A stretch of 64,000 nt of DNA from Arthrobacter globiformis (GTDB lineage Bacteria; Actinomycetota; Actinomycetes; Actinomycetales; Micrococcaceae), in the NCBI RefSeq assembly GCF_030815865.1, contig NZ_JAUSXI010000001.1, positions 992,001 through 1,056,000 of the forward strand, in the 5' to 3' direction. Below the pieces are notes generated by a model that saw nothing but the letters and a program-made list of their open reading frames with translations, was not told the origin of the DNA and ran no database searches. This document shows, piece by piece, positions 1-64,000 of the stretch (positions within the stretch are counted from its first letter, which is position 1; every line of letters begins with the position of its first letter). Position numbers and translations under genes: made by a program.

Positions 1-2
1 AG

Positions 3-938
3 GCCATGAATGCGCTGCTCGCGTCTCTGGCGAAGTTCGACGGCGATCCCGGCGCCGTAGACGAGGACAACCCGCCGCGGGTGCCCGTCATGCATGGGGC
101 CAATGGATTGTTCGTCGACGAAGGCGTGCCAACCGGTGAATCATTCCTCGCCACGCTGGCCAGGCACTACGGAACCGGCGTCTATCCGGTCGATTTCAGC
201 AATGAGGGCGTGACCAAGCCCGCGATCGATGCCTGGGTGGACAGCAACACGGGTGGACGAATCAAGGAAGCGCCCGCGAAGTACGATCCGCGGAACACCT
301 TCAGCCTGCTCAATGCCATGTACTTCGCGGCGGCCTGGCAGACCCCGTTTGACCCCAGCTCCACATCGGATTTGCCCTTCACCACGGGCGGGGGAGAGGA
401 GATCGACGTCCCCGCCATGCACAACCTGCTTGAGATGAAACACGCGGAAGGGGCAGGCTGGCGGGGTGTGGACCTGCCGTACGCTGAGGGGTTCGTGATG
501 CGTCTTGTCCTGCCGGACGCTATCGACGCCGCTGCCGCATTTGGGGCGCAGCAGCTCACGGAAATCGCGGATGCCTTAACCGCCGCGCCTCTGGAGACCG
601 TGCGGATACAGCTGCCCCGCTGGGACCACAAATGCAGCTTCGACCTGCACCAGGTCCTCGAAGCAGCCGGACTGCAGAAGACCCTGACAACAACCAAGGA
701 CTTCAACGCCATCCAGCCAGACATGGCGATCACCCAGGCCGGGCAGGCCGCCAACATCACGGTGGCCGAGAAGGGAACCGTCGCGGCCGCTATCACCCAG
801 ATCAACGGAATGGTTACCGGCGCTCCGCCGCAGCCCGAGCACACCATCGATTTCGACCGGCCGTTCCACTACCAGATCGTGCACGTTGAGACCGGGCTGC
901 CGCTGTTCATGGGAACCGTGGCCGACCCCCGGTCCTGA
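3..938 (+). CDS. Serpin family protein, 5'-truncated by the window edge
   Basis: C-terminal ~311 residues of a serpin (serine or cysteine protease inhibitor fold). Serpins are about 370-400 aa, so 60-90 residues are missing. The frame is open to the window edge, and the ATG at 6 lies within a conserved helix (NALLASL), so it is probably not the true start. The reactive-centre hinge reads EKGTVAAAIT, matching the inhibitory consensus (Glu at P17, Gly-Thr, then small residues that allow loop insertion). The distal FDRPFHYQIVHVETGLPLFMG block is the serpin signature region, shown here only in part as FDRPF...LFMGTV. Counting from the hinge Gly places P1-P1' near Thr-Gly, so the target protease is unclear. 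It is probably inhibitory. Whether it is secreted cannot be judged without the N-terminus. Confidence 0.9.
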   Translation, partial: AMNALLASLAKFDGDPGAVDEDNPPRVPVMHGANGLFVDEGVPTGESFLATLARHYGTGVYPVDFSNEGVTKPAIDAWVDSNTGGRIKEAPAKYDPRNTFSLLNAMYFAAAWQTPFDPSSTSDLPFTTGGGEEIDVPAMHNLLEMKHAEGAGWRGVDLPYAEGFVMRLVLPDAIDAAAAFGAQQLTEIADALTAAPLETVRIQLPRWDHKCSFDLHQVLEAAGLQKTLTTTKDFNAIQPDMAITQAGQAANITVAEKGTVAAAITQINGMVTGAPPQPEHTIDFDRPFHYQIVHVETGLPLFMGTVADPRS

Positions 939-968
939 CCCAAACGCTTCATTACATCCTGCAGCGAA

Positions 969-1010
969 AACCGGAACCCTTCCTCACCGCGTGAGGAAGG
1001 GTTCCCGGTT
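969..1010. terminator. Strong hairpin between convergent genes
   Basis: AACCGGAACCCTTCCTCAC (969-987), loop CGC, then GTGAGGAAGGGTTCCCGGTT (991-1010). This is a near-perfect 19-20 bp stem with one bulged G. It lies just past the serpin stop and before the end of the converging kinase gene, so it could terminate transcription from both sides. The stem itself contains the GTGAGGAAGG core of the adjacent 32-bp repeats. Confidence 0.7.
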
Positions 1011-1014
1011 ATTC

Positions 1015-1098
1015 TGCGAAAGCTGAGGAAGCGTCCGGGGTATCGGTGCGAAAGGTGAGGAAGCGTCCGGGGTATCCGTGCGAAAGGTGAGGAAGGGT
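1015..1098. repeat. 32-bp tandem repeat, 2.6 units
   Basis: Units begin at 1015, 1047 and 1079, exactly 32 bp apart. The common part is TGCGAAAGGTGAGGAAGCG followed by TCCGGGGTATC; the third unit diverges after GTGAGGAAG. The same core and the same 32-bp period recur between 29842 and 29990, in opposite orientation. There are no unique spacers, so it is not CRISPR. Confidence 0.85.
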
Positions 1099-1110
1099 TC
1101 CCACAAGGGC

Positions 1111-1965
1111 CTAGCGCGGGCCGCCCTGCCAGAGGGCATCGAAGGGCGCGCCGGAGGCCACGCGGTTGCGGATGCCCGCAGTCACGAAGTCCTTGGCCGT
1201 CCGCGCTGCCTCCAGCGGTGTAGCTCCCTTGGCCAACTCGGCCGTCACGGCCGCAGCGAGGGAGCAGCCGGCGCCGGAGACGGCCACCTCGCCCACCTTC
1301 GGGGCGCTCAGAACCTCAAGGGTTTCCCCGTCGTAATAGACGTCGACGGCGTCCGGCCCGGCCAGGCGCACGCCGCCCTTGGCCAGCACGGCGGCGCCGC
1401 TCAGTTCATGGATGCGGACGGCGGCCACCTTGAGGGACGCAACGTCGGTAATCTCCAGACCGGACAGCGACTCGGCCTCGAAGTGGTTGGGCGTGATGAA
1501 CGTGGCCAGCGGCAGGATCTGTGCCTTGAGTGCCTGGTCCGTGTCCAGCGCGTGGCCCGGCTCCTGGCCCTTGCAGATCAGGACAGGGTCCAGGACAACG
1601 TTGCTGAAAGCGCCGGAATTCAGCGCGGAGGTCACCGTCGAAATGGTGGCCGGGCTGCCCAGCATGCCGATCTTCACGGTGTCCAGCACGGAAGGTGCGC
1701 CGGAAGCGGCACCGTAGGCCGCCGTCGTCGCCTCTATTTGGTGGGCGATGACATCCTGGTCCACGGGCACGAAGCGGTGGTTCCATTCATTCTTCGGGTC
1801 GAACGAGACGATGCACGTGAGGTTGGCGATGCCGAAAACGCCGAGTTCCTGGAAGGTCTTCAGGTCGGCCTGCGCGCCGGCACCGCCGGTCGCCTCGGAG
1901 CCCGCGATGGTCAGGGCGACGGCGGGAACGGAGGCGTGAAGGTCCTTGGAGATCACTGAAGTCAT
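1111..1965 (-). CDS. Pyridoxine / hydroxymethylpyrimidine kinase (ThiD-PdxK type)
   Basis: ATP-dependent ribokinase-fold kinase of 284 aa, acting in vitamin B6 salvage or thiamine pyrimidine phosphorylation. The N-terminal [20 protein letters not shown] block is the ThiD/PdxK substrate-binding motif. The segment [18 protein letters not shown] resembles Gram-positive PdxK more than classical ThiD. The C-terminal [11 protein letters not shown] carries the GAGC variant of the anion-hole/catalytic motif, with Cys where many ribokinases have Asp, as in Bacillus-type PdxK. Start chosen at MTSVISK (1965); a frame-open extension upstream has no homology-like sequence. It converges with the serpin gene. 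Substrate preference between pyridoxal and HMP cannot be settled from the sequence. Confidence 0.85.
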
Positions 1966-2037
1966 GTCTCCATGATGCCAGCTGCCCCGGCCCCGCACGG
2001 CCCAGGCGCAGGCGCAGGCGGGGCGATTGGGGGGACC

Positions 2038-3072
2038 CTAGCCGTGCAGGGCGCGATAGGCCGACGCCGCGGCGGGGTGCAGCGGCACGCCTGCAGTGTT
2101 GATCAGCGTTTCCGGACTCAGGAACTGCACGCCGAGGCTGGACTGGGGGATAAGTTCCCGGGCCTGTCCCACCAGCAGTTCGACGGTTCTTTTCACAATG
2201 CGGTCGTCCAGATCCTCGCGGCACAGGAGAAGGTTGGCCACGCCCACTGTCCATGCACCGGGGACACCCTCGTAGCTGTTCTCCGGGATCAGGACCCTGT
2301 CGTAAAAGCCGCCGTACCGCGCCCGCGTCTCCCGGACCAGTGCCGACAGGTCGATCAAGGCGAGCCCTGCCTCCTTGTTAGCGGCAGCGATGGCGGCTGT
2401 GGGTACACCACCGGACCAGAAAAGGGCATCCACGGACCGCGCTGTAAGGGCCGCGAGTCCGTCGTTCAGGCCGAGGTTCACTTCCTTGAGTGGGCTGTCC
2501 GCAGCGGTGTTGCCGGTGGCGTTTCCAACGGCGGACAGGCCGGATGCCGCGATGATGCGGTGCGCGGTCAGGGACGTACCCGAGCCAACCTCTCCGATGG
2601 CCGCGGTCTTCCCGGCAAGATCCGCGAAAGTGCGGATGCCACTGTCCCTCCGCACCAGGCAATGGACGTAGTTTTCGTAGACTTTGCCCAATGCGACAAT
2701 CCTGCCGGACGCCGATGACGGCGTCGTCGCCGGAGCTTTCGACGCCTGCTGCGCCGCAGCATCAGCCAGTGCCACCGCGAAAGTGGCGTCGCCGGCGAGG
2801 AGCCGTTGGATGTTCTCCAGGCTCCCGCCGGTCACCTGCGGAACGGCAGTACCCACCACACCGTGACGCTGAAGTGACTCAGCCAGCAGGGTTGAAAACT
2901 CCAGGTAAAAGCCGCCGGGCTCGCCTCCGGCCACCGTAACGGTGCGCCCGCGATCGTCCGGCATGCAGGCACTGACGGCCGGCAGTAGAAGTCCGGAAAG
3001 CCCGATTGCCAGCCCCGCCCGGATGGCCGACCGGCGGGACGGAAGCGCATACGGGGTGCCGGTGTCAGCCAT
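2038..3072 (-). CDS. TAXI-family solute-binding lipoprotein
   Basis: Extracytoplasmic binding protein of the TRAP-associated TAXI family, 344 aa. A twin-arginine-like SRRSAIRAG and a hydrophobic stretch precede a lipobox (LLPAVSAC, Cys near residue 36). The mature start VTVAGGEPGGFYLEFSTLLAE is characteristic of TAXI proteins. Later blocks such as VGSGTSLTAHRII and DALFWSGGVPTAAIA fit the second lobe. The start has a good ribosome-binding site (AGGAAGGAG) and overlaps the end of the histidine kinase gene by 8 bp, so it is the third gene of an RR-HK-SBP operon. No TRAP permease (DctQM) lies nearby. The protein may therefore serve as a ligand-sensing partner of the kinase rather than as part of a transporter (inference). 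Confidence 0.85.
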   Translation of the reverse strand: MADTGTPYALPSRRSAIRAGLAIGLSGLLLPAVSACMPDDRGRTVTVAGGEPGGFYLEFSTLLAESLQRHGVVGTAVPQVTGGSLENIQRLLAGDATFAVALADAAAQQASKAPATTPSSASGRIVALGKVYENYVHCLVRRDSGIRTFADLAGKTAAIGEVGSGTSLTAHRIIAASGLSAVGNATGNTAADSPLKEVNLGLNDGLAALTARSVDALFWSGGVPTAAIAAANKEAGLALIDLSALVRETRARYGGFYDRVLIPENSYEGVPGAWTVGVANLLLCREDLDDRIVKRTVELLVGQARELIPQSSLGVQFLSPETLINTAGVPLHPAAASAYRALHG

Positions 3073-4519
3073 GCGGAGACTCCTTCCTGGGCGCCTGCGC
3101 CGGGCCCAGACTGCGCTTCGGTTCGGGGAAATCTATCCGGGCAATGAGTCCGTGCGGAGACCGCTCCTCCAGCAGCAGCCGGGCGCCGTTGGCCTCCGCG
3201 AGCCTGTCCACGATGGTCATGCCCAGGCCGTTGCCCGGGATCCCCCGGTGCCGGGGAGAACGCCAGAACCTGCCGGTGGACGCAGCCCGTTCGGCGGCGG
3301 AAAGTCCGGGTCCGTCGTCGGACACCTCGATCGCCAAACCTCCCGGCCGCCGGCGTACCGCGACGGAGATGCGGGCGGCCGGCGCGTACTTGATGGCGTT
3401 GGTGAGAAGCTCACCAACCATGTGCGCCAGCTCGTCCGGACGGCATGCCAGCTGGAGCGGAGTCTCCTGCTGCGCCTCAAGCACCAGCGTTGCCCCACTG
3501 CTCCGGGCGGCAGGCGCCGCCCGCTCCACTTCCTCCTGCAGCACGGGAAACGGATCGATGAGATCAGGCTTCCGGCGGGAATCCGGGCGCATGGCGCTGC
3601 GGGCCGAGCCTTCGAACGCCTTGTGCTCCGCGGCAGCGAGTTTCAGTACGCCGTCCAAGAGCTCTTCGACGCGTTCCAGTTCTGCCACTACCCCTGCGGC
3701 GGCGGCCTGCTGCCGGTCTGTTTGCAGTTCCAGCTGCAGCAGGTCGATTCTCAGGCGGAGGGCGCCCACAGGGTTGCGGAGCTGGTGTGAGGTGTCCGCG
3801 ATCAGCTGCCGCTGCGAGTCGATGCTTTCGGTGACGGTTTGTGCCATGGCGCTGAAGGACCTGCTCAGCTCCCTCAGCTCAGGCGGGCCGTCCGCGGGCA
3901 GCTGGCTGCTCCTGCCCGTTGCCTCCAGTTCCGTCACCGCTGCGTTCAGGCGGTGCACGGGGCGCAGCACCCAGCCGGTCAACCGGGCGGCCGCCAGGAG
4001 GAGCAGTGCTTCCAGCACCGCCGCCGCCAGCCCGACGACGAGCCACCGTTCCCGCAGTTTCTGGCGGGCCGCGTCCAGATTGACCTCCAGGACAGCTTCG
4101 CCGAGTACCTGGCTGGCGGTGCCAAACGACCTGGAAACCACCTCCGAGCCGCTGCCCAACGGCTGAAGCGTGGGAAGGTCAGTGTCGCTGACGTTCAGGC
4201 TGGCCCTCGAAACCGCGTCCCGGACCTCTGCCCTGTCCTCGCTCAAACCGCCCGAACGCAGTGTGCCCTGCTGCAACCGGATGAGAATCCCTTCGCCGTA
4301 CAGCCGGGAGTACCCCTCCATCTCCCGCCGCAGCTGGGTGGAATCGCCATCCAGTGCCGCATCGTAGGCCACCTGGGCGAACCTGTTGAGGGCGGCGTTG
4401 CGGTTGATCTGCACCTCCTGGGTGAGTTCCCGGCTCGCGGAGGACAGAATGGCGCCGGCTGCAGCGATCACCACCAGGACGGAAAGCAGGCTCAGGATGC
4501 CCAGGACGCGGAGCCTCAC
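3065..4519 (-). CDS. Sensor histidine kinase, TctE-like
   Basis: Membrane sensor kinase of 484 aa. TM1 is at about residues 5-27, an extracytoplasmic region spans about 28-158, and TM2 about 159-183. Then come a HAMP-like segment and the DHp helix with phospho-acceptor His245 in ADTSHQLRNPVGALRLRIDL. The ATPase domain shows an N-box (LLTNAIKYAP), G1 (DDGPGLSAAER) and G2 (GNGLGMTIVDRLA). The architecture is that of tricarboxylate sensors. It overlaps the upstream response regulator by 4 bp (ATGA) and the downstream TAXI gene by 8 bp, so the three are translationally coupled. It likely autophosphorylates on binding an organic acid or on contact with the TAXI protein, then passes phosphate to the partner regulator. 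Confidence 0.93.
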   Translation of the reverse strand: MRLRVLGILSLLSVLVVIAAAGAILSSASRELTQEVQINRNAALNRFAQVAYDAALDGDSTQLRREMEGYSRLYGEGILIRLQQGTLRSGGLSEDRAEVRDAVSRASLNVSDTDLPTLQPLGSGSEVVSRSFGTASQVLGEAVLEVNLDAARQKLRERWLVVGLAAAVLEALLLLAAARLTGWVLRPVHRLNAAVTELEATGRSSQLPADGPPELRELSRSFSAMAQTVTESIDSQRQLIADTSHQLRNPVGALRLRIDLLQLELQTDRQQAAAAGVVAELERVEELLDGVLKLAAAEHKAFEGSARSAMRPDSRRKPDLIDPFPVLQEEVERAAPAARSSGATLVLEAQQETPLQLACRPDELAHMVGELLTNAIKYAPAARISVAVRRRPGGLAIEVSDDGPGLSAAERAASTGRFWRSPRHRGIPGNGLGMTIVDRLAEANGARLLLEERSPHGLIARIDFPEPKRSLGPAQAPRKESPHG

Positions 4520-5184
4520 GCAGGGTTCCCCTCAACCCGGTAGCCGACGCCCCGGACGTTGATGATGAACCCCGGCAGCTGGAGCTTCGCCCGCAACCCG
4601 GTGAGATGGACGTCAAGGGACCTCGAGGACGCGAGGAAGGCATCGCCCCAGAGGGCGTCCAGAATTTGTTCGCGCGTGACCACAGAGCCCGCATTGCGGA
4701 CCAACAGGGCGAGCAGCTGAAATTCCGTGGGCGTCAAGGACAGCACCCTGGAACCGACGGCGGCCACCCGTCGGTCCAGGTCGACGTCGAGGTCTCCGAG
4801 CACGATGCTGTGGTGCTGCCCGTCGCCGTGGCGGCCTGTGCGTCGGGTGACGGCTTCGATCCTGGCCAGCAGTTCCACAAGTTTCACGGGCTTGACCAGA
4901 TAATCATCTGCCCCGGAGCGCAGTCCCAGGACCACGCTGCGCTCATCGTCCCGGGCCGTGAGGATCAGAATGGGGCAGGCCGTCACCTGGCGAAGCTTCC
5001 GCAGCACGTCAAGGCCATCGAGGTCAGGAAGGCCCAGGTCCAGCAGGATCACTTCGAACCGCCGGTGGACCAGGAGGGCATCGGCTCCGCGGGCGACCCT
5101 GGTGGCCTTGTGCCCGGCGGAGACCACTGCCGCGTCGAGGGCGGACGCCATGGCGTCGTCGTCCTCGACGATGAGCACTTCCAT
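4516..5184 (-). CDS. OmpR-family response regulator, TctD-like
   Basis: Two-domain regulator of 222 aa. The receiver domain has acidic residues near the N-terminus (VEDDD), phospho-acceptor Asp49 in LLDLGLPDLDG and the conserved Lys98 in YLVKPV. The C-terminal winged-helix DNA-binding domain ends with LRAKLQLPGFIINVRGVGYRV, the usual OmpR wing signature. It is the first gene of the RR-HK-TAXI operon and faces the divergent MHS carrier across a 344-bp spacer, the natural place for its binding sites. The pair is probably activated by the substrate that the MHS carrier imports. Confidence 0.94.
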   Translation of the reverse strand: MEVLIVEDDDAMASALDAAVVSAGHKATRVARGADALLVHRRFEVILLDLGLPDLDGLDVLRKLRQVTACPILILTARDDERSVVLGLRSGADDYLVKPVKLVELLARIEAVTRRTGRHGDGQHHSIVLGDLDVDLDRRVAAVGSRVLSLTPTEFQLLALLVRNAGSVVTREQILDALWGDAFLASSRSLDVHLTGLRAKLQLPGFIINVRGVGYRVEGNPA

Positions 5185-5528
5185 TGCACGTTTCCTTAGT
5201 GGGTTGTTCTTCTGGTCCTTCGTCCGCAGCCCGTTTGGAGACTACCCCCTGGAAGGGATTTTAGCCGCCCACTGTCCCTCCACGGGTCTTCGATCGGAGT
5301 CCTTCCAGCGGAGCGCGGCCCTGCTCCCGAATGATCCGGAAACCTAAGGAAGTGTTAGGAAATACCGCCTGGCTTAGCCTGTGCCGTGGATCACGAATAG
5401 TTTGGATGGAGTCCTTTGCTTCAGGGGCCCGTCGCCGCCGACGGGGGACCGCAGGTTTAGACGGCACGGACATCAAGCAAACACCCAACGGTTGCCGACG
5501 GCGGCGCCGGATCCAGGAAGGTTCATCG
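5185..5528. promoter_or_regulatory. Divergent control region between response regulator and MHS carrier
   Basis: Gap of 344 bp with no convincing gene. An inverted repeat CCTAA-N7-TTAGG lies at 5343-5359, a candidate site for the divergently encoded response regulator. A strong ribosome-binding site, AGGAAGG, precedes the carrier start at 5529. Promoter hexamers are not clear enough to place. Confidence 0.45.
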
Positions 5529-6917
5529 ATGAGCACCCAACTGACCGAGTCGGCCCAGACGAGGAAGGCCGTAGGTAACATCCTCAAAGGCTCCGCCGGC
5601 AACCTCGTGGAGTGGTACGACGTCTACATTTACACGGCGTTTCTGGCGTACTTCCAGCCCCACTTCTTCAACTCCAAAGACCCGTTGCAGGGCGCCTTGG
5701 AAGGCATGGCGGTCTTCGCCGTCACGTTCTTGATGCGGCCCATCGGCAGCTGGTTCTTCGGCCGCTATGCCGACCGCAAGGGCCGCAAAGCAGCCCTGAC
5801 GCTCAGCGTGACCATGATGTCGGCGGGGTCGTTCTTCATTGCCATCCTGCCCACCAAGGACGTGATCGGCGTGTGGGCGCTGGTTCTGCTGGTCTTCGCC
5901 CGCCTCGTCCAGGGCTTCTCCGTGGGCGGTGAATATGGCACCAGTGCCACTTATATGTCCGAGGCGGCGACGGCGAAGCGCCGCGGATTCTTCTCCAGTT
6001 TCCAGTACGTCACCCTGATCGGCGGCCAGATGCTGGCACTGCTGGTTCTCGTGGTCCTGCAGAACACCCTGGGCAAGGAAGCGCTGTCCGAATGGGGCTG
6101 GCGCGTTCCATTCGCCATCGGCGGCGTGGCCGCCCTGGTGGTCTTCTGGCTCCGCCGCTCCATGGAGGAAACGCTGTCCACGAGCCAGGCTGAGGCCGCC
6201 GGCGCATCGGTGCCGGGCGAGGCGCAGCCGGGCACCATGAAGCTGCTGCTGACGAAACACTGGAAAGCCCTGCTGATCTGCATCGGCGTGACCCTGGGCG
6301 GCACGGTGGCGTTCTACACGTACACCAACTTCATCCTGAACTTTATGAACAACACCAGCGGCATCCCTAAGGAAACCACCTCGGTGATCAACTTCTGGGC
6401 GCTGTTCATCTTCATGCTCCTGCAGCCGGTCTATGGCATTATTTCGGACAAGATCGGCCGCAAGCCTCTGCTGCTGTGGTTCGGCATCACGGGCGTGCTA
6501 TTCACCTGGCCGCTGATGTCCACGCTGGCCGGCACCAAGGATCCCATGATCGCGTTCCTGCTGATGATGGGCGGACTCCTGATCGTGGGCGGCTACACCT
6601 CGATCAACGCCCTGGTGAAGGCCGAGCTGTTCCCGGCATCCATCCGTGCCCTTGGCGTCGGCCTTGGCTACGCGCTGGCCAACTCGATGTTCGGCGGCAC
6701 AGTCCCGTTGATCGGCGCCGCGCTGCAGAAGTCCGGCCAAGTGGAAGTCCTCTTCACCTACGTCACGGTGGCCATCGGCATCTCGCTGCTGGTGTACATC
6801 TTCGCGCTGAAGAACAAGAAGCCTACGCACCTGGACCGCGAGCAGGGCACTGCCTGGTCCGCCGCCCCGGCCAGCGCTGCACGCAAGGATGACGACGAGG
6901 ACCTCGTCAACGCCTGA
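5529..6917 (+). CDS. MHS-family MFS transporter (alpha-ketoglutarate permease-like)
   Basis: Twelve-helix proton symporter of 462 aa in the metabolite:H+ symporter family (KgtP, ShiA, ProP). The start NILKGSAGNLVEWYDVYIYT is the family's N-terminal helix. The loop GRYADRKGRKAAL is the MFS motif between TM2 and TM3, and RLVQGFSVGGEYGTSATYMSE is the TM4-TM5 signature. The second half repeats the loop as DKIGRKPLLLW. The start at MSTQLTES follows a strong ribosome-binding site, and the open frame upstream is Arg-rich and unlikely to be translated. It is divergent from the RR-HK-TAXI operon, so it is the likely regulated carrier. The substrate is probably a di- or tricarboxylate or related organic acid; the exact one is not determinable. 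Confidence 0.9.
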   Translation: MSTQLTESAQTRKAVGNILKGSAGNLVEWYDVYIYTAFLAYFQPHFFNSKDPLQGALEGMAVFAVTFLMRPIGSWFFGRYADRKGRKAALTLSVTMMSAGSFFIAILPTKDVIGVWALVLLVFARLVQGFSVGGEYGTSATYMSEAATAKRRGFFSSFQYVTLIGGQMLALLVLVVLQNTLGKEALSEWGWRVPFAIGGVAALVVFWLRRSMEETLSTSQAEAAGASVPGEAQPGTMKLLLTKHWKALLICIGVTLGGTVAFYTYTNFILNFMNNTSGIPKETTSVINFWALFIFMLLQPVYGIISDKIGRKPLLLWFGITGVLFTWPLMSTLAGTKDPMIAFLLMMGGLLIVGGYTSINALVKAELFPASIRALGVGLGYALANSMFGGTVPLIGAALQKSGQVEVLFTYVTVAIGISLLVYIFALKNKKPTHLDREQGTAWSAAPASAARKDDDEDLVNA

Positions 6918-6945
6918 CCTCCAGTAACGAACAACACTGCAACGT

Positions 6946-7007
6946 ACGACGGCGGGTAGCCGGCTCCGCGGTGACTCTCGGGTCCCCGGGCGGCGGCCCG
7001 CCGTCGT
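6946..7007. repeat. Inverted repeat ACGACGGCGGG / CCCGCCGTCGT
   Basis: Perfect 11-bp arms at 6946-6956 and 6997-7007 with a 40-nt GC-rich interior, 29 bp after the MHS carrier stop. It could terminate that transcript. There is no U-tract, which is common in high-GC actinobacteria. Confidence 0.45.
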
Positions 7008-7185
7008 CGTGCCCAGGTTGGTGCGGTAAGCCGGGAGCCGCACTCCCGGTGCCCGCAATGGTGGGACAATGAAGGCCGGTTTCGGCGGTCAGCCGGCGGG
7101 ACCCGTCCAGTGCTAATACAGCCGGCCGCCTCCCCGTTTCCGCAAGGGCCAGGCAGCCGAGCGAACCACTACGAATGGAACGCCA

Positions 7186-7878
7186 ATGACCACCGCCCAG
7201 TCCTCCGTGCCGAAAGCAGCGCCGAAATTCGCCTCGGTCGGTTCCCCCTACTTCGGCATCATGCTCGCCGTCATGGCCGTGGTGCTGATCCTGTCCAACA
7301 TCGGTGCCTCCAAGGGCGTGGCATTCGGCCCAATCGTCACGGACGGCGGCTTTTTCCTGTTCCCGCTGGCGTACATCCTGGGCGACGTCATCAGCGAGGT
7401 CTACGGCTTCAAGGTGGCCCGGAAGGCCATTGTCACCACGTTTGCCCTGTCCGTGTTCGCCTCGCTGTGCTACTGGGTGATCATTGCACTGCCCGGCTTC
7501 GACGACGATTTCGGCACCGCCAAGCAGGCCGCCCTCGTTGGCGCCATCGGCCCGGTTCCGCAGATCGTGCTGGCCTCGCTCTTGGCGTTCTTCGCCGGGC
7601 AGACCATCAACTCCTGGATCCTGGTCCGGATGAAGGCGCGCACCGGGGAGAAGTCCCTGTGGGCGCGCATCATGAGCTCGTCGGTGGCAGGCGAATTCGT
7701 GGACACGCTGATCTTCTGCAGCATCGCGGCCTCGGTGATCGGCATCAGCGACTTCGGCATGTTTGTGAACTACGTGCTGGTGGGTTTCCTCTACAAGACC
7801 CTCGTGGAGTTCCTCTTCATTCCCGTGACAACCCTGGCCATCGGCTGGGTCAAGAAGCGCGAACCGAGCTACGCGTAG
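7186..7878 (+). CDS. Queuosine-precursor transporter (YhhQ / DUF165 family)
   Basis: Integral membrane protein of 230 aa with about six helices. Signatures of the VUT/YhhQ family are GGFFLFPLAYILGDVISEVYG near residues 55-75, the GQTINSWILVRMKARTGEK block, and SSSVAGEFVDTLIF. Known members import queuine, preQ0 or preQ1 for the 7-deazaguanine modification of tRNA position 34. The tgt gene at 10656-11960 encodes the enzyme that would use this base, and apart from the inserted IS element the two loci are close neighbours. No preQ1 riboswitch could be recognised upstream. Confidence 0.88.
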   Translation: MTTAQSSVPKAAPKFASVGSPYFGIMLAVMAVVLILSNIGASKGVAFGPIVTDGGFFLFPLAYILGDVISEVYGFKVARKAIVTTFALSVFASLCYWVIIALPGFDDDFGTAKQAALVGAIGPVPQIVLASLLAFFAGQTINSWILVRMKARTGEKSLWARIMSSSVAGEFVDTLIFCSIAASVIGISDFGMFVNYVLVGFLYKTLVEFLFIPVTTLAIGWVKKREPSYA

Positions 7879-8026
7879 TCCGGCGGCGCCGAGGTCCGCC
7901 TGCGCCCTGCTGACTCGGAGTCGCCGGAAACGTGCAGGCTCGCCGGAAGCTCCCTGTGTGTCAGGCTGTTGTGTGACAGGGTCACTGTCGCTTCGGCCTG
8001 GCACTTAGGCCGGGGAAAGGTCCGTC

Positions 8027-8473
8027 ATGGATTTTCTTGTCCCTTCCCGACGCTCGAAGCGGAGCCACTTCACTCTCGCGCAGAAGCACGAGATTCTTGA
8101 TGAGTACGACAAGTGCCTCGAGCGTGGGTCCCGGATCGCCTTCTGTAGAGCGGTGGGCATCGCCGAAGGCACCTTGCGGCTTTGGGTTCAGCAGCGCGAA
8201 GCCGGGGAGTTGAGATCCAGTATCAAGCAAGGGAACGAGGACCAGCGATTGCGGGAAAGCGATAAGAGGCTGCTCGAGCAGGTCCTGAAGGAGAACGAGG
8301 TCCTCAAGGCCAAGCTGGCCCGGTCCGAGGCCGCGGTGGACATTCTGGGAAAAGCTTCCGCGCTCTTGGACGCCATGGCCAAGAGCGCGGCGGCAACGGA
8401 TCCCGAACTGAAGGAACCGGAGCCGCAGCGCCCGGACTGGTTGGTGCCAAAGTCTGGAAAGACATCGCCCTGA
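8027..8473 (+). CDS. IS3-family transposase OrfA
   Basis: Helix-turn-helix subunit of 148 aa that recognises the IS ends. The segment FTLAQKHEILDEYDKC...RVGIAEGTLRLW-like (actual RAVGIAEGTLRLWVQQREAG) is the HTH. It is followed by a leucine-zipper-like coiled coil (RLRESDKRLLEQVLKENEVL, then KAKLARSEAAVDILGK). The downstream orfB frame is open well upstream of its GTG, back through about 8401. A -1 frameshift near the A-rich GGAAAG at about 8456-8460 could therefore give the OrfAB fusion typical of this family; the exact slip site is inferred. Confidence 0.9.
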   Translation: MDFLVPSRRSKRSHFTLAQKHEILDEYDKCLERGSRIAFCRAVGIAEGTLRLWVQQREAGELRSSIKQGNEDQRLRESDKRLLEQVLKENEVLKAKLARSEAAVDILGKASALLDAMAKSAAATDPELKEPEPQRPDWLVPKSGKTSP

Positions 8474-8490
8474 CCTTCGCGGGGAAACTG

Positions 8491-9480
8491 GTGACTGCCG
8501 GCTGGTCAGCGGTCACAGCCTGTGCCCTGGTGGGCCTGCACCGCACCACCTGGTACCGGCACCTGAAACCTGCCGCGCCGGCCGGAATCGCTGTGCCGCA
8601 GGCCGACCGGGCCTACCCGAACCGCATCACCACGGCCGAAGCCGAGGAGTTCATGGAGTTGCTCAACTCCGAGGACTACGGGAACCTCTCGGTCACCCAG
8701 GCCTACTACCGGATGCTCGACGCGGGTCGTTGCTCGTTTTCGATCGCGGCAGCCCACAGGATCGTGACCGCGCACGGCCAGAACGGGGACCGCCGGGCAC
8801 AACGCGGTGGCACCGGTTCCAAACGGGCCAAACCCGTCCTGGAAGCCACGGCCCCGAACCAGCTCTGGAGCTGGGACATCACGATGCTGCATGGCCCGGG
8901 CAAACACATCTATCGGCTGTACACAATCATGGACGTGTTCTCGCGCAAGGTCGTCGGGCACCGCGTCGAATACACCGAAACCGCCGCCCTTGCCTCAGCT
9001 CTGATCCAGGACGCCGTGGCCGGAAACAGCCAGAGTCCCGCCGTGCTCCACGCCGATAACGGTGCGCCCATGCGGGCAGGCACCACCTTGGACCTCGCAC
9101 GTGCCTTGGGCATCAGCCTGTCCTACTCCCGGCCCCGGGTCTCTGATGACAACCCATATTCGGAATCCCTGTTCAAGACCGTCAAGTACGATCTGGACTT
9201 CCCCGGACGCTTCCAGGACCTGCACCACGCCCGCGGCTACATGGCGGCATTCTTCACGAACTACAACGCCAATCACCGGCACAGCGGACTGAACTACTAC
9301 ACGCCCGACACCGTCCATCACGGACTGATCGAGCAGGCGCGCAGGCAGCGACAACAAACCCTCGATGCCTGCTACGCCCGCAACCCGCACAGATACCGCC
9401 GCAAGCCCACTGCACCGGGAATCCCTCCCGTCGCAGGAATCAACCACAAAGAAACCACCCGGCTGTCACAAACAGCTTGA
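8491..9480 (+). CDS. IS3-family transposase OrfB (DDE integrase)
   Basis: Catalytic subunit of 329 aa with the rve integrase fold. The DDE triad is visible as WSWDIT (first Asp), VLHADNG (second Asp) and DNPYSESLFKTVKY (Glu). The C-terminal NANHRHSGLNYYTPDTVHHG is the usual IS3 tail. GTG is the first usable start in the frame, but translation is probably mainly by frameshifting from orfA. It is apparently intact, so the element may be active. The last 369 bp of the element are repeated with one mismatch at 46467-46835. Confidence 0.93.
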   Translation: MTAGWSAVTACALVGLHRTTWYRHLKPAAPAGIAVPQADRAYPNRITTAEAEEFMELLNSEDYGNLSVTQAYYRMLDAGRCSFSIAAAHRIVTAHGQNGDRRAQRGGTGSKRAKPVLEATAPNQLWSWDITMLHGPGKHIYRLYTIMDVFSRKVVGHRVEYTETAALASALIQDAVAGNSQSPAVLHADNGAPMRAGTTLDLARALGISLSYSRPRVSDDNPYSESLFKTVKYDLDFPGRFQDLHHARGYMAAFFTNYNANHRHSGLNYYTPDTVHHGLIEQARRQRQQTLDACYARNPHRYRRKPTAPGIPPVAGINHKETTRLSQTA

Positions 9481-9557
9481 TATATACCGAGCTTCCGGCG
9501 AGTTCGTGGGCTTCCGGCGAACCCGGCGCGGCGGGCCGGGCCGGGCCGGGGCGCAGC

Positions 9558-10499
9558 TCAGGCGGCGGCCCGGCCAGCCAAGGCCTGGAGCACGCGGTAC
9601 TTGAACCGTGCCTCGTTGAACAGATCCTTCCACGCGATCCGAAGGAACTTCCACCCCTCCTCCGTCAGGGCATTTTCCCGCTGACGCTCCTGGTAAAGGA
9701 CTTCGTCGGTGGGTTTGAAGTCGAAGTACTTGACCCTACCGTCGAACTCCAAGGCAACTTTCTCCTTCTTCCAGGCGAAGTCCAGACGATGCCGCCCAAT
9801 CGCGCTCGTGACCTCAACCTGCAGCGTGGGCGGCCTGATCCCGAGCCGGAGGATGAGGTCCCGGGTGAGCGTTTCGCCGGGGGACTCGGAACGGGGGTCC
9901 GCGTTTTCGAGCGCTCGGCGGAACGTTCGGACACCCCGCCTCCCGTCCAGTGAATCCGCCATTCCCTGCAGCAGGGAGCGGTCCGCACCGAGCCGGAGAG
10001 CATGGTCCATAACAATCAGCGCCTGCCGGTATGTCAGCATCATGGCGCAATCGGCCGCCGTCCTCTCCAACGAGGTGGCCCGCAGGCCGTCCAGAACTGT
10101 CACCTCGTGGTTGGAGAACGGACGGGTATGGCACTTCACGTCCCTGCCATGGCGCTCACTCGACGGGTTCATCCGCTGCAGGAGGTGGATCAGGTCGTCC
10201 ACGTTCCACAGATAGAGACGGTGCAGGCGCGCTGCGGAAGTGTGGCTGTATACGAACTGGCCGGTGGACGTCGTAAGCGTTGAATGGGCGTGGGCGAAGA
10301 TGAGCTGCCGGCTTTTGGCGTTGGGGGTCTGAGCGCTCCAGAGGCTGGCGCGGAGGTAGCAGCCGTGCCGCAATCGGACCAGGGAACCCGAATCCAGCAG
10401 GCACCTGATGGACCGCGAGCCATAGCCCAATTCGGTCAGCTCGTCGGTGCGCCAGAGGTTGCCCGTCGGCGGGAGCTCAGGGGAGTTATGAGAAGGCAT
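9558..10499 (-). CDS. AbiEi-like winged helix + DUF559/Vsr-like nuclease-fold protein
   Basis: Protein of 313 aa of a type common in Actinobacteria and of unknown role. The N-terminal ~60 residues (LWRTDELTELGYGSRSIRCLL then RLRHGCYLRASLW) resemble the winged-helix domain of AbiEi-type antitoxins. The C-terminal ~100 residues look like a PD-(D/E)XK/Vsr-like fold: RHRLDFAWKKEKVALEFDGR gives a D-x(n)-E-x-D pattern, then ERQRENALTEEGWKFLRIAW. No cognate toxin gene is adjacent, so it should not be read as a toxin-antitoxin pair. It converges with the queuosine transporter across the IS. Confidence 0.65.
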   Translation of the reverse strand: MPSHNSPELPPTGNLWRTDELTELGYGSRSIRCLLDSGSLVRLRHGCYLRASLWSAQTPNAKSRQLIFAHAHSTLTTSTGQFVYSHTSAARLHRLYLWNVDDLIHLLQRMNPSSERHGRDVKCHTRPFSNHEVTVLDGLRATSLERTAADCAMMLTYRQALIVMDHALRLGADRSLLQGMADSLDGRRGVRTFRRALENADPRSESPGETLTRDLILRLGIRPPTLQVEVTSAIGRHRLDFAWKKEKVALEFDGRVKYFDFKPTDEVLYQERQRENALTEEGWKFLRIAWKDLFNEARFKYRVLQALAGRAAA

Positions 10500-10655
10500 G
10501 GGACCAGCTTCGGGGGCCGCGCCGACACAAGCGAGGGGCCGCCGTCGTTATGTGGAAAACGCGAAACCGCCGGAAGGCTGCGGGGCCGCCGTTCCTTTAC
10601 GGCGGCTACGAACGGGTCCGGCGAATTCGACGAGCGCGGCGCACCAGAAGAAACC

Positions 10656-11963
<1,308 letters not shown>

Positions 11964-11993
11964 TCAAGTGTGCCAGCTAACAGCCCCGGACCT

Positions 11994-12719
11994 TCACTGG
12001 ATGGGTTCTGATGTGGGGTAGTTCTCAGAGCGCCAGTCGTCCCACAGGGAGCGGATCGTTTCCATGCTGTTCGCGCCGAGATCGTACAGCGAGAGGATCA
12101 CCATCGATCCGCCGTCGGGCCTTTTCTCGGGAATCACGGGCTGGTCAGCCACGATCAGCAGGCCCTCGCCGTGCTCCGCATAGCTGTGTACGGTGAGTCC
12201 CACCTGATGGTTGGTCTTGTGCCAGACCCTCCCCGAGATTTCCTCGCCGGTGCCCAGGGTGAGCGCATACTCTTCGCCGGGGGCGGGGATGTCCTTGAGC
12301 CCGAGTTTCTCGATGGCGGACCCGCCGCTGCCGGGGACGGAGAAATAGCAGGTCCGGCGTTTGCCGTGGGGATGGCGCTCCAGTGCAAACCTCAGCTGCT
12401 GCAGGAAGATGAGCCATCCTTGGGTGATGTCCTCGTCCCACGCGGCCCATTCCGAGTTGTGGTCCATGCCGGCGCGTGTGACGCTGACCTCTGTCCCGGT
12501 GGGCACGGGTTTCAGCGTAAAGACGTCGCCGCCGTCGACGGTCAGTGTGGTGTGGTCCGGCCCTTCGACCACGTTCTTGCCGAAGTAGATCTCATTGATT
12601 TCCGCCGCCAAATCGTCGGCTTCCCAGCCATGCCACTGCGCGACTTTCGAGGGTTCACGCAGCATCGTCCAAACCTGCGGCGCGTCCGAATTGATCACAA
12701 GGCTGAGATTGTTCGTCAT
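11994..12719 (-). CDS. SRPBCC/AHSA1-like domain protein
   Basis: Protein of 241 aa with a START-like/SRPBCC fold. The opening SLVINSDAPQVWTMLREPSKVAQWHGWEA is the first strand and helix of such proteins, and VFTLKPVPTGTEVSVTRAGM is typical of AHSA1-type members. A second, less typical half follows (from about residue 130). It may bind a hydrophobic ligand; no specific function can be assigned. It lies downstream of the uncharacterised gene at 12811-13929 with a 91-bp gap and upstream of tgt with a 33-bp gap on the same strand, so it may be co-transcribed with tgt. Confidence 0.7.
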   Translation of the reverse strand: MTNNLSLVINSDAPQVWTMLREPSKVAQWHGWEADDLAAEINEIYFGKNVVEGPDHTTLTVDGGDVFTLKPVPTGTEVSVTRAGMDHNSEWAAWDEDITQGWLIFLQQLRFALERHPHGKRRTCYFSVPGSGGSAIEKLGLKDIPAPGEEYALTLGTGEEISGRVWHKTNHQVGLTVHSYAEHGEGLLIVADQPVIPEKRPDGGSMVILSLYDLGANSMETIRSLWDDWRSENYPTSEPIQ

Positions 12720-12810
12720 GGCCTGAATCTACAACTTGGGGTGCAACCCGGGCTAGAGGAATATCCGGCGGAAAACGGGTTCAGTCGTCCAGGAGGCAGG
12801 CCTGGGCTGC

Positions 12811-13929
12811 CTAGGCCCGCACGGATTCCAGTTCGTTCGCAATCCGCCGCTCCAGTTCTGATCCGCTGATGGTCTGCGATCCGCCGTGGGCGCGAAGGAA
12901 CAGCAGCGATTCCAAGCGCAGCAGCCGCCACTCGCGCTCCGCCTCATGGTTGGAGTTGTCGATGGAGCGGAAAATCTCTTTGTCGTACAGGTTCGGCTCG
13001 TTGAGGGAGCGCTGGCGCACCCTGGCCTGCATCCGCGCCTTGAACGGATCCGTCTCCTGGTTGTCCGGAGCCCGGAGCAGCTTCTCATACACGGCGGCCC
13101 GGCCCTTCTGCCCCGTCTGGCGGCACACGTAGCTGGAAAGCGCGAGCGACGCCTCCACCGATCCCCAGCGCCCCGGGTTGCCGTCGAAGGGCAGCACGTT
13201 CAGCAGGTCGGCGACCGCCAGCGCGGCCTCGGCGTCCTTGAGCATGACGAACAGCTCATGCGCGAGGTCGCTCAGGTCCTTCAGGCAGCTGCCGGACTTG
13301 GTGTTGATGCCCTTGACCAGCTTGTCGGCCAGCAGCTGCACCCCGGTGGAGTCCGGATGGGCCTCCGCCACGGCTTCCACCACGGACTCAGGCGTTCCGG
13401 AGGGCTGCGGGATGAGGGCCAGATCTTCGGCGCTGGGGCCGACCACCACCGGGGTGGTGGACGGCAATGGAGGTACGACGACGGCGGGAGGCGCCGTCCG
13501 CGCAGGCTCCCCAGCGCCGTCGTTCCCCACTCCGGAGTTCCCCACAACGGCAAGGGGAGTGCCGGCGTCGGACGCCTGGGCGTCCGCCGTTTGGGCTGCA
13601 CCGTCCGCCGTTCCGGCGCGGTCAGCGATGGCAGCACCTTCGACGACGGCAGCGGTCTTCACAGCGTGATTGGCGGCGTCTGCCGGGGAGGAGGAACCGT
13701 CAACCGCGGGTCCCGGGATCCGGACGGACGAGCCGGCAGCGATGCGCAGCGTGCCGCCGCCCGTGAGGGTCGCAAGGATGATGGCGGGGCTGCCGAAATC
13801 ATCGGTTTCGACTTCCACGGAGTGGATTTCCGCGGACCGCTCGCCATCCGGCAAGAGCAGGTGGTCGCCCGCCCGCAGAGAGCCCGCCTGCTGTTCACGG
13901 TAGGTCTTGGCAGCTGCAGGGTGGGTCAT
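12811..13929 (-). CDS. Uncharacterised actinobacterial protein with disordered middle
   Basis: 372 aa, not confidently assigned to any named family. The first ~75 residues (SLRAGDHLLLPDGERSAEIH, then GGGTLRIAAGSSVRIPG) look like a small beta-barrel domain with hydrophobic alternation. Residues about 76-170 are Ala/Pro/Asp-rich and probably disordered. The C-terminal ~200 residues are helical (LSDLAHELFVMLKDAEAALA, then GSVEASLALSSYVCRQTGQ) and end in a charged coiled-coil-like segment (HEAEREWRLLRLESLLFLR). There is no signal peptide or membrane segment, so it is probably cytoplasmic. Confidence 0.55.
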   Translation of the reverse strand: MTHPAAAKTYREQQAGSLRAGDHLLLPDGERSAEIHSVEVETDDFGSPAIILATLTGGGTLRIAAGSSVRIPGPAVDGSSSPADAANHAVKTAAVVEGAAIADRAGTADGAAQTADAQASDAGTPLAVVGNSGVGNDGAGEPARTAPPAVVVPPLPSTTPVVVGPSAEDLALIPQPSGTPESVVEAVAEAHPDSTGVQLLADKLVKGINTKSGSCLKDLSDLAHELFVMLKDAEAALAVADLLNVLPFDGNPGRWGSVEASLALSSYVCRQTGQKGRAAVYEKLLRAPDNQETDPFKARMQARVRQRSLNEPNLYDKEIFRSIDNSNHEAEREWRLLRLESLLFLRAHGGSQTISGSELERRIANELESVRA

Positions 13930-14014
13930 CGGGAGTCCTTAAGTTCTCTTGCGGTCCGCCCAACAGTCTACAAAGGAGAGGCTGCGAAGTCTGGGAGGCG
14001 CGGGCGCCCGGGCG

Positions 14015-14554
14015 TCAGCTGCCGACGCCGGCGTAGGCCAGGGCCTGGCGCACCAGGGCGCCGCGGCCGCCGGCGAACTCGAGCTGCACGCCGTCGCTGA
14101 GCACTTCCTGGGGCGTCATCCAGGTCAGCTCCAGCGCGTCCTGGCGGGGATCGCATTCGCCGGTTACAGGGATGATGTAGGCCAGTGAAACGGCGTGCTG
14201 GCGGTCGTCAGTGAAGCCGGTGTGAGAGGGCGCGGGGAAGTATTCGGCAACGGTGAAAGGCACCGGGCTGATGGGCAGCTGGGGGAATGCCAGCGGGCCG
14301 AGGTCTTTTTCCATGTGGCGCAGCAGTGCGGCGCGGATGGTCTCGCGGTAGAGCACCCGCCCGGAGACGAGCGACCGGACCATGGCGCCGTCCTCGTCCG
14401 CCTGCAAGAGCGTGCCCACCTCATTCACGAATCCGAGCGGATCCAGCCGGACCGGCACCGCCTCCACGTAGACCATCGGAAGCCTGCCTCGGGCTTCGAA
14501 GAGATCTTCGTCCGAGAGCCAGCCGGGGTTGGGGTCAGGGGTGCGCACGTTCAT
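14015..14554 (-). CDS. NUDIX-fold family protein (DUF4916-like)
   Basis: 179 aa. The sequence PGWLSDEDLFEARGRLPMVY followed by VEAVPVRLDPLGFVNEVGTL matches the actinobacterial NUDIX-like proteins annotated as DUF4916 (recalled family). A canonical NUDIX box (GX5EX7REUXEEXGU) is not preserved: the corresponding region SGRVLYRETIRAALLRHMEKD keeps RET but lacks the EE pair. Hydrolase activity is therefore uncertain. It is a single gene on the minus strand, 85 bp downstream of the uncharacterised gene's start. Confidence 0.7.
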   Translation of the reverse strand: MNVRTPDPNPGWLSDEDLFEARGRLPMVYVEAVPVRLDPLGFVNEVGTLLQADEDGAMVRSLVSGRVLYRETIRAALLRHMEKDLGPLAFPQLPISPVPFTVAEYFPAPSHTGFTDDRQHAVSLAYIIPVTGECDPRQDALELTWMTPQEVLSDGVQLEFAGGRGALVRQALAYAGVGS

Positions 14555-14718
14555 GAGTCATTTTTACCCCATCGCCACAGGTGCGGCCGCCGATGCGTGA
14601 GATTCCAACGCTTCGAGGCGGCCAAAGCGACGAGATCTCACCCCTCGATTTGCCGTCCTGAACCGCCGCTGCGGCATGCCGGGGAGCGGTACGGGAGCCG
14701 GGGTACGGAAGCGGGGCG

Positions 14719-15447
14719 CTACGACGGGCGCCGGGCGGCAATCCAGAGCGGTGCCCGCTGAGCTGCCGCGCCGTCGTTGTCCGGGTGGGGCACATGCAGG
14801 GTGCGTCCGAAGGCCTCCTCGGTCAGCGTAACGTCGTGTCCCGCGGCGGTGAGACGGTCCCGCAGGGCGTCGATGTCGCCGCCGTATTCGAACCCCAGCC
14901 CTGCGTGCGCCGCGCCCGTGCCGGGGCGCGCCATCAGTACACCGCCGTTCTTGGCCGTGAAATCGGCGGTTTCGTCGTCGTCCGGGACCGGCCGGAAGCG
15001 CGCGCCGATGTCCCGCAGAGCCTGGGCGGCGGCGGTCACATCCTCGCTGAACCAGACCTCCACCACGGCCAGCGCCGGATCCGCATCCGCGCCGATGGCC
15101 CCGTGGGCGGCCTTGTCGGCGAAGAAGCTGAAACCGTCCGCGCCCGTGATCCGGCAGGAGTCGCCGTGGTCCGCGCGGACGAGTTCGGCGGAGGAAGTAT
15201 CCGATTCAGCGCCGGACTGGTTGGTGCGCCGGGCAAATTCCTCGAGGTCGCCGACCTCCACGCCAAAGTGGGTGACGCCGTCCTCCGCGGCGCCCGGCTC
15301 GGCCTGGTGCAGCGCCAGTCGGCCGGCCCCGGCGTCGTACTCCCGCCAGGAGCCCTCGTCGGTGGACTTGATCATCCCCAGATCGGTAAGGAGCCGCTCC
15401 CAGGGTTCTACCCGGGACGTGAAGTGAATGGGGCGGACACGAAGCAT
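14719..15447 (-). CDS. VOC-family (glyoxalase/dioxygenase-like) protein
   Basis: 242 aa with two VOC-type halves. The first begins MLRVRPIHFTSRVEPWERLLTDLG and contains GVTHFGVEVGDLEEFARR; the second contains LAVVEVWFSEDVTAAAQALRDIG and AHAGLGFEYGGDIDALRDRL. The start at 15447 is chosen because GAGGAGA lies 3-9 nt upstream; the open frame extends further but without VOC-like sequence. The metal ligands of glyoxalase I are not clear, so the reaction is unknown. It is divergent from the ydeI-like gene. Confidence 0.75.
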   Translation of the reverse strand: MLRVRPIHFTSRVEPWERLLTDLGMIKSTDEGSWREYDAGAGRLALHQAEPGAAEDGVTHFGVEVGDLEEFARRTNQSGAESDTSSAELVRADHGDSCRITGADGFSFFADKAAHGAIGADADPALAVVEVWFSEDVTAAAQALRDIGARFRPVPDDDETADFTAKNGGVLMARPGTGAAHAGLGFEYGGDIDALRDRLTAAGHDVTLTEEAFGRTLHVPHPDNDGAAAQRAPLWIAARRPS

Positions 15448-15568
15448 GCTCTCTCCTCGAACTCGAAACACCTGGATCCCGAAAACGGCGCCGACATGGC
15501 CATGATGCCACGTCTTGAATCGCGTGGCACCGGGTTGAATCCGCAGGCGTGCGGGGCAGAATAGGCGC

Positions 15569-16177
15569 ATGGCTGTAGAACTCGAGGAACTGCTGGTGCC
15601 TGACGCCGTCGCGTGGCGGACGTGGCTGGAATCCCACCACAGCGACAGCCCCGGCGTCTGGCTGGTCCTGCACAAAAAGGGCGGCAACGTCACCGAACTC
15701 GACTACGACGCCGCCCTGGACGAGGCGCTGTGCTTCGGCTGGATTGACGGCCAGGTCAAGAAGCGCGACGGCGACAGCTACCTCCAGCGCATGACCCGCC
15801 GGGGTGCCAAGAGCCCCTGGTCGGAACGGAACGTCGGCCACGTGGCCCGCCTTGAGGCGGAAGGGAAGATGACAGTCCCGGGCCGTGCCGCCGTCGACGC
15901 CGCCAAAGCGGACGGCCGCTGGGAGGCCGCCTATTCGGGACAGGCGACGGCGGAGGTCCCAACTGATCTGGCCGCTGCCATCGCCGCCGTGCCCCAGGCG
16001 CAGGCCATGTTCGATGTGCTGACCTCGGTGAACCGCTACGCGCTGATCTACCGCACCAATTCGGTCAAGCAGGCCTCGACCCGGGAGCGGAAAATCGCGG
16101 GGTTTGTTGAGATGCTGGCCCGCGGCGAGACGCCGTATCCGCAGAAGAAGCGCCCGGTGCAGAATCCCGCTGGTTGA
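15569..16177 (+). CDS. YdeI/OmpD-associated family protein
   Basis: 202 aa. The opening WRTWLESHHSDSPGVWLVLHKK, then YDAALDEALCFGWIDGQVKK and RRGAKSPWSERNVGHVARL, define the YdeI family, often annotated as bacteriocin-protection or OmpD-associated, with no biochemical role firmly established. The C-terminal NSVKQASTRERKIAGFVEML is also typical. The last codons and stop (PAG then TGA) lie within the first copy of the CCGCTGGTTGAG repeat, so this gene's C-terminus is supplied by a dispersed repeat. Confidence 0.82.
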   Translation: MAVELEELLVPDAVAWRTWLESHHSDSPGVWLVLHKKGGNVTELDYDAALDEALCFGWIDGQVKKRDGDSYLQRMTRRGAKSPWSERNVGHVARLEAEGKMTVPGRAAVDAAKADGRWEAAYSGQATAEVPTDLAAAIAAVPQAQAMFDVLTSVNRYALIYRTNSVKQASTRERKIAGFVEMLARGETPYPQKKRPVQNPAG

Positions 16178-16245
16178 GCCCGGTGCTTCATTCCGCTGGT
16201 TGAGCCTGGTCGGCATTCCGCTGGTTGAGTCTGGTCGAAACCAGC
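16167..16245. repeat. CCGCTGGTTGAGCCTGGT dispersed repeat, three copies
   Basis: Copies at 16167-16184, 16193-16210 and 16218-16235; the last continues into TCGAAACCAGC. Spacing is 25-26 bp. The full element CCGCTGGTTGAGNCTGGTCG then AAACC can fold, because GGTTGAG..CGAAACC and CTGGTT..AACCAG are partly self-complementary. The same element occurs three times in tandem inside the Lhr coding region (53262-53351). Confidence 0.8.
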
Positions 16246-16311
16246 TGGCCGGGTCAAGGAGAAGGGCGGCCGCGCTAAAATTGGTGCCAACTCCCAACAC
16301 GAACGGCGAAC

Positions 16312-18021
16312 ATGCAGCGGTATTCCCTACGCACGCTGAGCCCACGCGGGCGGTGGATTGCGGCGGCAGTGGTTTTGGCTCTGGTGCTGGCCGCGGCAGC
16401 GGTTATCGGCCTCGCCGGGCGTTCGGGCGACGGCGGAACGCAGGGCGGGGCCGGACCCCAAAGCAGCGGACACCAGGGCAGCGGCACCCAGAGCGAAGCC
16501 CCGAAGTCGTTCAACAGGCCCGAGGGCACCTCGCAGTTCAGGCCTTCCTACCACCTCACTCCTGCCAAGGAGTGGATGAACGATCCGCAGCGGCCGTTCC
16601 TGCTGGACGGGGTGTGGCACTACTACTACCTCTACAACGCGGACCACCCCGAGGGGAACGGCACCGAATGGTTCCACGTCACCAGCACCGATCTGGTGCA
16701 CTGGAAGGACGAAGGCGTCGCCATCGAAAAGTTCAAGAACGGCCTCGGGGACATTGAGACCGGCAGCGCCGTGGTGGACCAGGACAACGCAGCCGGCTTC
16801 GGCAAGGGCGCCGTCGTCGCCATCATGACCCAGCAGGACAAGGGCGTGCAGCGGCAGTCCCTGTTCTACTCCACGGACAAGGGCTACACCTTCAAGGCCG
16901 CCGACGGCAATCCGGTCATGGAGAACCCCGGCGTCCAGCACTGGCGCGATCCCAAAATCATCCGTGACGAGGCCCGCGGACAGTGGGTCATGGCTTTGGC
17001 CGAGGGGGAGAAGATCGGCCTGTACACCTCAACGGACCTCAAGGACTGGCGCTACGTGTCCGGCTTCGAGCGGAAAGGCCTGGGCATCCTCGAATGCCCG
17101 GATCTCTTCCAGCTGGATGTCGACGGCGACCCCGCCAAGCGCACCTGGGTCCTGGCCGCCAGCGCGAACGGCACCGCGGAAGGGCGGACCACCGGGGTGG
17201 CCTACTGGACCGGAAGCTTTGACGGAACCACGTTCACCCCCGCGGATGACAAACACCAGTGGCTCGACGCCGGCGCCGACTTCTATGCCGCCGTCACCTG
17301 GGACGATCCCCGGCTCCCGGAAAACGAGCGGATGGCCTCCCGGCACGCGATCGGCTGGATGAACAACTGGACATACGCGCGGCAACTGCCCACCACGGAC
17401 TGGCGGGGCGGCGCCGACTCCATCGTCCGGGACATCCGGCTGAAGACGGTGCAGGGCCGGCCCACGCTCGTCTCCACCCCCACCGCGGCGCTGTCCGCGC
17501 TGGACGGCGAAGCCAAGACGGCCGGCAGCAGGGCCTTGACCCCGGAGGGCGCCGGCGAGCTTCCCGCGGCCGCAGGCGGGGCCTATCGGCTGGACGTGAC
17601 CCTGGAACGTGCACCGGGCGACGACGGCACGGAGGCCCTGCTGAAACTTGGCAGCGGCGGCGCGGACTACGCCACGGTGGGCTACAACTTCGAGGCGGGC
17701 ACGGCGTCGGTGAGCCGGGCGGCGGCGGTCCCGGGCGCCGAAGCCCTCGGACCTCTCTTCACCGAGCGGAGGAGCGCCCAGAGCCGGCCCCGCAGCGGCA
17801 GCGCTCAGGGCAGCTCACCAGGCAGGGGCAGCGTGGACCTGACCATCTTCGTGGACTATTCCTCCGTGGAGGTCTTCGTGAACGGCGGGGAGCAGACCCT
17901 GACGTCGGTGGTACTGCCGCGGTCCGGCCAGCCGGCAGTCAGCGCCGCCACCGCCGGCGGGAAGCTGACGCTGAAGTCATTCAAATACACCCCGCTGGCA
18001 ACCGTGCTGTCTGCACGCTAG
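16312..18021 (+). CDS. Membrane-anchored GH32 beta-fructosidase (levanase/inulinase-like)
   Basis: 569 aa. The N-terminal transmembrane or uncleaved signal segment is at residues about 15-35, followed by a Gly/Gln/Ser-rich linker to about 65. The catalytic five-bladed propeller begins at FRPSYHLTPAKEWMNDPQRP, whose Asp91 in WMNDPQ is the GH32 nucleophile. HWRDPKII carries the transition-state Asp, and GLGILECPDLF the acid/base Glu. A C-terminal beta-sandwich ends with VDLTIFVDYSSVEVFVNGGE, the usual GH32 module. It would hydrolyse fructans or sucrose outside the membrane. No transporter for fructose lies nearby, and no clear ribosome-binding site precedes the start. Confidence 0.92.
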   Translation: MQRYSLRTLSPRGRWIAAAVVLALVLAAAAVIGLAGRSGDGGTQGGAGPQSSGHQGSGTQSEAPKSFNRPEGTSQFRPSYHLTPAKEWMNDPQRPFLLDGVWHYYYLYNADHPEGNGTEWFHVTSTDLVHWKDEGVAIEKFKNGLGDIETGSAVVDQDNAAGFGKGAVVAIMTQQDKGVQRQSLFYSTDKGYTFKAADGNPVMENPGVQHWRDPKIIRDEARGQWVMALAEGEKIGLYTSTDLKDWRYVSGFERKGLGILECPDLFQLDVDGDPAKRTWVLAASANGTAEGRTTGVAYWTGSFDGTTFTPADDKHQWLDAGADFYAAVTWDDPRLPENERMASRHAIGWMNNWTYARQLPTTDWRGGADSIVRDIRLKTVQGRPTLVSTPTAALSALDGEAKTAGSRALTPEGAGELPAAAGGAYRLDVTLERAPGDDGTEALLKLGSGGADYATVGYNFEAGTASVSRAAAVPGAEALGPLFTERRSAQSRPRSGSAQGSSPGRGSVDLTIFVDYSSVEVFVNGGEQTLTSVVLPRSGQPAVSAATAGGKLTLKSFKYTPLATVLSAR

Positions 18022-18027
18022 ACGCAC

Positions 18028-18049
18028 CGGTGCCTTAAAAGGCGGCGCC
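18028..18049. terminator. Palindrome between convergent GH32 and fbpC
   Basis: CCGGTGCCTTAAAAGGCGGCGCC contains the perfect 12-bp palindrome GCCTTAAAAGGC at 18032-18043. It lies in the 49-bp space between two convergent genes and is a likely bidirectional terminator. Confidence 0.5.
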
Positions 18050-18070
18050 AGCAGAAACGTCAGCGGAACG

Positions 18071-19234
18071 TCAGTCGGACTCGAGCGGGAAGGCCACGGC
18101 TTCCCCCACCACGCGCAGGCACAGTTCCGTGCCCGGCTGGGCGATGGACGCGTTCCAGTGCCGGATGGTGATCACTTCACCGCCGCCGGGATAGCGGTGG
18201 TCGGGCATGGCGCCGGCCAGCTGGGGCGGCACGGCAAGCTTGAGCCGCACGGTGGTTTCGGGGCCGAAGTAGTCGGTATCCACCACCACGCCGCGGATGG
18301 GCCCGTCCTCGGCGATCCGGATCTGCTCCGGACGCAGCATGAGCTGGACGCGGCCCTGCGCGGGCGGACGCCGGACCGGAATCCCGCCCAGCGAGCAGGT
18401 GGCCAGCGACCCCTCCATCCACGCGTCGAGGATCACGGCGTCGCCCAGAAATTCGGCCGTGGCGCGGTCCGCCGGCCGGGTGTAGACCACGAACGGGTTG
18501 CCGATCTGTGCCAGCTTGCCGCCCCGCATGACCGCCACCTGGTCCGCGAAGGACAGCGCCTCAGCCTGGTCGTGGGTGACCAGGATGGTGGTCACGCCGG
18601 CCTCGTTGAGGACCTTGGCCACCGCCCTCCGGGTGGCCACCCGGAGCCCGGCATCCAGGGCGGAGAACGGCTCGTCCAGCAGCATGAGCTCGGGTTCCCG
18701 GGCCAGTGCCCGGGCCAGGGCGACGCGCTGCTGCTGCCCGCCGGAGAGCTGGTGCGGCCGGCGCTTGGCCATGGCGGTGTCCAGCGACACCATCTCGAGG
18801 AGTTCGTTGACCCGGGCGTTAACCGCGCGCCGGCCGCCGTCGAGCTTTGCGGCACTGAGCCCGAACGCGATGTTCTGCCCCACGGTCAGGTGCGGGAAGA
18901 GCGCTCCGTCCTGGGCCACGTAGCCGACGTGGCGCTTGTGCGCCGGCTTCCATACGCCATCGCCCGCCACGGGGGAACCGTTCAGCGAGATGCTGCCGGT
19001 GCCTGGGTGTTCAAAGCCGGCGATCAGCCGGAGCAGGGTTGTCTTGCCCGAACCCGAGGGGCCCACGATTGCGGTGGTTCCGCCCTTGGCCACGGACAGG
19101 TTCACGCCCTTGAGGACGGCCTGCGAGCCGAAGTTCTTGGTGACGGCCTCGATCTCCAGATGGCTGTTGGTGCTTGGCGCCACGGACCGTGAGATCCGCG
19201 GTTCCGGAAGCCTGGACGGGGATTGTTCGGTCAC
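18071..19234 (-). CDS. fbpC: Ferric iron ABC transporter ATP-binding protein
   Basis: 387-aa ATPase that powers ferric-iron import with FbpB. Walker A is GPSGSGKTTLLRLIAG, the signature is HQLSGGQQQRVALARALA, Walker B is ELMLLDEPFSALD and the switch His is in TTILVTHDQAEALS. A C-terminal TOBE-like regulatory domain starts near residue 285. The start overlaps the permease stop by 4 bp (ATGA). It is the last gene of fbpA-fbpB-fbpC, which is governed by the IdeR-type promoter at 21954-21982. Confidence 0.93.
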   Translation of the reverse strand: MTEQSPSRLPEPRISRSVAPSTNSHLEIEAVTKNFGSQAVLKGVNLSVAKGGTTAIVGPSGSGKTTLLRLIAGFEHPGTGSISLNGSPVAGDGVWKPAHKRHVGYVAQDGALFPHLTVGQNIAFGLSAAKLDGGRRAVNARVNELLEMVSLDTAMAKRRPHQLSGGQQQRVALARALAREPELMLLDEPFSALDAGLRVATRRAVAKVLNEAGVTTILVTHDQAEALSFADQVAVMRGGKLAQIGNPFVVYTRPADRATAEFLGDAVILDAWMEGSLATCSLGGIPVRRPPAQGRVQLMLRPEQIRIAEDGPIRGVVVDTDYFGPETTVRLKLAVPPQLAGAMPDHRYPGGGEVITIRHWNASIAQPGTELCLRVVGEAVAFPLESD

Positions 19235-20823
19235 TGTCCCGCTACTTTCTTGGACTGCTGGAAGAGCAAATAGGTCATGGGCGCCGAGATCACGATCATG
19301 AGCAGGGCGTACGGCGCCGCGCCGGCGTAGTCGATTTCGCTGCTCTTGCTCCAGAACTCGGTGGCCAGGGTCCGGGTTCCGTTGGGGGAGAGCAGCAGCG
19401 TGGCGGTCAGCTCGTTGGCGATGCCAAGGAAGACGAGCGCCGCCCCGCCGGCCGCAGCGGGGGCGGTGAGCCGGAGCGTCACGCGGATGAAGGACAGCAG
19501 CGGAGGCGTGCCCAGGGCCTGGGCCGCCTCATCCAGTTCCTTGGGTGCCTGGGCCAGGCCGGCACGGATGTTGACCAGGGCGCGCGGCAGGAACAGGAGG
19601 ATGTAGGCGGCCACCAGGACGCCGGCTGTCTGGTAGATGCCCGGGACCAACCGGATGCTGACCGTGACGAAGGCCAGGGCCACCACGATGCCCGGCATGG
19701 AGCTGGTGACGTAGTTGGAGAGTTCGAGGGCCTTGCTGAACCAGCTGGCATGCCGAACGGCCAGGTACGCCATGGGGAAGGCGACAACGGTGGTGGCAGC
19801 CGCGCCGGCCAGCCCGTACAGCAGGGTCTGCCACAGCGCCGGAACGAATTCGTCAGCCGCCCAGATGTCAGCACCGCCGGCAATGATCCAGCGCAGCACG
19901 AACAGCAGCGGCAGCCCGAAGGCAAGCAGGGTCAGGCCGAGCAGGGCCAGCTGGGCCGGTACCTGGTAGACGTGAAGCGGCAGGCGCAGGGCCTTGGCCT
20001 GCGCACCAGACCCAACGCGGGCGTACCGGGCGGTGCCGCGGCTACGCACCTCGACCAGGAGCAGGAGGAGGCAGAAGAACACCAGCACGCTGGCCAGCAT
20101 GGTGCCTGCGGCGCCGTTGAACGTGGACTGGTACTGCACCATGATGGCCGTGGTGAACGTGTCGAAGCGGATCATCGCGAAGGCGCCGTACTCGGCCAGC
20201 AGGTGCAGTGCCACCAGCAGTGCTCCGCCGGTCATCGCGATCCGGAGCTGCGGCAGGACCACCCGGAAAAACGCCCGCCAGGCGCCCAGGCCCAGGGACG
20301 CAGCCGACTGTTCCACGGCGGGATCCAGCCGGCTCAGCGTCGCGGCGGCGGGAATGTAAACCAGCGGGAAGTAGGAGAGCGTGGCAATGAGCACGCCGGA
20401 AAACAGCCCGTGCAGTGACGGCACGGCGGAGACCCACGCGTAACTGTTGACGAAGGCAGGGATGGCCAGCGGCGCCGCGAGCAGCACGGCCCACACCTTC
20501 TGCCCGCGCAGCATGGTGCGTTCCACGAGCCACGCGCCGCCCACGCCCAGGATGAGGCACAGCGGCACCGTGAGCACGATCAGGAGCACGGTGTTGAGCA
20601 GCAGCTCGCCGACGCGCGGGCGCACGATCAATTCAAGGGCGGTGTCCCAGCCCGTGGCCGCGGTCATCACCGCGACGTAGCCGAGGGGGACGAGTGCGAA
20701 CAGGGCGATGAGCACCGCCATGACGCCTACCGCGGAAACGCCGAAAGGCGGGCGGGGGCGCTTGCCCCGGCCCGCCGTCGTCGTGCTTCCGGATCTCTCC
20801 GGTGCCGATACTTGCGTGGTCAC
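19231..20823 (-). CDS. fbpB: Ferric iron ABC transporter permease (two fused domains)
   Basis: 530 aa with about twelve transmembrane helices. It consists of two BPD_transp_1 domains fused in one chain, as is usual for FbpB-type permeases. EAA-loop-like segments are SAASLGLGAWRAFFRVVLPQ in the first half and EAAQALGTPPLLSFIRVTLR in the second; these contact the ATPase. The gene starts 4 bp after the fbpA stop and overlaps fbpC, so the three are co-translated. The N-terminal ~25 residues are a basic cytoplasmic extension. Confidence 0.92.
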   Translation of the reverse strand: MTTQVSAPERSGSTTTAGRGKRPRPPFGVSAVGVMAVLIALFALVPLGYVAVMTAATGWDTALELIVRPRVGELLLNTVLLIVLTVPLCLILGVGGAWLVERTMLRGQKVWAVLLAAPLAIPAFVNSYAWVSAVPSLHGLFSGVLIATLSYFPLVYIPAAATLSRLDPAVEQSAASLGLGAWRAFFRVVLPQLRIAMTGGALLVALHLLAEYGAFAMIRFDTFTTAIMVQYQSTFNGAAGTMLASVLVFFCLLLLLVEVRSRGTARYARVGSGAQAKALRLPLHVYQVPAQLALLGLTLLAFGLPLLFVLRWIIAGGADIWAADEFVPALWQTLLYGLAGAAATTVVAFPMAYLAVRHASWFSKALELSNYVTSSMPGIVVALAFVTVSIRLVPGIYQTAGVLVAAYILLFLPRALVNIRAGLAQAPKELDEAAQALGTPPLLSFIRVTLRLTAPAAAGGAALVFLGIANELTATLLLSPNGTRTLATEFWSKSSEIDYAGAAPYALLMIVISAPMTYLLFQQSKKVAGQ

Positions 20824-20827
20824 AGAA

Positions 20828-21874
20828 TTAGAGCAGTCCTGCCTTGGTCATCAGCTCCGTGACCTTCTCGGAGTTCAGCTTGGCGGGGTCCACGGTGGGA
20901 GCGGCAAGTTCCTTGACGGGAACCAGCTTCTCGTTGGCGGGGACGCCGGAAGCGATGGCGTACTCGAAGGACGTGCCCTTCTGCAGGACTTCCTGGCCCT
21001 TCTTGCCGGTGATGAACTTCAGGAAGGCCTGTGCGTTCTCAGCGTTCTTCGAGGACTTCAGCACGCCGCCGCCGGAGACGGACAGGAAGGCGCCCGGGTC
21101 CTGGTTCTTGAAGTAGTACGGCGTGACGTTCTTGGAGTTCTCGCCGGTCTTCGCCTGGTCGCCGTAGTAGTAGTAGTGGTAGATCAGCGCGGCATCAACC
21201 TCGCCGGCGTTCACTGCCTTCATGGCGGTGCTGTTGCCCTTGTAGGCGGTGAAGTTTTCCTTCATGCCCTTCAGCCATGCCTCGGCAGCGGCTTCGCCCT
21301 TGAGCTCAACGAGGGCGGAGACGATGGCCTGGAAGTCGGCGCCGCTCGGGGAGGCTGCCCACTTGCCCTTCCACTCCGGCTTGGCCAGGTCCAGCATGGA
21401 CTTCGGCAGCTTGTCCTCGCTCAACTTGTTCTTGTCGTAAACCAGGACGGTGGAGCGGGCGGCAATGCCGGTCCACTTGTTGGTGCTGGGGCGGAACTCC
21501 GCCGGAACCTGGGCCACCGTGTCCTTGTTGACGTCGGCGAACAGGCCGGCGTTCTCCACCTGCGCCATTGCGGGGGAATTCTCGGTGAGGAACACGTCCG
21601 CCGGTGAGGCTGCGCCTTCCTGGACGATCTGGTTGGACATCTCGGTGTCGTCACCCTGGCGGAGCGTCACCTTGATGCCGGTTTCCGCGGTGAAAGCGTC
21701 CACCCATTCCTTGGTGAGGCTTTCGTGCTGGGCGTTGTAGACCGTGATCTCGCCCTTGGAGGCGTCAGCCGAGGACGAGGCAGCGGGGGAGGTGCTGGAG
21801 CCGCAGGCCGAGAGGCCAAGGGCTGCGGTGGCGGCGATCGCGATGCCGGCCAGCGCGTTAATGCGGATCTTCAT
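20828..21874 (-). CDS. fbpA: Ferric iron-binding lipoprotein
   Basis: 348 aa. Signal peptide with lipobox LGLSAC near residue 23, so membrane-anchored. The mature domain begins ITVYNAQHESLTKEWVDAFT, and a conserved Tyr cluster (ALIYHYYYYGDQ) matches the adjacent-tyrosine iron ligands of the FbpA/Sfu class. The start at 21874 (MKIRINAL) is chosen because a signal peptide begins there and AAAGAAG lies upstream; the longer open frame runs into the promoter. It delivers Fe3+, with or without a synergistic anion, to FbpB. Confidence 0.92.
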   Translation of the reverse strand: MKIRINALAGIAIAATAALGLSACGSSTSPAASSSADASKGEITVYNAQHESLTKEWVDAFTAETGIKVTLRQGDDTEMSNQIVQEGAASPADVFLTENSPAMAQVENAGLFADVNKDTVAQVPAEFRPSTNKWTGIAARSTVLVYDKNKLSEDKLPKSMLDLAKPEWKGKWAASPSGADFQAIVSALVELKGEAAAEAWLKGMKENFTAYKGNSTAMKAVNAGEVDAALIYHYYYYGDQAKTGENSKNVTPYYFKNQDPGAFLSVSGGGVLKSSKNAENAQAFLKFITGKKGQEVLQKGTSFEYAIASGVPANEKLVPVKELAAPTVDPAKLNSEKVTELMTKAGLL

Positions 21875-21953
21875 CGGGGTGCTTCTTTCTGCAAAAGTCT
21901 CGTGGGCCAGGCCCGCTGTGAGCTGGGGAAGTAAGGCAATGCTCACTCGAAAA

Positions 21954-21982
21954 ACTGTAGGTTAGCCAAACCTAAGCACCAA
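21954..21982 (-). promoter_or_regulatory. fbpABC promoter with IdeR/DtxR box
   Basis: On the minus strand, TTGGTG (-35, 21977-21982), a 17-bp spacer and TACAGT (-10, 21954-21959). Lying across the spacer and the start of the -10 is TTAGGTTTGGCTAACCTAC (21957-21975), which matches the 19-bp IdeR/DtxR consensus TTAGGTTAGGCTAACCTAA at 17 positions. Iron-loaded IdeR bound here would block RNA polymerase, so the operon should be induced by iron limitation. Confidence 0.85.
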
Positions 21983-22037
21983 GCGACATGGGCATTAAGT
22001 GATGAGGATCACATCAATTACGAAACTGTTGCGTGTC

Positions 22038-23294
22038 CTAATTGGCTCCCTTGGTGGCCGCCGTTGCTGAAGCCGCCGCCACTGACACCGCCGCCTCCAG
22101 TGCCATCCAGGCCTGAAGCTGGGTGGAAAGTTCGACGGCGGCATCCAGTGAGTATGTGTCGCTCGCCGGCCGCCGGGGTTCGAAGGAGAACACCGGTTCG
22201 CCGGCCCGTCCGTGGCGGGCCAGCGGTTCGCCAGCCGCGATCAGCCGGCGGCCAGCCCAGAGGGCCCCGGCTGTGCCGGTGACCAGCCCGGCGGCCGTGG
22301 TCCGGACGTCCTCCGGCAGCCGTTGGTCGTTGGCGGCGAGTGCCAGGTAGCGGGCGAGGATGCCGGTGAACAGCCCGCCGTCGCCGGTCCCGTCGCAGCG
22401 GAGAATCATGCTGGGCGCGGGGCTGCCGGTGGCATTGCCGCCGCCCTCCGGCACGGTGAGGTGCGCTGCCACTGCGCGCACCACGGTCGATGCGCGTTCC
22501 AGATTGGCGGTGCCGCCGAGCTCCAGCAGGGCGCCCAGGACGGGCCCCTGGTTGTAGGTGTAGATTGCCTCCTCCAGCACCGTCTCCCCGGTGCTGCGGA
22601 CCCGGACGCCGTCCAGGTAGAGCCCCCGGGCGGGGTCAAACAGCCGCGCATCCAGCCAGTCGAGCAGGGCCTGCGCCTTGGCGAGGTTGCCCGTGCGTGC
22701 ATAATAGAGCGCCACCGGTGCCGTGGCCGGGGTGTTCTTGAAGTCCCGCTGGGTGCTCCAGAACGTCCCGCCGCCCAGGTCGTCGGTGGAGGCCGAGTCG
22801 AACTGCAGCGTCAGGCTCTTGCGGATCCTCTCCTGCCGCCGGGGGCTGGGACGGCGGCTATCCTCGGCCAGCCGCTCCAGCCGGAGTGTGGACAGGGCCA
22901 GCCAGGCCATGTCGTCGTAGTAATGGTTGACGAACGTCAGGAAATTTCGCAGCCGGATGCCGGTGACCAGCCGCGAAGCGAGCTGGCCCGCACTGGGGCG
23001 GGTGCCGCCGTCGAACTTTTCCGGCGGTCGCCCCGCCCTCCCGAGTTCGCGAAAGCCTGCGTCCACGAGGCAGTCCAGGTAATGCGCCTGCCACCAGTAG
23101 TGCCACGGGCGGCGGAGGTTTTCGATGCGGCCGGAGGGGCGGGCGGTGGCTGCGAGGTGCGTCCCGGGCAGGAAGAACAGCCGCTGGCCGAACAGGTGCG
23201 TTACCGACCGTGCGGCCTCGTCGGCCCGCTCTGCCCAGGCCGTTGCGGAGGCGGGGATGGCATCTGGCGTGCCGTCAGCATCTGGCTGGATCAT
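22038..23294 (-). CDS. GH76-family protein (alpha-1,6-mannanase-like), cytoplasmic
   Basis: 418 aa with an (alpha/alpha)6-barrel pattern. The catalytic Asp pair is visible as HYYDDMAWLALS (Asp127-Asp128), the hallmark of GH76 endo-alpha-1,6-mannanases; GGTFWSTQRDFKNTPATAP and EEAIYTYNQGPVLGALLEL are other conserved blocks. No signal peptide is present, unlike secreted GH76 enzymes, so an intracellular role on mannose-containing glycans or a divergent substrate is possible. It lies downstream of nothing on its strand and is divergent from the SDR gene. Confidence 0.85.
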   Translation of the reverse strand: MIQPDADGTPDAIPASATAWAERADEAARSVTHLFGQRLFFLPGTHLAATARPSGRIENLRRPWHYWWQAHYLDCLVDAGFRELGRAGRPPEKFDGGTRPSAGQLASRLVTGIRLRNFLTFVNHYYDDMAWLALSTLRLERLAEDSRRPSPRRQERIRKSLTLQFDSASTDDLGGGTFWSTQRDFKNTPATAPVALYYARTGNLAKAQALLDWLDARLFDPARGLYLDGVRVRSTGETVLEEAIYTYNQGPVLGALLELGGTANLERASTVVRAVAAHLTVPEGGGNATGSPAPSMILRCDGTGDGGLFTGILARYLALAANDQRLPEDVRTTAAGLVTGTAGALWAGRRLIAAGEPLARHGRAGEPVFSFEPRRPASDTYSLDAAVELSTQLQAWMALEAAVSVAAASATAATKGAN

Positions 23295-23377
23295 TCGGCC
23301 AGCCTAGCGACCCGCCAGATGCCATCCCCGCCAGTGTGGCGAGCGGGGTGGCGCGGGATGCATCCGCCGCCCATTTC

Positions 23378-23401
23378 AGTTAACATTCACTAACTAACGT
23401 T
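23378..23401. promoter_or_regulatory. AT-rich candidate operator upstream of SDR/acyl-CoA dehydrogenase operon
   Basis: AGTTAACATTCACTAACTAA followed by CGTT, an imperfect palindrome with TTAAC/GTTAG-type half sites, in an otherwise very GC-rich 158-bp spacer. It resembles sites of TetR-type regulators of fatty-acid genes, but no such regulator is encoded nearby, so this is a tentative call. Confidence 0.35.
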
Positions 23402-23452
23402 CGCGGCCGGGATCCGGATCCGCATCGACCGGTTCCGCATCAAGGAGGATGT

Positions 23453-24283
23453 ATGGAAATCGAGGGTTCCGTCGCGCTCATCACGGGCGGTGCATCCGGC
23501 CTGGGCGCCGCCACGGCCCGACGACTGTTCGATGCCGGCGCCTCTGTGGTTCTCGCCGACCTCGGCACCTCGGCCGGTGCCGCGTACGCCGACGAGCTGA
23601 ATGCGGCCGGCCCGCAGAACCTTGGGGGCATCGCTTCAGGCCGCGAGGTGGCAGCCCCCAAAGTGGTCTTCGTTCCCGCGGACGTGACCAGCGAGCATCA
23701 GGTGCAGGCCGCTGTGGACGCCGCCGTCGCGATGGGCCCCCTGCGGATCGTGGTGAACTGCGCCGGCATCGCCACGCCGGGCAAGGTCCTGGGGCGCGAC
23801 GGCGTGCTGCCGCTGGAGACCTTCCATCGCGTCATCCAGATCAACCTGGTGGGGACCTTCAACGTGGTCCGGCTGGCCGCCGCCGCGATGGCCGCCACTG
23901 AGCCTGCTGTCACCGAGCTCGGCGGCGAGGAACGCGGCGTTATCATCAACACCGCCTCAGTAGCCGCGTTCGACGGGCAGATCGGCCAGCCCGCATACGC
24001 TGCATCCAAGGGCGGCGTGGCCGCCATGACCCTGCCTCTGGCCCGCGAACTGGCCCGGTCCCTCATCCGGGTGGTGACCATCGCACCCGGGATTTTCGAG
24101 ACCCCGATGATGGCCGGGCTGCCGCAGGAGGCACAGGAGTCACTGGGCCGGCAGGTGCCGCACCCGTCCCGCCTGGGCCGGCCCGCCGAGTATGCCAACC
24201 TAGCCGCGCACATCGTGGAGAATGCCATGCTCAACGGCGAAACCATCCGCCTCGACGGCGCCATCCGGATGGGCCCGAAGTGA
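23453..24283 (+). CDS. SDR-family 3-hydroxyacyl-CoA dehydrogenase-like
   Basis: 276-aa Rossmann-fold dehydrogenase. The NAD-binding motif is [22 protein letters not shown] is the NNAG equivalent, and the active site shows [11 protein letters not shown] and YAASKGG (Ser, Tyr, Lys). Overall it resembles HSD17B10-type 3-hydroxy-2-methylacyl-CoA dehydrogenases, including [19 protein letters not shown]. Its stop overlaps the start of the following acyl-CoA dehydrogenase (GTGA), so the two are co-translated and probably act in the same fatty or branched-chain acyl-CoA breakdown route. Confidence 0.88.
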
Positions 24284-25503
24284 CCGGCGCCGCGCAGGCT
24301 ACATCCGCCGTCGACACCCTGCCCGGCGCTGACTTTTTCGGCTACGAGTCGTTGCTCAGCGCCTCCGAGCAGCGCAAGCTGGGCGAACTGCGGGACTTCC
24401 TGGCCGCGGAGATAGCGCCGTTCGCGGGGGACTGGTGGAACAAGGCCGAATTTCCTGCGCACATCCTCCCCAAGCTGGCCGCCCTGGAACTGAGCACGCC
24501 CGCCCAGCGCGGCTACAGCCACCTGTTCGCTGGACTGGTGATCGCGGAGATGACGCGCGTGGACACGTCGATCGCCACGTTTTTCCTGGTCCACCACGAC
24601 CTCTTCGTCGAGTCGCTCTACCGCTTCGGCTCCGGTGACCAGCGGAACCGGTATCTCGACGACGCCTCGAAGCTCAGGACCACGGGTGCGTTTGCCCTGA
24701 CCGAACCAGGCCACGGCTCCGACGTCGCCGGCGGCATGGAGACGCGGGCGCGCCGGATATCGAGCCGCACGGGAGAGGCAGACGACGCCGGGGACGGCTG
24801 GGTGCTGAACGGCGCCAAGCGGTGGATCGGCAACGGGACGTTTTGCGATTACATGCTTGTGTGGGCCCGGGACGAAGCCGACGGCGCGGTCCGCGGCTTC
24901 ATCGTGGACGCCAGCCTGCCCGGAGTGAGCCGCAGCCGGATCGAGAATAAGATCGCGCTGCGCACCGTGCAGAACGCCGACATCGTTTTCGACAACGTGC
25001 GGGTTGCCGAGGCCGACCGCTTCGCCGGCATCAGCAGCTTCGAGGACACCAACGAACTGCTCCGCGGCTCGCGCATCATGGTCGCGTGGCAAGCCGTGGG
25101 GCAGCAGCTGGCGGCGTTCGACGTCGCCCGGCAGTACGCCGTCGAACGCCACCAGTTTGGCCGTCCGCTGGCGAGGTTCCAGCTCATCCAGCAGCAGCTG
25201 GTGTCCATGCTGGGCAACGCCGTCGCTAGCATGGGCATGATGGCCCGGATCGCGCAGCTGCAGCTGCAGGAGCAGGGTGCCGGGATGGCGCAGGTGGCGC
25301 TGGCCAAGTCGTACACGTCGGCGAGGATGCGCGAAACCGTGGCGATGGGCCGGTCCATTCTGGGCGGCAACGGCATTGTCACGGACTACCGGATGGCCAA
25401 GATCTTCGCTGACGCGGAGGCCATTTACACCTATGAGGGCTCGTACGAGATCAACACGCTGATCGTGGGCCGCGCAGTCACGGGCGTCTCCGCCATCACC
25501 TGA
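24280..25503 (+). CDS. Acyl-CoA dehydrogenase
   Basis: 407-aa FAD flavoenzyme that introduces an alpha-beta double bond into acyl-CoA. Conserved blocks are [57 protein letters not shown] and [20 protein letters not shown]. The C-terminal [11 protein letters not shown] carries the Glu that is the catalytic base in many members. The GTG start is dictated by the 4-bp overlap with the SDR gene. The sequence is closest in style to glutaryl-CoA/short-chain dehydrogenases; the substrate is not determinable. Confidence 0.9.
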
Positions 25504-25511
25504 CGGTTCTC

Positions 25512-25568
25512 AGCGCGAACGGACACTTATGGCCCTGCGGTCCGGGGGCTTAAGTGTCTGTTCGCGCT
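25512..25568. repeat. Palindromic repeat AGCGCGAACGGACACTTA
   Basis: Arms at 25512-25529 and 25551-25568 are complementary at 17 of 18 positions, with TGGCCCTGCGG in the loop. It lies between the convergent acyl-CoA dehydrogenase and DUF1684 genes and is a likely bidirectional terminator. A related copy is at 43747-43809, where the match continues into GCCCTGCGG of the loop. Confidence 0.75.
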
Positions 25569-25593
25569 TGATCCGGGGCTTAGGGGCGCCGGC

Positions 25594-26412
25594 TTAGGAG
25601 GCGGGCTGCTTCTCCCCGGCTTCGATCCGCGCGTCAAGGCTGTTGTTCCGCACCGGCATCGGGCACGTGCCGTAGGGCGTGAAGGCACTGGGGTAGTTGA
25701 TGGCGCGGTTGAAGTCCAGGACCACGGAGCCGTCCGGCCGCGGGCGCGCGGTGGACACCTTGCGCCATTCGTCAGTCGTGTCGCCGTTCGTCTCGTCATG
25801 GAACGTGACTGTCAGGGCGCCGAGCTTCTCCTCCTCGGCATGGAGCCGGTACTCGTGGTCCTTGCCGGGCAGCCGGAACACCAGTTCGCCGACGCTGCGG
25901 TGCACCCCGTCCACCAGCGGATTGGCCGTGGAAATGGGCACGTCCACAGGTTCCGGGTAGGCCTCGAACCTGGCCTCCAAGGCAAGGTCGGGCCGGTAAT
26001 CGAAGGTGGGCACGCCGTCGAACTCGGTGAACACCGGCGACGCGGAATCCCGGGTGCGGACCGCATACCTGTCTGCGCGCATCGCCAGTTCCACCACAAC
26101 CTGCCGGCCGTCCGCGCCGCCGAACTGCACCCACATGAGTGACTCCTCATTGGCGAGCCGCGCAGTGATCGTCCCCGCCACCGGCTTCCCGGTCTCCACG
26201 AGCGTCAGCCCGTCGGACGCCGCGGCGGTCAGCGCCGCCGTCGTGCCGTCCGCTGACCACAGTCCGGGGACTAGGTCGACGGCGGCCGGCTGGCTTTCCA
26301 GCCACTGGAACGACGTGAGTGTGAGCCAGCCGTGCTCGGCCGCGAGTGCGGTGTTCCGGCCTTTGCGGAAGCGGAGCCAGCGCTCCAGCTGGGCGTCTGC
26401 TGCAGTGCTCAT
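25594..26412 (-). CDS. DUF1684 domain protein
   Basis: 272 aa. Conserved DUF1684 features are LERWLRFRKGRNTALAAEHG at the start, then LTSFQWLES, RADRYAVRTRDS, YRPDLALEARFEAYPEP and the C-terminal LDFNRAINYPSAFTPYGTCP with the NPPCAY-like region reduced to CPMPVRNN. The biochemical function is unknown; no signal peptide, so cytoplasmic. The start is set at MSTAADAQ, where GGAGGACAC precedes the ATG; a long in-frame extension upstream is Arg/Pro-rich and non-coding in character. Confidence 0.82.
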   Translation of the reverse strand: MSTAADAQLERWLRFRKGRNTALAAEHGWLTLTSFQWLESQPAAVDLVPGLWSADGTTAALTAAASDGLTLVETGKPVAGTITARLANEESLMWVQFGGADGRQVVVELAMRADRYAVRTRDSASPVFTEFDGVPTFDYRPDLALEARFEAYPEPVDVPISTANPLVDGVHRSVGELVFRLPGKDHEYRLHAEEEKLGALTVTFHDETNGDTTDEWRKVSTARPRPDGSVVLDFNRAINYPSAFTPYGTCPMPVRNNSLDARIEAGEKQPAS

Positions 26413-26571
26413 GTGTCCTCCAACGGGTGTATGCCAACCTGGCCAGCTTAGGGGCAACCCCGGGCGGCGGGGCTTCGCTCCGGCGGCGTGCCCGGCGGTG
26501 CGACGGGGCCTGGGACGCGGGGCTCTCCGCCTGGGCTCCCCGCCCACGGGCGGCAGGCGTAGCCTTAGCGT

Positions 26572-26904
26572 ATGGCTCTGGACGCTGTTCTGACGGTGCT
26601 GGTTTGTGTTGCCATCGTGTGGGCGCTGACCCTCGCGGGGATGGCTGTGCAGAAGCGGGGCGTCGATCCGAAAGGTGCCGCCGGAACGCTGGGCAGCGCC
26701 TTGGCGGGGTTCGATCCGGCCACCGGCACCCCGACGCATTCGGAGGCGCTGGCGGCGCGGGAGGAACAGAAACGAAAGCGGCATGAAGCGCCCAGCGCGG
26801 GTCCCGGACCGGAGGCCAACGGTCCGTATTCGGGCCGGGTCCAGTTGCCCGCGGCCCCTCTACAGCCACCGGCCGCTCCGGTTCAAGGGCCCGACAACAT
26901 CTGA
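26572..26904 (+). CDS. Small single-pass membrane protein of unknown function
   Basis: 110 aa. One transmembrane helix at residues about 5-25 (AVLTVLVCVAIVWALTLAG), then a hydrophilic region with a Lys/Arg cluster (REEQKRKRHE) and a Pro/Ala-rich tail. No family recognised. It sits 159 bp after the divergent DUF1684 start and 115 bp before ppc. The codon bias and third-position GC look like those of neighbouring genes, so it is probably real. Confidence 0.55.
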   Translation: MALDAVLTVLVCVAIVWALTLAGMAVQKRGVDPKGAAGTLGSALAGFDPATGTPTHSEALAAREEQKRKRHEAPSAGPGPEANGPYSGRVQLPAAPLQPPAAPVQGPDNI

Positions 26905-27019
26905 GACATATTCCCGGGCTCCGGCCAGCTGCGGGTAACATCCCATAGGAACAGTAACCGGGCTCACAGTATCCAGCGCAGTGTACGAGCCGAAGTCGAA
27001 CACTCGAAAGATAGTTTCC

Positions 27020-29830
27020 ATGGCTGACACTGCAATGAATTCAGAAACAGATCTCGCCGCCGAACTGCGTGCGGACGTACGCCGCGTCTCCACCCTGCTG
27101 GGCGAATCCCTGGTCCGCCAGCACGGCCCCGAACTCCTCGACCTGGTGGAGCAGGTGCGCCTGCTCACCAAGGAATCCAAGGAGGCCGCCAGGGGTGGCG
27201 CGGAGGCCACCGGCCCGTGGAGCGCGCACGACGTCGTTGCCCAGGTCCGCGAGCTGCTCGCCTCCCTGCCGCTCGAGCAGGCGACCGACCTGGTCCGCGC
27301 CTTCGCCTTCTACTTCCACCTCGCCAACGCTGCCGAACAGGTCCACCGGGTCCGCGGGCTGCGCACCCGGCAGGAGAAGGACGGCTGGCTGGCCAAGGCC
27401 GTGGAGGACATCGCGGGGCAGGCCGGCCCGGCGGTGCTGCAGGAAGTCGTCAACGAGCTCGATGTGCGCCCGATCTTCACCGCGCACCCCACCGAGGCCT
27501 CCCGCCGCTCCGTGCTGGACAAAATCCGCAAGCTCTCGGACGTGCTGGCCCAGCCCACCGAAGAGGGCACCAGCGCCCGGCGCCGGCAGGACCGCCAGCT
27601 GTCCGAAATGATCGATCAGATGTGGCAGACGGACGAACTGCGTCAGGTCCGGCCCACTCCCGTGGACGAGGCCCGCAACGCCATTTACTACCTCGACAGC
27701 ATCCTTACGGACGCGCTGCCGGAGATGCTGACGGATTTCTCGGAACTCCTCGGCGAACACGGCGTCACGCTGCCGGCCCAGAACGCCCCGATCCGGTTCG
27801 GCTCCTGGATCGGCGGTGACCGCGACGGCAACCCCAACGTCACCGCCGCCGTCACGCACGAGATTTTGCAGCTGCAGAACCAGCATGCGGTCCGGATCAG
27901 CATTGCCATGATCGACGAACTCATCTCCGTCCTGTCCAACTCCACTGCCCTCGCCGGCGCAGACCAGGCGCTCCTCGATTCGATCGACGCTGACCTCGCG
28001 AAGCTGCCCGGCCTGGACCGCCGCATCCTGGAGCTCAACGCCCAGGAGCCCTACCGGCTGAAGCTGACCTGCATCAAGGCCAAGCTCATCAACACGGGCA
28101 AGCGGGTGGTCGCGGGGTCCAGGCACCAGCCGGGGCGCGACTACACCTCCACCGAGGAGCTCATCGGCGAACTCGAGCTGCTGGAACTGTCCCTGCGCAA
28201 CCATTCGGCGTCCCTCGCCGCGGACGGGGCGCTGGCACGTGTCCGCCGGGCCATCGCCTCCTTCGGCCTCCACTTGGCCACGCTCGACATCCGTGAGCAC
28301 GCCGACCACCACCATGACGCCGTCGGGCAGCTCATGGACCGCCTCGGCGGGCCCGGCATCCGGTACGCCGAACTGACCCGGGGCGAGCGCCTCGAGGTCC
28401 TGAGCGCCGAGCTCGCGTCCCGCCGTCCGCTGTCCGGCCACCCGATCAAGCTCGACGGCGCCGCTGACGGCACGTACGACGTCTTCCGTGAGATCCGCCG
28501 CGCCCTGCGCACGTACGGCCCGGACGTCATCGAAACCTACATCATCTCCATGACCCGAGGCGCTGACGACGTCCTGGCCGCTGCCGTCCTGGCGCGCGAG
28601 GCCGGCCTGGTCAGCATCTTCGGTGACGCCCCGTACGCCAAGATCGGCTTCGCGCCGCTGCTGGAAACCGTCGAGGAGCTGCGTGCCTCTGCAGAGATCG
28701 TGGACCAGCTGCTGTCCGACCCGTCCTATCGCGAGCTGGTCCGGCTGCGCGGGGATGTCCAGGAAGTCATGCTCGGCTACTCGGACTCCAACAAGGAATC
28801 CGGCGTGATGACCAGCCAGTGGGAAATCCACAAGACCCAGAGGAAGCTACGCGACATCGCCTCCAAGCACGGCGTCCGCGTGCGCCTGTTCCATGGCCGC
28901 GGTGGTTCCGTGGGCCGCGGCGGCGGACCTACTTACGACGCCATCATGGCGCAGCCGAACGGTGTCCTCGAGGGCGAAATCAAGTTCACCGAACAGGGCG
29001 AGGTCATCTCGGACAAGTACTCCCTGCCGGAACTTGCGCGGGAAAACCTGGAGCTGTCCCTCGCTGCCGTGCTGCAGGGGTCTGCGCTGCACCGCACGCC
29101 GCGCACCTCGGACGACCAGCGCGAGCGGTTCGGGCATGTCATGGAGACCATCTCCGACGCCGCGTTCGCCCGCTACCGCAGCCTCATCGACCACCCGGAC
29201 CTGCCGGCGTACTTCCTGGCCTCGACGCCGGTTGAGCAGCTCGGTTCGCTGAACATCGGTTCCCGCCCGTCCAAGCGCCCGGATTCCGGTGCCGGGCTGG
29301 GCGGGCTGCGTGCCATCCCGTGGGTGTTCGGCTGGACCCAGTCCCGGCAGATCGTGCCGGGCTGGTTCGGCGTCGGCTCCGGGCTGAAGGCCGCGCGGGA
29401 AGCCGGGAACTCCGCCCAGCTCGTGGAGATGATGCACGGCTGGCACTTCTTCCGCTCGGTGCTGTCCAACGTGGAGATGACCCTCGCCAAGACGGACATG
29501 GAGATCGCCGGATACTACGTGGACACCTTGGTCCCGGCGGAACTGCACCACCTCTTCCGCGCCATCCGTGACGAATACGAGCTCACCGTCTCCGAGATCC
29601 AGAACCTCACCGGCGAGAACCTGCTCCTGGATGCCCAGCCCACGCTCAAGCGGTCCCTGGAAATCCGTGACCAGTACCTCGACCCGATCAGCTACCTCCA
29701 GGTGGAACTGCTCCGCCGCGTGCGGGCAGAAGGTGCCAGCATTACCGCGGGCGAGATCGACGAGCGCCTGCAGAGGGCCATGCTCATCACCGTCAACGGC
29801 GTGGCAGCAGGCCTCCGCAACACCGGGTAA
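27020..29830 (+). CDS. ppc: Phosphoenolpyruvate carboxylase
   Basis: 936 aa, full length. Adds bicarbonate to PEP to give oxaloacetate, refilling the TCA cycle. Catalytic and substrate motifs are [20 protein letters not shown] (His), [34 protein letters not shown] (Lys), the mobile loop [19 protein letters not shown] and IGSRPSKRP. The extreme C-terminus [12 protein letters not shown] matches the allosteric/active-site end typical of bacterial PEPC. ATG at 27020 ([11 protein letters not shown]) is preferred; an in-frame GTG 39 bp upstream is possible but adds an unconserved basic segment. Confidence 0.97.
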
Positions 29831-29841
29831 CCCGCACCGCC

Positions 29842-30064
29842 CCGGACGCTTCCTCACTTTTCGTCGGTTCTTTCCGGACGCTTCCTCACTTTTCGTCGAT
29901 TCTTTCCGGACGCTTCCTCACTTTTCGTCGGTTCTTTCCAGACGCTTCCTCACTTTTCGTCGGTTCTTTCCAGACGCTTCCTCACCCGCTGCGGGAGGGT
30001 TGGCTTGAAGCGACGGGATCTGAGGGAGCGTCGGTGGAATTGTTGCGAAAAGTGAGGAAGCGTC
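29842..30064. repeat. 32-bp tandem repeat array plus inverted copy
   Basis: Five units start at 29842, 29874, 29906, 29938 and 29970, exactly 32 bp apart: CCGGACGCTTCCTCACTTTT then CGTCGGTTCTTT. Units 4 and 5 have CCAGACG, and unit 5 diverges after CTCACC. An inverted copy, GCGAAAAGTGAGGAAGCGTC, ends at 30064 over the stop region of the converging ATPase gene, so it can pair with any of the direct copies. It shares core and period with the array at 1015-1098. Confidence 0.88.
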
Positions 30065-30845
30065 AGTTGCCGTAGTGCACCACGATGGTCCGGCGGAGCG
30101 TGCCGCCGGGGGAACCGGGGGAGCCGGCGGTATCAGCGTCGGGGGAGCTGTCGGAGTACGGGACCGTGCTCACGCGCACGCCGTAGAGGGCAGAGAGTTC
30201 GGCGTCGGTCAGGAGTCCCGCAGCGTGGCCGGTCCGCACACCCGAGTGGCCTAGCAGGACCACCCGGTCGGCCAGGTGCAGGGCATGATCGGGATGGTGG
30301 GTGCTCAGGAGCAGGGCCATGCCGTCGGCCATCAGTTCGCGCAGCAGCGTCAGGACGCGCGCCTGGTTCTTGAGGTCCAGGCCGGTGGCGGGCTCATCCA
30401 GCACCAGGATGGGTGAGCCGGCGGCGATGGCCCGGGCGATCAGTATCAGCTGCTGCTCGCCGCCGCTGAGGGTGGGGAAACGCCGGTTCCGCAGCCCGGC
30501 CGCGCCCACCCGCTCCATCGCCTCCAGCGCTGCGGCGTGGTCGGATGGCCCGGGTGTCCGGAACACGCCAACGTGCCGTGCCCGCCCCATGAGGACCATG
30601 TCCAGCGCCCGGTAGGCAAAGGCGCTGCCGTGGGCCTGCGGGACGTAGCCGGCGCTCTCACTCCGCCGGACCGTTCCCTCCTGCGGGTCCAGCAACCCGG
30701 CGGCACAGCGCACCAGCGTGGTCTTGCCGCTGCCGTTGGGACCCAACACGGCGGTTGCGGTCCCCGGCGGCACGCTGAAGGTGACGCCGCGGAACACCCA
30801 GTCCCGGGGCGAGTAGCCGAAGCCCACGCCGTCGAGTTCAAGCAC
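30063..30845 (-). CDS. FecE-type ABC transporter ATP-binding protein
   Basis: 260-aa ATPase for a metal-chelate importer. Walker A is GPNGSGKTTLVRCAAG, the signature FPTLSGGEQQLILIARAIA, Walker B PILVLDEPATGLDLK and the switch His is in LSTHHPDH. The spacing and the LSGGEQQ form fit the FepC/FecE/BtuD family. The start overlaps the permease gene by 8 bp. It ends inside the 32-bp repeat region, its last codons being next to the inverted copy. Confidence 0.88.
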   Translation of the reverse strand: MLELDGVGFGYSPRDWVFRGVTFSVPPGTATAVLGPNGSGKTTLVRCAAGLLDPQEGTVRRSESAGYVPQAHGSAFAYRALDMVLMGRARHVGVFRTPGPSDHAAALEAMERVGAAGLRNRRFPTLSGGEQQLILIARAIAAGSPILVLDEPATGLDLKNQARVLTLLRELMADGMALLLSTHHPDHALHLADRVVLLGHSGVRTGHAAGLLTDAELSALYGVRVSTVPYSDSSPDADTAGSPGSPGGTLRRTIVVHYGN

Positions 30846-32037
30846 TGTCCCAGACTTTCTCCCGGTTCCGGCGCAGGAGCAGGAAGAACACGGGCGCGCC
30901 GATCAGGGCGGTGAGGACGCCGAGTGGGATCTCCCCGCCGGTGGCGGTGCGGGCGATAGTGTCCACCAGGACGATGTAGGCGCCGCCGAGCAGGAAGGAG
31001 ACGGGCAGGAGGACACGGTGGTCCGGTCCCACCCACATCCGGGCAAGGTGCGGGATCACCAGGCCCACCCAGCTGACGGCGCCGCTGACCGCCACCGCGC
31101 CGGCGACCATTAGCGCCACCGCCACGAGCACCACCCAGCGGAGCGGGCGCGGGCGCACACCCAGGGCGGCCGCGTCCTCGTCGCCGAGCGACAGTACGTT
31201 GATCCGCCAGCGCAGGGCCACGAGGACGGCGGCCCCGCCAAGGACAGGGATCAGGGCCACCGCTACCTTGGCGAAGGTTGCTGTGGATACGCTGCCCAGC
31301 AGCCAGAAGACGATGGCGGGCAGCGTGGTGTTCGGGTCCGCAATGTAGGTCACCAGGGCGACCAGGGCGGAGAAAAACGATCCCGTGACCACGCCGCCGA
31401 GCACGATCATGAGCATCGGCGTCCCGGCGCGGCCCGAGGTGATCAGGAACAGGGCCCCGAGTGCCAGCAGCCCGCACACGAAGGAACCGCCCACCAGGAG
31501 GAGCGGACCCAGTCCGAGCAGCAGCGCCAGGGCTCCGCCGAAGGATGCGCCGGCAGACACACCGATGATCTCGGGGCTGACCAGGGGATTGCGGAAAATG
31601 GCCTGCAGCGCTGCGCCGCCAATCGCCAGGCCGCCACCCACCAGCAAAGCGAGCAGGACCCGGGGCAGCCGGACCAGCAGGACCACGTTCTGTTCGGTGC
31701 CGCTGGCTTCAACCGGGACCGGCACGAGCTGTGCGGCCAGGATCTGCACCACGTGGTCCAGCGGCACGCTGTACCGCCCCACTGCCAGCGCCAGAACCGC
31801 CACCGCGGCAAGGAAGGAGGCAGTGAGGGCGATGGGAACGACGACGGCGAGTTCCCGCCGTCGTTCCACGGCACCGCGTTCCGTTGCGCCACCCGCGGTG
31901 GAAGCCGGGCCCACCCGCGGCAATGCCGGCTGTGCCGGCTGCGCCGGCCGCAGCCGGGGCCTGACCGCACCCAGCTTTTCCGGACCTAAGTTGCCGGGCC
32001 CGCCGCTTTCGCAAGCGCGAGGAACCTGCCTCATCAA
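30838..32037 (-). CDS. FecCD-family ABC permease
   Basis: 399 aa, about ten helices. The family signatures are RLPRVLLALLVGGGLAIGGA then LQAIFRNPLVSPEIIGVSAG, and near the C-terminus SGAVSWVGLVIPHLARMWVG. A ~55-residue Pro/Ala/Arg-rich cytoplasmic extension precedes TM1. It would act as a homodimer, since only one permease gene is present. The start overlaps the stop of the binding-protein gene (ATGA) and its own end overlaps the ATPase gene. Confidence 0.9.
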   Translation of the reverse strand: MMRQVPRACESGGPGNLGPEKLGAVRPRLRPAQPAQPALPRVGPASTAGGATERGAVERRRELAVVVPIALTASFLAAVAVLALAVGRYSVPLDHVVQILAAQLVPVPVEASGTEQNVVLLVRLPRVLLALLVGGGLAIGGAALQAIFRNPLVSPEIIGVSAGASFGGALALLLGLGPLLLVGGSFVCGLLALGALFLITSGRAGTPMLMIVLGGVVTGSFFSALVALVTYIADPNTTLPAIVFWLLGSVSTATFAKVAVALIPVLGGAAVLVALRWRINVLSLGDEDAAALGVRPRPLRWVVLVAVALMVAGAVAVSGAVSWVGLVIPHLARMWVGPDHRVLLPVSFLLGGAYIVLVDTIARTATGGEIPLGVLTALIGAPVFFLLLRRNREKVWDSA

Positions 32038-33167
32038 GCATTGAACTGCCGGTAGTTGGCGGACTGCCCGTTCTCCGCGGTCCAGAGAATCTTGTCCAGT
32101 TCACCGTCGGTGAGTTCGTGGTTGTACAGGGACCTGAAGTATTCGGAAGCCTTGCTCCGTACCGCCGACTTCTCCTGCGGGAAGGCGATGTCGCCCAGCC
32201 AGTGCCACATCAGCGGCGACTCCTGCCCGGGCGGATCCCAGCGGTAGCCGCCCAACGGGACTTTGTACACGCGCTTCGCCCGGACCGCAGCCACGTTTTG
32301 CCACACCGGTTCCGAGTAGATGTCCTGCGGCATGGCGGCGTCGAAGTTGCCCAGCAGGATGACCTCGGGGTCCCAGCGCAGGACCTGCTCGATGTCCACG
32401 CCCACCATGCCGGAACCGGACAGCGGGTCCTTGCCTGTTGGCGGGTTGGAGCCGCCCACGAGCTTGATATAGAAGTCGTTGTAGCTGTTGGCGCCGGCGA
32501 CCTTGAGCCCGCCCGTGAAGCGGTTGAAGTACAGGATGCTCGGGCCCTTGGACGCGCGGCCGGCCGCCAGTGACTTGACCTCGGCAAGTTCCCGGTCGCT
32601 GCGGGTTTTGAGCTCGGTGGCACGTTCGGGCTTGCCGAGCATGGCGGCAAACATGGCGGCCCAGGCGTCCACATCCTCCTGCGTGCCGGAGTTTTTCAGC
32701 CCCAGAACTTGAAGTCCCGCCTTCTCCAGGGGCTCGATGAGCTGCGCGTCCGACCATTGGACCACCACGTCCGGGTTGAGGGCCCGGATGCTTTCGACGT
32801 TGGCGGTGAAGTCCTGGGCGGCGATGTCGTGCGGGAGGTCCAGGGCGGCGGGAAACATGGAGCCCATGATTCCGTCGCGCATGGCCACCCAGGAGGCGTT
32901 GTGCACGGCCGCGAGATGGTCGGCACTCCGGTCGACGGCCACCAGCAGGGACGCCGACGGCATCGGGATGGTCACCACCCGGGCCACCGGCCGGTCAAAG
33001 GACAGGGTCCGGCCGCGCTGGTCCGTGAAGCTGGTGCTTTTGCTGCTGCCCGCGGGGGACGACGGCGGGGCGGTGCCGGATGTGCCGCATCCGGCCAGCA
33101 GGGCGGCGGAGCCGCCCGCAATAAACACCTGTAGGGCGGCGCGGCGGGTTAGGTCTGCAGCTGTCAT
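32034..33167 (-). CDS. Metal/metallophore-binding lipoprotein (FecB/BtuF type)
   Basis: 377 aa. The N-terminal LTRRAALQVFIAGG suggests Tat export, and the lipobox is ALLAGC (Cys near residue 27). The FecB-like fold is shown by TDQRGRTLSFDRPVARVVTI, ALNPDVVVQWSD, DIEQVLRWDPEVILLGNFDA and RVYKVPLGGYRWDPPGQESP. The ligand could be a ferric siderophore, cobalamin, or a nickel/cobalt chelate. The last is worth considering because the operon lies next to a nickel enzyme locus, but the sequence does not decide. There is no IdeR box or cobalamin riboswitch that I can recognise in the 183 bp upstream. Confidence 0.85.
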   Translation of the reverse strand: MTAADLTRRAALQVFIAGGSAALLAGCGTSGTAPPSSPAGSSKSTSFTDQRGRTLSFDRPVARVVTIPMPSASLLVAVDRSADHLAAVHNASWVAMRDGIMGSMFPAALDLPHDIAAQDFTANVESIRALNPDVVVQWSDAQLIEPLEKAGLQVLGLKNSGTQEDVDAWAAMFAAMLGKPERATELKTRSDRELAEVKSLAAGRASKGPSILYFNRFTGGLKVAGANSYNDFYIKLVGGSNPPTGKDPLSGSGMVGVDIEQVLRWDPEVILLGNFDAAMPQDIYSEPVWQNVAAVRAKRVYKVPLGGYRWDPPGQESPLMWHWLGDIAFPQEKSAVRSKASEYFRSLYNHELTDGELDKILWTAENGQSANYRQFNA

Positions 33168-33350
33168 CGTTGACTCCCTGCGCGTGGGTCTTCACAGCAT
33201 CCGCTTCAAGGGCAGGGCTGTCACCGCTTTCTCCTGCGTTGGGCGAAGGGCCGGTCGCGCTGCCCGGACCTGCCGGCCGGCGGCCGGTCCCTTGTCGGCG
33301 CCATGGCCCGGTGCTACTTTCAGAAGACTCTCGCAGAAGGTGGCCACAGG

Positions 33351-34124
33351 ATGGTTATCGATGGTGCCCAGTTGTTCGTTCGCTATGCCTATCCGCCCAA
33401 TTCACGGGGCAGCTGCGGCCCGCCGGACAGCGACGCCCTGCTGCACTACGGGCAGTCCGGCGTCACGGACAAGGGTCTCCGCGAACTGGCCAAGGGCTTT
33501 GCCGGAGCATGGCCCTACCTCGAACTGATCGCCGGATCTCACGGCATCGCGGACCCGCTGGACGCCCGCGTTGTGGAGGCCTATTGGGTGGGCAACAGCC
33601 TCCTGGATACCGTCGGCATCACCAACCTCGGCAATTCCATGGAGGACAGGTTCCGGGCCCGCACCGGACGGCAGTTCCCGCATCTGGTGGAAGGCGTCCT
33701 GGCGGGTGGGGTCCCGCACCACAGTTTCCACGTGTTCGAAATCTACCCGTGGCTGGGCCTGCTCCGCGACGAACGCCGGCACGCCACCGCGCTGAACGTG
33801 CTGGACAGGTGCCGGATCCGCTGGGGGCAGGTGCTCGCGATTTCCGGGGACGACGCCGTCGTGCGGTCGCGGCCGCTGGTATGGGACGGCACAGCCCTGG
33901 ACGTCGGCGAGCCCGTGGTGGAATCGGCCAAGTTTGCCGTGAACGGAACCGGTTTCGTGGCCGGGCTGGCCGTAGGCGACGTCGTCTCACTGCACTGGGA
34001 CTGGGTGTGTGACCGCCTCTCCACCCACCAGCTGCAGCAGCTCAAGCACTTTACGGCGCGGCACCTCCGGATTGCCAACAGCGGCGTCGAACACCGCGGC
34101 GCAGCCATAGCGCTCGAACACTAG
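33351..34124 (+). CDS. DUF6390-like protein at the hydrogenase locus
   Basis: 257 aa, soluble, no signal peptide. It begins MVIDGAQLFVRYAYPPNSRG and continues CGPPDSDALLHYGQ. I recall this as the actinobacterial DUF6390 family, often near hydrogenases (memory, not checked). Other motifs are VEAYWVGNSLLD and HHSFHVFEIYPWLGLL, and it is rich in aromatic residues. It lies on the opposite strand to the hydrogenase operon and divergent from the metal importer, so it must have its own promoter. Start chosen at 33351; an in-frame ATG at 33303 would add 16 residues. Function unknown; a role in hydrogenase maturation is an inference from position. Confidence 0.65.
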   Translation: MVIDGAQLFVRYAYPPNSRGSCGPPDSDALLHYGQSGVTDKGLRELAKGFAGAWPYLELIAGSHGIADPLDARVVEAYWVGNSLLDTVGITNLGNSMEDRFRARTGRQFPHLVEGVLAGGVPHHSFHVFEIYPWLGLLRDERRHATALNVLDRCRIRWGQVLAISGDDAVVRSRPLVWDGTALDVGEPVVESAKFAVNGTGFVAGLAVGDVVSLHWDWVCDRLSTHQLQQLKHFTARHLRIANSGVEHRGAAIALEH

Positions 34125-34176
34125 CGCCGAGCAGTGGCGCCCGGCCACCAACCCTGCGGTCAGCTTCGGCGGCCGG

Positions 34177-34563
34177 TTACGGTGACTGCGGCGCGGCGCC
34201 GTCGGGATGCTCGGGGGTCTTGACGGCCGTCGCATCGCGGGCGGACGACTCGCCGGTTGGCCGGCCGGCAGGCGAATCATCGGTTCCCGTGTGCTCGCGT
34301 CCCGGTTCGGTGCCCTCCTCCTTGATGACGTCCTCGCCCCTGCGGGTGGTGCTGACGCCGACGCCGGCCGGAGCGGGTGCCGCGTCTTCAGGGGTTTCGT
34401 CCGCTCCGGGCTGGGCGGGTTCCTTCAGCGGCGGTTCGCTGCCGAAAGCCCGCGCTGTCCCTGGTGCGGTGCCCGATGCCGTGCCCTGCGCGGCGCCCTT
34501 TTCGGTTTCCTGGGCGGCGCCCGTTTCCTCGCCGGCGGGATCAGGCTGGTTCGTGGGTGACAT
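34177..34563 (-). CDS. Acidic, probably disordered protein at end of hydrogenase operon
   Basis: 128 aa made mainly of Ala, Gly, Pro, Glu, Thr and Asp, with no hydrophobic core. It contains a degenerate repeat (GAAQETEKGAAQGTASGTAP). It overlaps hypC by 23 bp and has a usable ribosome-binding site (AAGGAGAGC), which supports translation. An opposing frame at 34207-34560 is open too but Arg/Gly-rich and lacks a ribosome-binding site. No function can be assigned. Confidence 0.5.
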   Translation of the reverse strand: MSPTNQPDPAGEETGAAQETEKGAAQGTASGTAPGTARAFGSEPPLKEPAQPGADETPEDAAPAPAGVGVSTTRRGEDVIKEEGTEPGREHTGTDDSPAGRPTGESSARDATAVKTPEHPDGAAPQSP

Positions 34564-34846
34564 GCTGCTCTCCTTGTGGTGGTTGTGCCGGCTGGGATCC
34601 GGGTCCGGTGTCCGCCGGGCGGCCCATCAGCTCCAGTCCTTCCATGGCCTGTTCCGCGCCCGCGGCGTCCACGCGTTCCAGCGCGAAGCCCATGTGGATC
34701 AGGACCCAGGTGCCGGGTTCCAGGGGCCCCTCATCCAGCAGCCCAATGTTGATCTTCCGCTGCACTCCTGCCACATCGACGAGTGCGAGCTGGCCGCCGT
34801 ACCCCTCGAGGAGTTCAACGACCCTGCCGGGTATTCCGAGGCACAT
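34541..34846 (-). CDS. hypC: Hydrogenase maturation chaperone HypC
   Basis: 101 aa. The MCLGIPGRVVEL start carries the essential Cys2 that holds the Fe(CN)2CO precursor together with HypD and hands it to the large subunit. VDVAGVQRKINIGLLDE and PGTWVLIHMGFALERVDAAG are the conserved HypC blocks. The final ~20 residues are a Pro/Gln/Gly tail beyond the usual domain. It starts 14 bp after the protease gene stop. HypD, its partner, is not encoded in the window. Confidence 0.95.
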   Translation of the reverse strand: MCLGIPGRVVELLEGYGGQLALVDVAGVQRKINIGLLDEGPLEPGTWVLIHMGFALERVDAAGAEQAMEGLELMGRPADTGPGSQPAQPPQGEQHVTHEPA

Positions 34847-34860
34847 GTACGGACACCGCC

Positions 34861-35412
34861 TTAGCTTGCAGTAGAAGAGTGCTGGCCGAGCAGGGACCCG
34901 ACGGCGGCGGCCGCCTTGGGCACCGCCGCGGCCACCGCTGCCGAGAGGCCGATGCCTTCGGACAGGTCTGCGGGGACACAGCCCACCACATATGTGGCAG
35001 GCAGGCTACCGCCCATGGAACGAAGCCGGCCCAGCACGGCCGCCGGGTCCATGCCGTGGGGATCGAGCATGGCACTGCCGTTCAGGTCCGCAGCGCTGAC
35101 CCGCAGCACACGGATGCTTCCGGGGGCCGAGTTCCCGCCCGCAGGCACCGTGTCCACGAGCACCAGGGTGTCGACGCCGGCCAAGAGATCGTAGGCCAGA
35201 TGCATGCCGCGGATGCCGTAGTCCACCACGCGGACGCCGGGGGCCAGCGGCTGCGGATGGTCGGCGAGGTGCCGTGCCACTTCAGGGCCGAAGCCGTCGT
35301 CGTGCAGGAACAGGTTACCCACGCCAGCCACGAGGACGCCGCCGGTGCGCTCGCCGTCTCCTGGCGGGGCGGTCCCCTGCGCGGCGGTCCTGGCCCTGCT
35401 GTCGGCGGTCAC
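34861..35412 (-). CDS. Hydrogenase maturation protease (HyaD/HycI family)
   Basis: 183 aa. Endopeptidase that removes the C-terminal tail of the large subunit after nickel insertion. GVGNLFLHDDGFGPEVARHL holds the first conserved acidic residues, VVDYGIRGMHLAYDLLAGVD the second region, and VLVDTVPAGG the third. The GTG start at 35412 is chosen because it overlaps the TGA of the preceding 39-aa gene (ATGTGA); a longer frame exists but runs through that gene. Its probable substrate is HhyL, which has a 22-residue tail after DPCLPCGVH. Confidence 0.9.
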   Translation of the reverse strand: MTADSRARTAAQGTAPPGDGERTGGVLVAGVGNLFLHDDGFGPEVARHLADHPQPLAPGVRVVDYGIRGMHLAYDLLAGVDTLVLVDTVPAGGNSAPGSIRVLRVSAADLNGSAMLDPHGMDPAAVLGRLRSMGGSLPATYVVGCVPADLSEGIGLSAAVAAAVPKAAAAVGSLLGQHSSTAS

Positions 35413-35528
35413 ATCCGCCGCACTTTCATGTACCGCCGGATATCCGGAACTGCGCGGATCCCGACGTAGATGCCCCAGAGGGCCATCGCTGCCAGCACGG
35501 AAACAGTGGCCATTCCTATTGCCTTCAT
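35409..35528 (-). CDS. 39-aa single-pass membrane peptide (DUF6893-like)
   Basis: Tiny gene between two coupled genes. Its ATG overlaps the stop of the 466-aa gene (ATGA, 35525-35528), and its TGA overlaps the GTG of the protease (35409-35412). It encodes one hydrophobic helix (residues about 5-25, with VSVLAAMALWGIYVG) and a basic C-terminus (DIRRYMKVRRM). The RRYxxxRRM ending resembles small actinobacterial peptides that I recall being annotated DUF6893 at hydrogenase loci. The tight overlaps on both sides show it is really translated. It may anchor the soluble hydrogenase to the membrane or help assembly (inference). Confidence 0.8.
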   Translation of the reverse strand: MKAIGMATVSVLAAMALWGIYVGIRAVPDIRRYMKVRRM

Positions 35529-36925
35529 AACGGGTTTTCCTTTCCCTCCAGCGGCTCCAGTTCGTCGGGCGCGTAGTAGAAGGACCGGCCGTAGCCCTCA
35601 TAGAGATCGGCCGCCGGATCCTGTTCAAGGACGAGCCCGACGTGGGTGCTGCCATCGACGTCGAAGTGCACGCTGGTGACCCGCCCGGTCTGTCCGCCGA
35701 AGAACAGGTCCTGGGCGTCGGCGCGCCGCTTCGGGTGCACGCGCACGCGGCTGCCGCGCGCCACCGCGACGCCGTTGATCACAACGGCATCCTGGTCTGG
35801 CCGGACACTGGCCTCCGCCTCCGGATTCCACCATGGAACGTCCTGGCTGGCCGCGCTCCACGATTCGGCAGGGGCGTAGCCATCGGGATCCGCGGCGAAC
35901 GCGTGCGGGTTCCGCAGGGCGCCGTGCAGCTGCTGGAGGTCCTCCGGTGACATCGCCTCGCAGCGGTCGATGACGGCGGCGGCCCGCGGGTCCGTCGCCC
36001 GCGCCTCGGCCTTTTCCGCGTCGGTCAGCGTCAGCACCCGCAGCGTGAGGATCTCGTCGATCTCGGTGGAGTCGTACAGCGCCACCGAACTTTCCGGGGC
36101 CACCGCGGGATGGTCGTAGAGAATAATGGGCGAGATCAGCAGCACGTCAGTCTGGCCTTCGGGGCCGGCAAGCACAGGCCAGCCACGGTGCTGGGAACAC
36201 CGCCCGGCTGCCTGCTGCGCCCACAGCGGCGGGTCCAGCAGTGAGACGAAATCCCCGTCCCGCACGCCGAGCAACACGTGCGCCCCGATGAAGGAGACCG
36301 CGGTGGCGTCCTGCCGGTTCCCGGCCGGCAGGGGGTGGGCCGACAGTGGATGGGCCGTGTTGGCCGCGGTGACGCTGAGCCGCAGCAGCCCGCCGGACTC
36401 TTCGGCCGCGGTTAGCCGCAGTTCGCCGCGGAGAGCACGACGGCGGCGCACCAGCCGGCCGCCCGGCCCCCCGGCGTCGTCCTTGAGTTCCTCGACGTCG
36501 AGTCCCTCCGGGACCTCCACGGGCAGGACCTGTCCGGCCCGGAGCTGGGCCACGGAGAACGGCCCGAACGCCACTTCCTGTTCAACGGCCTCGTCCCAGC
36601 TCAGCCAGTTCGCAGCGCCCACGGCCAGGCTGTCCACGGGAGTGAACCCGCCGCCGTCGTCCGCTTTTTCTGCGGTGCGCGTCTGCAGGTGCAGGAAGCG
36701 GAAATGGATTTCAAGTCCGGCCTGCACTCCCGGGGCAAGCAGGCAGTCGGCGGACATGGACGGTTCCTCCCCGCTGCCGGCCTCTGCGGCGCCCGGCGGA
36801 CCCAGGATCCCGAACTGCCAGCGGGCCTGGTTCTTCTGGGCGGAGGCGCGGTAGGGGTAGAGCAGGTAGCCCTCGTAGAGGACGGCATCGGCGACCGCCC
36901 GGGCAAGGGCCAGGCCGGTGTTCAT
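35525..36925 (-). CDS. Uncharacterised 466-aa hydrogenase-locus protein
   Basis: No named family recognised. Soluble, no signal peptide. The N-terminal region AVLYEGYLLYPYRASAQKNQ is followed by RWQFGILGPPGAAEA. A central beta-rich part contains LRLSVTAANTAHPLSAHPLP and VSFIGAHVLLGVRDGDFVSL. The C-terminal ~75 residues, from VARGSRVRVHPKRRADAQD to GQTGRVTSVHFDVDGSTHVG, resemble an SH3-like barrel of the nitrile-hydratase-beta or KOW type, with LYEGYGRSFYYAPDELEPL at the end. It overlaps the genes before and after it by 4 bp each. Consistent placement in the operon suggests a maturation or electron-transfer role. Confidence 0.75.
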   Translation of the reverse strand: MNTGLALARAVADAVLYEGYLLYPYRASAQKNQARWQFGILGPPGAAEAGSGEEPSMSADCLLAPGVQAGLEIHFRFLHLQTRTAEKADDGGGFTPVDSLAVGAANWLSWDEAVEQEVAFGPFSVAQLRAGQVLPVEVPEGLDVEELKDDAGGPGGRLVRRRRALRGELRLTAAEESGGLLRLSVTAANTAHPLSAHPLPAGNRQDATAVSFIGAHVLLGVRDGDFVSLLDPPLWAQQAAGRCSQHRGWPVLAGPEGQTDVLLISPIILYDHPAVAPESSVALYDSTEIDEILTLRVLTLTDAEKAEARATDPRAAAVIDRCEAMSPEDLQQLHGALRNPHAFAADPDGYAPAESWSAASQDVPWWNPEAEASVRPDQDAVVINGVAVARGSRVRVHPKRRADAQDLFFGGQTGRVTSVHFDVDGSTHVGLVLEQDPAADLYEGYGRSFYYAPDELEPLEGKENPL

Positions 36926-37575
36926 GGCCGCTCTCCGGTCACATCGGCGGTGGCCTGGGCGAGCAGCTTCTCCACTGCGGCTTCCCAGGACGTGAGGCCC
37001 GCGGCGGACTTGTACCGGGCGAGTGCTGCCAGGACGTCGCGGTCCAGGCGGATCCATCCCGCGTTGGGGAAATACTGGTCCATCAGGCTCCGCCAGGCGG
37101 CGACCGGCAGCTTGTAGGACGCTTCAAGGTCCCACGGCACCTGTTCCACGGTGAACCCCGTCTGCCCCTTGGTGAACACGGTGCCGGAGAACAGCAGCTC
37201 CAGCGGTATCTCGCCGTCGTGCAGGGCATGCAGGTATTTGGCGGCGGCCACGTCGAAATCAAACGTGCAGGGCAGCGGGAGGTCCGCCTCGGTGCTGCCC
37301 GTGAAACCCTGCACCATGGTGCTGCACTGCATCCACAGGAATGACTTCAGCGTGGTGGGCCAGCGTCCGCGGCCGCCGAAGAGGTCCAGCAGGCCCGTCT
37401 CCTCCTCCGGCGCGTAGCCGCGGCGCTGCGGCAGGATCCGGACTTGGCAGCGCAGTGCCACTGCGTGCACCACGGCCCCCGTGCCTTCCGCCAGCCGCAG
37501 CCTGGCCGTCAGCTGCGGAGCGGCGGCGTAGGGTTCGGGCCGGATCTCCAGCACGGCGAAGGTAAGCTCGGTCAC
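36922..37575 (-). CDS. DUF6084-like hydrogenase-locus protein
   Basis: 217 aa, soluble. Starts MTELTFAVLEIRPEPYAAAP and continues ALRCQVRILPQRRGYAPEEE, GLLDLFGGRGRWPTTLKSFL and FDFDVAAAKYLHALHDGEIP. This matches my memory of the DUF6084 family annotated beside group 1h hydrogenases. It looks mostly beta with a helical C-terminus that includes VPWDLEASYKLPVAAWRSLM. No metal-binding motif is evident. Overlaps both neighbours by 4 bp. Function unknown. Confidence 0.75.
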   Translation of the reverse strand: MTELTFAVLEIRPEPYAAAPQLTARLRLAEGTGAVVHAVALRCQVRILPQRRGYAPEEETGLLDLFGGRGRWPTTLKSFLWMQCSTMVQGFTGSTEADLPLPCTFDFDVAAAKYLHALHDGEIPLELLFSGTVFTKGQTGFTVEQVPWDLEASYKLPVAAWRSLMDQYFPNAGWIRLDRDVLAALARYKSAAGLTSWEAAVEKLLAQATADVTGERP

Positions 37576-38285
37576 CGGAGGCCTCCCGTCCCGGCGGAAT
37601 CTGCCGGCGCCGGAACGCTGCGGCGGGCGATCCGATCGAAGAATGCCGCGAGCTCATCGCGCGCCTCCTGGCCGCCGTCGAACCCGCGCCAGAGGCGGCG
37701 CAGCCGGCCCACCAGCTCGTAGCAGGCGTCCACCGGAACCAGGTGGCAGTCCGCGGCTGCCCTGCCCGGACCCGGGCCGCGGATCAGCAGCGCCTCGGTG
37801 TCCGGCGCCGCGAGGCCGAGGGCCGGGTTGCGGGCCAGCACGCCGTCCCAGGCGGCGAGGGGCAGTTCCGATTCCGTGGCCCCGGCCGGGCCAGGGTAGA
37901 ACGCCACCGTGCGGCCGAGTTTGGAACTGCGGAAGAAGAACGCCAGGCCCACCGGAATTTCCAGTTCGTCCCACTGCCCAAGGCCGAGATCGAAGTCGGG
38001 GAAGGAGAGGTACCTGTCCGGCACCGAGCGGTAGCGCATGTGGGCGGTCGCATCCGTGAAGAGGAGGTAGCAGGGCCGGCAGGTGCACATCATCGCGTGG
38101 CTCTCCAGGTCCACCACGTGCTGGTGTGCGTTGGAAATCGGTTCGCCGCACATTTCGCAGCATTCCCCGGCGGCGGGAGCGGGCCGGTTCGCGGAAATCC
38201 GCCGCAGTAAGGCCACCGGCAAGGCGCCGTCGGCCTGGCCGGTTCCCGGGCCGCGCCCTGTACCTCCTCCATTCTCCATGTTCAT
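37572..38285 (-). CDS. DUF5947-like protein with two CxxC motifs
   Basis: 237 aa. Cys43-x2-Cys46 (CCEMCGEP) and Cys69-x2-Cys72 (CTCRPCYLLF), about 23 residues apart, with intervening His54 and His56 (NAHQHVVD), form a plausible zinc-ribbon or rubredoxin-like metal site. The rest is soluble, with YRSVPDRYLSFPDFDLGLGQ and VGLAFFFRSSKLGRTVAFYP. I recall DUF5947 as the family annotated at hydrogenase loci. If iron binds, it could be an electron carrier or a scaffold for the hydrogenase iron-sulfur clusters; zinc is equally possible. It follows hhyE by 1 bp and overlaps the next gene by 4 bp. Confidence 0.75.
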   Translation of the reverse strand: MNMENGGGTGRGPGTGQADGALPVALLRRISANRPAPAAGECCEMCGEPISNAHQHVVDLESHAMMCTCRPCYLLFTDATAHMRYRSVPDRYLSFPDFDLGLGQWDELEIPVGLAFFFRSSKLGRTVAFYPGPAGATESELPLAAWDGVLARNPALGLAAPDTEALLIRGPGPGRAAADCHLVPVDACYELVGRLRRLWRGFDGGQEARDELAAFFDRIARRSVPAPADSAGTGGLR

Positions 38286-38286
38286 T

Positions 38287-39492
38287 TCAGCGGTCCTGTC
38301 CGCCGGCTGCCTGCAGTTCCGGGGCCATGCCGGGCGCCGGCGCCGGGGTGGGCACGGACACTCCAGCCGCAGGCACGGACACCGCTGCTGGCACGGACAC
38401 TGCCGCAGGCACCGGGGCCGGCTCCGCCGGTTCCGGTACAGGCGCCGCCGGGACGGGTTCCAGCCCGGCCGGTGTCACCAGCGGGATTGCCTGCACCGGC
38501 GTCACGGCTGCCGGGGCTGCCGGTGCCGGCGGAACCGGCAACGGCGCGGACTGCACGGACACCATCGGAACCGCCACGGACATCACTCCGTTCCGGACCA
38601 GCAGCGGAAGCGGCTCCAGGTGCAGCTCCTTGTCCTCGAGGCAGACGCCCGCCCGCCGCACGTCAAAGTGGCCGCGGCAGGTGGGGCAGGTGAGCAGGCC
38701 ACCGCCAGCCGGTGCCGCGAGGGCGCGCTGCAGCACGGCGCCGGCCATGGAACCGGTGCATCGCGGGCAGTAGTCCCGGTAGGCGTAGATGTCCTGCCCG
38801 GTGCGGCAGGCCAGCACCGGGTAGCCGCCGACGAGGAAGCCTGCCACCTCGCCGGCCTCGAGCCCGGCGACCTCGGGAAGAGGTTCCCACGTGCCGCCGG
38901 ACATGTCGTGCCAGGAGTCTGCGGGTGTTCCGCCCGCCGGATTGTTGACCCGGACAAGCAGCGAGTCCACCGGAATCAGGGCCGGCGAGCCCGGCTGCTT
39001 TTCCGCTTCGACGACGTCGATGGCCGTCACCTCCGGTGCGGCGTTCTGGATGGCCTCCTCGACGGCGTACTTGAGGGTGACGGACGACGACGGGCAGCCC
39101 TGGCAGGTGCCGAGCAGTTTGAGCCGCACCACGCCGTCGGGGCTGATGCCTTCCAGTTCCACGTCGCCGCCGTGGGAGCCCAGGTAGGGCCGGACGCTGT
39201 CCAGCGCCGCGGCCACGCGTGCCTCCAGCGTATGGGGGTGCAGCCCGTGGATCACCAGGAGGCCGGCCACGAGGCTGTCCGCGGTCAGCGCCGCCAGCGT
39301 GGAGTCGTCGAGTTTCCCCTGGGCCTGCAGGATCTCCATAATGCGCTGCAGCCCGGCGCCGTAGAGGTCTGTCACCTGCCGGACCAGGTCCTCGGCCCGG
39401 CCGCGGGCGACTGCCCCGCCGGTGCCGAGGGCGTCAAGGAGTGTGCCAATCTGGTCCCCGCTCTGCAGCGGCGGCCGGTCCCCGCCGGGCAT
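38287..39492 (-). CDS. hhyE: NifU-domain / Rieske-like electron-transfer protein HhyE
   Basis: 401 aa. Domain order: helical N-terminus (1-90); NifU C-terminal domain (about 91-162) with CQGC (Cys130, Cys133) after YLGSHGGDVEL; Rieske-like domain (about 170-308); then a Pro/Ala/Val-rich tail (about 316-401). The Rieske-like domain has CPRC (Cys242/245) and CPTCRGHFD (Cys269/272), so the two usual His ligands are replaced by Cys. In Mycobacterium smegmatis, HucE and HhyE are proposed to relay electrons from the hydrogenase to the respiratory chain, and this gene has the same architecture and place. It starts just downstream of hhyL. Confidence 0.88.
   Translation of the reverse strand: MPGGDRPPLQSGDQIGTLLDALGTGGAVARGRAEDLVRQVTDLYGAGLQRIMEILQAQGKLDDSTLAALTADSLVAGLLVIHGLHPHTLEARVAAALDSVRPYLGSHGGDVELEGISPDGVVRLKLLGTCQGCPSSSVTLKYAVEEAIQNAAPEVTAIDVVEAEKQPGSPALIPVDSLLVRVNNPAGGTPADSWHDMSGGTWEPLPEVAGLEAGEVAGFLVGGYPVLACRTGQDIYAYRDYCPRCTGSMAGAVLQRALAAPAGGGLLTCPTCRGHFDVRRAGVCLEDKELHLEPLPLLVRNGVMSVAVPMVSVQSAPLPVPPAPAAPAAVTPVQAIPLVTPAGLEPVPAAPVPEPAEPAPVPAAVSVPAAVSVPAAGVSVPTPAPAPGMAPELQAAGGQDR
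38342..38409 (-). repeat. 18-21 bp tandem repeat coding for the HhyE tail
   Basis: Three consecutive units beginning GGCACGGACAC (at 38351, 38372 and 38390 approximately) encode V-S-V-P-A-A type hexa/heptapeptides in the C-terminal tail of HhyE. All units are multiples of 3, so copy-number changes would lengthen or shorten the tail without a frameshift. Confidence 0.6.
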
Positions 39493-39495
39493 GGC

Positions 39496-41289
39496 CTACT
39501 CGCCGGTCAGGGTCTGGGTGGGGGAGTGCAGCATGTCCAGCGTCTGCCCGTTGCCCAGGTACATGTGGACGCCGCACGGCAGGCAGGGGTCGAAGCTGCG
39601 GACGGTGCGCATGATGTCGATGCCCTTGAAGTGCTCGCGGTCGTTCTCCTCGAAGATCGGCTGCCCCTGGACCGCGTCCTCATAGGGGCCGGTCACGCCG
39701 TTGGAGTCGGTGGGGCTGGCATTCCAGGGGGTGGGCGGGTAGGGGTGGTAGTTGGCGATCTTGCCGTCGCGGATCACCATGTGGTGGGACAGGACACCGC
39801 GGACCGCCTCGGTGAAGCCGCAGCCGATGCCTTCGTCGGGGACCTCGAAGGTTTCCCACGTCTTGGTGCGGCCGGCCCGGATTTCCTCCAGGGCCTTTTC
39901 CGCGAAATGCAGCGCGGCGGCTGCAGCGTAGGCCTGGAAGTAGGTGCGGGCGCGGTTGCGTTCGAGCGTGTTGCTCCACTGCGGAATGTTCCACTCGAAG
40001 GACACAGGCCCCTTCAGCGCGGTCTTGGGCAGGTTGATTTGGACGCTCCGGCCGGTGGCCTTGATGTAACCGATGTCCACGAGTCCGGCGAGCGCCGTGG
40101 ACCAGAGCCGTGCCAACGGGCCGCCACCGGTGTCCAGTGCCAGGTTGTCCTGGCCGTCAAACCAGCGCGGCGACATGACCCAGCTGTACTTTTCCGCGAG
40201 GTCGCGCTTCTGCGGCCTGGGATTCGTGTGCTGGTTCCAGGGGTGGCGCCGGTCCACCGGATTGCCCAGCGGATCATGGGTCACGAACATTTCCTGGTCT
40301 TCCCAGTCCTCGTAGTAGGAGGAGCCGAGCATGATCCGGATGCCCAGGTTGATCCGCACCAGGTCCGTGGTGACCAGCTTGCCGTCCACCACAACGCCGG
40401 GCGTGACGAACATCTTCCGGCCCCACTCGGTCATGTCCTTGTACTCGAAGTTGCAGTAGTCCGGGTCCTGCAGCGATCCCCAGCAGCCCAGCAGCGTGCG
40501 CCGCAGCCCCACCTGCTCGTAGCCCGGCAGCGCCTCGTAGAAGAAATCGAACAGGTCGTCGTGCATGGGGACGACCTTCTTCATGAATTCGACGTAGCGC
40601 ATGAGCCGGGTGAGGTAGTCAGTCATCAGCTGGATGGTGGCCACTGTTCCCACGCCGCCCGGATAGAGGGTGGAGGGGTGCACGTGGCGGCCCTCCATAA
40701 GGCAGAACATCTCACGGGTGAGCCGGCTGACCTGCAGCGCTTCACGGTAGAACTCGCCGGTGAAGGGATTCAGCGAGCGCATGATGTCGGCGATGGTCCG
40801 GTAGCCGTGGTCGGCCTCGTGCGGCGCCCTGGTGTTCTCCGCCTTGGCCAGGACGCCGGGGTTGGTCTCGGAGACCATCTTTTCGCAGTAGTCCACGCCC
40901 ACCAGGTTTTCCTGGAAGATGTTGTGGTCGAACATGTACTCGGCGGCTTCGCCCATGTTGACGATCCATTCGCCCAGGTTCGGGGGCTTGACGCCGTAGG
41001 CCATGTTTTGCGTATAGCAGGAGCACGTGGCGTGGTTGTCGCCGCAGATCCCGCAGATACGGCTGGTGATGAAGTGGGCGTCCCTCGGGTCCTTGCCTTT
41101 CATGAAGATGGAGTAGCCGCGGAAGATCGAGGACGTGCTCTTGCATTCCACGACCTGGTTATTCTCGAAGTCGATCTTGGTGTAGATGCCGAGGCTGCCG
41201 ACGATCCTGGTGATGGGGTCCCAGTTCATCTCCACCAGGTTCGTGTTACCCGTTCCGCTTCCGGAGCCCATGGGAATTGTGGACGTCAT
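39496..41289 (-). CDS. hhyL: [NiFe]-hydrogenase large subunit, group 1h (actinobacterial type)
   Basis: 597 aa. Holds the NiFe active site that oxidises H2. The N-terminal cysteine motif is RICGICGDNH (Cys79, Cys82) and the C-terminal one DPCLPCGVH (Cys569, Cys572). The 22 residues after His575 (MYLGNGQTLDM...TGE) should be removed by the maturation protease encoded in the same operon. The segment NTNLVEMNWDPITRIVGSLG is typical of group 1h/5 enzymes. The start at 41289 (MTSTIPMGSGSG) is chosen over an in-frame upstream extension that is Pro/Ser-rich and overlaps hhyS. No export signal. Lies 28 bp after hhyS. Confidence 0.96.
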   Translation of the reverse strand: MTSTIPMGSGSGTGNTNLVEMNWDPITRIVGSLGIYTKIDFENNQVVECKSTSSIFRGYSIFMKGKDPRDAHFITSRICGICGDNHATCSCYTQNMAYGVKPPNLGEWIVNMGEAAEYMFDHNIFQENLVGVDYCEKMVSETNPGVLAKAENTRAPHEADHGYRTIADIMRSLNPFTGEFYREALQVSRLTREMFCLMEGRHVHPSTLYPGGVGTVATIQLMTDYLTRLMRYVEFMKKVVPMHDDLFDFFYEALPGYEQVGLRRTLLGCWGSLQDPDYCNFEYKDMTEWGRKMFVTPGVVVDGKLVTTDLVRINLGIRIMLGSSYYEDWEDQEMFVTHDPLGNPVDRRHPWNQHTNPRPQKRDLAEKYSWVMSPRWFDGQDNLALDTGGGPLARLWSTALAGLVDIGYIKATGRSVQINLPKTALKGPVSFEWNIPQWSNTLERNRARTYFQAYAAAAALHFAEKALEEIRAGRTKTWETFEVPDEGIGCGFTEAVRGVLSHHMVIRDGKIANYHPYPPTPWNASPTDSNGVTGPYEDAVQGQPIFEENDREHFKGIDIMRTVRSFDPCLPCGVHMYLGNGQTLDMLHSPTQTLTGE

Positions 41290-41317
41290 TGTCTTCGCCT
41301 GTCTGGAATTGGATGGG

Positions 41318-42376
41318 TTACCAGGTGCGCCGGGCCCCGGTGAGGAGCTCGGGTCCGGGCCGGCGCCACTTGGGCTCCTGGTCCAGGGTGTGCGTGGTGA
41401 TGCCCCGCAGGGTCCGGATGGCGGAGCCGTAGGGACGGATTGTGCTGGTGGAGAACTTGCCGCCGGGAGGTTCATCCATGAAGGGCATGAACTTGTCCGG
41501 GAAGCCCGGCATGGTGCAGCCGATGCAGATGCCGCCGACGTTGGGGCAGCCGCCGATGCCGTTCATCCAGCCGCGCTTAGGCACGTTGCACTTCACCACG
41601 GGACCCCAGCAGCCGAGCTTGACGATGCACTTGGGGGAGCCGTACTCGGTGGCGAAGTCGCCCTGCTCGTAGTAGCCGGCCCGGTCGCAGCCCTCGTGGA
41701 CCGTCTTGCCGAACAGCCACGTGGGTCGCAGTGCCTCATCCAGCGGAATCATCGGTGCCTGGCCGGTGGCCTGGTAGAGCAGGTACGTCATGGTTTCAGA
41801 GAGGTTGTCAGGCTGGATCGGGCATCCGGGCACGCACACTATGGGAATGCCGGCCTTGGACTTCCAGTCATAGCCAAGGTAATCCGGCACGCCCATGGCG
41901 CCGGTCGGGTTGCCGGCCATGGCGTGGATGCCGCCGTAGGTTGCGCAGGTTCCGGCGGCGATGATCGCGGTGGCCTTTGGTGCCAGCCGGTCCAGCCACT
42001 CGCTGGTGGTGATGGGCTGGCCGGTCTCGAGGTCGTTGCCGAACCCGCACCAGTAGCCGCCGGGGTCATGGAGTTTCTCGTTGGGAATGGATCCCTCGAC
42101 CACCAGCACGAACGGTTCAAGTTCGCCCCGGTCCGCCTTGCGGAACCATTCCAGGAAATCGTCGGCCCCTTCCTGCGGGCCGCATTCAAAGTCGATCAGT
42201 GGCCAGTGCATGGCGATCTTCGGCAGGCCGGGCAGCGCCCCGAGGGCGATTTCCTCGACGCTCGGCTGGGTGGCCGCGGTCAGGGCGACCGAGTCGCCGT
42301 CACAACTGAGCCCTGCGTTGATCCACAGCACGTGGATGAGGGCTTCTTCGGCCTTGAGGGAAGTTTCCGTAGGCAT
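41318..42376 (-). CDS. hhyS: [NiFe]-hydrogenase small subunit, group 1h
   Basis: 352 aa. Carries the electron-relay iron-sulfur clusters. The proximal-cluster motif reads GLSCDGDSVALT (Cys25, Asp28), where most hydrogenases have CxxC. Group 1h enzymes such as the Ralstonia eutropha actinobacterial-type hydrogenase coordinate this cluster with three Cys and one Asp. The other ligands lie in GTCATYGGIHA, CVPGCPIQPDN, TVHEGCDRAGYYEQGDFA, KCIVKLGCWGP and GGCPNVGGICIGCTMPGFPD. There is no Tat signal or C-terminal membrane helix, so the enzyme is cytoplasmic or peripherally bound. It follows hypB by 30 bp. Confidence 0.96.
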   Translation of the reverse strand: MPTETSLKAEEALIHVLWINAGLSCDGDSVALTAATQPSVEEIALGALPGLPKIAMHWPLIDFECGPQEGADDFLEWFRKADRGELEPFVLVVEGSIPNEKLHDPGGYWCGFGNDLETGQPITTSEWLDRLAPKATAIIAAGTCATYGGIHAMAGNPTGAMGVPDYLGYDWKSKAGIPIVCVPGCPIQPDNLSETMTYLLYQATGQAPMIPLDEALRPTWLFGKTVHEGCDRAGYYEQGDFATEYGSPKCIVKLGCWGPVVKCNVPKRGWMNGIGGCPNVGGICIGCTMPGFPDKFMPFMDEPPGGKFSTSTIRPYGSAIRTLRGITTHTLDQEPKWRRPGPELLTGARRTW

Positions 42377-42406
42377 CGTTGCCTCTTTCAGTGCCCCTGC
42401 TGGGGC

Positions 42407-43336
42407 TCAGTGTGCTTTTGTCAGGGCGCCGGTCAAAGGAACTGACCGGGCAGTCCCGGAGGTTGGCGCCGCCGCTTGGGAGGTGGCGCCGTCGAGCCAG
42501 CCGTACCAGGCGGCGAGGCCTTCGCCGGTGGCGGCGGACAGCGTGAGGAATTCGGCCCGCGGATTGATCTGCCGGATGCGGCGCAGGCACTCGTCGACGT
42601 CGAAGTCGACGTAGGGGAGCAGGTCCGACTTGTTGACGATCACGAGGTCGGCTGCCATGAACATGTGCGGGTATTTCTGGGGTTTGTCATCACCTTCCGT
42701 TACCGAGACGATCACTACCTTGGCCGTTTCGCCGAGGTCAAAAAGCGCGGGGCAGACGAGGTTACCCACATTTTCAATGAAGACCGTGGAGCCCGACTCC
42801 GGGGACAGCGCATCAAGGCCGTGCCGCAGCATGTCGGCGTCGAGATGGCAGCCGGCTCCGGTGTTGATCTGGATGACGGGGCGCCCCGTGGCGCGGATCC
42901 GGTCCGCGTCGAGGGAGGTCTCCTGGTCCCCTTCGATAACACCTGCGTCCAGGCGCCCGCCGAGTTCCGTCAGCGTGCGGACCAGGAGAGTGGTCTTGCC
43001 GGCACCCGGTGAACTCATGATGTTGAAGGCGCGCACCCCCCGGCCGGCAAGCCAGCCGCGGTTCGTGGCGGCCAGCAGGTCGTTCTTGGCCAGCAGGTTC
43101 TGCTCGAGCACGATGGTTTCTGTGCCCTGTGCCGCATGGTGGTGCCCGTCGGCGTGCCCGTTGACGTCGGTGTCCTCGTGGGACTTGGCGTGCCCGTGGG
43201 AGTGCTCATGCGTGTACGTGCGTCCGTGCTCATCAGTGTGGCTGTGCAGGTGCCCCTGCCTGGATGTTTGCAGTTCCCCTGCGAGGTTTGAAATGCGGGT
43301 GCCGGCCTCGTCGCCGCAACCGCACGTTGTACACAT
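42407..43336 (-). CDS. hypB: Nickel-inserting GTPase HypB with His-rich N-terminus
   Basis: 309 aa. The high-affinity nickel motif MCTTCGCG (Cys2, Cys5, Cys7) comes first. A His-rich stretch (about 30-68: GHLHSHTDEHGRTYTHEH, then HGHAKSHEDTDVNGHADGHH) follows and can store or buffer nickel. The GTPase domain has NIMSSPGAGKTTLL (P-loop), GVIEGDQETSLDADRI, INTGAGCHLDADML, ENVGNLVCPA (metal-site Cys) and IVNKSDLLPYV. It hands nickel to HypA and HhyL. The stop codon is 30 bp before hhyS, and the start lies 3 bp after the hypA stop. Confidence 0.96.
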   Translation of the reverse strand: MCTTCGCGDEAGTRISNLAGELQTSRQGHLHSHTDEHGRTYTHEHSHGHAKSHEDTDVNGHADGHHHAAQGTETIVLEQNLLAKNDLLAATNRGWLAGRGVRAFNIMSSPGAGKTTLLVRTLTELGGRLDAGVIEGDQETSLDADRIRATGRPVIQINTGAGCHLDADMLRHGLDALSPESGSTVFIENVGNLVCPALFDLGETAKVVIVSVTEGDDKPQKYPHMFMAADLVIVNKSDLLPYVDFDVDECLRRIRQINPRAEFLTLSAATGEGLAAWYGWLDGATSQAAAPTSGTARSVPLTGALTKAH

Positions 43337-43339
43337 TTC

Positions 43340-43669
43340 CTATGCCACCTCCACGGACATCAGCATGAGTTCGCGGCCGCTGAGGACTTCGACGTCCGCG
43401 CTTCCGCAAGGGCACAGCAGGATGAGATCGCTCAGGGTGAATTCGTCCTGGCAGCTGCGGCACCGTCCCCGGCCCTGCGGCTCATCAATCTGCAGCCGCG
43501 CGCCGGCCAACGGAGTGCCGGCCGTTGCCACGTCAAAACAAAAGCGCACGGCATCAGCCAGTACGCCCGAAAGGGGACCGATCCTCAGGTTGACCGCAGT
43601 AACCGGCCGTTCGCCTGTGCGGTCCAGAACGGCATAAACAAGGCCCTGCGTGATAGAGAGTTCGTGCAT
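43340..43669 (-). CDS. hypA: Nickel chaperone HypA
   Basis: 109 aa. The start MHELSITQGLVYAV contains the nickel-binding MHE. The zinc site has CRSC (CxxC) and then LCPCGSADVEV, where the second pair is C-x-C rather than the usual CPxCG. The ATG at 43669 is fixed by the MHE motif and an AGGAAGGAG ribosome-binding site; a 16-residue upstream extension is disregarded. First gene of the hydrogenase operon. Confidence 0.95.
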   Translation of the reverse strand: MHELSITQGLVYAVLDRTGERPVTAVNLRIGPLSGVLADAVRFCFDVATAGTPLAGARLQIDEPQGRGRCRSCQDEFTLSDLILLCPCGSADVEVLSGRELMLMSVEVA

Positions 43670-43688
43670 GGCGGCACTCCTTCCTGCC

Positions 43689-43717
43689 AAGATAGGCTCG
43701 CCCCCGTCAAAACGCAA
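43689..43717 (-). promoter_or_regulatory. Candidate promoter of the hydrogenase operon
   Basis: Minus-strand TTGCGT (43712-43717), 17-bp spacer, TATCTT (43689-43694), 20 bp before the hypA start. It agrees moderately with the housekeeping consensus, but the leader would be very short, so the real promoter may be elsewhere. Confidence 0.3.
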
Positions 43718-43746
43718 CCATCCAATCTAGGGCCCGCAGTTCCGGG

Positions 43747-43809
43747 GCGCGAACGGGCAGTTAATGCCCTGCGGAGCAGGATTTTGGGCGTTGCGTGTCC
43801 GTTCGCGCT
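43747..43809. repeat. Second copy of the GCGCGAACGGRCA palindrome
   Basis: Left arm GCGCGAACGGGCAGTTAATG at 43747-43766 with GCCCTGCGG following, right arm GTGTCCGTTCGCGCT ending at 43809. The copy at 25512-25568 shares both arms and the CCCTGCGG of the loop. Here it lies between divergent genes, so it is not simply a terminator. Confidence 0.65.
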
Positions 43810-43841
43810 GGGTCTTTTGCGCCCGGCGCTAGGGTGGGAGG

Positions 43842-44147
43842 ATGCCGTCCTTCCAGACCAGACTTAAGATAACCGGGCTGAAGCCGGGCAACCCTCCCGA
43901 AGCCGTGATGGACACCGCTGTTGAGTCGCTGGGGTCGCGGCACCATGTGGAGTCGAATCAGCTGGAACTGGCCGGCGGCGTGCCGCAGCTAAACCTGCGG
44001 TTCCTCGTGGAGGCCACCGAATACAACAGAGAGAACAGCGCGGCGCGGGAGTCGGCAGCCGTGATGCGCGACGCCGTCGAACGCGTTGCGCTGACAGGCT
44101 CGCTTTCCGTGCTCCGCCGCAACCGCGGCCGCTGGGCGCCCGTTTAG
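43842..44147 (+). CDS. Small uncharacterised soluble protein
   Basis: 101 aa, no family recognised. Pattern of a compact alpha/beta domain: FQTRLKITGLKPGNPPEAVM, ELAGGVPQLNLRFLVEATEY, AVMRDAVERVALTGSLSVLR. Rich in Arg and Glu, no membrane segment. Convergent with the DedA gene, with only 3 bp between the stops. Codon use resembles the neighbours. Function unknown. Confidence 0.6.
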   Translation: MPSFQTRLKITGLKPGNPPEAVMDTAVESLGSRHHVESNQLELAGGVPQLNLRFLVEATEYNRENSAARESAAVMRDAVERVALTGSLSVLRRNRGRWAPV

Positions 44148-44150
44148 GGC

Positions 44151-44780
44151 TCAGCCGGGCGGCCCGGCGGGGCCGCCGGGTTCGTCCACGGGGGAGCGGT
44201 CGCCGCGCCGGCGTGTCACGATCAAGCCCACGACGGCGCCGATCACCAGGCCCACGGCCACACCGATCAACGAACTCGCCCAGAAGGGCAGCCCCGTGGC
44301 GGAGCCCGTGAAGTAGCCGAGGCCCACGAGCCACGTTGCCCACAGCATCCCTCCCAGCCCGGCGCACAGGTTGAAGCCCGGGGTGGACACGTCGGCGATG
44401 CCGGCTGCCGCGGACGTCGCGAGCCGGCCGCCCGGGATGAACCGGGCTCCGATGATGGTGCCGTAGGTGGAGGACCGGCCGGCCTTGGCGATTGCAGCGT
44501 GGATGCCGCGGTGGATTTTCTGGCCCCATGTCCAGCGGTCCAGGATGTGGCTCAGCCGGCGCTTGAACAGCTGGAACACCACCACGTCGCCCAGCCACGA
44601 CGCGATGGCGGACAGGAGGCCCACCAGGAACAGGTTTGCCCGGCCCTCGGCGGACAGGGCACCGCCCGTGATCAGGACCATCTCGGATGGGATGGGCGGA
44701 AAAATGGCATCACCGAGGACAGCCGGAATGATCCAGAAGTAGATCGCCGTGCTCCACGTGTCCGGATTGCCGAAGTCCAT
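44151..44780 (-). CDS. DedA-family membrane protein
   Basis: 209 aa, SNARE-associated/DedA superfamily, with about five helices. Key features are FPPIPSEMVLITGGALSAEG near the start (conserved E of the re-entrant loop), SWLGDVVVFQLFKRR, and GARFIPGGRLATSAAAGIAD (conserved Arg/Gly motif), then GLGGMLWATWLVGLGYFTGS. DedA proteins include undecaprenyl-phosphate and lipid translocases. Start at MDFGNPDTWS; the open frame upstream runs into 18-bp repeats and is unlikely to be translated. Confidence 0.88.
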   Translation of the reverse strand: MDFGNPDTWSTAIYFWIIPAVLGDAIFPPIPSEMVLITGGALSAEGRANLFLVGLLSAIASWLGDVVVFQLFKRRLSHILDRWTWGQKIHRGIHAAIAKAGRSSTYGTIIGARFIPGGRLATSAAAGIADVSTPGFNLCAGLGGMLWATWLVGLGYFTGSATGLPFWASSLIGVAVGLVIGAVVGLIVTRRRGDRSPVDEPGGPAGPPG

Positions 44781-44829
44781 TTGCACAACGTACCGCACAC
44801 GGAACGGCAACGCGCCGGGTGGACAGCCA

Positions 44830-44883
44830 CGGCAGAACTCCGACAGCCGGCGGAACTCCGGCACCCGGCGAAACTCCTACGCG
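44830..44883. repeat. 18-bp tandem repeat, three copies
   Basis: Units at 44830, 44848 and 44866: CGGCAGAACTCCGACAGC, CGGCGGAACTCCGGCACC, CGGCGAAACTCCTACGCG. They lie between the divergent DedA and macro-domain genes, possibly as spaced binding sites, but no known regulator motif is recognised. Confidence 0.6.
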
Positions 44884-44930
44884 TGGCGGACGCCTACGCC
44901 CTGGCCGGTTCACAATGCCACACTGGCTGC

Positions 44931-45470
44931 ATGCGTATAGAGATCGTTGAGGGTGACATCACCGGACGGCCGGTGGACGCGGTGGTAAATGCCGCCAACT
45001 CTTCGCTGCTGGGCGGCGGCGGCGTGGACGGGGCGATCCACCGGGCCGCCGGGCCGGAACTGCTGGCGGCCTGCCGCGAGCTGCGGGCAACGACGCTCCA
45101 GGACGGGCTGCCGGTGGGCGCTGCCGTGGCCACCCCCGGATTCGGGCTGCCGGCGCGCTGGGTCATCCACACCGTCGGGCCCAACCGCCACGCGGGGCAG
45201 ACCAATCCGGGGCTGCTCGCGTCCTGTTTTACCGAGAGCCTGCGGGTTGCCGAGGGCCTGGGTGTCCGGTCGCTGGCCTTTCCCGCAGTAGGCGCGGGGG
45301 TCTATGGCTGGGACGCCCGCCAGGTGGCGCAGGTGGCGTTTGACGCCGTCCGATCGTATGCCGCTCGCTCTGCCGAAGGCGGCGAGCAAGGCGTCGAGCT
45401 GGTGGAGTTCGTGCTCTTTGGCCCGGAAACCGTGGCGGCCTTCCGGAATGTCCTTGAAGGTGCTGCCTAG
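44931..45470 (+). CDS. Macro-domain protein (ADP-ribose/O-acetyl-ADP-ribose hydrolase)
   Basis: 179 aa, single macro domain. The ligand loops are visible as EGDITGRPVDAVVNAANSSL (Asp for adenine, NAAN), LGGGGVDGAIHRAAG (the GGGGVDGAIH catalytic loop of MacroD-type enzymes) and FPAVGAGVYGWD (phosphate loop GAGVYG). These support removal of ADP-ribose from protein or hydrolysis of O-acetyl-ADP-ribose. Start at 44931. It converges with the RluA-type gene 16 bp away. Confidence 0.93.
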   Translation: MRIEIVEGDITGRPVDAVVNAANSSLLGGGGVDGAIHRAAGPELLAACRELRATTLQDGLPVGAAVATPGFGLPARWVIHTVGPNRHAGQTNPGLLASCFTESLRVAEGLGVRSLAFPAVGAGVYGWDARQVAQVAFDAVRSYAARSAEGGEQGVELVEFVLFGPETVAAFRNVLEGAA

Positions 45471-45486
45471 CGGATTTTCGACCTGG

Positions 45487-46443
45487 CTATCGGACTTCGC
45501 TGAGTTGGAGTCGGCTTCGGTACTCGACGGGTTCCTGCGTGACGGGGTCCACGAACCGGATGCCGCGTGCCAGCAGCTGGAGCGGCTTGGTGTAGTCGTC
45601 GGGTGCCTTGTCCAGCAGTTCGGGGTAGAACGAATCGTGCATGATGCCCAGCCCCAGAGAAGCCATGTGCACGCGGAGCTGATGGGTTTTCCCTGAGTGC
45701 GGTTCGAGCCGGTAGAGGCCAAGGCGTCCTGCTCCGGCAGCTGCATGGCCACCGGCGTCGGCACCGTCGAACCTCCGCAGCAGGTCGATCCGCGTCTCCG
45801 CATTTGGCTCGCCGTCGATGACCTCCGCCAGAAGGTAGCTGCGGGACTTCGTCATCCGGTTGCGGACCACCACCGGGAAGTCGACGGCGGGATGCCCGGC
45901 AGCCGGTTCGGCAGCGGACACGCACTCGTATTCCTTCTGGACCTGGCGCTTCTCGAACAGCACCTGGTACTTCCCCCGCGTCTCGGGGTTGGTGGAGAGC
46001 AGGAGGATGCCCGCCGTCATGCGGTCTAGGCGGTGCATCGGGATCAGGTCAGGGAGGTCCAGCTGGTTGCGGAGCCGGACCAGCGCCGATTCCTGGATGT
46101 ACGTGCCGCCTGGGGTGGTGGGCAGGAAGTGCGGTTTGTCTACCACCAGGATGTGCTCGTCCTGGTGCAGGATGTTCAGCTCTACAGGCAGCCGGGTTTC
46201 CGGCGGGAGCGTTCGGTAGTACCAGATGAAGGTGTGGTCTTCCAGCCTGGTGCCGCGGTGCAGGGGGATGCCACCCTCGCCCACAATCTCGCCGGCGTCG
46301 AACCGGTCCTCGATGCCCTGGGGGTCGATGTGCCCCCAGCGGTGCATCATGTAGTCCATTGCGGTGTCCCAGGGGCCCTCGTCCGGGAGGCGCAGCCGGG
46401 TCGCATTCACGCCGTCGCGCACGGGAAGGGGGGATTGCATCAC
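45487..46443 (-). CDS. RluA-family pseudouridine synthase
   Basis: 318 aa. The catalytic motif PMHRLDRMTAGILLL contains the active-site Asp; ILHQDEHILVVDKPHFLPT and RLEPHSGKTHQLRVHMASLG are the other family blocks. An N-terminal S4-like segment may be present (EIVGEGGIPLHRGTRLEDH). The RNA target (rRNA or tRNA) cannot be read from the sequence. The start lies 23 bp from an IS fragment, but the gene appears intact. Confidence 0.93.
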   Translation of the reverse strand: MMQSPLPVRDGVNATRLRLPDEGPWDTAMDYMMHRWGHIDPQGIEDRFDAGEIVGEGGIPLHRGTRLEDHTFIWYYRTLPPETRLPVELNILHQDEHILVVDKPHFLPTTPGGTYIQESALVRLRNQLDLPDLIPMHRLDRMTAGILLLSTNPETRGKYQVLFEKRQVQKEYECVSAAEPAAGHPAVDFPVVVRNRMTKSRSYLLAEVIDGEPNAETRIDLLRRFDGADAGGHAAAGAGRLGLYRLEPHSGKTHQLRVHMASLGLGIMHDSFYPELLDKAPDDYTKPLQLLARGIRFVDPVTQEPVEYRSRLQLSEVR

Positions 46444-46466
46444 CGGTCCATTCTACTTTGCGCCCG

Positions 46467-46835
46467 CTGTCCTACTCCCGGCCCCGGGTCTCTGATGACA
46501 ACCCATATTCGGAATCCCTGTTCAAGACCGTCAAGTACGATCTGGACTTCCCCGGACGCTTCCAGGACCTGCACCACGCCCGCGGCTACATGGCGGCATT
46601 CTTCACGAACTACAACGCCAATCACCGGCACAGCGGACTGAACTACTACACGCCCGACACCGTCCATCACGGACTGATCGAGCAGGCGCGCAGGCAGCGA
46701 CAAAAAACCCTCGATGCCTGCTACGCCCGCAACCCGCACAGATACCGCCGCAAGCCCACTGCACCGGGAATCCCTCCCGTCGCAGGAATCAACCACAAAG
46801 AAACCACCCGGCTGTCACAAACAGCTTGATATATA
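46467..46835 (+). mobile_element. 3' remnant of the IS3-family element
   Basis: 369 bp identical to 9118-9486 except for one base (C to A, giving Gln to Lys in the DDE protein). It has the C-terminal third of orfB, the stop and the right end GATATATA. The left ~1.16 kb of the element is missing, so it cannot move by itself. The near identity indicates a recent event. Confidence 0.95.
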
Positions 46836-47437
46836 CAGCCGCCACGTCGGACGCGCAGGGAACCGTCGAAACGGCGACCTCCAGGAGCTGGCGGAGCCGG
46901 GGTCGGCCACGCAGCTCGCCGCGAAGGTGGGGCTGCCGCGGCAGAAGGTGAACTACCACCTCAAGGCGCTGGAGCGGCACGGCCTCGTCGAACTGGTGGA
47001 GGAGCGCCGCAAGGGCAACGTCACCGAACGCGTGCTGCGGGCCTCAGCCGCCTCCTACCTCATCTCCCCGGTGGCGCTGCAGTCGGTGGCGCCGGATCCG
47101 CACCGTTTCGCGGACCGTTTTTCGGCCTTCTGGCTGCTGGCGCTCGCCGGCCGCATGGTCCAGGAAATGGGGAAACTCATCGCCGGCGTTGCTGCCGCAC
47201 GGCAGAAACTCGCCACGTTCGCGATCGACGGCGAGATTCACCTTTCGTACCGCCGCGGACCGGGCCGCCTTCGCCGAAGACCTGGGCGTGGCCGTCACCG
47301 GGCTCGTGGACAAGTACCACCACAGCGGTGCCGGCGGACGGAAGCATCGGCTCGTCGTCGCGCTTCATCCGGCACTCAAGCCGGAAACAAACGGAACAAC
47401 AAAGACCATCCCAGCCAAGGAGCAGAACAATGACTGA
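46836..47437 (+). pseudogene. ArsR-family regulator, 5' end removed by the IS and frameshifted
   Basis: The sequence from about 46878 reads LQELAEPGSATQLAAKVGLP then RQKVNYHLKALERHGLVELV, an ArsR-type winged helix; its N-terminal residues and start codon are missing next to the IS end. A second lesion follows near 47230: the frame switches from FAIDGEI to RFTFRTAADRAAFAEDLGVA in the +1 frame, and only the second frame reaches the natural end at 47437, where it overlaps the following SRPBCC gene by 8 bp. In related loci ArsR-SRPBCC pairs form one transcription unit. Here the regulator is almost certainly inactive. Confidence 0.85.
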
Positions 47438-48122
47438 CGACCGGAAATTCGAGATTGTTTTTGACACCGAGCTGCCGGGCGCCCCGGAACGCGTCTGGGA
47501 GGCCGTAACCAAAGGGACTCCGGGCTGGATGTTTCCAACGGACCAGTGGCCGGACGTGAAGACCGTGGAGGAGTATCCGCACCACCTGGTCTCGCGCATG
47601 GACGGCCCGGACGGCTGGTACAACCAGCTGGAGCACGTACTGGAGCCGCTCGACGGCGGGCGGGCCCGGCTCCACTATGTCCACAGCGGCATCTTCGCGG
47701 ACAACTGGGACCAGCAGTACGACGGCGCCCGCAAGCATACGGAGTTCTACCTCCACACGCTGGGCCAGTACCTGAAGCACTTCGATGGCCAGCCCGTGGT
47801 TTTCACGGATATCCAGGGACCTGCCGCTTCGCAGACGCCGGACGGCTTTTTGCAGCTCAAGAAGGCGCTCGACGTGGACACTGCGGCGCAGGGGGACACT
47901 TTTGAGGTGGAGGTCGACGGCGTCGGGCGGCTTTCGGGACAGGTGGACTTCTCCATCGAGAACTTCCTGGGCCTGCGGACCGGAGACACCCTCTACCGTT
48001 TCTTTGGCCGCAATGCGTTCGGTGCGCCCGTGGGCATGACGGTCCACGACTTCGGCGGCAGCAGGGATTCCGGGGCGACTGCCAGCGCCTGGGGCGCGTT
48101 CCTCGAAAAGGTCTACGTCTAG
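47430..48122 (+). CDS. SRPBCC/AHSA1-family protein
   Basis: 230 aa. The start FEIVFDTELPGAPERVWEAV and YNQLEHVLEPLDGGRARLHY then VHSGIFADNWDQQYDGARKH are AHSA1-type; a second, smaller half follows after about residue 140. It may bind a hydrophobic ligand. Its ATG lies inside the end of the ruined ArsR gene (8-bp overlap), so it used to be co-regulated with that gene. With the 5' end of the pair replaced by an IS fragment, its expression depends on whatever promoter the IS end or the neighbours provide. Confidence 0.82.
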   Translation: MTDDRKFEIVFDTELPGAPERVWEAVTKGTPGWMFPTDQWPDVKTVEEYPHHLVSRMDGPDGWYNQLEHVLEPLDGGRARLHYVHSGIFADNWDQQYDGARKHTEFYLHTLGQYLKHFDGQPVVFTDIQGPAASQTPDGFLQLKKALDVDTAAQGDTFEVEVDGVGRLSGQVDFSIENFLGLRTGDTLYRFFGRNAFGAPVGMTVHDFGGSRDSGATASAWGAFLEKVYV

Positions 48123-48147
48123 GCCCGCGAGCACGCCGAGCCGGAAC

Positions 48148-49626
48148 TCAGGCGATGGCGGCGGCGGGGGAGTCCCTGAGTGAGCGCCGCAGCTGCGGGG
48201 CGGCGTCGAGCCTGTCCTGGGCGGCACGCAGCGCGAGGACTGCCGTCTCCAGCTGCTCCTGCGGCAGCGTGAACGGAATGCGAAGGAAGTTCTCGAACAC
48301 CCCGCCCACGCCGAAGCGCGGACCGGCAGCGAGGCGGATGCCGAGTTCCGGGGCGATGACGGTCAGGGCCGTGCTGCTGGGCGACGGCAGCCGGCACCAG
48401 ACGGCCAGACCGCCGTCAGGCCGTTCCGCCTCCCACCGCGGCAGATGGACCTTGAGTAGCTCCAACAGCGCGGAGCGGTTCTCCCGGAGCGCGGACAGGC
48501 GGGCCGGCAGGGGATCGGCCAGGTTGCGCACCAGATGGGCCGCCGCAAGCTGCTCCACCACAGGACCGCCCAGATCCATCGTGGTCCGGACAGCCGCGAA
48601 CCGCTGAATCAGGCTCTCTGACGCGCGAATCCAGCCCGTGCGCATGCCCGCCCAATGCGATTTGCTCAGCGATCCTATGGACACCACGGACGAACTGAAG
48701 GAAGCCAGCGGAGCCGTTGTACCGCCGTCGAGATTCAGCGCACGGAGCGTCTCATCCACCACCAGGACAGTGCCTGATGCCGCGGCGGCGCGGACCAGCC
48801 GGCGGCGCTGTGAGTCAGGCATCAGCCGGCCGGTGGGGTTGTGGAAATCCGGGACCGTGTAGGCCACGCGGGGGCGCTGCTGCATCAGGGCAGACTCGAC
48901 CGAGTCCAGGTCCCAGCCCCGCTCCGGCGTAGGCGGAAGAGGCACGGGCACGATGCGGCAGCCCGTGGCTCGGATGGCGTCGAGCGCGTTCGGGTAGGTC
49001 GGCTGCTCCACGAGGACCTTGTCCTGCTTGCCGACCAGCGCCCGCAGCACGATGTTAAGCGCATGCTGCGCGCCGGACGTCACCAGAATCTGCCCGGCCG
49101 TGGTGGGTACACCGGCGTCGGCATAGTGGCCGGCAATCGCCTCCCGCAGCGCCGGCACGCCCACGGCGTCGTAGCCGAAGCCGGGCAGCAGGGCAGGCAG
49201 TTCCGTGAGGGCAGCGGCGAAGGCCTGGTGGACCGCTTCGCCGCTGGCCGGGAGCGATGCGTACGCGAGGTCGATGACGCCGTCGGGAACAGCCAGGCCC
49301 GGCGCCCCCGACAGGCCCGCGCGGGAGTCCCGCTGCCCTGCCGTGTAGGCCGTCCGCGGCAGGCATGTGCGGCCTCGCGTGCCCTGGCCGCTGCTCAGGA
49401 ACCCCTGTTCGCGCAGGCTCGCGTACGCCGCCGTCACCGTGGTGCGGCTGACGGCCAGGGTGGCGGACAGTGTCCGTTCGCTGGGCAGCGCGGTGCCAAG
49501 CGGGATGCGTCCGTCAAGAACCAAAAGGCGTACGACGTCGGCCAGCTCGCGGTAGGCGGGAGCGTTGCCTCGGTGCCACTGGCCCAGGAGACGGGAGAGG
49601 GCAGTGGGCGTGAGGGATCCGGACAT
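48148..49626 (-). CDS. MocR-type GntR/aminotransferase transcriptional regulator
   Basis: 492 aa. The N-terminal GntR winged helix (VRLLVLDGRIPLGTALPSER, then LSATLAVSRTTVTAAYASLR) is followed by a class-I aminotransferase domain that binds PLP; the Schiff-base Lys is in SIGSLSKSHWAGMRTGW. The family includes PdxR (vitamin B6) and YczR. The divergent neighbour is a YczE-like membrane protein, and MocR/YczE pairs are known. Palindromic sites between them (49629-49667) are the likely operator. It may sense PLP or another amine. Confidence 0.93.
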   Translation of the reverse strand: MSGSLTPTALSRLLGQWHRGNAPAYRELADVVRLLVLDGRIPLGTALPSERTLSATLAVSRTTVTAAYASLREQGFLSSGQGTRGRTCLPRTAYTAGQRDSRAGLSGAPGLAVPDGVIDLAYASLPASGEAVHQAFAAALTELPALLPGFGYDAVGVPALREAIAGHYADAGVPTTAGQILVTSGAQHALNIVLRALVGKQDKVLVEQPTYPNALDAIRATGCRIVPVPLPPTPERGWDLDSVESALMQQRPRVAYTVPDFHNPTGRLMPDSQRRRLVRAAAASGTVLVVDETLRALNLDGGTTAPLASFSSSVVSIGSLSKSHWAGMRTGWIRASESLIQRFAAVRTTMDLGGPVVEQLAAAHLVRNLADPLPARLSALRENRSALLELLKVHLPRWEAERPDGGLAVWCRLPSPSSTALTVIAPELGIRLAAGPRFGVGGVFENFLRIPFTLPQEQLETAVLALRAAQDRLDAAPQLRRSLRDSPAAAIA

Positions 49627-49628
49627 GA

Positions 49629-49667
49629 GGCCAGTATTTCAAACTGGCCATGGAAAACAAGGCCAGT
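49629..49667. promoter_or_regulatory. MocR operator: GGCCAGT-N7-ACTGGCC plus a third half-site
   Basis: Perfect palindrome GGCCAGTATTTCAAACTGGC-C at 49629-49649 and another GGCCAGT at 49661-49667 in the 60-bp space between the divergent mocR and yczE-like genes. MocR regulators commonly use such direct and inverted half-sites. The palindrome begins 3 bp upstream of the mocR start codon, which suggests direct autoregulation or a leaderless transcript. Confidence 0.7.
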
Positions 49668-49686
49668 TGTGCCTCAGGATGGTTCA

Positions 49687-50370
49687 ATGATGACGCGCAG
49701 ACTCGCACAGCTCTTCACCGGCCTCGCCATGTACGGCATCTCGCTGGCCCTGTTCATCCGGGCCGGACTCGGGCTGGACCCCTGGGACGTGTTCCATCAG
49801 GGTGTTGCCGGCAAGACGGGCCTGAGCATCGGCGCGGTGGTCATCATCGTCAGTTTCCTGGTGCTCCTGCTGTGGATCCCGCTGCGGCAGCGACCGGGCT
49901 TCGGCACGCTCTGCAATGCCGTCCTCGTGGGGGTCTTCGCCGACGTCGGGCTCGCCCTGATCCCCGCGTTCTCGCACCTCGGCGGCCAGATCGCGCTGCT
50001 GGGCGGTGCAGTGATGCTCAACGGCATCGCCTCCGCGTGCTACATCGGCGCCCGCTTCGGCCCCGGAGCCCGGGACGGGCTCATGACGGGCCTGGCTAAA
50101 CGCACTGGCTGGTCCGTGCGCCTGTCCCGGACCCTGATCGAGGTGGTGGTGCTCGGCGTAGGCTGGCTCCTCGGCGGCTCTGTCGGAGTGGGCACTGTGG
50201 TTTATGCGCTGGCGATCGGCCCGCTGGTTCAGCTCCTGCTGCCGTACTTCCTGGTTCCGGCCCGGGAACCGGCAGGGATTCCGGCCGCCGGCCAGACTGC
50301 CGCATCGCCTATCGATTCAAAGTCCGACAACCGCGAGGACCAGTCCGAGGCGCCGTTGGCCGTGTCCTGA
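49687..50370 (+). CDS. YczE/YyaS/YitT-like membrane protein
   Basis: 227 aa with about five helices. The segment ALFIRAGLGLDPWDVFHQGV is the family's TM1-TM2 signature; YIGARFGPGARDGLMTGLAK and RLSRTLIEVVVLGVGWLLGG are the others. A hydrophilic C-terminal tail of ~45 residues follows. Function unknown, but pairing with a MocR regulator suggests transport of a B6-related or amine compound. The start at 49687 is close to the operator; the long open frame upstream runs antisense to mocR and is discarded. Confidence 0.88.
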   Translation: MMTRRLAQLFTGLAMYGISLALFIRAGLGLDPWDVFHQGVAGKTGLSIGAVVIIVSFLVLLLWIPLRQRPGFGTLCNAVLVGVFADVGLALIPAFSHLGGQIALLGGAVMLNGIASACYIGARFGPGARDGLMTGLAKRTGWSVRLSRTLIEVVVLGVGWLLGGSVGVGTVVYALAIGPLVQLLLPYFLVPAREPAGIPAAGQTAASPIDSKSDNREDQSEAPLAVS

Positions 50371-50416
50371 CCTCTGCTTTCCTGCGCCCGCTTTCCTGAA
50401 CCGTTTCCTGTGGCCG

Positions 50417-51349
50417 TCAGGCGTCGGTGATGCCCAAACCGGAGGTGCCCAAACCGGTGGTGCCCAATAAGGGCTGGCAGGTCGGGCAGAAGTAGATGTC
50501 ACGTTCTTCCGTGACAGCAGTGGTCGCGCTGCCGGGGCTGCCCGCCACCCCGGTTCCTGCACCGCTTCTGCCCGGCACACTCTTGCCCAGCACGCCGTGG
50601 CGGATGGGGGTCCGGCAGCGCAGGCACGGCTGGTGCTCACGGCGGTACACCCAGTAGCCCGGACGGCCGGCGGCACGGCCCACCGGAGTTCCGCGGGCGT
50701 TGAGCACGGTGGTCCGGCGGCCCGGTCCGAGGTTCGCCTCGAGCAGCTGCTTGGCGTCGGCAAACATCGCGGGCCAGTCCTTCACCGCGGCCGCCGGTGA
50801 TGCCGGGTGGATGCCGGCCAGGAAGCACACCTCGCAGCGGTAGATGTTCCCGATGCCCGCGAGGTTGCTCTGGTCCAGCAGCGCCACGCCCACCGGCACG
50901 TCGGGCCTGGCCGCCACGCGGCGCTCGGCCTCGGCCGGGTCCCAGTCCGGGCCCAGCAGGTCGGGGCCCAGGAAACCCACAGCCTTGTCCTCTTCGCTGG
51001 TCTTGATCACCTCAAGCAGGCCCAGGGAAAATCCGACGGCGTCAGCAACGGCCGTGCGGAGCACGCACCGGGCCGTGAATCCCGGCTTCCGCCACCTGCC
51101 CCCGGGCGGGTAGACCTGCCAGCTGCCCTCCATCTTCAGGTGCGAGTGGATGGTCAGACGCTCCTGGGCCGGTCCCACCAGCCGCATCAGCAGGTGCTTG
51201 CCGCGGGGGACCACCTCCTCCATGGTCCAGCCCGCCAGGCTCAGGGTGGCGAAGCGGGGCACGCGGAAATCGGACGCGAGAAGTTTCTGGCCGGCGAGGG
51301 CCGCGTGCAGCTGGCTGGCGGCGCGCCAGACGGAGTCGCCTTCAGGCAC
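50417..51349 (-). CDS. Fpg/Nei-family DNA glycosylase (Nei2-like)
   Basis: 310 aa. PEGDSVWRAASQLHAAL gives the catalytic Pro1-Glu2 (after Met removal) of Nei enzymes. SHLKMEGSW carries the active-site Lys, DQSNLAGIGNIYRCEVCFLA is the H2TH motif, and the C-terminal zinc finger is CLRCRTPIRHG...YFCPTC, with an unusual ~33-residue low-complexity loop between the Cys pairs. It excises oxidised bases and nicks the strand. Its start overlaps the end of the Lhr helicase gene by 8 bp; Lhr and Nei genes are commonly coupled in actinobacteria. Confidence 0.93.
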   Translation of the reverse strand: MPEGDSVWRAASQLHAALAGQKLLASDFRVPRFATLSLAGWTMEEVVPRGKHLLMRLVGPAQERLTIHSHLKMEGSWQVYPPGGRWRKPGFTARCVLRTAVADAVGFSLGLLEVIKTSEEDKAVGFLGPDLLGPDWDPAEAERRVAARPDVPVGVALLDQSNLAGIGNIYRCEVCFLAGIHPASPAAAVKDWPAMFADAKQLLEANLGPGRRTTVLNARGTPVGRAAGRPGYWVYRREHQPCLRCRTPIRHGVLGKSVPGRSGAGTGVAGSPGSATTAVTEERDIYFCPTCQPLLGTTGLGTSGLGITDA

Positions 51350-54300
51350 GGATCCTCAGCCCCTTCGGTGTGGAATAGGCGCCGGCGGCCGTCAGCGCCG
51401 ATGCCGCAGGGGTGTCGAGGATACCGTGGCCGTTGACCTTTTCCATGACGAGCTTGTCCACGGCACCGCGTTTCACCACGTCCACGAGGGCGCCGGCCGC
51501 GGCGGCGAGGACGAATTCGTCTTCCGTGAAGACGAGCAGCGTCTTGCCTCCGCGTTCGACGTACAGCACCAGCGCGCCGTCGACCAGTACCACGAGTGCA
51601 CCCGCCTTCCGCCCCGGGCGGTGCCCGCTGCCGGCTTCGACGTTGCCGGCAGGCCACGACAGGGCCGCGCCGTAGGGGTTGGCCGGATCTGTTGCCGCCA
51701 GGGCCAGTGCCACGGGTTCCGGTTTGGCCAGCTGGGCGTCCTCGGTGTACGAACGCAACCGGTCGACTGTAGCGGGCACGGCGAACTGGGCGGCACCCAG
51801 ATGTTCGATGAAGTACCCCCGCCTGCACCGTCCGGCCTCCTCCAGCCGGGCCAGGACCTTGTACATGAGCCCGAATCCGCCCAGGATGTTCTCGGCCATG
51901 ACGGATCCACGGGTGACCACGCCGTACCTGTCGAGCAGCAACTCCGCCGTGGCGCGGGCGTGGATGGTGGGATCGAGCTCGGGTGTGGGAAGCGCAGACC
52001 AGCGCCCGGCCGCGAGCGGCGGGGTGGGGACCGCGCCGCCAGCCGAGCCGTAGCGTCCGCCGGACAGTCCCGGGGAGCCGAGCAGCCCGGTCCCGTGCGA
52101 CCGTCCGAGCCGGCTGAGGCGCGGCGCCCTGGCCCGCGGTGCGCGCGCAACCTGCCGGTGGGCCGTGTGCCCGCCGGCGATCAGGGACCGGACCGGGGCG
52201 AACGTGTCCCCGGTGACCCGTCCGGCCCAGGCGAGATCCCAGATCGCGGACACGACGTCGTGGTCTCCCAGTACCGCGTCCATGCCGCCGGCAATGTCCG
52301 TCAGCTGCCGGAAAAAGTAGCCTCCTCCGTTAGCCTGCAGGTGGTCCAGCAGCCGCCGCTGGGCGTCGCCCGGTTCGAACTCGGGGGCAGGGTTCAGCGT
52401 GAGTTCCACCGAATCCGCCAGGTGCAGGCTGATCCAGCCGTCGTTGCCCGGAAGCGAGCCGGCACCTGACCAGAGGACCTCCCCGGCGGCCATGAGTTCG
52501 TCCAGCATGGCGGGCTGGTAGTTGGACACCCGGCTGGCGAGCACCAGCGGTTCCCAGGCGGAGGCGGGTATGGGCACGCCTGAGAGCTGGTCCACCGCGG
52601 TGATGATGCCATCGAGTCCGCGCAGGGCCGGCTGCCCCCGTCCCGTGCCCGGAGCGCGGACGTGTTGCCAGGCCGGCAGGAACCGGCCGTAGGCACTGAT
52701 GTCCACTGGCTCCACCTCGGCCCGGAGCGCCGCGAGTGAACGGCGCCGGAGCTTGCGGAGGACCTCGGCGTCACACCATTCGCTTCCGGCCAGGGCCACA
52801 GCCGCTGAGGCAACGGCGGACGCCGCCGCCGCTTCCGCGACTGGGTCAAGGCCGGAACCGGAATCGGACACTGCGGCTGCCGGGCGCTCGCCGGCAGCCA
52901 CCTCCGCATGGGGACGGAACTCGCCTTCCACCACCCGGCCGTCGGCCGCCAGCCGCTTCAGGGCAGTTCCGACGACGGCGGCACCGAGTCCCAGCCTGGC
53001 CGCGGCTTCGGTGGCAGTGAACGGACCGTGGGTGCGGGCATAGCGCGAGACGAGATCGCCCAGCGGGTCCGCCACCGGCTCGATGAAGGCAAGCGGAACG
53101 CCCATAGGAAGAGGTACACCGATGGCGTCGCGAAGCCTGGCCGCGTCTTCCACTGCGGCGAAGCGTTCGACGCCGGCGATGGTCACCTTTATGGCCCGGT
53201 TGGCACGCTGGAGGGCCGCGAGGTGGGCGGCGGCTTCGGCAACGGTGGCTTCGGGCTGCTTGGTTTCCACGGGCTCAACCAGCGGGGCCTTGGTTTCGGC
53301 AGGCTCAACCAGCGGGGCCTTGGTTTCGGCCGGCTCAACCAGCGGGGTGAGCCGGGCCGCAACTTCCCCGGGGTCCAGGGGACCGAGCAGCCGGAGAAGA
53401 TCGGCCACGCCCTCGACGCCGCGGACTTTCCGGTCCGGGGCAAGGCGCTGCAGCTCGCGTTCGGTGGCGTCGATGACCCTGGCGTCCAGGAGCTCGCGCA
53501 GTTCCACGCGCCCCAGGAGTTCATTGAGCAGCGTGGAGTCGAGCGCCAGCGCGGCAGCCCGGCGTTCGGCGAGCGGGGAATCGCCTTCGTAGAGGAACTG
53601 CGCCACGTAGCCGAACAGCAGGGACTTGGCGAACGGGGACGGCTGCTGGGTGGTGGTCTGGACGATCCGGAGCTCGCGCCGTTCAACCGAGGCGGCGATG
53701 TCCTTCAGTGCGGGCAGGTCGTACACATCCTGCAGGCATTCGCGGACGGTTTCCAGCACGATCGGGAACGACGGGTATTTCCGGGCGACGTCCAGCAGCT
53801 GGGCGGACCGCTGGCGTTGCTGCCACAGCGGCTGCCGCTTGCCGGGCGTCTGCCGGGGCAGCAGCAGGGCACGCGCGGCACACTCGCGGAAGCGGGAGGC
53901 GAACAGGGCACTGCCGCCCACCTCGGCGGTGACAATCTGCTCCAACTCCTCGGGGTCGAACAGGAACAGTTCGGCGCCGGGAGGTTCATCCTCCATCATG
54001 GGCACGCGGAGCACGATGCCGTCGTCGGCGGCCATGGCGGACCCGTCCAGGCCGTACCGCTGGTGCAGCCGCTGGCCCACGGCCAGGGCCCACGGCGCAT
54101 GGACCGGCATGCCGAACGGGCTGTGCAGAATGACCCGCCAGTCGCCGAGTTCGTCGTGGAAGCGTTCCACCACGAGGGTGGTGTCGCTCGGGACCACCTC
54201 GGTGGCCAGCTTCTGTTCGGACAGGTACTGCAGGAGGTTGTTCGCGGCGAAGTCGTCAAGGCCGCTGGCCTTGCAGCGTTCGGTGGCAGGGCCGACGTCG

Positions 54301-56429
54301 GACGCTGACAGTTCGCGGACGAACGCGCCAAGGGCGCGGCCCAGGTCCACCGGGCGTCCCAGCGAGTCGCCTTTCCAGAAGGGCAGCTTGCCGGGCTGGC
54401 CGAAGGCCGGAGAGACGAGCACGCGGTCGTGCGTGATGTCCTCGATCTTCCAGCTGGTGGCGCCCAGCGCAAAGATGTCACCCACGCGGGATTCGTAGAC
54501 CATTTCCTCGTCAAGCTCGCCGACCCGCCGGCCTCCCTTGGCGGGGGCCGTGCCCGAAGCCTTGCCGTCGCCCGCCCCAGCGGGGGAGGCCGATCCTTCG
54601 GTCTCCGTGCCGATGATGTAGACGCCGAACAGTCCGCGGTCCGGGATCGTTCCGCCGGACGTGACGGCCAGCCGTTGGGCGCCCGGCCGGCCCTCGATGG
54701 TCCCGGCGTTGCGGTCCCAGACGATCCGGGGCCGGAGCTCGGCGAATTCATCCGATGGGTAGCGCCCGGCCAGCAGGTCCAGTGTGGCCTCGAACGCGGA
54801 CCGGGGGAGGGTGGCGAAGGGGGCTGAGCGGCGGACGGTGGAGAACCACTCCTCCACGTCGATGCTGCCCAGGGCGGTGGCCGCGACGGTCTGCTGGGCC
54901 AGGATGTCGAGGGGATTGGCTGGCACGCTCAGCCGCTCGATCTTGCCGTCCAGCATGCGCTCAACGGTGATGGCCGTGTGCACCAGGTCGGCGCGGTGCT
55001 TGGGGAACAGGTAGCCCTGGGAGATTTCGCCAACCTGGTGCCCGGCGCGGCCCACCCGCTGCAGCCCGCTGGCCACCGAGGGCGGTGACTCGACCTGCAC
55101 CACGAGGTCCACGGCGCCCATGTCGATGCCGAGCTCCAGTGAGGACGTGGCCACGACGCAGCGCAGCCGGCCGGATTTGAGGTCGTCCTCGATCAGGGCA
55201 CGCTGGTCCTTGGACACTGAGCCGTGGTGCGCACGGGCCAGCAGCGGCTCTGCCCCCGCGGTGCTTCCTGCCTGCGCCATAATGTGGGCAGGCGTGGCGG
55301 TCGACGCCGGGACGCCTCCGGGCGCGGGTGGGGCGGGGTCATCCCAGCCTCCGCCCACTCTCAGGAGCTGGCGTTCCGCATGGATCTCGTTGAGCCGTGC
55401 GGTCAGGCGTTCCGCCAGCCGGCGCGAGTTGGCAAAGACGATGGTGGACTGGTTAGCCAGCACCAGGTCCACGATCTTTTCCTCCACATGCGGCCAGATC
55501 GAGGCCTGCGGCTGCAGGCCGGAGGCCGGCCCGGAGTCGAAGGCTCCGGCGGCGCCCTGCAGATCGGACATGTCCTCCACGGGGACGGACACCGTGAGGT
55601 CCCAGTTCTTCCGCGAGGGCGGGGCCACGATCTCCACCGGGGCGGAACCGGCCAGGAACTGCGCCACCAGTTCCCGCGGCTCGACCGTGGCGGAGAGCCC
55701 GATCCGCTGCGCCGGCGCAGGCAGCAGGGCGTCCAGCCGCTCCAGCGACACGGCAAGATGCGCCCCCCGCTTGGTGCCGGCCACGGCGTGGACTTCGTCC
55801 ACGATGACAGTATCCACTTCGCTGAGTGTTTCCCGGGCCCTGGACGTGAGCATCAGGAAGAGGGACTCGGGGGTGGTGATCAGGATGTCCGGCGGGTTGC
55901 TGAGCAGGGCACGGCGGTCCGAGGCGGGGGTGTCGCCGGACCGGACTCCCACGGTGATCAGGGGAGCCGGCAGGTCCAGCCGCTTGGCCGTCTGTGTGAT
56001 GCCGATAAGCGGGGAGCGGAGGTTGCGTTCGACGTCGACGCCAAGCGCCTTGAGCGGGGAGATATACAGTACGCGGGTTTTCCGCTTGGGCTTCCGTGCC
56101 CGGGACTGTTTGGTCTTGGCGCCGGACGGCGGTTCTTCGAGGCCGGGCAGCACCCCGGCGTCGGGCACAGCAGCGGCGGGTGCAGCCGACCCGGACACCA
56201 GGAGCCTGTCCAGGGCCCAGAGGAATGCGGCCAGGGTTTTACCTGAGCCGGTGGGCGCAACAACAAGGGCATGTGAACCGGATGAAATCGCGTTCCAAGC
56301 GCCCTGCTGGGCGGGGGTGGGCTCGGAAAACGCACCGAGGAACCACTCCCTGGTGGGCCGGCTGAACTGACCCATGGAGTCCCCGGCGGACGTGCCGGTG
56401 GACGTGCCGGCGGGCTCCTGCGACTGCAT
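51342..56429 (-). CDS. lhr: Large ATP-dependent helicase Lhr
   Basis: About 1,695 aa, full length for Lhr (~1,500-1,700). The helicase core shows VVAPTGSGKTLAAFLWALDR (Walker A), IVDEVHAVAGTKRGAHLAVS (DEVH), IGLSATVEP (motif III) and VATSSLELGIDMGAVDLVVQ then RVGRAGHQVGE (motifs V and VI). The long C-terminal part has the Lhr-CTD arrangement of winged helices, ending with LVEPVETK-like repeats within the region 53262-53351. Mycobacterial Lhr is a 3'-to-5' translocase/helicase in DNA repair. Start taken as MQSQEPAG; MGQFSRPTREW at 56375 is a possible alternative. Confidence 0.93.
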   Translation of the reverse strand: MQSQEPAGTSTGTSAGDSMGQFSRPTREWFLGAFSEPTPAQQGAWNAISSGSHALVVAPTGSGKTLAAFLWALDRLLVSGSAAPAAAVPDAGVLPGLEEPPSGAKTKQSRARKPKRKTRVLYISPLKALGVDVERNLRSPLIGITQTAKRLDLPAPLITVGVRSGDTPASDRRALLSNPPDILITTPESLFLMLTSRARETLSEVDTVIVDEVHAVAGTKRGAHLAVSLERLDALLPAPAQRIGLSATVEPRELVAQFLAGSAPVEIVAPPSRKNWDLTVSVPVEDMSDLQGAAGAFDSGPASGLQPQASIWPHVEEKIVDLVLANQSTIVFANSRRLAERLTARLNEIHAERQLLRVGGGWDDPAPPAPGGVPASTATPAHIMAQAGSTAGAEPLLARAHHGSVSKDQRALIEDDLKSGRLRCVVATSSLELGIDMGAVDLVVQVESPPSVASGLQRVGRAGHQVGEISQGYLFPKHRADLVHTAITVERMLDGKIERLSVPANPLDILAQQTVAATALGSIDVEEWFSTVRRSAPFATLPRSAFEATLDLLAGRYPSDEFAELRPRIVWDRNAGTIEGRPGAQRLAVTSGGTIPDRGLFGVYIIGTETEGSASPAGAGDGKASGTAPAKGGRRVGELDEEMVYESRVGDIFALGATSWKIEDITHDRVLVSPAFGQPGKLPFWKGDSLGRPVDLGRALGAFVRELSASDVGPATERCKASGLDDFAANNLLQYLSEQKLATEVVPSDTTLVVERFHDELGDWRVILHSPFGMPVHAPWALAVGQRLHQRYGLDGSAMAADDGIVLRVPMMEDEPPGAELFLFDPEELEQIVTAEVGGSALFASRFRECAARALLLPRQTPGKRQPLWQQRQRSAQLLDVARKYPSFPIVLETVRECLQDVYDLPALKDIAASVERRELRIVQTTTQQPSPFAKSLLFGYVAQFLYEGDSPLAERRAAALALDSTLLNELLGRVELRELLDARVIDATERELQRLAPDRKVRGVEGVADLLRLLGPLDPGEVAARLTPLVEPAETKAPLVEPAETKAPLVEPVETKQPEATVAEAAAHLAALQRANRAIKVTIAGVERFAAVEDAARLRDAIGVPLPMGVPLAFIEPVADPLGDLVSRYARTHGPFTATEAAARLGLGAAVVGTALKRLAADGRVVEGEFRPHAEVAAGERPAAAVSDSGSGLDPVAEAAAASAVASAAVALAGSEWCDAEVLRKLRRRSLAALRAEVEPVDISAYGRFLPAWQHVRAPGTGRGQPALRGLDGIITAVDQLSGVPIPASAWEPLVLASRVSNYQPAMLDELMAAGEVLWSGAGSLPGNDGWISLHLADSVELTLNPAPEFEPGDAQRRLLDHLQANGGGYFFRQLTDIAGGMDAVLGDHDVVSAIWDLAWAGRVTGDTFAPVRSLIAGGHTAHRQVARAPRARAPRLSRLGRSHGTGLLGSPGLSGGRYGSAGGAVPTPPLAAGRWSALPTPELDPTIHARATAELLLDRYGVVTRGSVMAENILGGFGLMYKVLARLEEAGRCRRGYFIEHLGAAQFAVPATVDRLRSYTEDAQLAKPEPVALALAATDPANPYGAALSWPAGNVEAGSGHRPGRKAGALVVLVDGALVLYVERGGKTLLVFTEDEFVLAAAAGALVDVVKRGAVDKLVMEKVNGHGILDTPAASALTAAGAYSTPKGLRIRA
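53262..53351 (-). repeat. In-frame 30-bp tandem repeat inside lhr
   Basis: Three 30-bp units at 53262, 53292 and 53322 (plus strand GGTTTCGGCAGGCTCAACCA then GCGGGGCCTT). On the coding strand they read L-V-E-P-A-E-T-K-A-P per 10-aa unit. The unit contains CCGCTGGTTGAGCC then CGAAACC, the same element as the intergenic copies at 16167-16245. All units keep frame. Confidence 0.88.
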
Positions 56430-56481
56430 GCCTCCATCATGCCTCACGGCACCGACACCAACAGAAGCATCAGGTATGCCC

Positions 56482-57972
56482 TTACCCAGCCGGAGGAAGG
56501 TCGCGGGTGGCCGGCCCTTCCAGGACCTGGCCGTCGCTGCTGAAGCGGGAGCCGTGCAGCGGGCAGTCCCAGGACATTTCGTTGTCGTTCCAGTGCAGGA
56601 TTCCGCCCAGGTGCGTGCAGACCGCGGACAGGCTGCACGTCGTTCCGTTGACGGTGGAGGTGGCCACTGGCTTCCGTTCGCGCATCGCCACGGTGCCCGT
56701 GCCCTCTGCGGGCACGGTGCCGTCCGAGGGTGGAAGCTTTTGCAGTCTGCCCCAGTCCTTGGCCAATGTGGCGGCCACCCCCGCGTTGAGGGTCACGGCC
56801 GAGGCCGCGCCCGGAGGTGATGTCATCCTGCGGTGGATGGTGTTGGCCCACGGCAGTTGGCCTCCGAGGATGTCCGCGGCGATGCCCAGGGCCGCGGCCA
56901 CTGCGTTGGTCATGCCCCACTTGTTGTAGCCGGTGCCGAAGAAGATGCGGCCGCGGCCGCGGGGGAGTTTGCCGAAGAACGGCATGAGGTTGGTGGCCTG
57001 GTAATCCTGCGCGGACCAGGTGTGGGTGACAGTGGCACCGGGGAAATGCTGCCGTGCCCACGACAGGACGTTCTCCAGATGTTCCTTCTCTGAGCGGGCC
57101 TTTCCCACCGGGTGCCCGTTGCCGCCTACCAGCAGCAGATTCCGGCCGTCCGCCGGGTAGTCCCGGATGGAGCGCACGGGCTGTTCCACGGAAATGTACA
57201 TGCCCTCCGGCGGCGTCCCGTTTCCTGCGAGCTCCATGGCTGCTGCATAGGAGCGGTTGGGCTTGAGCTTGGCGAAATACAGGCCGCGGTTCAGGATGGG
57301 GCTGCCCGTGGCCAGCACCACCGAGTCGGCCTGGACCGATCCGCGGTCAGCATGGACGGTTGACGGCCCCGCGCCGGTGACGTTCCGCACCCGAACACCT
57401 GTGACGATCCTGCCGCCGTGGCTCCGGACGTCCTCTGCCAGCGAGGTGAGCACATCCATGGGGTTGATCTGGGCCTGCCCGCGAAGTAGCACGGCTCCCC
57501 GGATAGGGAACGGCAAGCCCGCATCCCGGACGTAGTCCACCTCCAGATCGGCGGCGAGGGCCGCCGTGAGCTCCGCCCGCACTGCCTCCGTGCCCTGCTG
57601 GGTAGCGGCGTACGTGTAGGCGTCGCGCACCTGGAACGGCACGCCGCGCTGCTCCAGGTACCGCAGCAGCCATGCCTGCCCCTCGCGGTTGCCCGATACG
57701 TAGGCATCCACCACCTTCTGGGTGTAGTGCTGCCGGAGGGATGACAGCACTGTGCCCTGCAGCAGGGTGACCTTGGCCGTGGTGTTGCCGGTGGCCACGG
57801 CGCCCAGGCCGCGCGCTTCCAGGACAAGTACGTTCTGTCCCGAGCGGGACAGCAACAGGGCTGTGGTCAGGCCGGTCAGACCGGCGCCCACCACTACGGT
57901 GTCATAGGACTCGTCGGGGGTGAATGGGTCGCTGGTGAAAGTGTCGGTGCGGTCCAACCAGAGTGACGTCAC
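56482..57972 (-). CDS. FAD-dependent oxidoreductase with C-terminal Rieske domain
   Basis: 496 aa. The N-terminal FAD site is YDTVVVGAGLTGLTTALLLS and a DAO-type fold follows (GQAQINPMDVLTSLAEDVRS). The C-terminal Rieske domain is canonical: CSLSAVCTHLGG (Cys and His) and WDCPLHGSRF (Cys and His), so it binds a [2Fe-2S] cluster. The GYNKWGMTNAVAAALGIAAD block is the usual FAD C-terminal motif. It is probably a Rieske-fused deaminating or oxidising flavoenzyme; the substrate is unknown. GTG at 57972 (MTSLWLDRT) is preferred over an upstream TTG because the ribosome-binding site spacing fits. Confidence 0.9.
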   Translation of the reverse strand: MTSLWLDRTDTFTSDPFTPDESYDTVVVGAGLTGLTTALLLSRSGQNVLVLEARGLGAVATGNTTAKVTLLQGTVLSSLRQHYTQKVVDAYVSGNREGQAWLLRYLEQRGVPFQVRDAYTYAATQQGTEAVRAELTAALAADLEVDYVRDAGLPFPIRGAVLLRGQAQINPMDVLTSLAEDVRSHGGRIVTGVRVRNVTGAGPSTVHADRGSVQADSVVLATGSPILNRGLYFAKLKPNRSYAAAMELAGNGTPPEGMYISVEQPVRSIRDYPADGRNLLLVGGNGHPVGKARSEKEHLENVLSWARQHFPGATVTHTWSAQDYQATNLMPFFGKLPRGRGRIFFGTGYNKWGMTNAVAAALGIAADILGGQLPWANTIHRRMTSPPGAASAVTLNAGVAATLAKDWGRLQKLPPSDGTVPAEGTGTVAMRERKPVATSTVNGTTCSLSAVCTHLGGILHWNDNEMSWDCPLHGSRFSSDGQVLEGPATRDLPPAG

Positions 57973-58131
57973 GTGTCTCAACCTGCCTTTGGCCTGCGTC
58001 TTTGTCGCGGGGCGTTCCCGCAGCAGGCCCGGCGCTAACAGCGGGGACCCCGACGTAATCGTAAGTGTACTTACGGAGTTGGAGCCGGAACAGGCTTGGA
58101 ACAGGGCAGGTTGCTTCGGGCAAACATTGCT

Positions 58132-58806
58132 TTAGCGGGCCTGGAATGCCTCGATGCTCAGGAGCTCAATGGAGGCGTTGCTGCAGGCATCCGAGGGCCG
58201 GGGCACGAACAGCGATGCCGTGTCCTCCGGCGGATAGATCCGGAATCCGGCGGCAGCGGTCTTGGTGCAGTCCGGGTAGTTCCCCGCCTGCGTGTAGCGG
58301 AGCACCGCGGTCCCTGACTTCCCGGGGGCCAGGAGGACGTCCTTGACGGCGACGGAGGTGTCGCGCTGGGCCGGGGCCCCGATCGGCTGCCCGTTCGGTC
58401 CGGTTGTTAGGGACACGCCAGCGAACCCCTTAAGGTGGCAGGAGGCCTCGCCGATGTTGGTGAGGATCAGCTCCATATAGACGCTGCCGGCGGCACCTCC
58501 GCCCGTGGCATCCGTGGTGGCTTTCAGTCCCGAGGCCTTGCACAGTTGAGCGCCGGCGGCGGTGGACTGCGGTGCCGCTGAAGTCGAAGTTGGCGAAGCC
58601 GGCTGGGATTGGGCAGGCGAAGCAGAGGGCGACGGCGGTGGGGAAGTTGCGGGGGCTGCCTGCGGGCTCGGGGTGGTTGAGCCGGTGGCCGGTTCGGTTG
58701 TCCCCTGGGTGGAGGGCTGGCTTGGTCCGCAAGCGGCGAGCAGCAACGCCAGGGTGGCAGCCGCCGTCGTGCATATCAGTCCATTGGTGATTCGCTGAGG
58801 CCTCAT
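58132..58806 (-). CDS. DUF4232 lipoprotein
   Basis: 224 aa. Signal peptide and lipobox LLLAAC (Cys near residue 26), a Pro/Ser/Thr-rich linker to about residue 80, then a DUF4232 domain: LCKASGLKATTDATGGGAAG, YMELILTNIGEASCHLKGFA, VLLAPGKSGTAVLRYTQAGN. The domain's function is unknown; such lipoproteins are common on actinobacterial cell surfaces. The start at 58806 is set by the signal peptide; the open frame upstream is longer but lacks protein-like composition. Confidence 0.85.
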   Translation of the reverse strand: MRPQRITNGLICTTAAATLALLLAACGPSQPSTQGTTEPATGSTTPSPQAAPATSPPPSPSASPAQSQPASPTSTSAAPQSTAAGAQLCKASGLKATTDATGGGAAGSVYMELILTNIGEASCHLKGFAGVSLTTGPNGQPIGAPAQRDTSVAVKDVLLAPGKSGTAVLRYTQAGNYPDCTKTAAAGFRIYPPEDTASLFVPRPSDACSNASIELLSIEAFQAR

Positions 58807-59290
58807 GGCTCTAACATTGCGGGCGTTCTTGCCGGAGTCAACGAAGGCGCGGCGGGGACTCTGATTTGATGCCCGGATTGTGACATCTCCGGAGCAGGCT
58901 TCGTCCATTCGGTCCGCGAGGGCTCCCGCCGATGGTGATGCAACGATAAACCAGCTCGGTAGCGCAGAATTACCTAATTCTGAGGCCGAAGTTGCGTTGA
59001 TCTGCAGTTTTCGGTGTGCCAAACTGATCTTGGTCTCGCTTGTCTTTACCTTGTAGGAATCCACTCCCCGCAAGGAAATTCCGGCAAGGAAACATTGCTC
59101 GTAGTCTGGCCGCGATCCATCATCACTCACGTGGCCAGAAGTGTCCCCCGGCAACGGGGATGCGCAGGGTTGCGGGGAGACAGCTCGGCACTCGTCCGCG
59201 GCAACGCCGCTGCGGACGTTCCTGAATAGGCGCATCAGTCATTGGCTTCCGGCAACGCCGCCGAAGCCAATAACGATGGGGGCTGAGGTT
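58807..59290. other. 484-bp spacer before the RND locus
   Basis: No convincing gene. Base composition is less GC-rich than its surroundings at about 58,930-59,110. A 16-bp palindrome AGAATTACCTAATTCT lies at 58966-58981, a possible operator for the RND operon. Promoter hexamers are not clear. Confidence 0.4.
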
Positions 59291-62200
59291 ATGACCGGTT
59301 GGCTTGTCCGCTGGAGTCTTAAGTTTCGATTGATTGTTTTAGCCGCTGCTGCCGGCATTCTGGGGTTCGGATTAACAACCCTGCCGTCAATGCCAGTGGA
59401 TAATCTTCCAGAATTCTCTCCGCCACATGTGGAGATCCAAACCGAGGCACTGGGCCTGTCCGCCGTGGAGGTCGAACAGCTCATTACCTCCCCTATGGAG
59501 GCCGACCTGCTGAACGGGGTTGCCTGGCTCGACGAAATTCGTTCGAAGTCAGTCCCGGGCCTCTCTTCGATTGAGATGGTTTTTGAGCCTGGCACCGATG
59601 TCCTCCGCGCCCGGCAGCTCGTTGCAGAGCGGCTGACGCAGGCCTTCGCGCTGCCCAACGTGTCATCTCCGCCGATACTGATGCAGCCGCTCTCCTCGAC
59701 GAGCCGCGTCATGATGGTGCAAATGTCCTCACAGGACGTGTCGCAAATCGACATGTCCGTCCTGGCCCGCTGGGATGTCAAGCCGGCGCTCATGGGTGTC
59801 CCGGGCGTGGCAAACGTCTCCATCTACGGCCAGCGCGAACAGCAGCTGCAGGTGCAGGTGGACCCGAAGCAGCTCCGCGCGAAAAACGTCACCCTTAGCC
59901 AGGTGGTTGAGACCGCCGGCAATGCGGTGTGGGTGTCACCGTTGAGCTTCCTGGAAGCATCAACCCCGGGTACAGGCGGCTTCCTCGAGTCCGCCAACCA
60001 GCGCATCGGCATCCAGCACGTGCTTCCGATCCGGACACCGGCAGACCTCGGCAAGGTCAGCGTTGAAGGAGCATCGGACAAGACGCTGACGCTGGCCGAC
60101 GTGACCACCCTGAGCGAAGACCACCAGCCCCTGATCGGCGACGCTGTCACCGGCAAGACGCCGGGCCTGCTGCTGGTCATCGAAAAGTTTCCGGACACGA
60201 GTGTTGCGGACGTGACACAGGGCGTTGAGGCGGTGCTGGACGGGTTACGACCGGGCCTTTCCGGCATCACCGTCGACTCCAGCATATTCCGGCCGGCGTC
60301 ATTCGTTGAGTCCGCCGTTGGCAGTCTGGGCCTTGCCCTGCTGGTCAGCCTCCTGCTGGTTACGGCGCTGATCGGCATCGCATTCCGGTCCTGGCGGTAC
60401 GCCCTGCTGGCCTTCGTCGCCATTTCCGTGGCGGCCATGGCTGCGGCGCTGGTGCTGCAGTTCCAGGGAGCGGTCCTTAATGTCATGGCGTTCGCGGGCC
60501 TGGTCCTTGCCCTCCTCGTTGTCATCGGCGATGTCATCACCGACCTGCACAGCTTCCGGCGGGAATCGGCCGATGACCGGGTGTCACGCGAAGCCCTGCT
60601 TGCCCACGGGCTGCAGCGGTCCCGCGTGCCTGTCCTGTTCGCCGGACTCACCGCTCTGCTTGCCCTCGCCCCGGCGCTGTTTGTCCCGGGTGTGGAGGGT
60701 GCGTTCCTGACGCCCCTGGTGCTGTCCTACCTGTTGGCCACCGCCGTGGCGATGCTCGTGGCCCTGACGGTGACGCCGGCCTTGGCGAGCCTGCTGCTGC
60801 GGGGTCACACGCGGCCACGGCGCAGCCTTGCGGTGGTCCGCAAGGCCCGGCTCGGCTACGAGCGCTCGGCGCGGGCCTTTACCGGAGCGGTGGCCACAGT
60901 GTTCGCACTAGCGGCGGCTGCAACGGCCATCGCCGCACTTGCCATCGTTCCGGCCGCTACGCAGGAACTTCCTGTTGTGGCCGCTGTTCCCGACCGCACC
61001 CTCCTCGTCGAATGGGAGGCGGCGGCGAGTACAGGGGCTGATGTGATGAACAGGGTAATGACCAACGCCAGCGAAGAGCTGAGCGGAATCGGTGGAGTCT
61101 CCTCTGTGGGCGGCCACGTTGGACGTGCCATCACCTCAGATACCTCCTCTGACGTCAATGCCGGCGAGCTCTGGGTGACCATGGAGGACGGCGCCAACAT
61201 CAGCAGCGTGCGCTCCGAAGTGCGCGAGATCGTCGAGGGGTATCCCGGCCTGACAGCGAAGGTGACCACCTACCCGGAGCAGCAGCTTGCTGCAGCCAGC
61301 GAAATCGACAATCGCCAGTTCAGGGTGCGCGTTTACGGCGTGGACCTGGACATCCTCCGCCAGAAAGCGGACGAAATCCGGGGGATCCTGTCGCGTACGG
61401 ACGGCGTGGTTGAGCCGCAGGTGGATGTCACGGTAGACCAGCCTGTTGCGGAAATCGAGGTTGACCTCGCCAAGGCGCAGAAGCAAGGCATCAAGCCGGG
61501 CGATATAAGGCGGGCGGCTGCCACCGTCCTGCAGGGCATCGAGGTCGGGTACCTGTTCGAGCAGCAAAAAGTGTTCCAGGTGATCGTCAAGGGCACGGAA
61601 TCCACCCGCAACAGCCTGACCAGCGTGACCGACATGATGGTTGACAAGCCAGAAGGCGGACAGGTTCGGCTGGGTGACGTGGCCAAGGTCACTCTCCGCC
61701 CGAATCAGTCAGTGATCCATCATGACGACACCTCAAGGCGAATTGACGTCGTGGCGAACATCCAGGGCCGCAACCTCGGCGACGTCACGCAGGATATCCA
61801 GGCGGCCATCAAGGGAATGCAGTTCCCGGTGGAGTATCACGCTGAGATCCCGCCGCAGTACGCCGAAAAGCAGGCCGCCGGTGCGTTCATCTGGTGGCTC
61901 GCCCTGGCGGCGGCAGCCGGCATCCTGGTCCTGCTGCTGACGGTCCTCGGCAACTGGCGGCTCGCAGGGCTCGTCTTCCTGCTGCTTCCGGTTGCACTGT
62001 CCGGCGGAATCCTCGCCGCCGGCCTGGCCGGCGGTTTCGGCTCCGTGTACGTGCTGGTGGCCCTGGCGGCGGTGCTCGCCTTGGCAATCAGGGACGTGGT
62101 CATGCTGATGGGAACCTATCAATCACTGCAGTCCCGTGCCCCGTCGGATTCGCCGGCACATCTCATGCGGCAGGCGGCCGGAGAGCGGCTTCTGCCAACT

Positions 62201-62449
62201 GTTCTGACCACCGTGATCACCGGACTGGCACTGGTGCCGCTGGTGCTGCTCGGCGGGCCGGTCGGCGGAGGCATGCTCCTTCCGCTGGCGCTGGTTGTGT
62301 GGGGCGGGCTTATTACCACTGCCCTGCTGACCCTATTTATTCTGCCGATCCTCTTCCTCCGCATTGGTCCACGCACCAACAAGGACTGGGGGAGCTCATT
62401 GGTGATCAACAACGGACCGGTTCTGGCAGAGAGGTCGGATTTGTCATGA
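59291..62449 (+). CDS. RND-family efflux permease (CusA/CzcA-like), first of two
   Basis: 1,052 aa, full-length RND transporter with twelve helices and two large extracytoplasmic loops. The N-terminal helix LIVLAAAAGILGFGLTTLPS is followed by NLPEFSPPHVEIQTEALGLS and DEIRSKSVPGLSSIEMVFEP, which are HME/CzcA-type porter-domain blocks. VVIGDVITDLHSFRRESADD in the TM4 region carries acidic residues that could be the proton relay. The start at 59291 (MTGWLVRWSLKF) follows GAGG; an in-frame start at 59276 is possible. It overlaps the next gene by 4 bp (ATGA). The substrate could be a metal or a hydrophobic compound. Confidence 0.93.
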   Translation: MTGWLVRWSLKFRLIVLAAAAGILGFGLTTLPSMPVDNLPEFSPPHVEIQTEALGLSAVEVEQLITSPMEADLLNGVAWLDEIRSKSVPGLSSIEMVFEPGTDVLRARQLVAERLTQAFALPNVSSPPILMQPLSSTSRVMMVQMSSQDVSQIDMSVLARWDVKPALMGVPGVANVSIYGQREQQLQVQVDPKQLRAKNVTLSQVVETAGNAVWVSPLSFLEASTPGTGGFLESANQRIGIQHVLPIRTPADLGKVSVEGASDKTLTLADVTTLSEDHQPLIGDAVTGKTPGLLLVIEKFPDTSVADVTQGVEAVLDGLRPGLSGITVDSSIFRPASFVESAVGSLGLALLVSLLLVTALIGIAFRSWRYALLAFVAISVAAMAAALVLQFQGAVLNVMAFAGLVLALLVVIGDVITDLHSFRRESADDRVSREALLAHGLQRSRVPVLFAGLTALLALAPALFVPGVEGAFLTPLVLSYLLATAVAMLVALTVTPALASLLLRGHTRPRRSLAVVRKARLGYERSARAFTGAVATVFALAAAATAIAALAIVPAATQELPVVAAVPDRTLLVEWEAAASTGADVMNRVMTNASEELSGIGGVSSVGGHVGRAITSDTSSDVNAGELWVTMEDGANISSVRSEVREIVEGYPGLTAKVTTYPEQQLAAASEIDNRQFRVRVYGVDLDILRQKADEIRGILSRTDGVVEPQVDVTVDQPVAEIEVDLAKAQKQGIKPGDIRRAAATVLQGIEVGYLFEQQKVFQVIVKGTESTRNSLTSVTDMMVDKPEGGQVRLGDVAKVTLRPNQSVIHHDDTSRRIDVVANIQGRNLGDVTQDIQAAIKGMQFPVEYHAEIPPQYAEKQAAGAFIWWLALAAAAGILVLLLTVLGNWRLAGLVFLLLPVALSGGILAAGLAGGFGSVYVLVALAAVLALAIRDVVMLMGTYQSLQSRAPSDSPAHLMRQAAGERLLPTVLTTVITGLALVPLVLLGGPVGGGMLLPLALVVWGGLITTALLTLFILPILFLRIGPRTNKDWGSSLVINNGPVLAERSDLS

Positions 62450-62898
62450 AAAGCAATAGTGATTTTGGGGGCTGGCGTTCTGTTCTGGTGCTGGTCTGCG
62501 CAGCGTCGATTGGCCTCTCCGGATGTGCCACGGTGAAAACCACCGCGGCACCCGCCGGGCAGGCAGCGTCCACCATGGAGAAGGCCGGCCCGGATCTGAA
62601 CAAACTGACGCTGACAGACAAGGCAGTGGAAAGGCTGGGAGTGACCACGGTCAAGGTGACCAAGGGTGAAGGCAGTCCGCTGCAGGTGCCCTACGGTTCA
62701 CTGGTCTATGACGCCAACGGAAAGACCTGGGTCTACACCAATCCCGAGCCGCGGACCTACATCCGGGCCGCGGTGACGGTGGACAAGATCGCCGACAACA
62801 AGGTGCAGCTCCAGTCCGGTCCGGCTGCAGGAACCGATGTTGTCACCGTTGGTGCCGCGGAACTGTTCGGTGCCGAATTCGGCACAAAGGGTCACTGA
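62446..62898 (+). CDS. Truncated RND adaptor-like lipoprotein
   Basis: 150 aa. Signal peptide with lipobox SIGLSGC (Cys near residue 23). The region LQVPYGSLVYDANGKTWVYT, then EPRTYIRAAVTVDKIADNKV and QLQSGPAAGTDVVTVGAAEL, matches the membrane-proximal domain of CusB/HlyD-type adaptors. Lipoyl and helical-hairpin domains are missing. In a Gram-positive cell without an outer membrane no long adaptor is needed, so a minimal form is plausible (inference). ATG overlaps the first RND stop (ATGA), and its own stop is 1 bp from the second RND start, so the three are translated together. Confidence 0.8.
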   Translation: MKSNSDFGGWRSVLVLVCAASIGLSGCATVKTTAAPAGQAASTMEKAGPDLNKLTLTDKAVERLGVTTVKVTKGEGSPLQVPYGSLVYDANGKTWVYTNPEPRTYIRAAVTVDKIADNKVQLQSGPAAGTDVVTVGAAELFGAEFGTKGH

Positions 62899-62899
62899 C

Positions 62900-64000
62900 A
62901 TGCGCCGGATTGTCGGGTTCAGCCTGAAATTCCGCGCCTTGGTGGTGGCCATCGCCGTGGCAATGATGGCGTTCGGCGGCGTCCAGCTCAGCACGGCCTC
63001 GGTGGACGTCTTTCCCGAATTCGCGCCGCCGAAGGTGGAGATTCAGACTATCTGCATTGGCCTTACCGCTGCCGAGGTGGAGCAGCTGGTTTCCGTTCCG
63101 CTCGAAGAGGCCCTCAACGGCGTTGAGAGTCTGGATGAGATCCGCTCCAAGTCCGTGGAGCAGCTGTCCTCGATCGTGCTGATTTTCGCCCCGGGAGCGG
63201 ACCTGCTTAAGGCCCGCCAGCTGGTCTCGGAGCGGATCGCCACCGTCATTCCGTCGCTGCCCACCTGGGCGGCGCCGCCGGTGATCCTGCAGCCGCTGTC
63301 GTCCACCAGCCGCGTCATGAAGATCGGGCTGACTTCGGACCAGCGCTCGCTCATGGAAATGTCCATGATCACGTACTGGAAGATTCGCGCCCACCTGCTG
63401 CGGGTCCCCGGTGTGGCCAACGTGGCCATCTGGGGTGAGCGTCTGCAGATGCTGCAGGTGCAAGCGATTCCGGAGAAGCTGAAGGCCAACGATGTCAGCC
63501 TGAACCAGGTCATGGAGGTCACTGCCAACGCCCTTGACGCCGGCCTGCTGCAGTATTCGCCGGGTTCCGTCATCGGCACCGGCGGCCACCTTGAGACGCC
63601 TAACCAGCGGCTCAACATCCAGCACGTGCTGCCGATCACCACTCCGAAGGATCTTGCCGAGATCACCATCGAGGAGAAGAACGGGAAACCGCTACGCCTT
63701 GGTGACGTGGCCAATGTGGTGGAGGACCACCAGGCGCTCATTGGCGACGCCGTGATCAACCAGGGTCCCGGGCTGATGCTCATCGTCGAAAAACTTCCAT
63801 GGGGCAACACCCTGGAAGTCACCAGGGGCGTTGAGGCTGCCCTGCAGCAGATGGAGCCGGGACTCAGCGGCATCACCGTTGATACGGAAATTTTTCGGCC
63901 GGCGACCTTCATTGAGGAGTCCCTTGATAATCTGAGCCGCGCGCTGATGCTGGGCTGCATCCTCGTGGTGTTGGTTCTGGGAGCCTTCCTCTTCCAATGG
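62900..64000 (+). CDS. RND-family efflux permease, second of two (3' end outside window)
   Basis: First 367 codons of a second RND transporter, starting MRRIVGFSLKFRALVVAIAV. The first helix is followed by FPEFAPPKVEIQTICIGLTA, DEIRSKSVEQLSSIVLIFAP and PGVANVAIWGERLQMLQVQA. It is clearly paralogous to the permease at 59291-62449 over the whole visible length, for example both have QPLSSTSRVM and NQR-I-IQHVLPI. The start lies 1 bp after the adaptor stop. Two different permeases with one adaptor suggest a heteromeric pump. Confidence 0.93.
   Translation, partial: MRRIVGFSLKFRALVVAIAVAMMAFGGVQLSTASVDVFPEFAPPKVEIQTICIGLTAAEVEQLVSVPLEEALNGVESLDEIRSKSVEQLSSIVLIFAPGADLLKARQLVSERIATVIPSLPTWAAPPVILQPLSSTSRVMKIGLTSDQRSLMEMSMITYWKIRAHLLRVPGVANVAIWGERLQMLQVQAIPEKLKANDVSLNQVMEVTANALDAGLLQYSPGSVIGTGGHLETPNQRLNIQHVLPITTPKDLAEITIEEKNGKPLRLGDVANVVEDHQALIGDAVINQGPGLMLIVEKLPWGNTLEVTRGVEAALQQMEPGLSGITVDTEIFRPATFIEESLDNLSRALMLGCILVVLVLGAFLFQW

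Follow-up and report, generated by a model that had tools for sequence, protein, structure and literature searches.

Group-1h [NiFe]-hydrogenases are counted among the enzymes of the soil sink for atmospheric H2. A described counterpart of the locus considered here is the AH locus of Cupriavidus necator plasmid pHG1 (hofK-hofG-PHG066-069-PHG070), which encodes a small and a large subunit (the structural subunits being 68-78% identical to those studied here), a NifU protein, DUF5947, DUF6084, a relative of a 466-aa protein that we call U466, and a protease. It differs in having hypF, hypC, hypD, hypE, hypA and hypB alongside, in a short NifU protein (192 aa) that lacks the second domain, and in a small membrane peptide encoded after the protease gene, a peptide missing from the gene tables examined for both C. 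necator and Methylocystis. An excerpt of PMC4377017 lists the C. necator block as PHG066-069, four ORFs to which no function is assigned; the block is therefore not new, the same order having already been published as genes of unknown function. Among loci L025-L090, the Hhy operons of actinobacteria such as Mycobacterium, Rhodococcus and Nocardia carry the same block with a 39-aa peptide between U466 and the protease. PMC6883350 describes HhyE with two CxxC motifs instead of the Rieske CxH...CxxC, reports that H2 uptake requires HhyE, and proposes MSMEG_2717, homologous to PHG067, as an electron-acceptor candidate. Two further systems offer functional parallels: Huc (group 2a), a high-affinity hydrogenase that has a membrane-associated component of its own, HucM (excerpts of PMC10017518 and PMC13098282), and SdhF, a membrane subunit of 3 kDa with a single helix in the respiratory succinate dehydrogenase of M. 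smegmatis (excerpt of PMC7447783). HucM, however, has a mass of about 18 kDa and its gene lies upstream of hucS, whereas we propose a 39-aa peptide here; SdhF belongs to a different enzyme, and we claim no sequence relation to it.

The window analysed is a 64,000-nucleotide stretch of Arthrobacter globiformis DNA, in which the hydrogenase operon runs in the order hypA, hypB, hhyS, hhyL, hhyE, DUF5947, DUF6084, U466, DUF6893 peptide, protease, hypC. The Pfam assignments in the operon are scores above the curated cut-offs. The features are as follows.

30063..30845, minus strand: importer ATPase (PF00005)
30838..32037, minus strand: importer permease, start uncertain (PF01032, 1.3e-79)
32034..33167, minus strand: substrate-binding protein of the FecCD-type ABC importer (PF01497)
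33303..34124, plus strand: DUF6390, a further companion, inverted here (PF19927, 1.1e-91)
34541..34846, minus strand: hypC (PF01455, 3.9e-22)
34861..35412, minus strand: hydrogenase maturation protease, HycI (PF01750, TIGR00072)
35409..35528, minus strand: 39-aa microprotein of the DUF6893 family with one hydrophobic helix and the tail PDxxRYxxxRxM (PF21833)
35525..36925, minus strand: U466, 466 aa, belonging to no Pfam family (Pfam search; homologue alignments)
36922..37575, minus strand: DUF6084, a soluble protein (PF19562, 4.7e-96, 321 bits; alignment)
37572..38285, minus strand: DUF5947, with a metal-binding signature CxxC...HxH...CxCxxC (PF19372, 1.6e-72, 243 bits)
38287..39492, minus strand: hhyE, NifU domain (Pfam) and a Rieske-like stretch containing two CxxC motifs (sequence)
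39496..41289, minus strand: hhyL, group-1h large subunit (Pfam NiFeSe_Hases; closest solved chain 5aa5 HofG)
41318..42376, minus strand: hhyS, hydrogenase small subunit (PF14720, PF01058)
42407..43336, minus strand: hypB, nickel-insertion GTPase (tblastn, 49% to C. necator HypB)
43340..43669, minus strand: hypA, nickel metallochaperone and first operon gene (tblastn, 40% to C. necator HypA)
35409-35412: 4-bp overlap DUF6893/protease
35525-35528: 4-bp overlap U466/DUF6893
36922-36925: 4-bp overlap DUF6084/U466
37572-37575: 4-bp overlap DUF5947/DUF6084

The gene block, its order and its coordinates agree with the preliminary description, all operon genes lying on the minus strand, and the 4-bp start/stop overlaps reported there occur in the window at the four junctions listed, with a 1-bp gap and no overlap between hhyE and DUF5947. 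The accompanying claim of coupling and a fixed order held for the order, which Arthrobacter shares with C. necator and Methylocystis, but not for the coupling, as overlap varies by junction. Across 80 public loci, with start sites chosen by script, the 4-bp overlap was found at DUF6084/U466 in 77 of 79, at DUF5947/DUF6084 in 40 of 64, at hhyE/DUF5947 in 30 of 64, at U466/DUF6893 in 21 of 80 and at DUF6893/protease in 16 of 65. The ORF at 34177-34563, with which the region of the preliminary description opens on its low-coordinate side, has no Pfam match and homologues in only five of 14 clade loci.

On sequence grounds, HhyL is the large subunit of a group 1h [NiFe]-hydrogenase. Among solved chains it scores 1070.6 bits against 5aa5 HofG, the next scoring 161.8, and in a phylogenetic tree it groups among the Hhy sequences. 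The two CxxC motifs that ligate the Ni-Fe site are kept (RICGICGDNH and DPCLPCGVH), and residues are present beyond the His of DPCLPCGVH as a C-terminal tail. HypC retains its N-terminal MCLGIPG and His51 in the alignment. Read by eye, the HhyS N-terminus has no evident twin-arginine (Tat) signal, and the operon genes include no cytochrome b partner.

HhyE had been called Rieske-type, which is inexact: its ligands, CPRC...CPTC, form two CxxC motifs as opposed to the Rieske CxH...CxxC, and Rieske models score below the Pfam cut-offs. It fits instead the definition in PMC6883350 of a NifU domain with two C-terminal CxxC motifs. In DUF5947 the five Cys and two His of the signature are invariant in 31 sequences and kept in nine distant members. 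U466 comprises an N-terminal part of about 345 aa and a C-terminal part of about 90 aa, which match separately in eight genomes; a Phage_TAC_7 match (19.4 bits, cut-off 25) was dismissed as chance. Neither single sequences nor profiles of U466, DUF6084 and DUF5947 matched any solved structure below E 0.1, and profiles of DUF6084 or DUF5947 revealed no relation to U466. Pfam assigns no function to DUF5947, DUF6084, DUF6893 or DUF6390, and in open-access papers we found no literature on the function of DUF5947, DUF6893 or DUF6390; DUF6084 appears in one such paper.

The DUF6893 peptide scores 36.7 bits against a Pfam gathering cut-off of 24.6 (PF21833) and is exactly 39 aa long in 80/80 loci, with G5, P28, D29, R32, Y33 and the C-terminal M39 invariant in 77 different sequences. 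A motif scan for a hydrophobic stretch, read as one transmembrane helix, followed by D-x2-R-Y-x5-M-stop recovered the pattern in all 80 loci, once in the 64-kb window and not at all in 0.80 Mb of shuffled loci. It also found the motif in C. necator, where the counterpart exceeds the Pfam cut-off for DUF6893, and in Methylocystis, where the counterpart is unmatched by the Pfam model. Peptides of the DUF6893 type are also encoded where no hhyL is recognised nearby (L121, L122, L123, L125, L145), and these further copies weaken the idea of a strict tie between DUF6893 and hhyL.

The distribution of these genes was assessed in 326 Actinomycetota genomes, 72,556 plasmid records and the 80 public loci. 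This distribution shows the block to accompany the cytoplasmic group-1h [NiFe]-hydrogenase as a module. The proposed dedication to group 1h was borne out at the level of co-occurrence of the set, with nearly all exceptions in the 326 genomes being contig ends. U466 is present in 29 of the 326, 26 of them with a group-1h-like HhyL (65-100% identity), while in the remaining three (G189, G216, G290) the contigs end inside the block. Conversely, U466 is absent from four of the 30 genomes with a group-1h HhyL, three at contig ends (G042, G299, G317) and the fourth (G184) with an hhyL match that ends half-way, inside the contig, and no block gene behind it. Among 14 genomes with only sister hydrogenases (36-43% identical), 13 are without DUF5947, DUF6084 and U466; in the fourteenth, G216, the module sits on a contig that ends inside the block. 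On plasmids, HhyL and U466 are found on the same 12 of the 72,556 records. Sharing of the module by the sister hydrogenases was rejected, those examined having from the module at most an HhyE-like protein and a protease (for L126 by Pfam); other single-TM proteins are encoded near hhyS in sister hydrogenases. Within group 1h, the S. cattleyicolor lineage (L003, G128, G171) has U466 and DUF5947 without DUF6084 or a recognisable peptide, indicating that these two are not strictly required, and on contig L136 no DUF5947 match lies between hhyE and DUF6084.

How such a module might act is suggested by its parts, and we regard the following scheme, taken as a whole, as the best explanation, with about an even chance of being right. 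The DUF6893 peptide would be a single-pass membrane subunit, for which SdhF provides a precedent, with its conserved basic tail on the cytoplasmic side docking the cytoplasmic hydrogenase to the membrane in the vicinity of menaquinone. Metal clusters may be held by HhyE and by DUF5947, which is rich in cysteine; these two would relay electrons from HhyS or help to load clusters, while DUF6084 and U466 could form a scaffold that keeps the HhyE/DUF5947 parts on the enzyme. How the soluble proteins divide these roles is guesswork. The Arthrobacter/Cryobacterium clade would keep the enzyme without HypD, HypE and HypF, so that Fe(CN)2CO would have to come by an undescribed way, or the enzyme would not be a normal [NiFe]-hydrogenase.

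Accessory proteins of the Hox/Hup type serve oxygen-tolerant hydrogenases, and DUF5947, DUF6084 and U466 could be assembly factors only, protecting or loading cofactors during maturation and having no place in the finished enzyme. The three genes directly precede those for the peptide and the protease, and no solved chain resembles their products although the C. necator AH enzyme has been solved (5aa5, large chain HofG), reportedly as an enzyme of small and large subunits. Yet hydrogenases of the sister type, roughly 40% identical to HhyL, persist without these proteins (one such operon, L126, was examined by Pfam), and the searches linked none of the three by sequence to a known assembly factor, leaving a purely assembly role conceivable but somewhat doubtful.

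More surprising than the dedication of the block, and invisible to the preliminary description, is the absence of HypD, HypE and HypF. HypA, HypB, HypC and the endopeptidase are all present in the A. globiformis operon, and among non-clade loci with at least 9 kb behind U466, 51 of 57 hold hypF, hypD and hypE all in the locus. The Arthrobacter/Cryobacterium operons, by contrast, form one clade (100/100 support) that spans two families, and profile searches of its genomes, most of them drafts, found HypD in none of 16 (A. globiformis and 15 relatives, one of the genomes being a single 5.11-Mb contig and another having a completeness rating of 100%; both controls positive) and HypF in none of 13 (controls positive). 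A clear HypE was found in none of six, five having no match and the sixth scoring 27.8 bits, compared with 443 and 529 bits for the controls. HypE and HypF were likewise absent from all 15 clade operon loci, no hypDEF relics were detected at E 0.05 in the stretches searched beside the clade operon, and our search of open-access papers returned no literature on hydrogenase loci without hypDEF.

It is very unlikely that the three proteins are present and were missed, for example on plasmids outside the assemblies or as very divergent sequences. The draft state of most genomes, the reliance on profiles, the smaller samples for HypF (13 of 16 genomes) and HypE (six) and the reading of names for 60 of the 122 plasmid records with HypD leave some room for it, but the uniform negatives with positive controls argue against it, as does the composition of the best 120 relatives of a sister lineage's HypD, few of which carry an organism name: none bears the name Arthrobacter or Cryobacterium, while Arthrobacter names abound among relatives of U466. 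A loss of function, in which the clade operon no longer yields a working [NiFe]-hydrogenase and its product is inactive or does something else, is a substantial though lesser possibility. We know of no route to Fe(CN)2CO without HypCDEF, and the literature search found no report of H2 uptake by Arthrobacter, its mentions in three of the papers being references or remarks on dormancy. The sequences speak against decay, however: the clade's HhyL remains intact and evolves under strong purifying selection, with pN/pS of 0.083 for hhyS and 0.102 for hhyL, the lowest among nine genes measured in 15 sequences, and both CxxC motifs are kept. In a comparison of the 16 clade sequences with 59 others, HhyL has no position where the whole clade shares a residue never seen in the others, and HhyS has three; the operons form a single clade across two families, and the protease, hypA, hypB and hypC are all retained.

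One further reading, which we consider unlikely, is that the clade enzyme works and is matured without HypDEF, with Fe(CN)2CO or a precursor arriving by another route. In its boldest form this idea has that unit or a cyano-iron precursor imported via the FecCD-type importer that the clade acquired beside the operon, with HypC and DUF6390 as carriers handing it to HhyL. DUF6390 occurs in 70 of the 80 loci and lies directly after hypE in five compared HypDEF-bearing loci (L028, L046, L061, L063, L089). As a HypC homologue it is suggestive at most, hhalign giving its C-terminal part a probability of 13% in one run and of 40% (P 3e-4, over 30 columns) in another, with 0.4% for the global alignment. 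The importer, for its part, is probably a supplier of nickel or another metal chelate to the hydrogenase, unrelated to the missing HypDEF. A nickel/cobalt permease gene lies near the same operon in C. necator; the nearest solved chain to the binding protein is 4ovk, followed by others that include chains named nickel ABC transporter binding protein; the permease has HI1471 (2nq2, 275.5 bits) as its closest solved chain; and in Cryobacterium the importer stands on the operon's other side, upstream of hypA, away from the place expected of hypFDE. Against this, within flanks of up to 10 kb, permease and binding protein accompany the operon at all 15 clade loci and at none of 65 others (ATPase: 15/15 and, at 1e-10, 3/65), a split that a general need for nickel would not predict.

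The presence of the 39-aa peptide in almost every operon examined provides a direct handle on membrane attachment and quinone access. If the clade enzyme works without HypDEF, there would be a second way to the [NiFe] active site, and producing the enzyme in other hosts might become simpler; should it be inactive, H2 oxidation called from hhyL alone would be overcounted in Arthrobacter, a common soil genus.

The operon lies on the minus strand of a genome assembled as a single 5.11 Mb contig with a completeness rating of 100%, and reads hypA, hypB, hhyS, hhyL, hhyE, DUF5947, DUF6084, U466 (a 466-aa protein without a Pfam family), DUF6893 (39 aa), protease and hypC. The 4-bp overlaps that the preliminary description placed downstream of hhyE are seen wherever two genes meet between DUF5947 and the protease (four junctions), while hhyE and DUF5947 are spaced by 1 bp with no overlap. 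HhyL shares 99% identity with that of Arthrobacter sp. ISL-65, and among solved chains the best match is HofG (5aa5) of the Cupriavidus necator pHG1 actinobacterial-type hydrogenase (AH), at 1070.6 bits versus 161.8 for the runner-up. The description of HhyE as Rieske-type is not upheld, as its ligand motifs are CPRC and CPTC, not Rieske ligands.

The block itself is already on record, since PHG066-069 have been reported in the AH cluster, alongside hofKG and maturation genes, as four ORFs without an assigned function (PMC4377017). To define how closely it follows the enzyme, one set of 326 Actinomycetota genomes was searched with DUF6084, DUF5947, U466, DUF6893 and HhyL. Matches were found in 28, 28 and 29 genomes for DUF6084, DUF5947 and U466, respectively, and in 27 for DUF6893 at E<=1e-3, 26 of them over the cut-off. 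HhyL was present in 44 genomes (E<=1e-60), comprising 30 with a group-1h-like enzyme (65-100% identity; three fragments, G028, G184 and G270, included) and 14 with only a sister hydrogenase (36-43%). The proposal that the companions are dedicated to group 1h is supported, since 26 of the 29 U466 genomes also carry HhyL-1h and the remaining three (G189, G216 and G290) have a contig end inside the block. Four genomes harbor HhyL-1h without U466; a contig end accounts for the break in G042, G299 and G317 and none is present in G184, where the hhyL match (L141:11764-12681), about half of the gene, ends after 322 residues mid-contig and the next 3.2 kb are devoid of block genes, indicating that the gene is truncated or the contig misjoined. 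Thirteen of the 14 sister-only genomes have none of DUF5947, DUF6084 and U466; the exception is G216, in which the contig bearing the module is truncated.

A similar pattern was observed on plasmids. Of 72,556 records, 12 carry HhyL (E<=1e-100), with C. necator, Methylocystis parvus and S. cattleyicolor represented by two records each; these 12 are also the ones with U466 (E<=1e-5), and 10 of them have DUF6084. We also compared public loci found with a U466 profile, taking the top 80 of 579 confirmed matches; all 80 have actinobacterial names, and two (L021 and L022) come from the same strain. Of these, 77 contain hhyL and the other three begin inside the block, and the fixed order anticipated from the window was borne out, running unchanged from hhyS to hypC wherever the genes are present. 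In G128, G171 and S. cattleyicolor (L003), U466 lies upstream of hhyS and DUF6084 is missing; the S. cattleyicolor-type group-1h loci L003, L133 and L134 share the upstream U466 and have neither DUF6084 nor a recognisable peptide. No DUF5947 match was found between hhyE and DUF6084 on the single contig L136 (G042). On a mycobacterial plasmid, a complex I (nuo) operon is positioned downstream of the group-1h hydrogenase (L007:11944-19311).

Among the soluble companions, DUF5947, whose gene adjoins hhyE, displays CxxC, HxH and CxCxxC motifs that are invariant across 31 aligned sequences and retained in nine distant members, including those of C. necator and Methylocystis. MSMEG_2717, a homologue of PHG067, is proposed as an electron-acceptor candidate (PMC6883350), and PHG067 would be the DUF5947 gene provided that the pHG1 tags run in gene order. 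The U466 family is large, with at least 8000 scored candidates. In eight genomes (G216, G290, G152, G098, G300, G270, G087 and G119) U466 appears as two separate matches of approximately 340 and 90 positions, which suggests that the C-terminal portion is a separable domain. A sequence search of solved structures returned no relative of DUF5947, DUF6084 or U466, and any division of labour among them is a guess.

The DUF6893 peptide is found between U466 and the protease in 80/80 loci and measures 39 aa in every one, with the stop natural and the start (ATG in 75, GTG in 5) chosen by script nearest the expected site. Across 77 different sequences G5, P28, D29, R32, Y33 and the C-terminal M39 are invariant. 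A scan for D-x2-R-Y-x5-M-stop preceded by a hydrophobic stretch matched all 80 loci (a single match in 79) and once in the 64-kb window, with 0 matches in 0.80 Mb of mononucleotide-shuffled sequence from 40 of the 80 loci. Eight of nine plasmid loci were positive, L003 being negative, and two of the hits are absent from the gene tables compared, which are incomplete:

L002:10981-11079, + strand, DUF6893-type peptide ORF of C. necator pHG1, from the peptide scan, after the protease
L004:10705-10803, + strand, DUF6893-type peptide ORF of Methylocystis parvus pMpar-2, from the peptide scan, after the protease

The C. necator peptide exceeds the Pfam DUF6893 cut-off (39 bits) and the Methylocystis peptide has no match. 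Loci L126-L128 and L148-L152, which encode sister hydrogenases, gave no match in the scan. Other small proteins with a single hydrophobic stretch lie near the sister hhyS at L126:8360-9256 and L152:11841-12356, and are possibly the sister enzymes' own anchors. DUF6893-type peptides also occur apart from a recognised hhyL, in L121 (G195), L122, L123, L125:7042-7143 and L145, some beside hyp genes or a protease. At L135:7359-8388 the peptide and protease remain along with pieces of hhyS and U466, with hhyL, hhyE, DUF5947 and DUF6084 missing.

Positive residues in the DUF6893 tail suggest that it points toward the cytoplasm, and HhyS must sit there because its N-terminus has no evident twin-arginine signal; the tail would then face the side on which HhyS resides. 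The most economical reading of these sequences is that DUF6893 is a putative tether or docking subunit, and M. smegmatis SdhF is a precedent for a subunit of such small size (PMC7447783). The open-access literature yielded nothing on the function of the peptide, on DUF6390 or on hydrogenase loci without HypDEF.

The last of these describes the Arthrobacter, Paenarthrobacter and Cryobacterium genomes with the window-type operon, referred to here as the clade. C. necator Hyp queries matched only hypA, hypB and hypC in the window. HypD (PF01924) was detected in 0/16 operon-bearing genomes (the host, the same-genus G008 and 14 further clade-genus genomes), with two control genomes scoring 522 and 505 bits; HypF (PF17788) was found in 0/13 clade genomes (0/2 and 0/11), with positive controls. 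The HypE profile had no match in five of six clade genomes and reached 27.8 bits in the sixth (Cryobacterium), the controls giving 443 and 529 bits with similarly weak second matches of 33 and 37.8. Within the 326-genome set HypD is present in 24 of the 30 HhyL-1h genomes, the exceptions being the host, G008 and the fragmented G042, G184, G270 and G317 (220-470 pieces; two rated 98-99% complete), and it occurs on 12/12 HhyL plasmid records. At the locus level, hypF, hypD and hypE are all present in 51 of 57 non-clade loci that extend 9 kb or more beyond U466 versus 0/15 clade loci (14 genomes), where no relics were detected at E 0.05. Five non-clade loci with the same coverage (L025, L031, L069, L070 and L073) have none of the three. 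Neither Arthrobacter nor Cryobacterium is named among 120 listed relatives of a sister Rhodococcus HypD, although only a minority of these relatives carry an organism name; one is from Knoellia, likewise of the Micrococcales, and thus HypD is not missing throughout that order.

The sister Rhodococcus loci L046 and L061 read hypC-hypF-hypD-hypE-DUF6390, and in the window DUF6390 adjoins hypC:

33303-34124, + strand, DUF6390, inverted, adjoining hypC

The C-terminal part of DUF6390 bears a faint likeness to HypC and contains one Cys and one His that never vary. On the side of DUF6390 away from hypC lie the genes of a FecCD-type importer, in the order binding protein, permease and ATPase, with a phosphoenolpyruvate carboxylase gene (26981-29830, +) adjoining the importer genes. 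Permease and binding protein were found in 15/15 clade loci versus 0/65 others (flanks up to 10 kb), on the hypC side in 13 of the 15, the position of hypFDE in the sister loci. In the other two, both from Cryobacterium, the importer is upstream of hypA and DUF6390 was not found. The nearest solved relatives are HI1471 (2nq2, 275.5 bits) for the permease and 4ovk (173.6 bits) for the binding protein, followed by weaker iron and nickel binders. The system is likely a nickel importer and may have a role in cofactor supply. An ORF of 128 aa at 34177-34563 (-), with no Pfam match and relatives in only 5/14 clade loci, may not be a real gene.

The clade's enzyme bears the marks of constraint: of nine genes compared over 15 sequences, hhyS and hhyL have the lowest median pN/pS (0.083 and 0.102, respectively), and both HhyL CxxC motifs are retained. 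HhyL has no residue that all 16 clade sequences share and 59 others lack; HhyS has such residues at three positions (56, 106 and 169). In the HhyL tree the clade is monophyletic (100/100) and falls inside the actinobacterial sequences, with C. necator and Methylocystis outside and Rhodococcus L046/L061 as its weakly supported sister (83/53). Given this single nested group, the loss of hypDEF would most simply be one event, with the operon retained while two families diverged.
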